Program-made: the position numbers and the translations under genes
From: Planctomycetota bacterium
Lineage (GTDB): Bacteria > Planctomycetota > PLA2
DNA: 39,145 bases
Direction: 5' to 3'
NCBI GenBank assembly: GCA_027297745.1
Contig: JAPUHK010000052.1
Location: forward strand, 1-39,145
The notes under the pieces: generated by a model
The model's input: the letters and a program-made list of their open reading frames with translations, nothing else
Database searches by the model: none
Told to the model about the DNA's origin: nothing
Part shown: positions 1 through 39,145 of the stretch, piece after piece
Layout of the letters: every line of letters starts with the position of its first letter
How positions within the stretch are numbered: position 1 is the stretch's first letter

Positions 1-2
1 AC

Positions 3-2915
3 TTCCGCCTGAAGGAGACCGGGGTCAAGGACCTCGGCACGCTCGAGCTAGTGCCTGCGTTCGCCATTCGCGGCCGCGTCTACGACCCGCAAAAGCAACC
101 GGTGGCCGGCGCGCGCGTCGAGGTCATCGCGGGCGAGAGCCGCTCGCGCGGCCTCGACATACTGGCCATGATCAAACGCTTCGCGGAGAGCGCACCCGTG
201 CTCCACGCGGCGCGCACGGGCAACGACGGCGCCTATGAGATCCTGGTCCCCGGACCGGGCACCTATTCGCTGCGCGCCTGGACCGACGAGTGGGGCCAGG
301 AAACGGTCACCAACCTCAAGCTCGGCGCCGCACGCGACGGGGTCGACTTCTATCTGTTCCCCGCCATGGCCATCAGCGGCCGCGTGGTGGATCCGAACGG
401 AGCGCCCGTGCCCGGTGCGCTCCTCGCGGTGAGCACGCCCATGACCATGGTGCGCGGCGGCATCCCGAAGACGGTGGACGTGACCGACGCGGAAGGCGCC
501 TTCGTGCTGGCGCTCAACGACAGCGACGACTGCATGATCACGGTGGACGCCGACGGCTTCGCCTCGCACGCGGAGTCGGAGATCAAGGCTCCGCAGCACG
601 GGCTGGTGATCGAGCTCCAATGGGGTGCCGCGTTCCAACTGTTGGTCGTGGAAGCCGGCGAAGCCAAGGTGCCGGTGCCGGGCGCCGAGGTGATGGCCGT
701 CTACGGCGGCAGCCTGGCGACGGGCGTCACCGACGCGCGCGGGCGGCTGCTGCTGCCGCACATGCCCACCAAAGCCACGACGCGCGGCCTGGGCGGCGAG
801 TCCTTCGCCCTGATTCACGCCAGCGGCTTCGTGCCCAAGAGCATGAAGCTGAGCGGCGCCGTCTTGAAGGACGGCCTGATCGATGCGGGCACGGCGGAGC
901 TCGTGCGCGGCGGCGTCATCCGCGGCACGGTGCGCCTGCGCGGCACCGACGAAGCCGTGTCCGGCGCCAGCGTGCGCGCGCTCGGCGGACTGGACCAAGA
1001 GCTCGCTTTCGGCGGCGGCAACCGGGCGCTCTCGGACGCGCAAGGCAAGTTCGTGCTCAAGGGCGCGCCGCTTGGAGCCACCGCCATCCTCGCCACGCAC
1101 GAGGACCACCTCCCCGAAGCCGGGAACCTGATGCAGCAGCTCACGCGTATGGGCGTCGGGGACGGCAAAGGGCAGGGCCTGTTCAAGGACGGCGGTAGCG
1201 AGCTCGAGCAGGACGTCTACCTGACGCCTGCGGTGACGGTCGAGGGCATCGTGCGCGATCCCAACGGCAAGCCCGTAGCCGGCGCGGAGGTCGCGCTCGT
1301 CCTCGGTCAGAACAACCAGATGGCGATGATCGAGAGCTTCCTGCTCGGTCTGGACCGTACCGCCGTGACGGGCGCGGACGGCAGCTTCCGCATCGGGCAG
1401 CTGAAGCAGGACACGCCGATCGAGATCTTCGCGCGCCACCGGAACTTCGGACCCTCGGCGACGGAGAAGGTCACGCCGCCGCAAGAGGCGGTCGTGGACC
1501 TGAAGCTGGTCAAGCCCCTGAGCCTGGAGGGCAAGGTGCTGAACGAGGCCGGCGACCCCGTGGCCGGCGCCCGCGTCAATGTAAGCCGCAAGCAGGGCGG
1601 GGCACGCCGCAGCGGCTTCGGAAACAACCCCTTCCGCACTGACCAGGGCGAGACGCGCCCGGCGGTGACCGACGCGGACGGAAAGTATGTCCTGCACGGC
1701 GCGCCGACCGGAGAGCTCGAGGTCAGCGCGGAACATCCCTCCTATGTGCAGGAGAAGACGACCGTCAAGGCCGACATCGAGACCGGCTCCGTGCCCGTCC
1801 CGGACCTGACGCTGACGCGCGGCAACGTGATCGCCGGCAGGATCTTGGACGCGGACGGAGATCCTGTGCCGAACGCCTACGCTACCGCGAACCGGGTGCA
1901 TGCGGGGGTCCGCTCCGTCGTGGTGGCCGCAGACGAAGAGGTCATCGAGGAGGTCGTGGAGGAGAGCGCCGCCGCGGGCGGCGTCGCCGTCGATGACGGC
2001 GGCAAGGGACGCACCGTGGCCGGTGCGCGCACGGACCGCGACGGCAAGTTCGAGCTCGTGGGTCTAAAGCGCGGCAAGTACAACGTCGAAGTGCGCGCAC
2101 CGAACATGGCCTCAGCAAAGATCGAGGCCGAGGCGAACGGCCCGCCGCTGGAGATCCGGCTGCGCAAGGCAGCCAAGCTGGCGGGACGGGTCACGCACGG
2201 CGGGGAAGGGGTGGCCGGGGTGCAAGTCTCCGCGCGGCGCGAGGGCAGCTGGATCGAAGGGACGCGCACGGACGGCGAAGGCCGCTTCGAGCTCGGCGGA
2301 CTGCCTCCGGACGAGGCCATCACGCTGGTGCTCAGCCACTCCGAGTACAAAGAGATGCGCATCGAGGGCGTGCGCGCCGGCTCCGAGCCGGGCGATTACC
2401 GCCTCCAAAGGGGCGGCGTCATCTCCGGAACGCTGCTCGACGAGCAGAGCCAGCCGGTACGCGGCGTACGGCTCTCCATCCAGCCCCTGAACGCGGAAGG
2501 CAGCCATTCCTGGAAGCCCACCACGACCGACGCCGACGGGCAGTTCCGCTTCGCCGGGTTGGACTCGTACACCTACAAGATCCATCTGCAGAGCTCGGGT
2601 TGGATCCTCGAGGACACGCCGGAGGTCTCGCCCGGCGACCGCACCGTGCAGTTGCGGGTGTTCAAGGGGCTGAGTATCAGCGGCACGCTCATCGACGCGG
2701 CCGGCAACCCCGTCAAGGGACAGTGGATGATGGCCCAATCGGGGGACGGGAGCAGCGCCTCCAGCAGCACGAGCGAGGACGGGAGCTTCGAGATCCGGGG
2801 TCTGAGGCCCGGCACCTATACGGTCAAGGCGTGGGGCAACCAGATGGTCACGGCGGAGGTCACCGGCGTCGAGGCCGGTTCCACCGGCATCACCGTGCAG
2901 ACGTCACCCAAGTAG
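3..2915 (+). CDS. Large secreted/surface protein of tandem carboxypeptidase-regulatory-like (CnaB-like) beta-sandwich domains; 5' end truncated by the window edge
   Basis: Frame is open upstream of the listed start at 51 (FRLKETGVKDLGTLELVPAFAIRGRVYDPQ...). Repeated pattern G.V.D..G.PV.GA.V ... TD.DG.F...GL..G.Y.V throughout. Confidence 0.85.
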   Translation, partial: FRLKETGVKDLGTLELVPAFAIRGRVYDPQKQPVAGARVEVIAGESRSRGLDILAMIKRFAESAPVLHAARTGNDGAYEILVPGPGTYSLRAWTDEWGQETVTNLKLGAARDGVDFYLFPAMAISGRVVDPNGAPVPGALLAVSTPMTMVRGGIPKTVDVTDAEGAFVLALNDSDDCMITVDADGFASHAESEIKAPQHGLVIELQWGAAFQLLVVEAGEAKVPVPGAEVMAVYGGSLATGVTDARGRLLLPHMPTKATTRGLGGESFALIHASGFVPKSMKLSGAVLKDGLIDAGTAELVRGGVIRGTVRLRGTDEAVSGASVRALGGLDQELAFGGGNRALSDAQGKFVLKGAPLGATAILATHEDHLPEAGNLMQQLTRMGVGDGKGQGLFKDGGSELEQDVYLTPAVTVEGIVRDPNGKPVAGAEVALVLGQNNQMAMIESFLLGLDRTAVTGADGSFRIGQLKQDTPIEIFARHRNFGPSATEKVTPPQEAVVDLKLVKPLSLEGKVLNEAGDPVAGARVNVSRKQGGARRSGFGNNPFRTDQGETRPAVTDADGKYVLHGAPTGELEVSAEHPSYVQEKTTVKADIETGSVPVPDLTLTRGNVIAGRILDADGDPVPNAYATANRVHAGVRSVVVAADEEVIEEVVEESAAAGGVAVDDGGKGRTVAGARTDRDGKFELVGLKRGKYNVEVRAPNMASAKIEAEANGPPLEIRLRKAAKLAGRVTHGGEGVAGVQVSARREGSWIEGTRTDGEGRFELGGLPPDEAITLVLSHSEYKEMRIEGVRAGSEPGDYRLQRGGVISGTLLDEQSQPVRGVRLSIQPLNAEGSHSWKPTTTDADGQFRFAGLDSYTYKIHLQSSGWILEDTPEVSPGDRTVQLRVFKGLSISGTLIDAAGNPVKGQWMMAQSGDGSSASSSTSEDGSFEIRGLRPGTYTVKAWGNQMVTAEVTGVEAGSTGITVQTSPK

Positions 2916-3015
2916 GGGGCTGTCTGAGACATCGCCTGGGCGGACCGCGCGTACCATCGCGGGCTCACGGGGCGCCGCACCTGAACCCGGCGTCCCGGCT
3001 GGCCGATAGGAAGGC

Positions 3016-3510
3016 GTGCCCAAGATCCCGGACGCTCCGCTGCACCATGTCCACGACCTCCCGGAGGACCGGGTCGGGGATCCGCGCGAAGAGCAGGAGT
3101 GGTTCCAGCGCCTGCCCGAGCACGCAAAGGAGGAGATGCGCGAGCGCTGGCGTGGCCAGGAGCGGCACTTGGACCGGATCCGGCAGCGGAGCAAGGAGAG
3201 TATCGTGCGCTACGCAGTCGAGGGCGCAGCGATCCTGCCCCTGTTCGAGATCATCTTCTTCAGCCCCGGATGGGTGCGCTTCGGCGCTTCCATCATCGCC
3301 GGCGCCCTGATGGGCCTGGTCTGCGCGCTCACGCGCGCCGGCCAGTACCGCTACCTGCTGATCGGCCCGCCCTTCTTTCTGGGCATGCGCCTCTTGTTCG
3401 GCTTCGGGCCCTTCATCTTGGAGGCCTTCGGCGCGGTTCTCTACGTCTCGCTCAGCGCGCTGCTGGGGTTCAGCCACGATCTTCGGAAGACCGAAGGGCT
3501 GCCGGGCTAG
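3016..3510 (+). CDS. Hypothetical membrane protein (about 3 hydrophobic segments in C-terminal half)
   Basis: ORF with GTG start; charged N-terminus then AAILPLFEIIFFSP / FGASIIAGALMGLVCAL / LIGPPFFLGMRLLFGFGPFILEAFGAVLYVSLSALLGF. Confidence 0.55.
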   Translation: MPKIPDAPLHHVHDLPEDRVGDPREEQEWFQRLPEHAKEEMRERWRGQERHLDRIRQRSKESIVRYAVEGAAILPLFEIIFFSPGWVRFGASIIAGALMGLVCALTRAGQYRYLLIGPPFFLGMRLLFGFGPFILEAFGAVLYVSLSALLGFSHDLRKTEGLPG

Positions 3511-3657
3511 CGCGCCGCCCCCGCCGGGCACCCGCAGTTACAAGATCTTTACGCCGATCTGAACGCCTCGGGTCCGGTGTGCGTCTATACCTATGTAGAA
3601 GTACTGCGTAAACGCATCAGCACGGCAGGCCAAGGCTCCGGACCCATGGAGGAGAAG

Positions 3658-4215
3658 ATGAAGAAGAGCTCTTTCCGCCCGACCCGTCCGGCTCTTGCCG
3701 CCGCCCTGTTGTGCGCCGTCTGCTTCGCGGGGATGAGCGCGCTCAGCTGGGCGGAGGAGTCGCCGGCGACCACCGTGATACAGGTTCCGGAGCCGGTGCG
3801 CGCTTTGCGCTACCGCATCAAGATCTACGACTCGGAGCTGGCGGTGCTGCACAACAGCGGCCACTGGATCCGGGAGCTCTACTTCCCCGATCAGGGCGTC
3901 GTCTGCAACGTGGTCGTGGACATAGAGGCGACCGAGAAAGGCGAGCTGCACCGCTATCACCGCATGCACGCCTTCTACAGCCCGATTCGCAACAAGTACC
4001 GGCTGCAATTCCACGAGAAGGAGCGGACCGCACCAACCAAGGAGGTGTTGATCCCCTACGCCCGGGCTCAGCAGATCTTCGAGCTGGCCGAGCTGACCCG
4101 CCGCCTACGGCAGGCCGAGCGCACGCTCGGCGCGGCGGCCTCCGCTTCGGGCTTGTTGCGGGCGGAGGCCTGGGACGAGCCGAAGGCCGCAGCCGCACCT
4201 GAGAAGGAGAAATAG
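3658..4215 (+). CDS. Hypothetical exported protein
   Basis: ATG at 3658 preceded by GGAGGAG; signal-peptide-like MKKSSFRPTRPALAAALLCAVCFAGMSALSWAEE. The longer ORF start at 3577 is less likely. Confidence 0.6.
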   Translation: MKKSSFRPTRPALAAALLCAVCFAGMSALSWAEESPATTVIQVPEPVRALRYRIKIYDSELAVLHNSGHWIRELYFPDQGVVCNVVVDIEATEKGELHRYHRMHAFYSPIRNKYRLQFHEKERTAPTKEVLIPYARAQQIFELAELTRRLRQAERTLGAAASASGLLRAEAWDEPKAAAAPEKEK

Positions 4216-4232
4216 GGCAGGCCCTGCCTGCC
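4216..4232 (+). terminator. Short GC-rich hairpin immediately after the stop codon (possible terminator or mRNA 3' end)
   Basis: GGCAGG-CCCTG-CCTGCC, 6-bp stem directly after TAG 4213-4215; no U-tract. Confidence 0.25.
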
Positions 4233-4331
4233 GCCCGCGGTCCAAGGGGAGGCCGACTTGCGGGTGCTTGAGGTTCAAGCGCCTCCCAGCCGAGAGAGAA
4301 GAGAGCCGACCTCCTGCGGAAGGAGCATGTC

Positions 4332-5336
4332 ATGAAACGCCTGATCTGTCTGCTGCTGCTCGTCCCCCTGACCACCTGGGCGCAGGACGAGACCGAGAGT
4401 CTATCCACCGGGGAAGCCAAGGAGATCCGGCACCGTGTGACGCTGCGGGGTGGCAGCCGTCTCGTCGGAAGGCTCGAGCCGGCGCAGTGGCGCGTGACGG
4501 TCTACGGCAAGACGGCCAAGTTCGGCTCGCTCACGATCCCGGTCGACGAGATCCGGCGCATCCGCTTCGGACGCAAGGCCGACCCGGACCGCTTCCAGCA
4601 AGTGCGCACGCTCGTGGACTACCTGGCCAGCGCAGACCCGGACCGACGCGACTTCGCGCACGCGAAGCTGGCCGAGATGGGCCGCTTCGCCGCGCCCGAG
4701 CTGCAGAAGCAGTCCCGGGAGCACGAGGACCCGGAGGTCAAGCGGCGCGCCGCCGAGATCCTGAAGGAGCTCGAGATCCCCGAGGAGGAGTGGCTGCCCG
4801 ACGACGACCAGGTGCGCACGGCGCGCTTCAGCATCATCGGAACCGTGGGCGAGGAGACGATCAAGATCAACGTCGCGGAGCTCGGCACGGTCACGCTGGC
4901 GCGCAAGGACGTGATCGAGATCCGCGCCTACCAGTCGGGCCAGAACCATAGCCTCAAGGTCACCGGCGCCCACACGCACATCAGCCTGTGGCTCAAGACG
5001 GGCATCCAGATAAAGGGCAGGGCGGCACTGCGCATCTCGGCGGAGGGCCAGATCATGTTCCCGAACTGGAACAACATGCCCATGAACCCCGATGGCACCG
5101 CGAACATCGGCACGGTGAACGTGCATCCGATAGGCACCGTGCTCTACGGCACGCTGATCGGCCGCATCGGCGACTCCGGCCCGGTGTTCAAGATCGGGCG
5201 CTACTACATCGGCGACGCCCAAGGGCGAGGCGAGCTGCAGCTCGCGATCGCCGTCCAAGTGCGTAACCAGGCCGCCACGGGTGAATACAAGGTGCGGGTG
5301 CAGGTCGAAGAGGCCGGCGCCTTCTTCGACGACTAG
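4332..5336 (+). CDS. Hypothetical exported protein with HEAT-like helical segment
   Basis: Signal peptide MKRLICLLLLVPLTTWAQ; LRGGSRLVGRL...DEIRRIRFG then helical ADPDRRDFAHAKLAEMGRFAAPELQKQSREHEDPEVKRRAAEILKEL. Confidence 0.65.
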   Translation: MKRLICLLLLVPLTTWAQDETESLSTGEAKEIRHRVTLRGGSRLVGRLEPAQWRVTVYGKTAKFGSLTIPVDEIRRIRFGRKADPDRFQQVRTLVDYLASADPDRRDFAHAKLAEMGRFAAPELQKQSREHEDPEVKRRAAEILKELEIPEEEWLPDDDQVRTARFSIIGTVGEETIKINVAELGTVTLARKDVIEIRAYQSGQNHSLKVTGAHTHISLWLKTGIQIKGRAALRISAEGQIMFPNWNNMPMNPDGTANIGTVNVHPIGTVLYGTLIGRIGDSGPVFKIGRYYIGDAQGRGELQLAIAVQVRNQAATGEYKVRVQVEEAGAFFDD

Positions 5337-5369
5337 ACTGTGTTTCGAAAACCACCTGGATTCGCCCGG

Positions 5370-5472
5370 CACCAAAGCCGCCATGCCCGGACGCTCTTCC
5401 AGAGGCCGCATTCGAGAGGCCGACTAGCTTCGGCCTGCACTAAAGCCGTCGTGCTTGGGTGCTCCTTCTAGA
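5370..5472. repeat. Imperfect tandem direct repeat (~66-bp period) in the intergenic space between convergent genes
   Basis: CACCAAAGCCGCCATGCCCGGACGCTCTTCCAGA versus CACTAAAGCCGTCGTGCTTGGGTGCTCCTTCTAGA. Confidence 0.45.
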
Positions 5473-5551
5473 CGACTCTCATGCAGTCGCCGCTCCGGCA
5501 CCCCTTCCGCGGGAAGCCCCGTGACCACGACGGCGGGGAGGAGCAGCGCGC

Positions 5552-6538
5552 TCATTCGGCGCTGCCCGAGAGCGCGGGCGCGTCGCGCTTGGGCGTGGGT
5601 CCGGTCAGCCACACGAAGTCGGCGTAGCGGCGGGCGAAGTCCGCCGCGGGCGGCGGATCCTTGTCGACGCCGATCGGGATCACGATCGAGTACGGCTTGC
5701 CGTTGCGGCGGAAGGCGCGGCCCGGGATGCCATAGCGGTTGGCCAGGTGGCCGTGGCCCGCCAGCACGACGATCTGCCCGCGCTGGGGGGCGGTCCGGAA
5801 CCAACGCACGACGCTGTCCGCCATGACGTCGTCCCACAGGCACATGACGAGGTAAAAGCGCTCGAACGCCGCAGCCTTCTGCTTCTCAGTCATGGGGGTC
5901 TTGGGCTTGTCACCTTTGGGGGTCGGGTGTCCCTCGCCGTAGACCGACTTCAAATAGGCGCGGTGCTGCGCGTCGTCGGTGTAGAGCGCCGGCAAGGTCC
6001 TGCGCACGTCCTCCGGCACGGCATCGAGGCCCCCCTTGCTGACCAGCTTGCGGGTCTCCTGCTCGACATTGAGCGCGATCACGGGAATCCGCTTGTCGCG
6101 TGCGAACTTCAGGATCGGACGGTACAGCGCGAAGTCGTGTCCCCAGCGCTTCTTCCACTCGCAGCGCTCCAGCAACTCCTGCTCGCCGATGCGGCCCTCG
6201 ACCCAGTCGTCGAGCACCGGCTGGAACCGGCGCTGGAACATCTCCATGCCGATCCCGTGCAGGTTTTTCTTCTCGAAGAGCGCCTCGAGGATGCGCAGCT
6301 GGATCTCGTGGTGCTCCGGATTGGTGTGCGACTCGCCGAGGTAGACCACCTGCGCCTTCGCGAGATCTTCGAGCATGTCGTCGAAGCCGGTCTCACGCGA
6401 CGTGCGGTAGATGTCCCCCGTTACGGGCTGGGGCTGCAGCGGCGGCGGCGCCTCGCGGGCCGGGGCTTGCCGCTCCTCTTCTTTGGCGGGAGAAGAGCAG
6501 GCGGCCAGCAGCAGCAACCCCAGAAACGAACGCGGCAT
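5552..6538 (-). CDS. ChaN-like (haem-binding uptake / Tiki superfamily) lipoprotein
   Basis: Lipobox MPRSFLGLLLLAACSS; VVYLGESHTNPEHHEIQLRILEAL...GIGMEMFQRRFQPVLDDWVEGRI...WGHDFALYRPILKFARDKRIPVIALN is typical of the ChaN domain. Confidence 0.85.
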   Translation of the reverse strand: MPRSFLGLLLLAACSSPAKEEERQAPAREAPPPLQPQPVTGDIYRTSRETGFDDMLEDLAKAQVVYLGESHTNPEHHEIQLRILEALFEKKNLHGIGMEMFQRRFQPVLDDWVEGRIGEQELLERCEWKKRWGHDFALYRPILKFARDKRIPVIALNVEQETRKLVSKGGLDAVPEDVRRTLPALYTDDAQHRAYLKSVYGEGHPTPKGDKPKTPMTEKQKAAAFERFYLVMCLWDDVMADSVVRWFRTAPQRGQIVVLAGHGHLANRYGIPGRAFRRNGKPYSIVIPIGVDKDPPPAADFARRYADFVWLTGPTPKRDAPALSGSAE

Positions 6539-6642
6539 GGCGGCGTATTCTATCCGCGGCCCACAAATCCTTCCGCAAAGCTGCACGCTCGCGTGCAGGT
6601 GCACGCCGCGGCGGGAACCCGGGGCAGGGTTAGAATCCCGGC

Positions 6643-7626
6643 ATGACGCGACGCGCGACCCTCGCCGCCCTGCTCCTGCTCAGCGCCGGAGTCTCGTCTG
6701 TGGCCGAAGAGCAAGAGGACGTCAGCGCCTTCAAGCTGCGCACGCACGCGAAAGAGGTGAAGGCGGCCATCGACACGAAGGAGGTCCTCGAGGGCACCAG
6801 CGAGCGCGAGCCGAAAGACGCGATCCTCGCCATCTGGGACGCGCAGTCCATTCCTGCCAAGCAGGCCACCGGGCTCGCGCCCGAAGACGAGGTCTTGGGG
6901 GTCGTCGTAGGCAAGCAGGCGCGCGCCTATCCGATGAAGATCCTCGACCGCCACGAGATGGTGAACGACGTGCTGGGCGGGCGGCCGATCGCCCCGAACT
7001 ACTGACCCCTCTGCAACTCGGCGGTCAGTTTCGACCGCCGCGTCGACGGCAGGACCCTCACGCTGGGCGTTTCCGGCTACCTGTACCGCAGCGCGGTCCT
7101 GTACTACGACCGCGAGACCGAGACGTTCTGGTCGCAGATGACGGGGGCCGCGGTCGTGGGCCCGCAGACCGGCAAGCAGCTCAAGTGGATCGACTCGGAG
7201 GTCACCACCTGGGGGGATTGGTTGCGGAGGTATCCGCAGACGACGGTCTTGAAGCCTCCGTGGGGTTGGAGCAAGTACCAGCGCAACATGTACGCGGGCT
7301 ACCGCCGCTCGTCGCGCACCTGGTTTCCCCTCGGCAACGCCACGAAGCACTATCTGTTCAAGAAGTATCCCAAGAAGTCGCTGGTGACGATCGTCAAGCG
7401 CAACGGCAAGGCCTACTGCTACCCGCACGAAGCCTTCGACGGCACGATCGAGGACCGGGGCTTGAAGCTCACGCGCCGGGACAAGCGCGTCGAGGTGAAG
7501 GACGCGCAGGGCAAGTCCGTGCCGGCCATGCAGGCCTATTGGTTCGCCTGGTGCGCGTTCTACCCGGATGGCGTCGTCTACGACCCGACCCGCAAGGGTC
7601 CTTCCGCCCCGCCTTCCGGCGGCTAG
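6643..7626 (+). CDS. DUF3179-family exported protein with in-frame TGA at 7003-7005 (candidate selenoprotein, UPLC motif)
   Basis: 6643-7005 and 7138-7626 are the same frame. Reading through the TGA gives ...NDVLGGRPIAPNY[TGA]PLCNSAVSFDRRVDGRTLTLGVSGYLYRSAVLYYDRETETFWSQMTGAAVVGP..., colinear with DUF3179 where the family has YCPLC. Confidence 0.75.
7019..7040 (+). promoter_or_regulatory. Candidate bacterial SECIS hairpin
   Basis: CGGCGGTC-AGTTTC-GACCGCCG: perfect 8-bp stem, 6-nt loop with G at loop position 2, 22 nt between the TGA and that G. Confidence 0.55.
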
Positions 7627-7640
7627 GGGCGGGCCAGGCC

Positions 7641-8111
7641 CTACGAGTAGGGAACCGCCGGGACCTTGCCACGCAAGCGCGCGTAGACCGACAACGCTCC
7701 GCGATGGTGCGCCGTGTGCTCGTTGATGCCGTCGACGATCGCCATGCGCGGCAAGTCAGCCATGATCGGACTGTCCGCCGGGAACGGTTCCCGCAGCTCC
7801 TTCATCGTCTTGCTGCCGATCACCTGCACCGCGCTCTCGAAGGCGCGATCGAGCCAGGCGCGGGCCTCCGCGAGGGAGGTCACGCTCTTGCGCAACTCCT
7901 GATCCGCCTCGCCGAAGTCCATCTTCCACCCCTCTCCGAAGCCGCCCTCCATGAACCAGTCCACGGTCTGCGCGACGTGCGCCACTTGCACGGCCACAGT
8001 GAACATCTCGGGCGTGGGCGCGAAGTCGGCGTCCGTCTCGTCGAGACAGGCCGTCGCGGTATCGAAGAACTTCTTGATCACCTGCAGCTGCTGGGGAAAG
8101 GGATTCTCCAT
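7641..8111 (-). CDS. DinB-like / DUF1993-type four-helix bundle protein
   Basis: MENPFPQQLQVIKKFFDTATACL...VQVAHVAQTVDWFMEG...INEHTAHHRGALSVYARLRGKVPAVPYS, DinB-type His pattern (H...EHTAHHRG). Confidence 0.75.
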   Translation of the reverse strand: MENPFPQQLQVIKKFFDTATACLDETDADFAPTPEMFTVAVQVAHVAQTVDWFMEGGFGEGWKMDFGEADQELRKSVTSLAEARAWLDRAFESAVQVIGSKTMKELREPFPADSPIMADLPRMAIVDGINEHTAHHRGALSVYARLRGKVPAVPYS

Positions 8112-8145
8112 GGGATGGGTTCCTCCTTGCTGGGGAGCATCTTAC

Positions 8146-8355
8146 TTAGCCTTAGCCTTAGCCTCAGCTTCGCGAGGCGGGATCAGCACCCGTACGCGTG
8201 CCCCTGCCCTTGCCCATGCCCGGTGCCCTGCAGGTTGCGGGCATAGGGCACGGGCGTGGGCACGTTTACGGGAACTCCCCGCTGGCCAGACTGGTCAAGT
8301 TCACTGTTCTGAAGTGACCCTTTGCCTTGCGGTCTGAGGCTAAGGCTGAGGTTGA
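8146..8355. repeat. Nested inverted-repeat intergenic element (TTAGCC-repeat outer arms plus inner GC-rich hairpin)
   Basis: Outer arms 8146-8167 TTAGCCTTAGCCTTAGCCTCAG and 8334-8355 CTGAGGCTAAGGCTGAGGTTGA (19/22 complementary); inner stem 8211-8229 / 8245-8262 (TGCCCATGCCCGGTGCCCT / AGGGCACGGGCGTGGGCA). Confidence 0.5.
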
Positions 8356-8533
8356 GGAAATCGCCCTGCACAACGCTCACGTGCGTCCCGAAAGGTGACG
8401 CCCACTCGAACAAGACCTCAGCCACGGGTAGCCCTTCTGCCGAAGATACCTGCGAAGCTCCGCGGGGCGAAGGCCCTCCGGATCGGGGGTGGGGACCAGG
8501 AATGACGACCTTCAAGAACAGACCAGCGGCCGC

Positions 8534-10633
8534 ATGAGCACGCTCACGCGATTCCTCCTCCCCTGCTGCCTGGCGGTGCTGATGACCGCGCCGGACGTCC
8601 TGGCCGACGACCTCCTGACATCGGAAGGCCAGGAGATCCGCCGCGGCGTGCTCGCGCTCTATGACAGCGCGGGTACGTCCTGGCGTCTTGACAGCGAGAA
8701 CCCCATACGTCAAGTCCTGGAGATGCCACTCAACCATCTGGGGATGGTTGTGCGGCGGTACGACATCCGGCACGGGCCGCCGCCCCCCGAGAGCCTCGAG
8801 GGCGCCCGCGCGATCGTCACCTACTTCGTGGAGAACCAAGCGCCCTGCCCGGACTGGCTCTGGCCGTGGATGGAGACCGCAATCCGCAAACGGGGCCTGC
8901 GCGTGGTGCACTTCGGCGGCTTTGGCCCGCTGGGCCTGACCAAGCCCGGGGAACGGCCGGAGCGGCTGATCCGCTGGTTGCGCGGCTTCGGTCTCGACTA
9001 CGACCACGGCTACGCCGCCGGTACGTTCGAGGTGAGCGTTTCCTTCCCGGATCTCGCCGCGTGCAGCTTTGAAGCCAGTCCCCAGAGCCTGCGGGTACAT
9101 CGGGGACCGCGCAACCTGGTTTCGCAGAACCGGCCGTGGGTCGTGACGCGCAGCCGGCGCGAGAACGAGCCCCGCAGCCCCGTCATCACGGGCCCTTGGG
9201 GTGCGCTCGCCTTGGCCCCCTACTGGATCCACCCGGGCGACATCCCCGCGGGTCGGCGCTGGACCCTCGACCTGTTTCGATTCTTGCGCGAAGCGCTGGG
9301 GCTCGATGGGGTGCCGGCTCCGCACCCGGCGGTGCTCAACGGCCGGCGCATGTTCATGCTGCACGTGGACGGCGACGGGTTCGAGAGCCTGAGCACCGTT
9401 CAGCCGGGCGAGTTGTGCGGCAAGGTCTTCCTGGATGAGATCATCGAGCGTTACGAACTGCCGCTGACCGTCAGCGTGATCGTGGGCAGCCTGACGGATG
9501 ACCTGGAAGTAGCCGAGCCGACGGCGGCCATGCGGATGGCCCGCAGGGTTCTCAGCCACGAGCGGGTGGAGCCGGCCAGCCACAGCGTGCTGCACCCGCT
9601 CGACTGGTCCAAGCCGCTCACGGCGCGCTCGCCGCCGCGCACGGTCACCTCGTATCCGGGGCTGCAAAACTACGAGTACGACCAGGCGGCCGAGGTGCGC
9701 GAGTCGATTCGTTTCATCAATGAGCGTTTGTTGAAGCCGGGCAAGCGCTGCCGCCTCATGCTCTGGTCCGGCGAGGCCAACCCGTCGCGGCGCGTGCTGG
9801 ACGAGTGCGAGCGCCTCGGGATTCTGAACCTGAACGCGGGCGTGTTCCGCTGGGACGAGGCGCACGACTCGATCAGCTTCGTCTCGCCGTGGGCACGTCT
9901 GCTGGGCAACCGCATCCAAGTCCACGCGGGCGCGGCCAACGAGAACGACTTCAAGGGCTTCTTCACCACGATGCCCGGCGCCTTCGCACACATCGACACC
10001 ACGCTGCAGCGCACGAAGCGCCACGGCATCCTCAAGCCGGCCAACCTGTACATCCACTTCTACAGCGTCGAGCGGCCTGGACGGCTGGCGGCGCTGCATC
10101 GCCTGATCCGGCGCTGGGCCATCGAGGAGCCGACCGCCCCCGTATTCGCCTCCACCTACATCGAGGCGGTGCGCAGCGCCATCCAGGGCGCTCGCATCCT
10201 GCGCCGGCCGCACGGCTGGGCCTTCCGCGATTTCGGTGCTTGTCGCAGCGTGCGCATCGACGGCGAGAAGCGCCACGTTGACTGGGTCCGCTCGAGCGGG
10301 CTGTTGGGCGCGCGCCGCATGAACGGCACGCTCTACCTGCACCTCGCCGCCCCCGACGCCGAGCTGGTCTTCGCGCAGGAGCCGCAGCCGGGGCCCCACG
10401 TCGAGCAGGCCAATCACCTGCTCACGGACGCTGCGCTGGGCGAGACCGGCGTCGCCGTGACCTCCGAATCCCTGGCGCACCGGGTGCTGGTCTTCGCGGG
10501 CTTCCGGGCCGGGTCCGGCGTGCTGGTGCGCATCGACGGCGCTGAAGAGGCACGCACGGCCGACGAGCGCGGCCGGGTTTCCATGGCTCTCAAGCCGGGC
10601 GGGCCCACGCGCATCGAAGCCGTCACGCGCTGA
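8534..10633 (+). CDS. pelA: PelA-like periplasmic polysaccharide deacetylase, copy 1 (catalytic motifs intact; no hydrolase domain)
   Basis: Signal peptide MSTLTRFLLPCCLAVLMTAPDVLA. PelA-like middle domain (VLALYDS...EMPLNHLGMVVRRYDIR), deacetylase motifs HVDGDGF (9362-9382) and SHSVLHP (HSxxH, 9581-9595), PelA-like C-terminal beta domain. Confidence 0.8.
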   Translation: MSTLTRFLLPCCLAVLMTAPDVLADDLLTSEGQEIRRGVLALYDSAGTSWRLDSENPIRQVLEMPLNHLGMVVRRYDIRHGPPPPESLEGARAIVTYFVENQAPCPDWLWPWMETAIRKRGLRVVHFGGFGPLGLTKPGERPERLIRWLRGFGLDYDHGYAAGTFEVSVSFPDLAACSFEASPQSLRVHRGPRNLVSQNRPWVVTRSRRENEPRSPVITGPWGALALAPYWIHPGDIPAGRRWTLDLFRFLREALGLDGVPAPHPAVLNGRRMFMLHVDGDGFESLSTVQPGELCGKVFLDEIIERYELPLTVSVIVGSLTDDLEVAEPTAAMRMARRVLSHERVEPASHSVLHPLDWSKPLTARSPPRTVTSYPGLQNYEYDQAAEVRESIRFINERLLKPGKRCRLMLWSGEANPSRRVLDECERLGILNLNAGVFRWDEAHDSISFVSPWARLLGNRIQVHAGAANENDFKGFFTTMPGAFAHIDTTLQRTKRHGILKPANLYIHFYSVERPGRLAALHRLIRRWAIEEPTAPVFASTYIEAVRSAIQGARILRRPHGWAFRDFGACRSVRIDGEKRHVDWVRSSGLLGARRMNGTLYLHLAAPDAELVFAQEPQPGPHVEQANHLLTDAALGETGVAVTSESLAHRVLVFAGFRAGSGVLVRIDGAEEARTADERGRVSMALKPGGPTRIEAVTR

Positions 10634-10797
10634 TCCGGCGCGCACCCGGGCCAAAGCGTTTCGAAAACGAGACATCCGCGGCGGCGTTGTGTCGCCGAAC
10701 GCCCAAACCAACACCAGAACCCCTAACGCAGCCACTACCCAAACGCCGACAAGGTCCCCGCAAGGTCCATTTTTAGTTTTTTGGATGGGGTTGGAAC

Positions 10798-12891
10798 TTG
10801 CGAAGGCAACAAACTGTTGCCGCGGTGGTGGTATGGGTTTTTGCCTCCGTCGCGGCCACGGCGAGAGAGCCGGTCCGTAATGACCGGCCGCTGCGTCGTG
10901 CAGTCCTGGCTCTGCACGATAGCCAGGGTGAGAGGCGGGAGCTCGACATCGAGGATCCCGCCCATCAGCTATTGGAGTTGCCGCTGAACCACCTCGGCAT
11001 GGTGGTCCGGCGCCATGACATCCGCAAGGGACCACCCCCGGACGACACTCTGACCGGCCTGCGCGCGGTCGTGACCTACTTCCACGACACCGGCGCCTCC
11101 GCTCCCGAGTGGCTCTGGCCCTGGCTCGAAAAGACGCGCCAGGAGCACGCGATCCGCGTGATCCACTTCGGCCACCTCGGTCCCCTGCTGCGCCCGCAAG
11201 CGAATCGATACGACCCGGCCCGAGTCACGCGCTGGCTCCAGGGTTTCGGCCTGCAGTACGACGACCTGTTCCTGCCCGGTCCCATGGGCATCAAAGTCGA
11301 GTACCGCGAGCGCACGCTGTGTGCGTACGAGGCCGACGCCTACGTGCGCGCCAGCCACCACGGCCCGCGCAACGTCGACCCCCACAACCGCGTCTGGGTC
11401 ACCACGCGGCCCACCAAGAACCCCGAGGACGCACGCACGCCTGTCGTGACCGGGGCCTGGGGCGCCATTGCGCTCGATCCCTGGACGATCACCGCCGGCG
11501 GCGACAGCGGCAACCGGCGCTGGCACCTCGACCCGCTGATTTTCTTCCGCGAAGCGCTCGGCCTCGAGCGCGTCCCGGCTCCGCAGCCGGGGGTCCTGAA
11601 CGGACGGCGCATGCTCTTCGTGCAAGTCGGCGGCAGCGGCTTCGAGAGCGTCTCGACGGCGCAGCGCAACACTCTGAACGCGCAGGTCTTCCTGGACCAG
11701 ATCATCGAGGAATACGAGCTTCCCTTCACGGTCGGCGTGATCGTCGCCTCGCTGACCGACGACTACACGGTCGCCGAACCGACGCCCCGCATGCTGTTGG
11801 CGCAGCGCATCCTCAACCATGCGCGCGTCGAAGCGGCCAGCCACACCGTGCTGCAGCCCCTGCGTTGGAACGTCCCCTTGCTGCCGGACAGCCCTCCGCG
11901 CTCGGTGGTCTGGTACCCCCCCATCCGGAACTACGAATACAGCGCCGTCGCCGAAGTGCGCGAGTCGTTGCGCTTCATCAACGAGCGCCTGCTGCTCAAG
12001 GGCAAGCGCTGCCGGCTCATGTTGTGGTCGGGCCTGGCGGTCCCGCCGCTCGAGGCCGTTGAAGAGAGCGCGCGGCTCGCCGTCGGCAACCTGAACGGCG
12101 GCATCTACCGCTGGGACGCGTCCGCCGACTCGATCGGCTACGTATCCCCCTGGGCGCGCCGCGTCGGCGACCGCATCCAGGTCTACGCCGGCGCCCCCAA
12201 CGAGAACGTCTACGACGGCTTCTTCGACACGATGCCGCAGGCCTACCGCCACGTCGGCACGACGCTGGAGCGCACCGGCCGCCACGGCATCCTCAAGCCC
12301 GTCCACATCAACGTGCACTTTTACAGCGCCGAGAACACGGCCCGTCTGACCACGCTCAAGAAGGTGATCCGGCGCTGGGCTTTCGAGGAGCAGACGGCAC
12401 CGGTGTTCGCTTCAACCTACGTGAGAGCCGTACGCGACGCGTTGCTGCGGGCGCACATCGTGCGCAAGCCGCACGGCTGGGCTTTCCGCTTCTTCGGCGC
12501 CTGCCGCACCGTGCGCATCGACGGCGAGACGCGCTCCGTCGACTGGGCGCGCAGCCGCGGCCTGCTGGGACAGCGCCGCATGCACGGCGCCCTGTATCTG
12601 CACCTGGCGGCACCCGACGCCGAGGTGGTGCTGGCGAACGATCCCCCACCACACCCGCACGTCGAGCAGGCCAACCACATCCTCGAGGGGGCCGTGCTCG
12701 AGCCGGACCGCATCGCGGTCACTTCCAGCGCGCTCACGCCGCGCCGCATAGTCTTCGCGGGCTTCGCGCCACGCAGCAGCGCGATCCTGTCGCTGGATGG
12801 GGAGACGCGAGCCGTCCAGGCCGACGGGCATGGGCGCATCGAGCTGCAGCTTCCATCGGGTGAGAATCGCGTGGAGGTCCGGCTGCCGTGA
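10798..12891 (+). CDS. PelA-like deacetylase paralogue, copy 2, predicted catalytically inactive
   Basis: Colinear with copy 1 over its whole length (VLALHDS...ELPLNHLGMVVRRHDIRKGPPP). Motif 1 is QVGGSGF (GGSG at 11629-11640), motif 2 is SHTVLQP (11842-11856). TTG start; the start codon is uncertain. Confidence 0.8.
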   Translation: MRRQQTVAAVVVWVFASVAATAREPVRNDRPLRRAVLALHDSQGERRELDIEDPAHQLLELPLNHLGMVVRRHDIRKGPPPDDTLTGLRAVVTYFHDTGASAPEWLWPWLEKTRQEHAIRVIHFGHLGPLLRPQANRYDPARVTRWLQGFGLQYDDLFLPGPMGIKVEYRERTLCAYEADAYVRASHHGPRNVDPHNRVWVTTRPTKNPEDARTPVVTGAWGAIALDPWTITAGGDSGNRRWHLDPLIFFREALGLERVPAPQPGVLNGRRMLFVQVGGSGFESVSTAQRNTLNAQVFLDQIIEEYELPFTVGVIVASLTDDYTVAEPTPRMLLAQRILNHARVEAASHTVLQPLRWNVPLLPDSPPRSVVWYPPIRNYEYSAVAEVRESLRFINERLLLKGKRCRLMLWSGLAVPPLEAVEESARLAVGNLNGGIYRWDASADSIGYVSPWARRVGDRIQVYAGAPNENVYDGFFDTMPQAYRHVGTTLERTGRHGILKPVHINVHFYSAENTARLTTLKKVIRRWAFEEQTAPVFASTYVRAVRDALLRAHIVRKPHGWAFRFFGACRTVRIDGETRSVDWARSRGLLGQRRMHGALYLHLAAPDAEVVLANDPPPHPHVEQANHILEGAVLEPDRIAVTSSALTPRRIVFAGFAPRSSAILSLDGETRAVQADGHGRIELQLPSGENRVEVRLP

Positions 12892-15800
12892 ACTTCACGC
12901 GCACGGGCTTCCTGCTCTTCATCGCCGCCGGCGTGCTCGCCATCGCGTTGCTCGCGAGCCTGGAGCCGCGCCGCACGCGCGACGCCGGCGTCGACCGCCA
13001 CACCGGGAAGCAGGTGTGGCTGACGCCGCGCACCGCCTCCCAGCTGCTGGGCGCGGCGCGGCGCACGGGAGCCGCCCCCGCGGCGCGGGACAAGATCCTC
13101 GAGTTCATCGACGGCGTGCCGGATCCGTACGCGGCGCGCATCAAGCTGGCGGTCTTCGAAGCCGAGCTGCAGGAACGCACCGCGCCCGAGCTGCATCCCT
13201 TCCGCGACGAGATCGTAGCCGACATCGTGCGCGCCGAAGCCGCCGAACGGGAGCTGGACCGCACGCTCACCGAGATGCGCGACATGCACAAGCTGGTGCA
13301 CCTGCTGCAGGAGCTCGAGGCCGACAACGCCGTCGGCGCCGCCACCGACGCCTTCTTCAGTGGCGGCAAGCCGCCCGAGTCGTTCGCCAACAAACAACTC
13401 GAGCAGCGCGTGCGCACCTGGGCGCCAGCGGACGCGAACGCGGCTTACACGCTGCACGGCTTCCGCATCGGCAGCCTCGAGCCCGAGGTCGACGTCTACC
13501 GCCTCGTCGCCCACGGTTACCGTGCGGCGGACCGCACGCGGGGGCGCATGCGCTGGCTGTTGCGCGGCCTGGTCAAGTTCCCCAACGACGCGAATCTGCA
13601 TCGCGAGCTGAAGCAGGCCTACCTCGAGCACGGCCGGCAACGCGAGGTCTTCGCCGTCGTCGGCGCCGAGCTGCACCGCTTCCGCGACGAGCTCGAGACC
13701 TGGATGGAGCGAGAGCAGCTGGCGCGTTGGATGGGCCTGCACGACCAGCGCATCCACGCCGTGGGACGCCTCGCCGAGCTCACGGGGGACCCGAAATGGG
13801 CGGCCGAGCTGGTCGAGATCTACAGCTACCGGGGCCGCCCGGAGAAGGCGCTGCCGTACGCCGTCCAGCTGGCGGAGAACGAGCAGACGGCGGAGGCCTT
13901 CGAGCGCCCGGTCGAGCTCGCGCTGGCCTCGATGCAGGTCGACGAGGCCTTCCGCTTGCTGGAGCGCGCCGCCGGGCTGAGCGACAACCCCCGCGAGTGG
14001 CGCGAGCGCATCGTGGAGTACGCGCTCCAGGACCTGCGCTACGACCGGGCGCTGCACGAGCTGGAAAACCTGCACGAGACCTATCCCGACGCGGGCTACG
14101 AAGTGCAGCTCGAAGGCTTGTACCGCAGGCGCGACATGCGCGCGGAGTTGGCGGACCTGCTCGAGGAGCGTTGGCGCCGAGAGTCCGACGACGACGAGCT
14201 GTTCATGGAGATCGTCGGCTTGCACACCTCGCTCGGACGCGAAGACCGGGTGCACGACCTGATGCGGCAGCGCCTCGCCGACGAGGAGGACCTCGACGGG
14301 CTGCTGTTCAAGATTCCCGTGTACCAGGCGGCGGGCATCGACGGCGCCGAGCGCCTGCGCGAGCTGGCCGCCGAACAGCAACTGACGCCCGAGCAGGTCC
14401 AGAGCGTGCTGGACAGCCTGACCGCGCTCTTGGATACGAGCGAGACGTTGCGCGCAGCCGCGCTCGTGCTGGCGCGGCGCTACCGGGAACACCCTGCGGC
14501 GCGCCCCATGCGCCTCGAGCTGATCGAGCGCATGCCGACACCGGAGGCGCGGGCGGGAGGCGCGCGGCAGCTGGCCGCGGAAGAGCCCGGAGACCCGGAT
14601 GCCGTGCGCGTGTGGGTCGAGCGCAGCGCGTGGGCCGGGCTCTTGAAGGATGAGATCGAAGCGCGCCGGGCCTTCGTGCTGCTGCGGCCCCAGGACCTCG
14701 AGAATCGCCGCAGCCTCGCCGACCTGCTCGAAGCGGACGGGCGCAGCGGCGAGGCGGGCGAGCACTGGGCGGTGCTGGCCGAGGCGGAGGGCCCCACGTC
14801 GGATGCGGCGCTGCGGCTGGTCGGGTCACTGTTCACCGCGGGCAAGCTCGCGGAGGCCATCGCATGGCTCGAGCAACGCGCGAACGACCCCGACGCCACC
14901 AACGAAGACCGCAGCCGCATCGCGGAGGAGCTGTTCGGCATCCAGCAGCACGACCGCGCGGCCCCTTTCTACCGCGCCATCCTGGGGCGCGAGCCGGACC
15001 ACGTGCTCGCACTGCTGCGGCTCGGCCAGATCCGTTCCTGGGGTAGCGACCCGCGCGGCGCGATCCCGTACCTCGAACGTCGCTTGAAGGTGACGGACGA
15101 GGACGCGGGCATGGTGCGCTACTTGCTCGGCGAAGCCTACTGGTCGATCCAGGACCGCGAGCAGGCGCTGCGCATCCACGAGGCCGCGCTGCCCGATCTA
15201 CTGCTCGCGACTCGGACCCCGGACACCGAGACGATGATCGCCAAGATCCTCGTACGGCTCGGGCGCGTCGAAGAGGCCGAGCCCATCTACGACGAGGTGA
15301 TCGCGAACGAGCCGCGGAACGTCCACCTGATCCTGGACTACGCCGACGCCATGGTGGCGGCGGGACGGCTCGAAAAGGCCCGCGCGATTCTCGAACGCGC
15401 GCGAGCGATCGAGCCCAAGCACGCGCGGCTGCTGCGTCTCGACGCGGAGATCCTGGTCAAGGAGAAGCGTTACGGGGAGTCCGCCGAGGTGTACCGCCAG
15501 GCGCTTCGCCTCTACGGCTCGGATGCCGGCCTCGAGGCCGGGCTCGGCTACGCGCTGGAGCTCGGCGGGTCGTGGGGGGACGCGGTCGGCGCCTACGGCC
15601 GCTCGCTGGTGTTGCAGCCCGGCAACCTCGACGTGGAGCGCTCCCTGGCGGATCTCTTCGAGCACGTCGGCAACCGCGTCAGCGTGGGCGCGCGCTGGAG
15701 CTTCATCGGCGAGGACTACGCGATCGAGATCCCGGCCGAGATCTCGTTCGCCTTCCGCGACTCGCGCGACCGCTTGACCCTCGGCGCGGGCGCGGGATTC

Positions 15801-16574
15801 TTCTCGGGGCGCGCGGCGGTCGTAGCGAACGGAACGGTACCGGTCGAAGACCGGATCGTCTCGCTGCGCGCGTCCTTCGCGAGCCGCTTCAACCTGCGCA
15901 ACGAGTGGGCCGTGGGCCTGGAAGGCTACCCCGGAGCGGCGGGCGACTTCCCGCTCGGCGGCTGGGGCTCGCTGCTGCTGCAGGGCTTGGAGCCGAGCCG
16001 CACGCTCGGCGTGCGAGTGGGCGTACACGAGCTGTTGCGCGCTCCGACCGCGTCCGTGGGCTTGGGCGGGCGCCGCACGGGCATCTCCGTGGAGGGGTCG
16101 CGCGACTTGGGACGGCGCTGGTTCGCCGGCGCGGGCGCCACGCTGGAATCGCTCTCGCTGGACCCGACCGGGCGCGACAGCGTCACCGACGGACGCTTCC
16201 TGGCCAACCTCAGCGCGGGGTACCGGATGAGCACGGCCGAGCCCCGCGTCGACCTGTACTTCAACTACAACCCGGTGCGCCTGCTCGGGAACCAGGAGCT
16301 GGCCGCCCTGATCCCGATCGGCGAGCGGTTCGACTACCTCACCGCAGGCGTGCGGCTGTCCTCCGGGCGGCCCAGGCTGCGTTGGCTGGTTTCTGTGTAC
16401 GCCGGTGTGGACGCACACAGCGACGACAACATCTGGGGCGTCGTCGGCGACCTGGTCTACCGGCCCGGGGCGCGCTTCGAGCTGCGCTTCGGAGGTGAGG
16501 CCGGCAGCGCATTCGGACGGAGCTCAACGGAGATCGGCGCCACGCTGCGGTTCGCAGCGGTGTGGCGCTGGTAG
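12888..16574 (+). CDS. pelB: PelB-like: N-terminal TM, long TPR region, C-terminal outer-membrane beta-barrel
   Basis: 1228 aa; N-terminal TM FTRTGFLLFIAAGVLAIALLASLEP; TPR repeats; C-terminal GARWSFIGEDYAIEIPAEISFAFRDSRDRLTLGAGAGFF...; start GTG overlaps the copy 2 stop (GTGA); position in the operon. Confidence 0.85.
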   Translation: MNFTRTGFLLFIAAGVLAIALLASLEPRRTRDAGVDRHTGKQVWLTPRTASQLLGAARRTGAAPAARDKILEFIDGVPDPYAARIKLAVFEAELQERTAPELHPFRDEIVADIVRAEAAERELDRTLTEMRDMHKLVHLLQELEADNAVGAATDAFFSGGKPPESFANKQLEQRVRTWAPADANAAYTLHGFRIGSLEPEVDVYRLVAHGYRAADRTRGRMRWLLRGLVKFPNDANLHRELKQAYLEHGRQREVFAVVGAELHRFRDELETWMEREQLARWMGLHDQRIHAVGRLAELTGDPKWAAELVEIYSYRGRPEKALPYAVQLAENEQTAEAFERPVELALASMQVDEAFRLLERAAGLSDNPREWRERIVEYALQDLRYDRALHELENLHETYPDAGYEVQLEGLYRRRDMRAELADLLEERWRRESDDDELFMEIVGLHTSLGREDRVHDLMRQRLADEEDLDGLLFKIPVYQAAGIDGAERLRELAAEQQLTPEQVQSVLDSLTALLDTSETLRAAALVLARRYREHPAARPMRLELIERMPTPEARAGGARQLAAEEPGDPDAVRVWVERSAWAGLLKDEIEARRAFVLLRPQDLENRRSLADLLEADGRSGEAGEHWAVLAEAEGPTSDAALRLVGSLFTAGKLAEAIAWLEQRANDPDATNEDRSRIAEELFGIQQHDRAAPFYRAILGREPDHVLALLRLGQIRSWGSDPRGAIPYLERRLKVTDEDAGMVRYLLGEAYWSIQDREQALRIHEAALPDLLLATRTPDTETMIAKILVRLGRVEEAEPIYDEVIANEPRNVHLILDYADAMVAAGRLEKARAILERARAIEPKHARLLRLDAEILVKEKRYGESAEVYRQALRLYGSDAGLEAGLGYALELGGSWGDAVGAYGRSLVLQPGNLDVERSLADLFEHVGNRVSVGARWSFIGEDYAIEIPAEISFAFRDSRDRLTLGAGAGFFSGRAAVVANGTVPVEDRIVSLRASFASRFNLRNEWAVGLEGYPGAAGDFPLGGWGSLLLQGLEPSRTLGVRVGVHELLRAPTASVGLGGRRTGISVEGSRDLGRRWFAGAGATLESLSLDPTGRDSVTDGRFLANLSAGYRMSTAEPRVDLYFNYNPVRLLGNQELAALIPIGERFDYLTAGVRLSSGRPRLRWLVSVYAGVDAHSDDNIWGVVGDLVYRPGARFELRFGGEAGSAFGRSSTEIGATLRFAAVWRW

Positions 16575-16582
16575 CGGGAGCG

Positions 16583-19500
16583 ATGACGAAGAAGAAACGT
16601 CAACGCAAACCCGCACGCAAGGCGGCCAAGCAAGAGGCCGTGCGCAAGAAGGTCACGCGTAAGAAGACCGCACGCAAGGCCGCCAAGCAAAAGGCCGTGC
16701 GCAAGACGTCCAAGCGCGCAACGACCAAGAAGAAGAAAGTCGTCTGCAAGAAGAAGACGCGCAAGGTCCTGCGGCGCAAACCGGCCGCCCAGACCGCCCC
16801 CAGCGACGATCCCGATGCGCTGAGTCCCTTCGAGGACGCGCTCCACGAAGGTGAGATCCCGACGCGCACGGATCTCCTGATCGATCCCAAGGACCTCGAA
16901 GCCGCCCAGCTCGAGGCCTCTGTACGTAACGACGAGACCGGGTCCGCCCGGCAAGACACACAAACTGAAGCGGCGCCGCAAACGGCTTGTCCTGACTCTA
17001 AAAAAACCCCCATCCAAAGGGATGAGTCACGCGGCGCCGCTCTTTCTTCCTCTGATCCTAGCCAGGAGGCCGACGCGCAGATACCCGAGACTCGCGATCT
17101 CACGGACGACGACCCGACGCAGACGGAGTGCTTCGACGGAGCCGAGGTGCCGGAAGCGGAAGAGAAGATCGAAGTGCTGAAGCCGGAGCTCAAGCTCGGG
17201 CCCGAAGAGTCCGGACTCTTCGAAGATGATCTGCCGACGCAGACGGAGATCTTCGATGACGCCGACGCGCTCAAGGCAGTGCAGGCGCTCGGTGAGCCCG
17301 CGCAGCCCAAACCCGAGGACGCCGGCGAGATCGACCTCGGCGAAACGCTCGTGGACGACCCGGGCGTCAAGCCTGAGGCAGTCACCCCGGGCGAGAACGA
17401 GCACGTGTCCGAGAGCGCGGGCGAGATCGATCTGGGCCAGACGCTCGTGAATGACCCGGGAATCACGCCGGAGCCGGTGCCCGAGCCGGACGAGCCCGAG
17501 CCGGAGGTCGAGCGCGTGCAGCCCACCACGCAAGCCACGGAGGCGGGCGACGAGGCGGAGGATGAACACCTCACCGAGACGCCCACGCGCACGGAGATCT
17601 TCGACGACCCGCTCGCGTTCGAGGCGGCCGTGACCGACGAGCCCGCCGCGCCCACGCTCGAGGCGGCCGGCACGGGCGGCAGCGGCGGCGGCGATGACGA
17701 CGACACCGGTGACGCGCCGCCGCCGGAGCCCGAACCCGAGAACGAGCCTGAAGAGGACCAAGACGCGCAGACCCCCGCGGACGAGCCGGCGACCGAAACG
17801 CCGACACGTACGGAGATCTTCGACGACCCGCTCGCGTTCGAGGCGGCCGCGACCGACGAGCCCGCCGAGCCCACGCTCGAGGCGGCCGGCGCGGGCGGCA
17901 GCGGCGGCGGCGATGACGACGACGCCGGTGACGCGCTGCCGCTGGAGCCCGAGGACGAGCACGAGCCCGCGCACGGCGACGTGCTGAGCGATATCGAGTT
18001 CTCGATCCACGACATGCAGACGCGGACGGATGCGGAGGCTCACGATTCCGGCGAGCGGGCCGCCGAGGACGCGCATGCTTACGACTTCGAGCCCGCCGAG
18101 ACGTTGCCGGACCTGCCGCAACCCGATGCGGACGAAGAGCTCCCGACGGAGTCGCTCGCGACCGTGACCTACGACCCGAGCTCGCTCCGGCCGGGGATCG
18201 CGGGCGACGCCGACACGGCTACGAGCGCCGATACGGCCGAGCCCACGGAGGGACCGTTCAAGCTCACGCGCAGCAACGAGCTGGACACGGAGCACACCGG
18301 ACCGCCTCCCGAGCCGGTCACCGCGACCGAGCTCTTCCGGGGCGACGTGGATCCGGCCACGATACGCATTCCGACCGAGGAGCCGGTCGAAACGCGCGAC
18401 CTGCACGACGCGTCCACGGTGTCCGGCGTACCGATCGAAGAGGCGGAGACCGAAGACCCCGACGCGACGCGCACGGAAGCGGCGGACCGCCACTCGATCG
18501 TGACCATCGATTCGCGGTCACTGGGTACGGTGTCGATCCACGACGCCGAGACGGCGGACCTCGAGGACATGGGGACCGTCACGCAGCAGGCGCGGGAGGC
18601 CGACGGGGCGGCGGCCGAGACCGACGTCTTCAGCGAAGGCTTCAGCACGGAGGCCTCGCTGGCGCGTTCGCACCACATCCTCGAGCACGTCCCGCCCCAG
18701 TTGGACTTCCTGCCTCCGGAGGCCGTGTCGTCACCGCAGCCCAAGGACAAGGACAGCATCGAGCGCGGCGAGACGCGCCTGCAGCGCTGGAAGCGCCGTG
18801 CCCGCAAGCCGTCCCGCTGGACGCCGCTCCTGCGGCCGCTGCAAGCAGGCTGGGACAAGCTGCGCGAAAAGGCGTCCGAAGGCTGGCAGAAGCTGCGCAA
18901 GGTCCCGTGGGACCAGCCCGTGCGCTGGTGGAAGGCGCAGCCGCGGGCGCAGCGGCGGGAGGAGACGTACTGGTGGCGCCGCACGCTGCGCGACGTGGGC
19001 ATCGCTTACGGCATCCTGCTGCCCTTCGAGCTGATCTTCAACGGCGGCAAGGTCGGGGCGTTCGGTGTGCACCCGCATCCCTACTGGCTGATCATCTTGC
19101 CGATGGCTGCGGCCCGCGGCGCGGGCGCGGCTCTGGTGGCGGCCGCGGTCGGCACGTTCCTGCACACGCTCGGCGCCATCGGGCGCCTGCACACGACCGA
19201 GGTACAGACGCTGCTCGACTACACGGTCATGCTGGAGCCGCTCCTGTTCTTCGGCGTCGGTTTCCTTGTGGGCGACTTCCGCGACGTGGCCGAAGCGCGC
19301 TATCGCGAGATCAAACGCAAGCGCCACAAGGCGGACGAAAAGGTGGACCGCTTGTACAAGGAGCGCGAGGTGCTGGCCGAGGCCAACCGCCTGCTCGAGA
19401 AGCGCCTCGTGGACCAGACCACGCAGTTCGGCAACCTGGTCGTAGCCGCGCAGCGCATGGAGAGCTCGGACCGAACGGAGGTCTTCGAGTTGGCGCTCGA

Positions 19501-21526
19501 CCTGGTCGACGAGCACTGCGGCGCGAACGCGTCGGTGATGCTCGTGCTCGACAGCGGGTCCGTGGACTTCCTGTGCTACCGCGGCTGGACGGAGGGCGAG
19601 GTTGGTACGCGCCTGTCCGACGCGCGCGACAGTGCGTTCGTGCAGCGGGCGCTGGACGACGGCACGCAGGTGAACGGCTTCCTGCCCGGCGAGTCGCCGC
19701 CCGAGAAGGGACCGATCGCCGTGGCGCCGCTGTTCGACGGGGAAGGCGTCGTGCGGGCGCTGCTCTGTCTGGACGACGTGCCGCCCTTCCGCCTCAACAG
19801 CAGCACGTTGAGCATCTTCTTCGGCATCGCGGAGTGGATCTCGGCGGCTATGGCGCGCCTGGACCGCCGCTCCGAGACGCCGGATCCGCGCAAGGCCTTC
19901 ACGGCCGCGCCGGAGGGCGACGCATGGATCGGCGACCGCAACGACCTGGGCGAGCGCCTGCGCATCGAGTACGAGCGCCTGGCCCGCTACGGCGTGCCGA
20001 CCAGCCTGCTGCTGATCCACGCCAGCGAGTACACGGACACGACCGCCGAGGGCCGCAAGAAACTCGACCGCTACATGGTCTGCCACTTCACCGGCAGCCT
20101 GCGAGCGTCCGACAATCTGTACAGATTCGGGTACCCGGGCTGCTACGTCCTGGTGCTGGCGGGAACGAATTCGGAGGGTGCCGAGGTGGTTCGAAAGCGT
20201 CTGTTGCGCCGTGTGCGCTACCGGCCGTCGCCCGTGGTCGGCGCGGTCGAGGTGGAGGTCACCGCCCCCGACGCGGAGGCGCCGGACCTGGTCAGCCTCG
20301 CCAGCCGCGTGGCCGCGACGTTCCGCGAGCGCAGCCCGCTCAAGCTGGACAGCGAGTGCCCGGTGCGGGTCCCGGCGCAAACGAAGCTCGGCAGCCTCGA
20401 CGATTTCATGCGCCGCCTGAAGATCGAGACCAGCCTCGCACTGCGCAACGGCCTCGACCTGCACGTCCTCGGCTTCTTCGGCAAGGAGACGCAGGGCGAT
20501 CCGGACCTGTTCGCGCGCCACCTGCACGAGGTGGCCTCGGACCTCTTGCGCCAGACGGATGCCGTGTTCCGCGTCACGCCCAGCCGTTGCGCGGTGGTGC
20601 TGCCGGCAACGGACGCCGAGCAGTCGGAGACGCTCGGCCGCCGCATCCTCGAGGCGCTCGCGGCGCGCGATCCCGACGCGGCCTACGGCACGCCCCGCGT
20701 GCGCCTGTTGGGTCTGGGGCCGTCGCATCCGGATCCGCGCGCCTTCCTGTTCGAGTTCGAGGACGAGGACGAGGACAAGGGTGACTCGCCCGGCGCGGTG
20801 GCTGAACTGCAGCCCGCGGTGCTGCGCGAGCCCGAGCCGCCCGCGACGCTGAAGGCCGAGGCGCCCTTGCCGGTCGTGCAGGAGGCGGAGCCGCGCGGGG
20901 ACGAGCCGGACACCGGCACGGTGACTCCGACCGAGCCGCGGGCTCACGGACCGGCGGACGTCCCGGGAACGGGGACCGAGGTCGATCCGGGTGCCGTGCA
21001 GCCGGAGCTCGAGAACGAGAAGGAGCAAGAGGGCGGGGACGGAACGGGGACGGCGACCAAGCTCGATGCGCAGACCGTCGAGCCCGATCCGCTGGACGTG
21101 ACGGGAACGGCGACGGAGTGCGACCCGCAGGCGCTTCAGGCGGAGTTCGAGCGGGAAGCCGACTCCGAGACGGAGCCCACGACACAACCCGCGGCTGATG
21201 AGGAGGAGAAGGAAGAGGACGGGGACGACTTCCCGACCAAGACCGAGATCTTCAATGAGTCCGACGCCTTCGGCAGGCACGGCTCGGACGCACGCCGCGC
21301 GGTTCCGCTGCCCGATCCGGAGCCCGAGCCCGAAGCGGACCACGACGAGGAAGACACCGACTCGGGAACCGTGGACGAGAGTAGCGACGAGACCGGGACC
21401 GGCGAGGACACGGACGTGGACGCGCCGATCCCCGAGCCGCCCACGCTGCGCGACGCGGCCGCCGGCGACGATGAAGCCACGGACACCGGAACGGTCGGCG
21501 AGTTCGACCAGGAGGACGAGTCTTGA
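16583..21526 (+). CDS. pelD: PelD-like c-di-GMP receptor with 4-TM region, GAF and tandem degenerate GGDEF-like domains; very large basic/acidic low-complexity extensions
   Basis: TM block LRDVGIAYGILLPFELIFNGGK...LLFFGVGFLVGDFRD; coiled coil; GAF-like region; RASDNLYRFGYPGCYVLVL (20102-20158) and RQTDAVFRVTPSRCAVVLP (20549-20605); sits between pelB and pelE. ATG 16583 preferred over GTG 16562. Confidence 0.85.
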   Translation: MTKKKRQRKPARKAAKQEAVRKKVTRKKTARKAAKQKAVRKTSKRATTKKKKVVCKKKTRKVLRRKPAAQTAPSDDPDALSPFEDALHEGEIPTRTDLLIDPKDLEAAQLEASVRNDETGSARQDTQTEAAPQTACPDSKKTPIQRDESRGAALSSSDPSQEADAQIPETRDLTDDDPTQTECFDGAEVPEAEEKIEVLKPELKLGPEESGLFEDDLPTQTEIFDDADALKAVQALGEPAQPKPEDAGEIDLGETLVDDPGVKPEAVTPGENEHVSESAGEIDLGQTLVNDPGITPEPVPEPDEPEPEVERVQPTTQATEAGDEAEDEHLTETPTRTEIFDDPLAFEAAVTDEPAAPTLEAAGTGGSGGGDDDDTGDAPPPEPEPENEPEEDQDAQTPADEPATETPTRTEIFDDPLAFEAAATDEPAEPTLEAAGAGGSGGGDDDDAGDALPLEPEDEHEPAHGDVLSDIEFSIHDMQTRTDAEAHDSGERAAEDAHAYDFEPAETLPDLPQPDADEELPTESLATVTYDPSSLRPGIAGDADTATSADTAEPTEGPFKLTRSNELDTEHTGPPPEPVTATELFRGDVDPATIRIPTEEPVETRDLHDASTVSGVPIEEAETEDPDATRTEAADRHSIVTIDSRSLGTVSIHDAETADLEDMGTVTQQAREADGAAAETDVFSEGFSTEASLARSHHILEHVPPQLDFLPPEAVSSPQPKDKDSIERGETRLQRWKRRARKPSRWTPLLRPLQAGWDKLREKASEGWQKLRKVPWDQPVRWWKAQPRAQRREETYWWRRTLRDVGIAYGILLPFELIFNGGKVGAFGVHPHPYWLIILPMAAARGAGAALVAAAVGTFLHTLGAIGRLHTTEVQTLLDYTVMLEPLLFFGVGFLVGDFRDVAEARYREIKRKRHKADEKVDRLYKEREVLAEANRLLEKRLVDQTTQFGNLVVAAQRMESSDRTEVFELALDLVDEHCGANASVMLVLDSGSVDFLCYRGWTEGEVGTRLSDARDSAFVQRALDDGTQVNGFLPGESPPEKGPIAVAPLFDGEGVVRALLCLDDVPPFRLNSSTLSIFFGIAEWISAAMARLDRRSETPDPRKAFTAAPEGDAWIGDRNDLGERLRIEYERLARYGVPTSLLLIHASEYTDTTAEGRKKLDRYMVCHFTGSLRASDNLYRFGYPGCYVLVLAGTNSEGAEVVRKRLLRRVRYRPSPVVGAVEVEVTAPDAEAPDLVSLASRVAATFRERSPLKLDSECPVRVPAQTKLGSLDDFMRRLKIETSLALRNGLDLHVLGFFGKETQGDPDLFARHLHEVASDLLRQTDAVFRVTPSRCAVVLPATDAEQSETLGRRILEALAARDPDAAYGTPRVRLLGLGPSHPDPRAFLFEFEDEDEDKGDSPGAVAELQPAVLREPEPPATLKAEAPLPVVQEAEPRGDEPDTGTVTPTEPRAHGPADVPGTGTEVDPGAVQPELENEKEQEGGDGTGTATKLDAQTVEPDPLDVTGTATECDPQALQAEFEREADSETEPTTQPAADEEEKEEDGDDFPTKTEIFNESDAFGRHGSDARRAVPLPDPEPEPEADHDEEDTDSGTVDESSDETGTGEDTDVDAPIPEPPTLRDAAAGDDEATDTGTVGEFDQEDES
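17572..17943 (+). repeat. 219-bp (73-codon) near-identical tandem repeat inside pelD
   Basis: ETPTRTEIFDDPLAFEAA.TDEPA.PTLEAAG.GGSGGGDDDD.GDA occurs twice; CGGAGATCTTCGACGACCCGCTCGCGTTCGAGGCGGCCG at 17592 and 17811. Confidence 0.9.
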
Positions 21527-22545
21527 GCAAGCTCCGCCCCGGAACCCTCGTGGGAGCGCTCGCCGCCTTGTGCGGCACCGCGGGCGTGTGGCTGATCGTG
21601 CGCAGCGAGCTGAACGGCGCGTTGCCGGTGGGCCTGTGCGCGCACGGCGCAGCTGCGTGGCTCGCGCTGTGGGCCGCCAGAAGGCGGCGGCCGGACCTGT
21701 CGCAGACCGAACGCGACACGGTGCTGCTGACAGCGCTGTTCGTGCCGCTGTTCGGACCGGCCATGGCGCCCTATCTGCCCGCGCCCGACAAGGAGCAGGA
21801 CGAGGAGGCCGCGAAGGAGATCTTCGACCGCTACAAGGAGTACATCAAGCCGCAGGTACCGGACTACGAGCGCTCCTTGTTCACGGGCGACATCGACAAA
21901 GACCTGGCGCGCGAGCTGGACGTGGAGAGCTACACGGAGGTCTTGAGCCACGGCAGCACGGACCAGAAGCGCAACGCGCTGAAGGCGCTCGCGGACCTGG
22001 GCGAGCCGAAGCACCTGGCGCTGGTGCGCGCCTGCATCAAAGACCCGGAGCACGAGGTGCGGCTGTACGCCTACGGCGAGCTGAGCCGCGTCAGCCGGCC
22101 TCACGAAGAGCGCATCGACAAGCAGATGCGCAAGCTGCAGGAAAACGCCGACGACGTGGACGCCTCCGCGGCCGCGGCCGACGCGCACTTCTGCTTCGCG
22201 TTCAGCGGCATCCTGGACCCGGGCATGGCCGCGTTCCACTACAAGGAGGCCAGCAAGGCCGCCGCACATGCGGCCGCGCTGGGCGCGCCGCAGCCGGGAC
22301 CGGCGATCCTCGCGGCACGCTCCTGGTGCGGGCTGCGCGACCTGGACCAGGCGCTGGCCGCGCTGGGGGCGCTCGAGCCCGTGCACCGGGGGGCCGACGC
22401 GGTGCGCGTGGTACGCGCGGAGATCGCCTACCTGCAGCGCGACTTCGACGCCGCGCGCGCGGAGGCGCACGCGCTACGCGACGCGGGCGCGGACGTGCCC
22501 GAGTGGCTGCAGGCCCTCGTGGAAACAGCGGAGGCAGGCGCATGA
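21523..22545 (+). CDS. pelE: PelE-like: two N-terminal TM segments plus helical/TPR-like cytoplasmic domain
   Basis: TTG start overlapping the pelD stop (TTGA); two hydrophobic segments then a helical repeat region; located between pelD and pelF. Confidence 0.7.
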   Translation: MSKLRPGTLVGALAALCGTAGVWLIVRSELNGALPVGLCAHGAAAWLALWAARRRRPDLSQTERDTVLLTALFVPLFGPAMAPYLPAPDKEQDEEAAKEIFDRYKEYIKPQVPDYERSLFTGDIDKDLARELDVESYTEVLSHGSTDQKRNALKALADLGEPKHLALVRACIKDPEHEVRLYAYGELSRVSRPHEERIDKQMRKLQENADDVDASAAAADAHFCFAFSGILDPGMAAFHYKEASKAAAHAAALGAPQPGPAILAARSWCGLRDLDQALAALGALEPVHRGADAVRVVRAEIAYLQRDFDAARAEAHALRDAGADVPEWLQALVETAEAGA

Positions 22546-24059
22546 AGAAACCGAGCGACATCTGCCTCGTGCTCGAAGGCACCTACCCCTTCGTCTCGGG
22601 AGGCGTGTCGTCGTGGGTGCACCACCTCGTGACGCACCTGCCCCACCTGACCTTCTCGGTGCTGCACATAAGCCCGACGCACAACTTCTACAACAAGGGC
22701 GCCTTGTACGACATGCCCAACAACGTCGTGTCGCTTGACGAGGTGCACCTGCACGAGTACGCCATCGAGGGCAAGGCCGACCCCGAGGTGTTGCGCGCCA
22801 AGGTGCAAAAGTTCCGCGGCATGGTGGTCGACATGCAGGAGGGCGGATCGAGCGCCTTCGAGGCCTTCGTGCACGCCGTCGAGGAGGGCCACTCGGGCGC
22901 TCTGAGTGGCTACCACTTCCTGCAGACGCTGGAGGGCTGGAAGGTCCTGATCGACACGTACCGGCGCGAGGCCGAGGAGGAGAGCTTCCTGAACTTCTTC
23001 TGGACCTGGCGCTTCGCCTTCCTGCCGCTGTTCAACGTGATCGCCGCCAAGATCCCGCTCGCGCACGCCTACCACACGATCTCGACGGGCTACGCCGGGC
23101 TGCTGGCGGCGGCAGCAAAGGTGCGCACCGGAAAGCCGATGCTGCTCACCGAGCACGGCATCTATGCGAAGGAGCGGCGCATCGAGGTGAACCGCGCCGA
23201 CTGGATCGAGGACTGGGACTCCGGCGAGATCGTCGCCCAGCGCACCGTGCCGTACTTCAAGCGCTACTGGATCCGCCAGTTCCAGATGATGAGCACGGTC
23301 ACCTACAACTTCGCCAACTCGATCTACACGCTGTACGAGGGCAATCGCAAGGAGCAGATCAAGGACGGCGCCGACCCGAACATCGTCGAAGTGGTGCCGA
23401 ACGGGATCGACATCGACCGCTTCGACGAGGCCGCGAAATGCTTCGCCGCGCGCCCGCCCAACAAGCGCTTCACGATCGGCTTCGTCGGGCGCGTCTGCCC
23501 CATCAAGGACGTGCGCACGCTGCTCGCGGCGACGCGCATCGTGGTGGAGGAGGTGCCCGACGTGCGCCTGCGCATCCTGGGTCCGATGGAGGAGGACCCG
23601 GAGTACGCGGGCGAGTGCCAGCGTTACGCCGTCGGCATGGGCATCGGCGACAACGTGGCCTTCGAAGGGCGCGTGAACGTGCTCGAGGAGTTGCCGACGT
23701 TGGATGTGCTCGTGCTGTCGAGCATCTCCGAGGCGCAGCCGCTGGTCGTGCTGGAAGGCAACGCCGTCGGGCTGCCGCTGGTGGCTACCGACGTGGGCTC
23801 CTGCGCCGAGCTCTTGTTCGGCCGCACGGCTGAAGACCGCGCGCTGGGTCCGGGCGGCCTGCTCACGTCCATGGCAAGCCCGGGCGAGACCGCGCAGGCC
23901 ATCCTGCGCCTGTACCGCGACCCCGCGCTGCGCAAGCGGCTGGGGGAGTCGGGGCGCCAGCGCGTCCGCGCACACTACGACCAGCGCGACATGACCGCCG
24001 CCTATGACGCGATCTACCAAAAGCACATCGCGCTCTCCAAAGAGGAGGTGAAAGCCTAG
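22542..24059 (+). CDS. pelF: PelF: GT4-family glycosyltransferase of Pel polysaccharide synthesis
   Basis: MKKPSDICLVLEGTYPFVSGGVSSWVHHLVTHLPHLTFSVLHISP; VVPNGIDIDRF; IGFVGRVCPIKDVRTLL; ATG overlaps the pelE stop (ATGA). Confidence 0.95.
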   Translation: MKKPSDICLVLEGTYPFVSGGVSSWVHHLVTHLPHLTFSVLHISPTHNFYNKGALYDMPNNVVSLDEVHLHEYAIEGKADPEVLRAKVQKFRGMVVDMQEGGSSAFEAFVHAVEEGHSGALSGYHFLQTLEGWKVLIDTYRREAEEESFLNFFWTWRFAFLPLFNVIAAKIPLAHAYHTISTGYAGLLAAAAKVRTGKPMLLTEHGIYAKERRIEVNRADWIEDWDSGEIVAQRTVPYFKRYWIRQFQMMSTVTYNFANSIYTLYEGNRKEQIKDGADPNIVEVVPNGIDIDRFDEAAKCFAARPPNKRFTIGFVGRVCPIKDVRTLLAATRIVVEEVPDVRLRILGPMEEDPEYAGECQRYAVGMGIGDNVAFEGRVNVLEELPTLDVLVLSSISEAQPLVVLEGNAVGLPLVATDVGSCAELLFGRTAEDRALGPGGLLTSMASPGETAQAILRLYRDPALRKRLGESGRQRVRAHYDQRDMTAAYDAIYQKHIALSKEEVKA

Positions 24060-24061
24060 CC

Positions 24062-26713
24062 ATGGCCGGCATCGGGTTCGAGCTGCGCAAGCTGGTCGAG
24101 GACAGGGACGACTTGTTCTCGCGCATCCGCGCGTACGTCTCCGCGGGGTTGATCTCCTCGGGCCCGTGGATCATGGCCATCCTGACGCTGTCCCTGTTCA
24201 GCCTCGGCGGCGAGCGGCTGAGCGGCAAGGAAGGGTACGAGCTGTTCCGCGCTCTCGTGACCTACGCCTTCGCCTTCAGCCTGATCGTCGTCGGCATCGG
24301 CCAGATGGCCATCACGCGCCAGGTCGCGGACCTGCTGTATTCGCACCAGCACGACCGGGTGCTGCCGGCCTTCCTCACGTGTTTCGCGCTGACGGGCGTC
24401 GTGCAGGCCACAATCGGGACGCTGTTCTGCGTGCTCGCCGGCTTCGGAGCAGGCCTCAGCTTCGTTGCCGTGTCGCTGTATGTGATCATCAGCCTGAGCT
24501 GGCTGGCGCTCGTCTGGCTGAGCATCATCCGCGAGTACGGCGAGGTACTGCGTGCCTACACGTACGGCCTGGCGGCCGCGCTGATCGTGTTCCTGATGGC
24601 GGCGCAGCTCGAAGGGGCGGTCGGCCTGCTCGGCGCGTATGCGGCCGGACAAGGCCTGACGCTCGTGCTGCTCCTGCGCGCCATCCTGCGCGGTATGGAC
24701 AGTAGCGGCGCGCGCGACCTCTCGATCGTGCCCAGCATGCGCGGCTTCCCGAAGCTGGTCGCCGTCGGGCTGTTCTACAACGCGGCCATGTGGGCGGACA
24801 AGATCGTCTTCTGGTTCGCGGACGGGACCGGACCGCACCCGATGGTTCGCTTCCATCCCCTCTACGACACGAGCACGTTCCTGGCCTACCTGACCGTGAT
24901 CCCGGCCCTGGCCCTCAACCTGGTGCGGCTCGAGACCGACTTCTACGAGCGCTACCGCGGCTACTACGGCGCCATCCTGGGCGGCATGCCGCTCAAGATC
25001 ATCGAGGAGCGGCGTGAGCGCATGTTCGACTCGATGCGCTACGGCGCCGTACGTCTCTTGCGCGTGCAGGGCGCGCTGACGGCGCTGCTGATCCTGTTCG
25101 CGCCCTACGTGATCACGACGCTCGAGCTGCCGGACGCCGCCGTGCGCATCTTCCGGCTGGCGTGTCTGGGGGCCTTCTTCCACGTGCTGCTGCTGATCAC
25201 GATCCTGATGCAGCTGTACTTCGACCTGCGCAAGGAGGCCATGTGGTCCTCGCTCCTGTTCCTGGTGCTCAACGCCGGCCTGGCGGGCTGGAGCGTGAAC
25301 ATGGGCGTGCACAGCTACGGCCTCGGCTATGCCGTGGCGACCTTCATCAGCCTGCTCTTCGGCTACAGCCTGCTGGGCAGCGGGCTCACGAACCTGGAGT
25401 ACCTGACGTTCACGAACCAGCCCGTGACGGACACGCGCGGCGACAAGAAGCGGGGCTGGGCGCTGTTCGGGAAGAAGAAGGCCACGCCGGAGCAGGTGGA
25501 GAAGACCGAGGAAGAGAAACAGGACGAGCTGCACGAACCCGTCGATCCCGAAGCCGCGGGGATGCACGTGGAAGCGGTGTCCCCCATCGAGCCCGTCGCC
25601 AAGCCCTCACCCGAGCCCGAGCACGAGCCGTTGGTTGACCCGGAGGCCCCCGCCAGCGAGATCACCGCGCTCACTGAGGACATCGCCGAGACGCTGCGCC
25701 ACGAACAGCTGTTGCGCGAGTCGTCGACGCGGCACGAGGACGAGAGCGGAGAGGTCGATCTCGGCGCCACTCCCACGCGCACGGAGCTGTTCGACGAGTC
25801 CGGCGCCTTCCACATCATCGCCGTCGGCGAGCCCGAATCCGGGCACGAGGACGAGAACAAAGAGGTCGATCTCAGCGCCACTCCCACGCGCACGGAGATG
25901 TTCGACGAGTCCGACGCCTTCCACATCACCGCCGTCGGCGAGCCCGAATCCGGGCACGAGGACGAGCAGGAGGAGGGCGAGGTCGATCTAGGCGCGACTC
26001 CCACGCAGACGGAGGTTTTCGGCGACCCGGCCGCGTTCGACGCCTCGGCCGAGGAGACGCCGCCTGCACTCGAACCGGAACCCGAACCCGAGACCGCCAC
26101 CGTCGATGCAACTGCGTTGCCGACCGACACCGAGCTGCTCGAGGATTCGGAGGAGCTCGAGCTCACGGACGAGGCAGCGCCGGAACCGCCGCCCGATCCG
26201 CAGCCGCAGCACGACGACCCCGTTACGGACACGCCGACGCACACCGAGGCCTTCGACGACCCCGGCGCCTTCGAGCGCGTCGTCTCGGAGCCGGAGCCCG
26301 AGGCTCCCCCGGAGACCTCAACCGACTCGGAGTCGGTGTCGGTCCCCGAGGAGCTGCCCGAGCTGGACGAAGACGATTTCGACCTGCACGACGTCGGCAC
26401 GCTGACCGGTGATCCGCTGGTCGACCGCATCGTCTTCGACCTCCCCCTGCACGAGGAGCAGACCGCGGACGATCCCGCGGCCCCCGGCCTGCTGGACGTC
26501 CCGGACATGGCGTCGGGGCCGGAAGGCGGCCGCGTTATCATCGACGTGCCTCCGCGCTCCGACGACCTGCACGACGCCGACACGGCGGAGTTCGACGAGG
26601 ATCCGGCGCAAGCGCGAGTGACGCTCGACTTGGACGACGAGAAGCCCGCGACGGACGACGACACGGGCGGGGAGCGCGACGACGGAGACATCCCCACCGA
26701 CACGGAAGGATAG
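24062..26713 (+). CDS. pelG: PelG: polytopic Wzx-like membrane transporter with a C-terminal acidic repeat extension of about 420 aa
   Basis: MAGIGFELRKLVEDRDDLFSRIRAYVSAGLISSGPWIMAILTLSLFSLGG is the PelG N-terminus; many TM segments to about 25420, then acidic repeats to the stop. Confidence 0.92.
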   Translation: MAGIGFELRKLVEDRDDLFSRIRAYVSAGLISSGPWIMAILTLSLFSLGGERLSGKEGYELFRALVTYAFAFSLIVVGIGQMAITRQVADLLYSHQHDRVLPAFLTCFALTGVVQATIGTLFCVLAGFGAGLSFVAVSLYVIISLSWLALVWLSIIREYGEVLRAYTYGLAAALIVFLMAAQLEGAVGLLGAYAAGQGLTLVLLLRAILRGMDSSGARDLSIVPSMRGFPKLVAVGLFYNAAMWADKIVFWFADGTGPHPMVRFHPLYDTSTFLAYLTVIPALALNLVRLETDFYERYRGYYGAILGGMPLKIIEERRERMFDSMRYGAVRLLRVQGALTALLILFAPYVITTLELPDAAVRIFRLACLGAFFHVLLLITILMQLYFDLRKEAMWSSLLFLVLNAGLAGWSVNMGVHSYGLGYAVATFISLLFGYSLLGSGLTNLEYLTFTNQPVTDTRGDKKRGWALFGKKKATPEQVEKTEEEKQDELHEPVDPEAAGMHVEAVSPIEPVAKPSPEPEHEPLVDPEAPASEITALTEDIAETLRHEQLLRESSTRHEDESGEVDLGATPTRTELFDESGAFHIIAVGEPESGHEDENKEVDLSATPTRTEMFDESDAFHITAVGEPESGHEDEQEEGEVDLGATPTQTEVFGDPAAFDASAEETPPALEPEPEPETATVDATALPTDTELLEDSEELELTDEAAPEPPPDPQPQHDDPVTDTPTHTEAFDDPGAFERVVSEPEPEAPPETSTDSESVSVPEELPELDEDDFDLHDVGTLTGDPLVDRIVFDLPLHEEQTADDPAAPGLLDVPDMASGPEGGRVIIDVPPRSDDLHDADTAEFDEDPAQARVTLDLDDEKPATDDDTGGERDDGDIPTDTEG
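25751..26040 (+). repeat. Three tandem acidic repeats (111-bp and 117-bp offsets) inside the pelG extension
   Basis: EVDLGATPTRTELFDESGAFHIIAVGEPESGHEDE / EVDLSATPTRTEMFDESDAFHITAVGEPESGHEDE / EVDLGATPTQTEVFGDPAAF; TCCCACG at 25771, 25882, 25999. Confidence 0.9.
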
Positions 26714-26742
26714 CGCGCGGACGTGCTACGATCACCGGTCCG

Positions 26743-29700
26743 GTGCGCGTCTTCGGGGTCGGGTGTCTGCTGCTCTTGCTGTACGTACCGGGCTCGGCGC
26801 AAGAACAGCGCGCTCCAAAGCTGAACCTGCGCGCCGAGGCAGCCTTCCAGCGCGGCCGCGCCGCCCTCAACAACGGACAGAGCACGCAAGCGAACTCCTA
26901 TTTTCGGGAGGCGCTGCAGTCCCATCCCCGCTCGGTGCCGATCCTGGCGGCGCTCGTTCAAGCTTCGGGAGACCACGATGCGGACTGGCCGCTCTTGCTG
27001 CACCGGCTGGCCGCGGCGGCGGCGGACGAGACTGGCGCTTTCAATTTGGGGCGCACGACGCGAAGAGACCTTGGGAAGGACCGGCGGACGTTGGTCGCGG
27101 TGGAGAGGGCGCGCGCGCAGGCGTTGCTGGAACTCTACGGGGCCCGCGAAGCGCTCAGCGGTCCGGGCAGCGTCGCGCTCGCACGCGCTTATGCGGACAT
27201 CCAGGCCGAGCTTGCGGCAGAGTCGGAGACACACTCCGCCGGCGTCGACGAGGGCGCACCGCCCGAGAGCTTCGTGCCGCCGAGCGCGCCGGTGACGGCC
27301 GCGCTCGCGGCGCTGTGCACACGACTGTTGGAGGAAGGCAAGGCGCAGGAAGCCTTCGATGCGGCTGCCTGCCTGCGCGGACTGGCCGCCCAGGCCGCGT
27401 TCCAGCACCTCAACGGTACGGTCCCGGACCTGGCAGCGGAAGGCGCGCTTGCCGCGGGAGTGATGCACCGCGCCCGCCGCCGCTTGTTGGGCAAGCCGCC
27501 CGCGCCCGTGCAGCGCCCTCCGCCACCGCGCGAGGTGGAGCAGGAAGAGGAGGACGAAGAGGGTTGCTCCGAGATGCTCGAGGGCGACGAGGACCTGCCC
27601 CCGGAACACGAAGACCAGGAGATCCGCGATCCCGAGCCGGACTTCGACCCGACGGGTGCGGCGGAACGCGCGATCACGGACGAGCACCGGCGCATGTCGA
27701 AGCCGGCCGTCGCGTTCTCTCCCCGTGGCTACTACCGCGTCGAGACCAGTTGCGGCGCGCAGACGTTGAAAACGGTCGTCGAGCAGATCGAACAACATCA
27801 CGCACGCCTGGTGCGCTGGTACGGCAAGGACCCGTTCCTCGAGTGCTCGGGCATCGTGCGGGTGGTGCCGGACTTCGCGGACATCGAGAGCGAAGGGCAG
27901 CCGTACCACTGGGCGCGGGGCTTTCAGCGCGGCGACACGACCGTCGTGCGCTTCGCCGTGAGCGGCAAGCTAGAGCTCGCGCGGCTCCTGACCCACGAGC
28001 TGACCCACCGCTTCGACAGGCGACTCTACCCCGCGATGCCGAGTTGGCTGGCGGAGGGCCGCGCAGTCTACACGGCCGCGGCCTTCCATCTGCCCCCAGA
28101 CAAGGAGTTCCTGGAGCTGGCCATGGACTGGGAGCGCGTGCGCGGCGCACGCAATACGCACTACGGAACGCCGGAAAAGCTGATCCGGCTGCTGCGCGAC
28201 GAGCCGCGCGACTATCGTGACAACTACACGGCGGGTCACGCCCTGTGGATCTACCTGACCACGTGGCGGCCCGGTGTGCGCAAGGCGTTCGCCCCTCAGA
28301 TCCCGAAGTGGCTGAACAGCATGAAGCTGCCCGGCAAGGACCCGTACGTCGCCTTCAAACACTTCTTTATGGACGGAAAGGGCGGACGGCCGAATACCCT
28401 GCGCCGCTTCGCTTCCGGGTTCAAGACGTTCCTCAACGGTTTCTTCCTCGAGGAGCCGCCGGCGTGGACGAAACGCTACATCCGCAACTGGACTCCCCGC
28501 GGCTCCTTTGTCTACGACGCCCCGACCTGGCCCTATTCGAAGCGGCGCTCAGAGCCCTTCTTCGGCCAACGCCACGCGGCGCGCGCAGCCGACATCCTGT
28601 GGCGCCACGACGACCCGGCCGCCCTGGAGGCGCACGAATGGGCGCTGCACGTCGACGGCGACAGCCCCGAGCGCCTCATCATGCTGGAGCGCTTGCTGCA
28701 GATCCGGAACCTACCTGCGGGCGTCTGGGCTGTCCGCCGCATCCTGCACCGGTACGGCGAGGCCGAGGCAACCGACAACGGCGCGCCTTCGGCGATCGTG
28801 GGAGAGCGCTCTGCCTTTCAACGCTACCTCAAGGCACTGCGCGGCGCGGCCGCCTACTGGCGCAAACGGGACTTCGCCGACGCCGCTGATGCAGTCGAGC
28901 GCAGCGCCCTGCGGCTGCAGCGCAGCGCGGGCCTGCCGGCGGCGACGCCCGGCGCGATTCCCGCGCGCATGCTGCGCCCGCAAGTGCACTCGCCCGCGGC
29001 CTGGGGCTGGAAGGAGGACACGCTCGTAGGCTACGACCAGTGGCGCGCCATCGGCTTGTGGCACGAGACGCCGGAGGGCGATCTCGTCGTCGGCAGCACG
29101 AAGGGATCGAGCGTCTCCGAGGCGCGCAGCTTGCGTATCCATCACTGCTTCGTGCGTGGCCGGCGGCCGCTGTCCGGCGCCTACGCGCTACGCACGCGCG
29201 TCCACCTGTTGCGCCCGTACGTGCAGGGAGCGCTCGTGCTCGGTCGCACCCGCCGCGACCGGCACGTGCGCCTGGAGTTCGAAGCCGGTGACGAGCACTA
29301 CGCCGCGGGACGCGGCAAGGAGCGTGCGCCGCTCGGCTATGTCCGCGTCCGGTTGAGCACCCTCAGCGAGCGCGAACACGTTCTGCCCGGCTTCGGCGAC
29401 TGGGTGCAGGTGCCCACGGACGGAAAGCACCCCGACTCCTTCGAGGTGCTGCTGCTCGTGGACGGCCCTCAGGTGCACGCCTTTGTGGAGCGTGCACACG
29501 TGCTGAGCCACTACGACCTGCGCGCACGCGACATCGCCGGACACTACGGCTTCGCGGTGGAGATCGGCTCCTTCCGCGTCGGGGACGCGCAGGTGACCGA
29601 GTTTCCGGCCGGCGCGCCGGAGCAGGTCGGTGCGGCGCCGTGGCCTCAGCCGTATTCGGCGGCGCGCTTGCCGCTGCCCGCGCAAGTGTTGCACCGCCCC

Positions 29701-30093
29701 ATCGAAGGCGTGCCGCTGCACACGGAGGGCACGTTGATGATCTGGTTCCCGGGCCCTGTGGACCTGAACGTCGAAAGGGCCGACTTCCTGCTGCGCGCCC
29801 ACCGCACGTGGTTCGAGAATGCGGCGAAGTCGCGCACAGTACGCAGCGCGGCGCAGGTCATGATCGTCGTGCCGGAGGCATGGCCCGAAGTGGAGCGCGA
29901 GTGGTACAAAAAACGCGCGCAGGCGGCCTGCCGCAGTGTGCAGCTGCGAGCAGTGGGCAAGGATGTCGACGGGGCGCCGGACTACCCACTGTTCGTTTTC
30001 GTGGACCCGCTCGGCGTCGTACGTGCCTCCGCAGGCGGCGGGCAGTGGCAGTGGCGCGGCGCGCCCTGGTTCAGGGCCTACCGCGGTTGGTGA
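26743..30093 (+). CDS. Exported TPR/DUF1570-like HExxH zinc-peptidase-type protein with C-terminal thioredoxin-fold-like segment; last gene of the Pel operon
   Basis: Signal peptide VRVFGVGCLLLLLYVPGSAQ; HELTH (27994-28008) followed by WLAEGRAVY; starts 29 nt after the pelG stop; C-terminus YPLFVFVDPLGVVRA resembles TlpA-like sequences. Confidence 0.75.
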   Translation: MRVFGVGCLLLLLYVPGSAQEQRAPKLNLRAEAAFQRGRAALNNGQSTQANSYFREALQSHPRSVPILAALVQASGDHDADWPLLLHRLAAAAADETGAFNLGRTTRRDLGKDRRTLVAVERARAQALLELYGAREALSGPGSVALARAYADIQAELAAESETHSAGVDEGAPPESFVPPSAPVTAALAALCTRLLEEGKAQEAFDAAACLRGLAAQAAFQHLNGTVPDLAAEGALAAGVMHRARRRLLGKPPAPVQRPPPPREVEQEEEDEEGCSEMLEGDEDLPPEHEDQEIRDPEPDFDPTGAAERAITDEHRRMSKPAVAFSPRGYYRVETSCGAQTLKTVVEQIEQHHARLVRWYGKDPFLECSGIVRVVPDFADIESEGQPYHWARGFQRGDTTVVRFAVSGKLELARLLTHELTHRFDRRLYPAMPSWLAEGRAVYTAAAFHLPPDKEFLELAMDWERVRGARNTHYGTPEKLIRLLRDEPRDYRDNYTAGHALWIYLTTWRPGVRKAFAPQIPKWLNSMKLPGKDPYVAFKHFFMDGKGGRPNTLRRFASGFKTFLNGFFLEEPPAWTKRYIRNWTPRGSFVYDAPTWPYSKRRSEPFFGQRHAARAADILWRHDDPAALEAHEWALHVDGDSPERLIMLERLLQIRNLPAGVWAVRRILHRYGEAEATDNGAPSAIVGERSAFQRYLKALRGAAAYWRKRDFADAADAVERSALRLQRSAGLPAATPGAIPARMLRPQVHSPAAWGWKEDTLVGYDQWRAIGLWHETPEGDLVVGSTKGSSVSEARSLRIHHCFVRGRRPLSGAYALRTRVHLLRPYVQGALVLGRTRRDRHVRLEFEAGDEHYAAGRGKERAPLGYVRVRLSTLSEREHVLPGFGDWVQVPTDGKHPDSFEVLLLVDGPQVHAFVERAHVLSHYDLRARDIAGHYGFAVEIGSFRVGDAQVTEFPAGAPEQVGAAPWPQPYSAARLPLPAQVLHRPIEGVPLHTEGTLMIWFPGPVDLNVERADFLLRAHRTWFENAAKSRTVRSAAQVMIVVPEAWPEVEREWYKKRAQAACRSVQLRAVGKDVDGAPDYPLFVFVDPLGVVRASAGGGQWQWRGAPWFRAYRGW

Positions 30094-30097
30094 CGGC

Positions 30098-30517
30098 CTA
30101 CTCCACGTCGTGGGCCGTGAGGAACATGCTCTTGCTCAACGCCGTGAAGAACTTCTGGTAGGTCTCGGGATCGGTGACCATCTGCCGCCCGTACTGAGCG
30201 CTCGCGCGCACCGCCGTCTGCTGCTCCCCGCGCCGCTTGACGGTCACCATCATGCGCAGCGCGTATCCCTCGAGCTTGGTGCCGCTGATGATGCCGAGGT
30301 TGCTGTTGGCGTCATCGATCACGAAGCCGAGATCCTGCAGCGTGCCGATCACCGAGCGCATCACGAGCGTCTCGTCGGTCGTGTCGAAGACCCGGGTCTG
30401 AATGGCGCGCAGCTTGACAGCGTCCTCGGTCGCTTGCAGCAGATGCCGTTGAGAGGACTCGCAGGCGCCCGCCAGCAACGCGAAGAGGACTCCGAGAACG
30501 AGGGGGAAACGGCTCAT
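30098..30517 (-). CDS. Small lipoprotein (paralogue of the next gene)
   Basis: MSRFPLVLGVLFALLAGACESS lipobox; LRAIQTRVFDTTDETLVMRSVIGTLQDLGFVIDDANSNLGIISGTK. Confidence 0.8.
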   Translation of the reverse strand: MSRFPLVLGVLFALLAGACESSQRHLLQATEDAVKLRAIQTRVFDTTDETLVMRSVIGTLQDLGFVIDDANSNLGIISGTKLEGYALRMMVTVKRRGEQQTAVRASAQYGRQMVTDPETYQKFFTALSKSMFLTAHDVE

Positions 30518-31029
30518 AGGTCGTGCGCCTCCAGGAACAGGGCCCGGCTCAGCTTGTTGAAGAACTCCCGGTAGATCTCGGGGTCGTTGATCGCCTCGCG
30601 CTTGCTGATTTGGCCGTGGTTGTTCCACACGACGCGCTGGAAGGTCGCACGCACGGAGAGCGACTTCTTGCCCACGCGATGCGTGACGATCGAGGCGCGC
30701 AGCTTCTGGTGGTGATCGTACGGGACGTCCGAGCGGAGCAGGCCCGAGGCGATGACGGCGAAGACCACTTCCCCCGTCACGATCGCCGAGCGGTCCTTGG
30801 AGGCGGTCAGCACGCCGAGCTGGTCCTCGCTCGCGTCGACGTGAAAGCCCAGATCCTGCAGCAGCGCGCTGCTGGCCTTCAGCACCTGAACCTCGTCTAC
30901 GGTGTCGAAGCGGCGCGTCTGCATGCGCCTCTGCTCGACGACCCCCGTGCGTGGAGAGAGCGGATGGGAGCTGGAGGTGCTCTCGCAGGCGGCGAGCAGG
31001 AGCCCCAGCGGCAGCAGCCACCGGCGCAT
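30514..31029 (-). CDS. Small lipoprotein, paralogue of 30098-30517
   Basis: MRRWLLPLGLLLAACESTSS lipobox; RRMQTRRFDTVDEVQVLKASSALLQDLGFHVDASEDQLGVLTASKDRSA; 4-nt overlap with the downstream gene. Confidence 0.8.
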   Translation of the reverse strand: MRRWLLPLGLLLAACESTSSSHPLSPRTGVVEQRRMQTRRFDTVDEVQVLKASSALLQDLGFHVDASEDQLGVLTASKDRSAIVTGEVVFAVIASGLLRSDVPYDHHQKLRASIVTHRVGKKSLSVRATFQRVVWNNHGQISKREAINDPEIYREFFNKLSRALFLEAHDL

Positions 31030-31071
31030 GTTCCCGAGCGTCACGATTCCCCGCTCCCGCACGCCGAGCGC

Positions 31072-31482
31072 CTAGAACGAAGACGAGTGGTAGGCGAAGT
31101 CGCGCACCTTGTGATCGTGATCGAACTTGACGATCACGGTCAGCGTGCGCTGCGTGCTGGAGCGGACGGACTTCTGAGCGTGCCACAGGATGAACCAGCC
31201 GGAGCTGGCGGCGGTCACGTCCGTGGCGAAGCGCTCGTAAATCCAGACCTCGCGCCCGTCCTCGTCGGTGGACACGATGTTCGGGCTGCCCAGCGCCTCG
31301 GCGACGTCGGCCGACGGCATGCCCTTGCGGATCTCACGCTGCACGACTCCCGTCGTCAGCTTCTTGCCGGTGCGCGCGTCGCGCACCTCGTCCGTTTGGC
31401 GCTGGGCCTCGGTCTGGCAGCCCGGCAAGAGCGCGAGCAGCAGCGCGGCCGGCAAAAGCAAGAACGTCTTGGCGGACGTCAT
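31072..31482 (-). CDS. Small lipoprotein with SmpA/BamE-like segment
   Basis: MTSAKTFLLLPAALLLALLPGCQTE lipobox; VVQREIRKGMPSADVAEALGSPNIVSTDEDGREVWIYERF. Confidence 0.7.
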   Translation of the reverse strand: MTSAKTFLLLPAALLLALLPGCQTEAQRQTDEVRDARTGKKLTTGVVQREIRKGMPSADVAEALGSPNIVSTDEDGREVWIYERFATDVTAASSGWFILWHAQKSVRSSTQRTLTVIVKFDHDHKVRDFAYHSSSF

Positions 31483-31630
31483 CGGGGCACCTCCAGGCCA
31501 GGCGCGTTGCCCGGCCCGACCAATACTATCCCTAATAGCATCCCAAACCACCGTGGGCGGGAGGGAGCGGCGCAACCCGCCCTTGCCGGCCCGTAGAGGG
31601 GACGATCGGCAGATTCTCACGTGCAAGGGC

Positions 31631-32641
31631 TCAACCTTCGTCGGCGAAGAGGTGCGCCGGCAAGCGGTCGAGGGGCGTGCGGCTCACGAAAGGCACGAAG
31701 CCACGCATGGCGCTGTCGAGCAACGCCGCGCGGACGTTGGCGGGCGTCTGCGCGTAGTCCAACGTGAAGACCGGGATCTTGCGCCGCCGGAACTCGCGCA
31801 GCGCCAGAAGCAGCGCCTCCCGGTCCTCGACCGCGTCGCGGTCGCCGCTCCCGGGGTCGTCCCAGTCCGCGTTCGCCTCCCCGCCGAAGCTCAGCGACTC
31901 CTGGCTGACGCCGTCGATCCAGCTGTAGACGTCGGGCACACGCGCGGGCAACAGCGCCCCGTTCTGCGCCACGATCACGAAGTACGGGTTACGGGCCCGC
32001 GCGTACTTGCGCAGGTCGCGAATCAGCTCCGCCATCGCGCGCGCGGGGTCGATACCGGCCTCGGCGGCGGCCGCCGCGACGAGCGGGTCCTCGTATCCGA
32101 GCACCCAGTCCAGGTAGACGCCGTCGAAGCCGTCGCTGATGATCTGGTCCAACAGCGCGTTCGAGCTGCCGAACAGGATCCGCTCCCAGCGCGTGTCCCA
32201 GTAGGCGATCGGAAAGTTGCCTTCCCAGCCATCGGGATCGCGGCGTAGCAGGAAGCTCGGCTCGCCGCGCCGGGTGTCCGTGGGAGCGCGCCAGCCTGCG
32301 GCCCAATACGTGCGGTAGTCCTCGGCCTGGCCGATGTTGAGGTACGCGAGGCAGATCTTGCGCTCGAGCGCCGCGCCCGGGCTGGAGCGGATGCGGCTGA
32401 CGACCGTGCGGGTCGGGAAGACCCCGGCGCCGCGGATGCTGCGCACGGGATCCAGCACGATCAGGTCGGTGCGCGCCCGTTCGATGCGCGTCAACGCCCC
32501 CGGACGCTCCAGGCCCTGGAGCTGGCAGGCCCAGGATGTGACGTTGCGCAGCTGCGCCACACGGAACGAGTCGTGGGGCTGCGGCTCGGAAACGCACCCG
32601 GCCCAGAGACAAGCTGCAAACGTCAAGCTGCACAGGCGCAT
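31631..32641 (-). CDS. GH114 / TM1410-like lipoprotein glycoside hydrolase (endo-alpha-1,4-polygalactosaminidase-type)
   Basis: MRLCSLTFAACLWAGCVSE lipobox; ICLAYLNIGQAEDYRTYW...WRAPTDT; DGFDGVYLDWVLGYED; YARARNPYFVIVAQNGA; PVFTLDYA. Confidence 0.85.
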   Translation of the reverse strand: MRLCSLTFAACLWAGCVSEPQPHDSFRVAQLRNVTSWACQLQGLERPGALTRIERARTDLIVLDPVRSIRGAGVFPTRTVVSRIRSSPGAALERKICLAYLNIGQAEDYRTYWAAGWRAPTDTRRGEPSFLLRRDPDGWEGNFPIAYWDTRWERILFGSSNALLDQIISDGFDGVYLDWVLGYEDPLVAAAAAEAGIDPARAMAELIRDLRKYARARNPYFVIVAQNGALLPARVPDVYSWIDGVSQESLSFGGEANADWDDPGSGDRDAVEDREALLLALREFRRRKIPVFTLDYAQTPANVRAALLDSAMRGFVPFVSRTPLDRLPAHLFADEG

Positions 32642-32650
32642 GTCGAGATT

Positions 32651-33151
32651 CTATTCTCCCTGTCCGGCTGTTTCCGCCGGCGGCGCCGCATCCCGGCCCG
32701 CGAGCACCAGGAGCACGCGGCCGCCGTCGAGCGGCGGGATCGGAATCAAGTTGCCGAGCGCGAACACGAGGTTCACGGTCACGAGGAAGCTCCCCGGCTC
32801 GGCGGCGCTGAGCTGCAGGCTTTGCGGCCTCACGAGCACGTAGCACAGGCCCGCGACGAGCAGGTTCGCCAGCGGTCCCGCGAGCGCTACCAGCGCCTGC
32901 CGCCGCCCCGAGATGCGCGGCACCTTAGCCAGCGCGAAGATGGGCCAGATGCGGATCTCGGCCGTGCGGCCGCCCAGCAGCAGGGACGCCGCCACATGGC
33001 CGCCCTCGTGGGCCAACACGCTGCCCAGCAGCAGCAGGTAGCCCAGGCCCAGGTCGGGGCGCACCAGCCACAGGCCGGCCGCCACTACGGGCACCAGCAG
33101 GTGGAGGCTCAGGGTGACGGTCCCCAGCGGGAGTCGAACGAAGCCGCGCAC
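32651..33151 (-). CDS. M50-family (site-2-protease-type) membrane metalloprotease
   Basis: LAHEGGHVAASLLLGGR (HExxH) and NLIPIPPLDGGRV (NxxPxxxLDGG); 9-nt gap to the GH114 gene. GTG start at 33151 is a choice; the ORF extends upstream. Confidence 0.8.
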   Translation of the reverse strand: MRGFVRLPLGTVTLSLHLLVPVVAAGLWLVRPDLGLGYLLLLGSVLAHEGGHVAASLLLGGRTAEIRIWPIFALAKVPRISGRRQALVALAGPLANLLVAGLCYVLVRPQSLQLSAAEPGSFLVTVNLVFALGNLIPIPPLDGGRVLLVLAGRDAAPPAETAGQGE

Positions 33152-33294
33152 GGCCCCAGTTAGAACATGCCGTCCCCGGACGAGGACAACGAACTTGGCG
33201 GCCGAGGCGCCGGGGCCGATATAAAACCCCGGAGGCAAAGGGTTCTGTGCACGCCGTGCCGGATGGAACCGCGTTTGCGAACGAAACAACGCCT

Positions 33295-34386
33295 GTGAGA
33301 GTCTCGTCCGTCGTTCTCGCTCTCTGGCTGCTCTCGGCGAGCGTGGGCCAGGCCCAGGCACCGGTGCGGGCGCGCTACACTGACGTGGCGGCGGCCCGCA
33401 AGCGTGCCCGCCTGGCCGGCGCGACCCACGAGGACGCGGTCGCCTTCGAGCGCGTCTCGAGCGCCTACCTGGAGAAGCACCCTGGCCACCGCTTCGTCTC
33501 GCGTGTGCTGGAGTGGCGCGGCGACCTGCTCCAGGACTACCTCCCCGACGTGGCTTACGAGTGCTACCTGGAGGCCTCCCGCCAGACGGACAACAAGGAC
33601 CGCAGGGCACAGCGGCTGGACAAAGCCCGGCAGATGCTCTTCGTGCGCGAAGGCCCCCCGCCCCTGCAGGCCGCCGCCTGGGCGGGCAACCCGCAGGACC
33701 CGGCGGCGCCGGCCGACACGGTCACGCTGGTGGTCTTCTACTCACCCTGGGAGCCCGAGGGGCGCAAGGTGCAAAACCAGCTGGTCGACCTGCACGAGCA
33801 GTACTCGAATCGGGGGCTGCGGCTGATCGGCGTTGCCGTGCCGATGGACAAGCGGCGGCGTGACCCCCAGAAGGCGGCGCGCAGCATCGCCGCGGACCGG
33901 CTGCCCTTCTGCGTTGCCGTGGACAAACAAGACCGGAAAGGAAACGGAGTGACCTACAAGGCGTACGGCGCGGGCGGAACGCCTTGGGGTCTGTTCGTAG
34001 ACCGCATGGGGCGCGTGCGCGAGCGCCGCCTGATCGGGCCCGGCCCGAACCCGCTTGTGCTGACCCGGACGAGGATCAAGGCGCTCCTGGACGAACCGGG
34101 ACCGGACGAGGTGCTCCGCCGTCTGCGGCTCGGCGGAACGGTGGCACAGGAGGCGCTGCGTGAGATGGACACGCTCCGCACGCGCACCGCCGTCAACATC
34201 CTGTTCGCGGCGCTCCAGGCGAAGCTGGGCACAGCCGAGCAGAAGCGCGTCACGGCGATCCTGCGCAAGACGCTGCCGCTTGAGCTGCGCACCCTGGACC
34301 TGAAGGCTGCGCACAAGCGTTGGAAGAGGTCGCGCAGCCAGTTCCGCTACTCCCTGCCCAAGCACTGCCAGGTCCGGCGGCGCTAG
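33295..34386 (+). CDS. Exported thioredoxin/TlpA-fold protein lacking the CxxC motif
   Basis: Signal peptide MRVSSVVLALWLLSASVGQAQA; VTLVVFYSPWEPEGRKVQNQLVDLHEQY...GLRLIGVAVPMD...GGTPWGLFVDRMGRVRERR. Confidence 0.65.
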   Translation: MRVSSVVLALWLLSASVGQAQAPVRARYTDVAAARKRARLAGATHEDAVAFERVSSAYLEKHPGHRFVSRVLEWRGDLLQDYLPDVAYECYLEASRQTDNKDRRAQRLDKARQMLFVREGPPPLQAAAWAGNPQDPAAPADTVTLVVFYSPWEPEGRKVQNQLVDLHEQYSNRGLRLIGVAVPMDKRRRDPQKAARSIAADRLPFCVAVDKQDRKGNGVTYKAYGAGGTPWGLFVDRMGRVRERRLIGPGPNPLVLTRTRIKALLDEPGPDEVLRRLRLGGTVAQEALREMDTLRTRTAVNILFAALQAKLGTAEQKRVTAILRKTLPLELRTLDLKAAHKRWKRSRSQFRYSLPKHCQVRRR

Positions 34387-34445
34387 CACGGCCTTGAGCC
34401 GCCCGCCGCCCAACGCCGAGCACCCGCTAGGGCTAAGGACTGCCC

Positions 34446-36017
34446 CTAGCCGGCTCCGCGCGCGGCCTTCTTCTTACCCGGCTTCCGCTTCTTCTCTTGC
34501 GGCGCGACGGACTTGTAGATGCCGCCGTTCTCGTTGGAAAGCGAGCGCATGAAGCCGGCGTTGTGCTGCCGCCCGATGCCGATCGTGTGGATCTGCACCC
34601 GTTGCAGAGCGTTCCACTCGGCCACGGCGTGCAGCGTCCGCTCGGGATCCTCGACCTCCCCCTTCGAAGTCGTCGGGGAGCCGTCGGAGACGAGATAGAT
34701 GGCGTCCGCGTTGAGCTTCGTGGGCACGGGGTACACGCCCGCCAGCTTGAAGGCCGTCTGCATGGCCATGTAGATGTTGGTCGAGCCCACCGGCGCGATG
34801 TCCTCCATGCGCGCCTCCAACTCCTCGTAGTTCGCCTTGCTGGCGGGCACGAGCTCTTTCCAAACGGCCTCCGCGCGCGAGGAGTACAGGATCACGGTGT
34901 ACTTGCGGCTCGGGTGCAGCGCCTTGACGGCACGCAGCAGCTGACGCTTGGCCGCGTCCCAGCGCGAGTCCTCGTCGATCGAGGCGGGAACGCTCTTCTT
35001 GCCGATCCAGCGCGGGTTTCGCATGGACACTTCCATCGAGCCGGAGACGTCGACCACGTAGACGATGCGGTCCGCCTGCGGCAATCCGTAGAACAGGTCG
35101 CGCTCGGCGGCCTTCACGACGGCCTTGCCGCCCCCCATCGGATACTCGCCGCGTTCGACCTTGTGCCCGTTGCTCTGCCACCACTGCGCCCACAGGTCGG
35201 CGTACGGGCCGATCGGCCGGCGCGTGAGGATCTGCAACGCCGCGGTCACCTCACGCTGCGCGCGCTTGTTGACGCGCTTGCGCCGGAGCGCGTCGATCAG
35301 CGGCTTTACGGCTTCGCGCCGCTCGAACGCGGCGAGCGCGCGGGCGGCGGCGATGCGCACGGCCGGGTCGCCGCTGGGCAAGAAGATGACCACGCGGTCG
35401 ACGGCGTCCCCGGCGGGCTTGCCGGCCTTGTGCAACGCTTGCAGCAAGGGCACGACCTGCTCCGGGCGCTTGGCCTTTTGCAGCGCGCGCAGCAGCACGT
35501 TCAAGTTGTCGGACGCCGCCGTGGCCACGTGCGTCGCGATCTCGCGCAGCAGCAGCGGCGACCGCACGCGCCCCATGCCCTGCTCCGCCAGCCAGGTCAG
35601 CGACTCATAGGACTTGAAGCTGCGTATGCCCTCGACGATGGCGCGTTTCTCGGCCTCCGCCCGGGCCAGCGCAGCGTCGTCCTGCGCCTCCGCGCGGTAG
35701 AGCTTTTCGAGCTTGCCCGGGGGCCTGCTGTCCAGCGGGCGCTTCTCGAGCTTGGTGATCTCCGCGCGCAGGTCCCCTAGCCTCTTCTGCAAGCGCTCCA
35801 AGCGCCCCGTGAGCCCGGTCCAGACGGACAGCAACAGCTCCGCTGCCTTGGGCTGGTCCACGGACGCCACTTCGCGCAAGAGCGCGAGCCGCTGCTCCGC
35901 AGGCGCCTTCTGGGTGTAACCCTCCCGGAAGCGCTTGTGCACCTCATCCCACTCTTGCGCGTACGCCGGCGGCAGGACCGTGGCCAGGAAGACAAGGAGT
36001 ACGGCAGGGCGGATCAC
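34446..36017 (-). CDS. Exported HEAT-like plus vWA-domain protein, paralogue A
   Basis: GTG start overlapping the upstream stop; IVYVVDVSGSMEVSMRN MIDAS motif; YLVSDGSPTTSKGEVED. Confidence 0.8.
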   Translation of the reverse strand: MIRPAVLLVFLATVLPPAYAQEWDEVHKRFREGYTQKAPAEQRLALLREVASVDQPKAAELLLSVWTGLTGRLERLQKRLGDLRAEITKLEKRPLDSRPPGKLEKLYRAEAQDDAALARAEAEKRAIVEGIRSFKSYESLTWLAEQGMGRVRSPLLLREIATHVATAASDNLNVLLRALQKAKRPEQVVPLLQALHKAGKPAGDAVDRVVIFLPSGDPAVRIAAARALAAFERREAVKPLIDALRRKRVNKRAQREVTAALQILTRRPIGPYADLWAQWWQSNGHKVERGEYPMGGGKAVVKAAERDLFYGLPQADRIVYVVDVSGSMEVSMRNPRWIGKKSVPASIDEDSRWDAAKRQLLRAVKALHPSRKYTVILYSSRAEAVWKELVPASKANYEELEARMEDIAPVGSTNIYMAMQTAFKLAGVYPVPTKLNADAIYLVSDGSPTTSKGEVEDPERTLHAVAEWNALQRVQIHTIGIGRQHNAGFMRSLSNENGGIYKSVAPQEKKRKPGKKKAARGAG

Positions 36018-37573
36018 TTGCGCTCGACGAACTGCCCGCCGTTCTCCGCTGCGAGCATACGCAAGAAGTAGTTGTCCACGACGTCGACCGCGATGGTGTG
36101 GATCGTGATCTTGAGGTCCTTGTTCCAGTTGCGCACGGCTTCCAGGATGGGCTCCGCGTCCATCAGCTTGGCGCCCTCGTACTTGTGGTCGGTGGGCGCG
36201 CCGTCGCTGAGCAGGAAGACGGTGTCTACCGATGCGCTGCCCGTGGTGACCGTGGGCCCCAGACCGCGCGCGATGTTGAAGGCCTCGCGCAGCGCCCCCA
36301 GGGTGTAGGTCGAGCCGGCCGCCTTCATCTGGTCGATGTCCTTTTGCGCCGCCTTCTTCTCTTTCAACGACGCCTTGGTCATCTTCGGTTTCCACAATCG
36401 GGCACCGTGGCTGAAAAAGATGATGTTGAAGTAGGCGTCCGAGGGCAGGTTGCGCACGGCGCGCTTGAGCTCGTTCTGGGCCACCTCCAGGCGGGTCTTG
36501 CCGGGCGCGGGCCCGTCGTCGGCCCCGGCCGGCCGGCCCGTGATGACCGTCTCGCGTTTCAGCGGATCGACCGGGTGGTCCATGCTGCCGGACACGTCGA
36601 TCACGTACAGGATGCGCTTGCTGCGGGTGATGATGCCGTAGAAGCGGTTGGCGTCCCCGCCGCGCACCGCGGTCTGCTCGGCCTCCCCCTTGTTCGCAGG
36701 GATGCGCTTGCCAACGTCGTGCCACCAGTGGGCCCAGATGTCCGGATAGGAGTGGTCCTGGCCGGTCATCTCCTGCAGGGCGTCGTTGATGTCGTCCAGC
36801 AGCCGCCCCTTTTCCTTGCGCATGGCCTCGATCAGCACGCCGCAGGCCTCGTCGCTCTTGCTCTGGCGCAGGCTGTCGATGGTCGCGGAGCGCACGCGCC
36901 AGTCCTTGTCGCGGATGTAGAGCTTGAGCAGCTCGAAGGAGTCCGTGCGCTTGAACTCGCCGAGCGCGCGGGCAACGGCCACGCGCACGCGCGGCGCCTG
37001 GTCGCCCTTCATCTGGCGCAGCTGCGAGAAGAAACGCTTGCTCCACGAGGCGTCGCCGACGGACTTGTGCCACTTGCCGCAAACGGAGGCGAACACGTAA
37101 CGCACGCGCCAGTTGTCGTGCTTCGGCATCACGAGCACCGCCTTGCGCAGCGTCTTGTCCTGCTCGTAGCGCCCCATGTACGTGATGATGACCTCGAAGG
37201 AGCTGAGCGCCTGCTTGTGCTTTTGCTCCTCCTTCTGCAGGCTGCGCTCCCAGCTGGAGCGGAAGGCCTGCTCCTGCGCGCTCAAGATCTGGCGGTCGTT
37301 GACCTTGCGCAGCTTGACCTCCCATTTGCGGATCTGCACCTCGCACCAGTCGATGTAGGCGCCGTAGTGGGAGACCACGTCGATCACGCCGGGCAGCGCC
37401 TCGGGGTGGTCGTAGCCGCACAGCTTCCCGAAGAGGCGCTCGCGCGTGCTGGGCTCGAGCTCCTCGAAGTCTGCCTCGAGCAGCTTCTTCTGGGCGTCGC
37501 GGGCCTCCTTCCGGGAGTCCGCGTACAGCAGGGACACGAAGAGGCACAGGCCCAGGCCGACGCGCAGGAGCAT
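36014..37573 (-). CDS. Exported HEAT-like plus vWA-domain protein, paralogue B
   Basis: Signal peptide [22 protein letters not shown]-like repeats; [34 protein letters not shown]. Confidence 0.85.
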
Positions 37574-37666
37574 GGTTCGAATTGTAGCCCTTATCTGGGG
37601 CCCATCGGACTGCCCTTGCCTGACCCCGAGCCCGCACCCGCCGGATCGGGCTCACGGGGGACCCGG

Positions 37667-38824
37667 CTATTCGCGCGTGAACGAGGCGGCGAGGCCCAGG
37701 CCGCCGGAGATGCACAGCGTAGCCAGCCCGCGGCCCACGTTGCGGCGGCGCATGGCGTGCAGCAGCGTGACGACGATGCGGGCGCCTGTGCAGCCGATGG
37801 GATGGCCGAGCGCGATCGCGCCGCCGTTCACGTTGAGCCGCTTCAGATCGAAGCCGAGCTCACGGCGGCAGGCCAGCACCTGCGCGGCAAAGGCTTCGTT
37901 GAGCTCGATCAGGCCGAAGTCGCTGAGCGTGTGCCCGGTGCGCTCCAGCAGCCGCCGCGTCGCGGGCACGGGCCCGATGCCCATGACCTTCGGGTCCACG
38001 CCGGCGGCGGCGTAGTCCTCGAACCACCCGAGCGGCTCTAGCCCCCGCTCCTTGACGGCGGACTCGGGCAACAACAACAGCGCGCAAGCGCCGTCCGTGA
38101 TGCCGGAGCTGTTGCCGGCGTGTACCGTGCCGCCTTCCTTGAAGATCGTCGGCAGCTTGCCCAGCTTTTGCAGCGTCGTGTCCGGACGCACGTGCTCGTC
38201 CGTGTCGACCACGCCCTTCTTGGTCTCGACGGGCACGATCTCGTCGCCAAAGACGCCGTCCCCGAGCGCCAGGCCCGCTTTGCGCTGCGAGGCGAGCGCG
38301 AACTGGTCCTGCTCTGGGCGGCCGATCTCATACTGCTCGGCCAGCGTCTCCGCCGTACGCCCCATCAGCTGGTCGGCCATGGGACACATGAAGCCGTCGC
38401 GGTACATCCCGTCCACCAGCTCGGAGTTGCCGAGCCGATAGCCGGTGCGCATGCGCTCCAGGAAGAACGGCAGACGGCTCATCGACTCGGTGCCGCCGGC
38501 GACGACGGCGCGCGCGCGGCCGAGCCTGATGGCTTCGACGCCGAGCGCGATGGACTTGAGGCCGGAGCCGCAAGCCATGTTGACCGTATGCGCCACACAG
38601 TCCTCGCCGAGGCCCGACTTGACCGCGACCTGCCGCGCGATGTTCGGCCCGGACCCCGCCTGGCGGCCGCAGCCGAAGATCAGCTCGTCGATCTGCAAAT
38701 CCAGGCCGTCCAAGAGCGCGGGGACGACGGCGATGCCCAGCTCCGGGGCGCTGAGCGTGCTCAGGCCGCCCAGGAACTTGCCGATCGGGGTGCGCAGCGC
38801 GCGGACGATGGCGACGCGTTCCAT
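37667..38824 (-). CDS. Thiolase (acetyl-CoA C-acyltransferase)
   Basis: [15 protein letters not shown] (active Cys), [63 protein letters not shown]. Confidence 0.95.
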
Positions 38825-38900
38825 GCTGCCGGGCGATCCTATCACCGCGCTCCAGATCGCCTGCCGGCGAGCCGCCGCGCCCGGCTAGAATCGCGCTTTC

Positions 38901-39145
38901 GTGCGGATCCCGGTAGGAATCCTCCTGCTCTTGATCGTGTCGCTCGGGCACGCGGAGCAAGACCTCACGGCGCGGGGCGAGGTGCTGGCACTGCTGAAGA
39001 GCGCCGGCGTGCAGGAGGCGCAGCTTGCCGTGCAGGATCGCAAGCTGCTGCGCAAGGACCCGAAGCTGTTCCCGGAAGACGACCCGCTCCTTCTCGATAT
39101 CGTGCGCGAAGCGCTGGACGAGCCGCTTGCACTTCCCAAGCGCTT
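38901..39145 (+). CDS. Exported hypothetical protein, truncated at the window 3' end
   Basis: GTG start, signal-peptide-like VRIPVGILLLLIVSLGHAEQD, open to the end of the window. Confidence 0.5.
   Translation, partial: MRIPVGILLLLIVSLGHAEQDLTARGEVLALLKSAGVQEAQLAVQDRKLLRKDPKLFPEDDPLLLDIVREALDEPLALPKR

Follow-up and report, generated by a model that had tools for sequence, protein, structure and literature searches.

A planctomycete DUF3179 gene with an in-frame UGA, very probably decoded as selenocysteine, in an already catalogued selenoprotein family

The window considered here is the whole stretch of DNA that was analysed, 39,145 nucleotides long (contig C261), from a Planctomycetota MAG of 3.69 Mb that is about 94% complete and whose nearest relatives with named records are also Planctomycetota MAGs. 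On the plus strand of the window, a single reading frame runs from an ATG at 6643 to a TAG at 7624-7626, and its sole in-frame interruption is a TGA at 7003-7005. The ORF track presents this gene as two ORFs (6643-7005 and 7138-7626). An earlier note on this DNA had read them as one DUF3179 gene with the TGA as its only lesion, a reading borne out by the single frame and by the PF11376 match that continues through the TGA. The read-through product is one DUF3179 protein (Pfam PF11376, 223.5 bits, E=4.9e-66, residues 58-264), far above the curated cut-off of 27 bits, and a profile search of the whole genome returned one DUF3179 match crossing this TGA (197.5 bits, 1 TGA inside). The surrounding motif is NY-U-PLC. 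As the same note had proposed, the TGA takes the place of the first Cys in the CPLC motif of the family, and Cys occupies this position in the closest non-Sec homologues. The features of the gene are collected in Table 1.

Table 1. Features of the DUF3179 gene, in window positions
Feature	Position	Strand	Basis
Predicted selenoprotein gene, entire	6643..7626	+	327 residues with UGA as Sec; PF11376 match through the TGA
Probable N-terminal signal peptide MTRRATLAALLLLSAGVSSVAE	6643..6708	+	By eye from the translation
First DUF3179 repeat, Sec-bearing, predicted Rieske-like beta fold	6868..7260	+	Model pLDDT 92.6
Predicted UGA selenocysteine codon, residue 121	7003..7005	+	29 other genes have TGA in this column, Cys homologues have Cys
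U-P-L-C motif (UxxC)	7003..7014	+	Translation and homologue alignment
Predicted bacterial SECIS hairpin	7019..7040	+	8-bp stem, loop AGUUUC at 7027-7032; fold, conservation, published constraints
Second DUF3179 repeat, shortened, without the Cys pair	7315..7578	+	Repeat relation from homologues with a full second copy; placed by alignment

Both neighbours of the gene in the window (ChaN-like and DinB) lie on the opposite strand, the gene upstream of DUF3179 in the two nearest relatives encodes an S9-type peptidase, and no conserved operon around the DUF3179 gene was found in the window and these two relatives. The ChaN-like haem-binding protein (PF04187) is encoded at 5552-6604 on the minus strand, and its N-terminus, taken from an internal Met, reads as a lipoprotein signal, MPRSFLGLLLLAACSS. 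Elsewhere in the window, a plus-strand ORF of carboxypeptidase-regulatory-like repeats (PF13620, at least 8 stretches) occupies 51-2915 and starts near the contig edge. Adjacent genes for a DUF3492/glycosyltransferase (PelF-like) and PelG are found at 21198-26713, with ORFs carrying TPR and GAF-like matches ahead of them (12888-21526) and a GH114 glycoside hydrolase at 31631-32641. Together, the genes between 12888 and 32641 look like a Pel-type exopolysaccharide locus.

Downstream of the TGA, positions 7019-7026 pair with 7033-7040 in all 8 of 8 positions, and the loop carries a G at its second position, just as the earlier note had described this hairpin. Its distance of 22 nt from the TGA to the loop also holds when counted to the first loop base, with 21 nt lying between. 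Folding of the region, which the same note had put forward as a check, gave an RNAfold energy of -25.1 kcal/mol for 7003-7060 (z=-3.2 versus dinucleotide shuffles, with 1 of 200 as good), and the stem covaries in homologues. Published constraints for bacterial SECIS elements comprise a loop of 3-9 nt, a stem of 4-16 bp, a G in the first two loop positions, a spacing of 16-37 nt, and an MFE of -7.5 kcal/mol or lower (PMC13188914). With a stem of 8 bp, a loop of 6 nt, a spacing of 21 nt, and an MFE of -25.1 kcal/mol, the hairpin falls within all of these. When the synonymous codons of the gene were randomised, a stem of at least 8 bp arose in 6.6% of cases (p about 0.07). The window hairpin by itself is moderately unusual by this measure and would not convince alone; therefore, the strength of the case for it comes from its conservation across homologues rather than from the single hairpin.

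This conservation takes the form of two hairpin registers among the TGA genes, which differ in loop length (6 nt in the window type and 5 nt in the other). The signal was blurred when the TGA genes were all pooled in a single register and was resolved by the split into two. In the 6-nt-loop register, 86.5% of cells were paired, with 9 double changes, and in the 5-nt-loop register, 93.3% were paired, with 17 double changes. For both, the pairing and covariation score exceeded that of 500/500 shuffles, and registers shifted by 1-3 columns scored much worse. A stem of at least 6 bp in either register was present in 24 of the 30 TGA genes versus 0 of 24 homologues in which this position is Cys or some other amino acid; the computed p value of 5e-10 is not to be taken literally because the TGA genes themselves served to choose the registers and the sequences are related. 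At least two (L031 and L058) of the six TGA genes without a stem in these registers have one of at least 7 bp elsewhere in the stretch. Within one genus, a close pair of genes shows the shorter stem with Cys (L034, 3 bp) and the longer one with Sec (L040, 6 bp).

The TGA itself is widespread. In a search of 59 genomes of the phylum, counting that of the window, 30 had DUF3179 and 21 had a copy with exactly one internal TGA, which in every case falls in the same alignment column. The first homologue alignment was too diverse for scanning a genome, and a closer alignment took its place. Within the window's class, DUF3179 is present in 17/17 genomes and its TGA form in 15/17, several of them having more than one copy. 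Two Chloroflexota members also carry a TGA at this column, with SelA in both genomes. Of 54 sequences compared, 30 have Sec in the column, 17 have Cys, and the remaining 7 have His, Asn, Asp, Ser, or Arg; the TGA is common to 30 genes from Planctomycetota and Chloroflexota. TGA/Cys homologue pairs, which the earlier note had suggested as a check, do occur in related genomes. A tree of the 54 sequences computed without the Sec/Cys column requires 9 state changes in all, and Sec and Cys therefore appear to have interchanged several times in DUF3179, in a direction that is not readable from this unrooted tree with its many weakly supported inner branches. The two nearest relatives of the window protein (60% identical, from separate MAGs) both have the TGA. 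At the amino-acid level, they share 52-56 of 97 codons with it upstream of the TGA and 118-120 of 189 downstream, so that identity to these two does not fall beyond the TGA. No relative turned up when viral contigs were searched.

Two departures from the common motif were seen in this set. The seven members in which His, Asn, Asp, Ser, or Arg replaces Sec/Cys (L041, L046, L047, L035, L049, L051, and L085) keep much of the fold motif, and the DUF3179 domain may have a role that does not need a thiol. In three TGA genes (L028, L029, and L050), the second motif Cys is replaced (UPLA, UPVA, and UPLL, respectively), so that Sec would stand there without its CxxC partner.

All four components of the selenocysteine machinery that the earlier note had named as a check on the host genome were found in it. 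The tRNA-Sec, with anticodon UCA, scored 67.2 bits (gathering score 47), and selA (510 bits), selB (319 bits), and selD (362 bits) adjoin one another on contig C106. SelA is present in most of the phylum, and its co-occurrence with the TGA form therefore discriminates weakly; no selA was seen in two of the TGA genomes, of which one is only 77% complete. The selD gene (G000:C106:4762-5688, minus strand; L064 2664-3698) likewise contains an in-frame TGA, located in the catalytic GG-U-xxK motif, where the sequence reads MTVRLTQFSSAGG-U-AAKLGK, and this TGA is followed by an 8-bp hairpin whose loop starts with G. SelD is a second selenoprotein gene of this genome, of an already known type.

The computed support thus comprises the reading frame, the family, the TGA/Cys column, the machinery, and the conserved hairpin, and on these sequence data we regard it as very highly probable that 6643-7626 is an intact selenoprotein gene in which the TGA is read as selenocysteine. 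The central claim of the earlier note, a selenoprotein with UGA at the CPLC Cys, is one on which the machinery, the Cys column, the TGA of the relatives, and the covarying hairpin agree. A pseudogene or a sequencing error, with a Cys codon mutated to or misread as TGA, would account for the split in the ORF track and would need a single base change from TGC or TGT. However, independent MAGs and many paralogues have the TGA at the same column, always alone, the sequence past it is as conserved as the sequence before, and both Sec machinery and a covarying hairpin are present. Error or decay would not give the same TGA, mostly with a covarying hairpin, in 30 genes, and the view of the earlier note that random decay is unlikely can be kept on the strength of that recurrence, the conservation past the TGA, and the hairpin; we consider this explanation very improbable.

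More improbable still is a reassignment by which TGA would encode an ordinary amino acid in this lineage (codes 4 and 25 being examples), or unspecific read-through of TGA. In the few conserved window genes checked, TGA serves as the stop less often than TAG (2/8), which speaks for reassignment, but two domain-bearing neighbours (ChaN-like and GH114) stop at TGA, which also contradicts the earlier note's proviso that TGA might have another meaning in this genetic code. In addition, the TGA column aligns with Cys and with neither Trp nor Gly, and the UCA-anticodon tRNA that was found is tRNA-Sec. The stops of the neighbours and the alignment with Cys effectively rule out a reassigned TGA.

With the TGA read as selenocysteine, SelB carrying Sec-tRNA (anticodon UCA) would be recruited by the hairpin during translation, and selenocysteine would be inserted at the UGA, so that the first of the two tandem domains would carry a UxxC motif. 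The product, judging by its N-terminus as read by eye, is probably exported and would act outside the cytoplasm. The Sec selenol would react with a substrate there, possibly forming a selenylsulfide with the Cys three positions downstream. In selenoproteins generally, UxxC motifs are associated with redox roles, and we consider it somewhat likely that the DUF3179 selenoprotein is a thiol/selenol redox protein.

DUF3179 is a tandem duplication, in which the profiles of the first and second repeats match each other with 99.7% probability in hhalign (E=4.3e-27, in homologues with a full second copy), and the UxxC/CxxC motif is kept only in the first repeat. The AlphaFold model is confident, with a pLDDT of 88 for the mature protein and 92.6 for the first repeat. 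Sequence searches at E up to 1 gave no homologue of solved structure, and a Foldseek search with the whole model gave no match below E=0.001. The first repeat alone matched Rieske-family structures in 32 of its 34 top Foldseek matches (best probability 1.00, TM by target 0.57, best E-value 0.012), including Rieske ferredoxins, NirD-type subunits, the arsenite oxidase small subunit, and oxygenase Rieske domains. In hhalign comparisons with Rieske domains from related genomes, nothing rose above reversed controls, PF00355 is absent from the Pfam matches of the window protein even at E up to 10, and the CxH...CxxH cluster ligands are absent from the protein and its alignments.

Two readings of these matches can be compared. 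DUF3179 may be a duplicated Rieske-like fold without iron-sulfur ligands, with a Sec/Cys redox centre in its first copy, a tentative proposal that draws on the structural model. Because the best E-value is 0.012, the hhalign comparison was null, and the CxH/CxxH ligands are missing, we offer such a cluster-less Rieske-like barrel as a plausible hypothesis and not as a finding; this fold context for selenocysteine was not found reported in the literature searched. Alternatively, the same selenoprotein could have a different chemistry, in which the Rieske-type first repeat uses Sec/Cys and a nearby His or Cys to bind a metal or iron-sulfur centre. The predominance of Rieske-family structures among the top matches would fit this as well, as would an upstream His-Glu pair that, together with the CxxC, is nearly invariant among Cys/Sec members. 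Against a metal centre stand the same three points (the E-value, the Rieske profile comparison, and the absent ligand set), and in addition the members whose Sec position is taken by His, Asn, Asp, Ser, or Arg and the Sec members without a second Cys. We consider the metal centre unlikely, and the cluster-less fold with a Sec/Cys redox centre more probable than that, though less likely than not.

The earlier note did not recall DUF3179 as an established selenoprotein family, and on this point it has to be corrected. DUF3179 (PF11376, UxxC/T) is listed among prokaryotic selenoprotein families (PMC9312934; PMC13188914), the listing being credited to Zhang and Gladyshev 2007 and the deltaproteobacterial symbiont of Olavius algarvensis (PMC9312934), and selenoproteins are known in Planctomycetes (PMC4807772). 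One plasmid record is also annotated "DUF3179 domain-containing (seleno)protein". The two catalogues and this record rule out a new selenoprotein family; the window gene is a newly found member of a known one, and the novelty is therefore much lower than first thought. It shares with the catalogued proteins the Pfam family, the UxxC motif, and Sec at the Cys position, but comes from Planctomycetota, often with paralogues, whereas their credited source is a deltaproteobacterial symbiont. The Cys forms of Chloroflexota, haloarchaea, and some Planctomycetota have the same domain and CPLC motif, but a Cys codon instead of TGA, and a SECIS stem at this position in 0/24 non-Sec members tested. Rieske ferredoxins, NirD, and the arsenite oxidase small subunit may resemble the first repeat, and in predicted fold only, DUF3179 lacking both the CxH/CxxH ligands and detectable sequence similarity to them.

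What the analysis adds is that a gene split in the ORF track is very probably one selenoprotein gene, and that Sec-DUF3179 is frequent in the window's planctomycete class, beyond the source credited in the catalogues. Its useful yield also includes Sec/Cys pairs, such as L040 and L034 in one genus, and a structural lead on a family without an assigned function. As a separate observation, a partial Rieske match with one in-frame TGA lies at a contig edge of the window genome (G000:C52:3-149) and could be an edge artefact or another Sec candidate.

Follow-up and report, generated by a model that had tools for sequence, protein, structure and literature searches.

The Pel exporter subunit PelG and MurJ are distantly related transporters of the MOP type. 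In mycobacteria, an FHA protein binds the cytoplasmic C-terminal part of MviN (MurJ), which undergoes phosphorylation (PMC11898655, citing Gee 2012), and the M. tuberculosis ABC exporter Rv1747 is driven to cluster by phosphorylation together with FHA domains (PMC7761784). GarA, OdhI, and Bdellovibrio DgcB use a disordered Thr tail whose pThr+3 residue is hydrophobic and which is read by an FHA domain, and DgcB joins this phospho-tail reading to a GGDEF protein (PMC6733907; PMC4322841). The residue at +3 is one that FHA domains often use (PMC6733907). For Pel itself, control by protein phosphorylation has been no more than suggested, and this for the cotH-like gene of Gram-positive loci (PMC7112168).

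The pel locus described here carries a shared threonine motif on long acidic tails of PelD and PelG and can be set beside each of these systems. MviN–FhaA is comparable in that an exporter, there of envelope precursors, has a C-terminal part in the cytoplasm; MviN has a pseudokinase domain, and in the Pel case two different subunits bear low-complexity motif arrays. Like the Pel exporter with its presumably disordered tails, Rv1747 is a membrane exporter with a disordered region (PMC7761784), but it bears FHA domains itself; none was detected within PelD or PelG, and a reader acting in trans would therefore be required. The GarA sequence T-T-S-V-F places Phe at +3 as in T-E-x-F of the Pel motif, but the tails of GarA, OdhI, and DgcB act on their own FHA domain and have one or two Thr sites. 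MviN–FhaA and Rv1747 are precedents for pThr–FHA control of envelope exporters.

The window, meaning the whole 39,145-nt stretch of DNA analysed, contains a genuine pel cluster on the + strand with two PelA-like genes, PelB, PelD, PelE, PelF, and PelG. The adjoining PelA-like genes (8489-10633 and 10798-12891, assigned by position and homology) have no Pfam or NCBIfam match in the profile search, and both match one single gene in relatives. They are followed by a PelB-like TPR protein (PelB, 12888-16574), PelD (16583-21526, identified by fold and gene order), PelE (21523-22545, by a homologue and gene order), PelF (22542-24059, NF038011, E=1e-143), and PelG (24062-26713, PF16933, E=2e-120). 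PelD starts at the ATG at 16583, with a GTG at 16562 as a possible alternative. The PelF and PelG families stand in order with PelD, PelE, and the export porin, and gene-order comparison finds homologues of the pel gene set in identical order in relatives. Among the pel-cluster genes profiled, no kinase or FHA gene turned up. The gene set, the PelG and PelF families, the GAF-GGDEF fold of PelD, and its RxxD I-site are all shared with the Pel systems of P. aeruginosa and B. cereus. One departure from canonical Pel is that PelD here bears long tails and, next to its first degenerate GGDEF-like domain, a second, where P. aeruginosa PelD has one.

The core of PelD, aa ~760-1390, is predicted to hold about four TM helices, a GAF domain, and two degenerate GGDEF-like domains, and two GGDEF regions are also what profile matches find. 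The Pfam family PelD_GGDEF has no match in this genome, but neither has its control, which makes that negative uninformative. Among PDB folds, the PelD structures of P. aeruginosa match the core best, with 4dmz at the top and 4etz and 4eu0 beside it, at low overall TM-scores and from a model of moderate quality (mean pLDDT 77.5, pTM 0.48). The two GGDEF-like domains, a feature of this class of PelD, lie in tandem at aa ~1115-1398 (19925-20776), and each has an RxxD: the I-site LRASD in the first (aa 1173, 20099..20113, +) and LRQTD in the second (aa 1322, 20546..20560, +). PelD thus combines a GAF-GGDEF fold with the RxxD of a c-di-GMP I-site. The RxxD of the first domain is kept in two relatives, G001 and G040, and lost in three sister-family sequences aligned, and the LRxxD of the second is invariant in all seven aligned PelD homologues. 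Since the RxxD is kept, control of PelD by c-di-GMP is probably retained, and phosphorylation would be an additional input.

Outside these conserved cores, both proteins consist of acidic low-complexity sequence. The first 75 aa of PelD are rich in Lys and Arg (net +33) and are followed by ~717 acidic residues (net -127); at the other end is an acidic C-tail of ~254 aa (net -65). PelG has its PF16933 core at aa 1-450 and then an acidic C-terminal tail of ~430 aa (net -105). The basic PelD segment (16583-16807) is histone-tail-like, with an internal repeat at 16611 and 16668, and is absent from G001. The tails of both proteins are presumably disordered. Both ends of PelD should be cytoplasmic, because its GAF-GGDEF part must be cytoplasmic and is preceded by four TM helices. 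For exporters of the PelG type, a cytoplasmic C terminus is likewise expected, so every copy of the motif is predicted to be cytoplasmic. The hydropathy of both proteins is compatible with this placement, which for the strict Thr motif array on the PelG tail derives from expected topology.

An earlier note on this DNA had pointed to the same acidic Thr motif repeated in PelD and PelG. This observation is confirmed: every copy it listed is present, and the case has become stronger. The consensus is PTxTExF[DN][DE], in which the x before F is mostly hydrophobic. The form PTxTExF[DNG] occurs nine times, and with degenerate forms there are 11 scoring copies, six in PelD and five in PelG; five lie in the acidic N-tail of PelD, one in its C-tail, and five, with one truncated copy in addition, in the C-tail of PelG. 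All are on the + strand. The first, PTRTDLLIDPKDL at PelD aa 93 (16859..16897), is found by the motif HMM, and PTQTECFDGAEVP at aa 178 (17114..17152) and PTQTEIFDDADAL at aa 218 (17234..17272) by both the DNA pattern and the HMM. The copy PTRTEIFDDPLAF appears twice, at aa 334 (17582..17620) and, 219 nt further, at aa 407 (17801..17839), in the two copies of a tandem duplication whose DNA is 92% identical over 176 nt. The C-tail copy PTKTEIFNESDAF is at aa 1551 (21233..21271; DNA pattern and HMM). In PelG, PTRTELFDESGAF at aa 571 (25772..25810), PTRTEMFDESDAF at aa 608 (25883..25921), and PTQTEVFGDPAAF at aa 647 (26000..26038) belong to three tandem 111-nt units with 94% and 65% identity. They are followed by the degenerate PTDTELLEDSEEL at aa 687 (26120..26158; HMM), by PTHTEAFDDPGAF at aa 725 (26234..26272; DNA pattern and HMM), and by a truncated PTDTEG at the C terminus (aa 878, 26693..26713 including the stop codon). 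None of the 12 P[ST]x[ST][ED] sites has Ser: Thr fills the two positions throughout, although Ser accounts for about one third of the Ser and Thr of the tails.

Two companion motifs accompany the array, also on the + strand. E[IV]DL[GS]xT has two copies in PelD (aa 249 and 281, 17327..17443) and three in PelG (aa 564, 601, and 640, 25751..25999), where each immediately precedes a PTxTExF copy. [DS][LI]HDxxT has three copies in PelD (aa 474, 606, and 651, 18002..18553) and two in PelG (aa 774 and 835, 26381..26584). Both were defined post hoc and their counts are descriptive; the one shuffle figure, for [DS][LI]HDxxT, is five observed across both proteins against 0.005 expected. PelD and PelG have three motif families in common, all containing or ending in Thr.

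The array is not a product of tail composition, as 5000 composition-preserving shuffles of the tails gave a mean of 0.002 and a maximum of 1 for PTxTExF[DNG], against the nine observed. Nor is the motif widespread in the proteome, contrary to one way in which the earlier note might have failed. Scanning the 3.69-Mb genome for DNA that encodes TxTExF and then one of D, N, G, S, E, K, or R gives 12 matches, nine of them in PelD and PelG and three as singles inside ordinary globular proteins (cytochrome-like, SpoIIE-like, and PilT-like). A 19-column motif HMM built from 10 instances gives, at E<=10, exactly 11 genome matches, in PelD and PelG only; the genome is 94% complete, and a few proteins lie outside these searches. 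In a comparison with 390 phylum genomes, the strict DNA pattern has nine matches here and never more than four in any other genome, and the matches listed for those others are scattered.

Relatives retain the tails in part and lack the motif. In a phylum sample of 26 intact PelG proteins, the C-tail measures 431 aa in this genome and 186 aa in G001 and does not exceed 32 aa in the remaining 24, so that a long tail is confined to this PelG and that of G001; a distant Spirochaetales PelG was left out of the comparison. G001 (L048), of the same family and another genus, is the only same-family relative with full PelD and PelG, and its PelD has an N-terminal extension of ~420 aa that is mostly acidic. 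G002 was set aside for the tails, since its contig truncates PelG and holds no PelD; the motif HMM at E<=10 has no match in that genome. The two acidic tails of G001 lack PTxTExF, the motif HMM having no match there either, and they have no detectable resemblance or shared motif with one another (alignment Z -0.8). No similar motif cluster occurs in the 390 phylum genomes either, which together with G001 speaks against conservation of the motif in relatives. The earlier note had proposed to check whether relatives conserve the tails: G001 keeps acidic tails on both proteins and lacks the motif. Absence of the motif from PelD and PelG of close relatives, which that note had named as evidence against its idea, is what G001, the sole usable relative, presents. 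As G001 has acidic tails without the motif, the tails either predate the motif array or arose twice. Within these comparisons, the nearest of which is with another genus, the array appears private to its own lineage.

In one rival reading, the tails are low-complexity sequence under weak selection, enlarged by slippage, by duplication in place, and now and then by exchange between the two neighbouring genes, and the motif has little function. The two tandem duplications, both recent, agree with such low-constraint growth and explain part of the copy number, leaving ~8-10 independent occurrences. So do the restriction of the tails to this lineage and of the motif to this genome among those compared. 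Codon differences between the tandem copies are also more often amino-acid-changing than silent (8 v 6 of 58 in PelD, 6 v 0 of 37 in PelG), and the duplicated blocks as wholes therefore bear no sign of constraint. The non-tandem copies, however, hold the 13-residue core (23-83% identical) and lose the flanks (mostly 0-30%), with synonymous sites near codon-usage expectation, which is the pattern of selection on the peptide. Beyond the motifs, moreover, the PelD and PelG tails have no detectable common sequence: the PelD N-tail aligns with the PelG C-tail at Z=8.6, falling to -0.6 with the motifs masked and to 2.5 with them deleted. In this alignment, 81 of 131 identical residues use the same codon, against 74 expected from codon usage. 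Codon identity is 0.47 at the fixed Pro (0.45 expected) and 0.47 at the first Thr (0.46 expected), and it is somewhat raised at the second Thr (0.59 against 0.46) and Glu (0.82 against 0.69), as expected if tandem copies contribute. Since synonymous codons at the fixed Pro and the first Thr are as mixed as usage predicts, peptide likeness has outlived DNA likeness. That one tail was recently copied from the other is not supported, with the masked tails unrelated and codon identity near expectation; an old tail copy followed by divergence, giving the PelD and PelG tails an ancient common origin, is possible. The simplest reading of these sequences is that the peptide motif was kept or regained while DNA similarity vanished, and growth under low constraint is an unlikely account of the whole.

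A common docking partner for the PelD and PelG tails, as the earlier note proposed, is quite likely; it fits a motif found only in these two proteins, with every copy predicted to be cytoplasmic, codon identity near expectation, and no detectable similarity between the masked tails. Whether such docking needs phosphorylation is where the accounts part. An acidic-aromatic TExFDD might bind a folded partner, or the basic PelD N terminus, in unmodified form, and multivalent stickers of this kind would cluster PelD and PelG with Thr serving shape or helix capping. An aromatic core with an acidic flank is frequent in docking peptides, a strongly basic 75-aa N terminus faces very acidic tails, and both the confinement of the motif and the motif-only similarity would suit any shared partner. 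Charge alone nevertheless leaves the two strict Thr positions and the three Thr motif families unexplained, and G001 has acidic tails yet no basic N terminus. Charge-driven or otherwise phosphorylation-independent docking is a serious rival, with a chance clearly short of even. For the Hanks-type kinase and FHA control that the earlier note also raised, the support is circumstantial and comes from the Thr-only sites, a likeness to mycobacterial pThr sites, and the kinases and FHA domains of the genome. Of 40 M. tuberculosis pThr sites that have been localised, seven match T-[DE]-x-[FILMV], against seven of 246 other positions (PMC4322841 Table 1), a small comparison across phyla whose controls come from the same short, hand-trimmed peptides; examples include EAPpTEVIR, QDpTEAIA, and AVpTEPLA (PMC4322841). 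Chou 2012 gives no PknB motif. The genome encodes 19 FHA domains and has 40 kinase-domain matches, corresponding to ~35 Hanks kinases, with four FHA-kinase fusions, so that both components are available, and the abundance of both in such genomes makes their presence weak evidence. A phospho-Thr/FHA reading of the motif is plausible, at odds a little short of even.

Docking of a shared partner by the motif array, most likely in a phosphorylation-dependent manner, is the best explanation of the whole, with a probability of roughly 45%. In this proposed mechanism, disordered cytoplasmic arms of PelD and PelG would present a multivalent Thr-centred array with its two companion motifs and recruit one partner to both proteins, uniting PelD with PelG and thereby gathering or regulating the Pel synthase/export complex. 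A Hanks-type kinase would phosphorylate the second Thr of the motif, or both, and an FHA-domain protein or FHA-kinase would bind pT-E-x-F, adding a phosphorylation input on top of the c-di-GMP input of PelD. Docking, phosphorylation, recognition by FHA, and any influence on Pel are all inferred here. A fuller form, in which PelD reads c-di-GMP and one FHA protein reads the multisite pThr of PelD and PelG to cluster or gate the complex, is more tentative. Some bacterial groups have an expanded Hanks-kinase/FHA signalling for which few targets are known, and the mechanism, if true, would tie such signalling to how a biofilm polysaccharide exporter is assembled. It would also be a clear example from bacteria of a linear motif that selection has kept on two subunits of the same machine, and PTRTEIFDDPLAF would be a compact bait peptide for finding the reader.

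Some minor features may be noted. An FHA protein of the genome, L028, has a TGTIAF stretch after its FHA domain that is slightly like the Pel motif, a single weak likeness. Directly after pelG lies a large gene (26743-30093) whose HELTH motif is metallopeptidase-like, although the gene matches no Pfam peptidase. Further along, on the - strand in the region 34446-37715, a von Willebrand A-like segment (VDVSGSM) occurs in two neighbouring genes that appear to be related.
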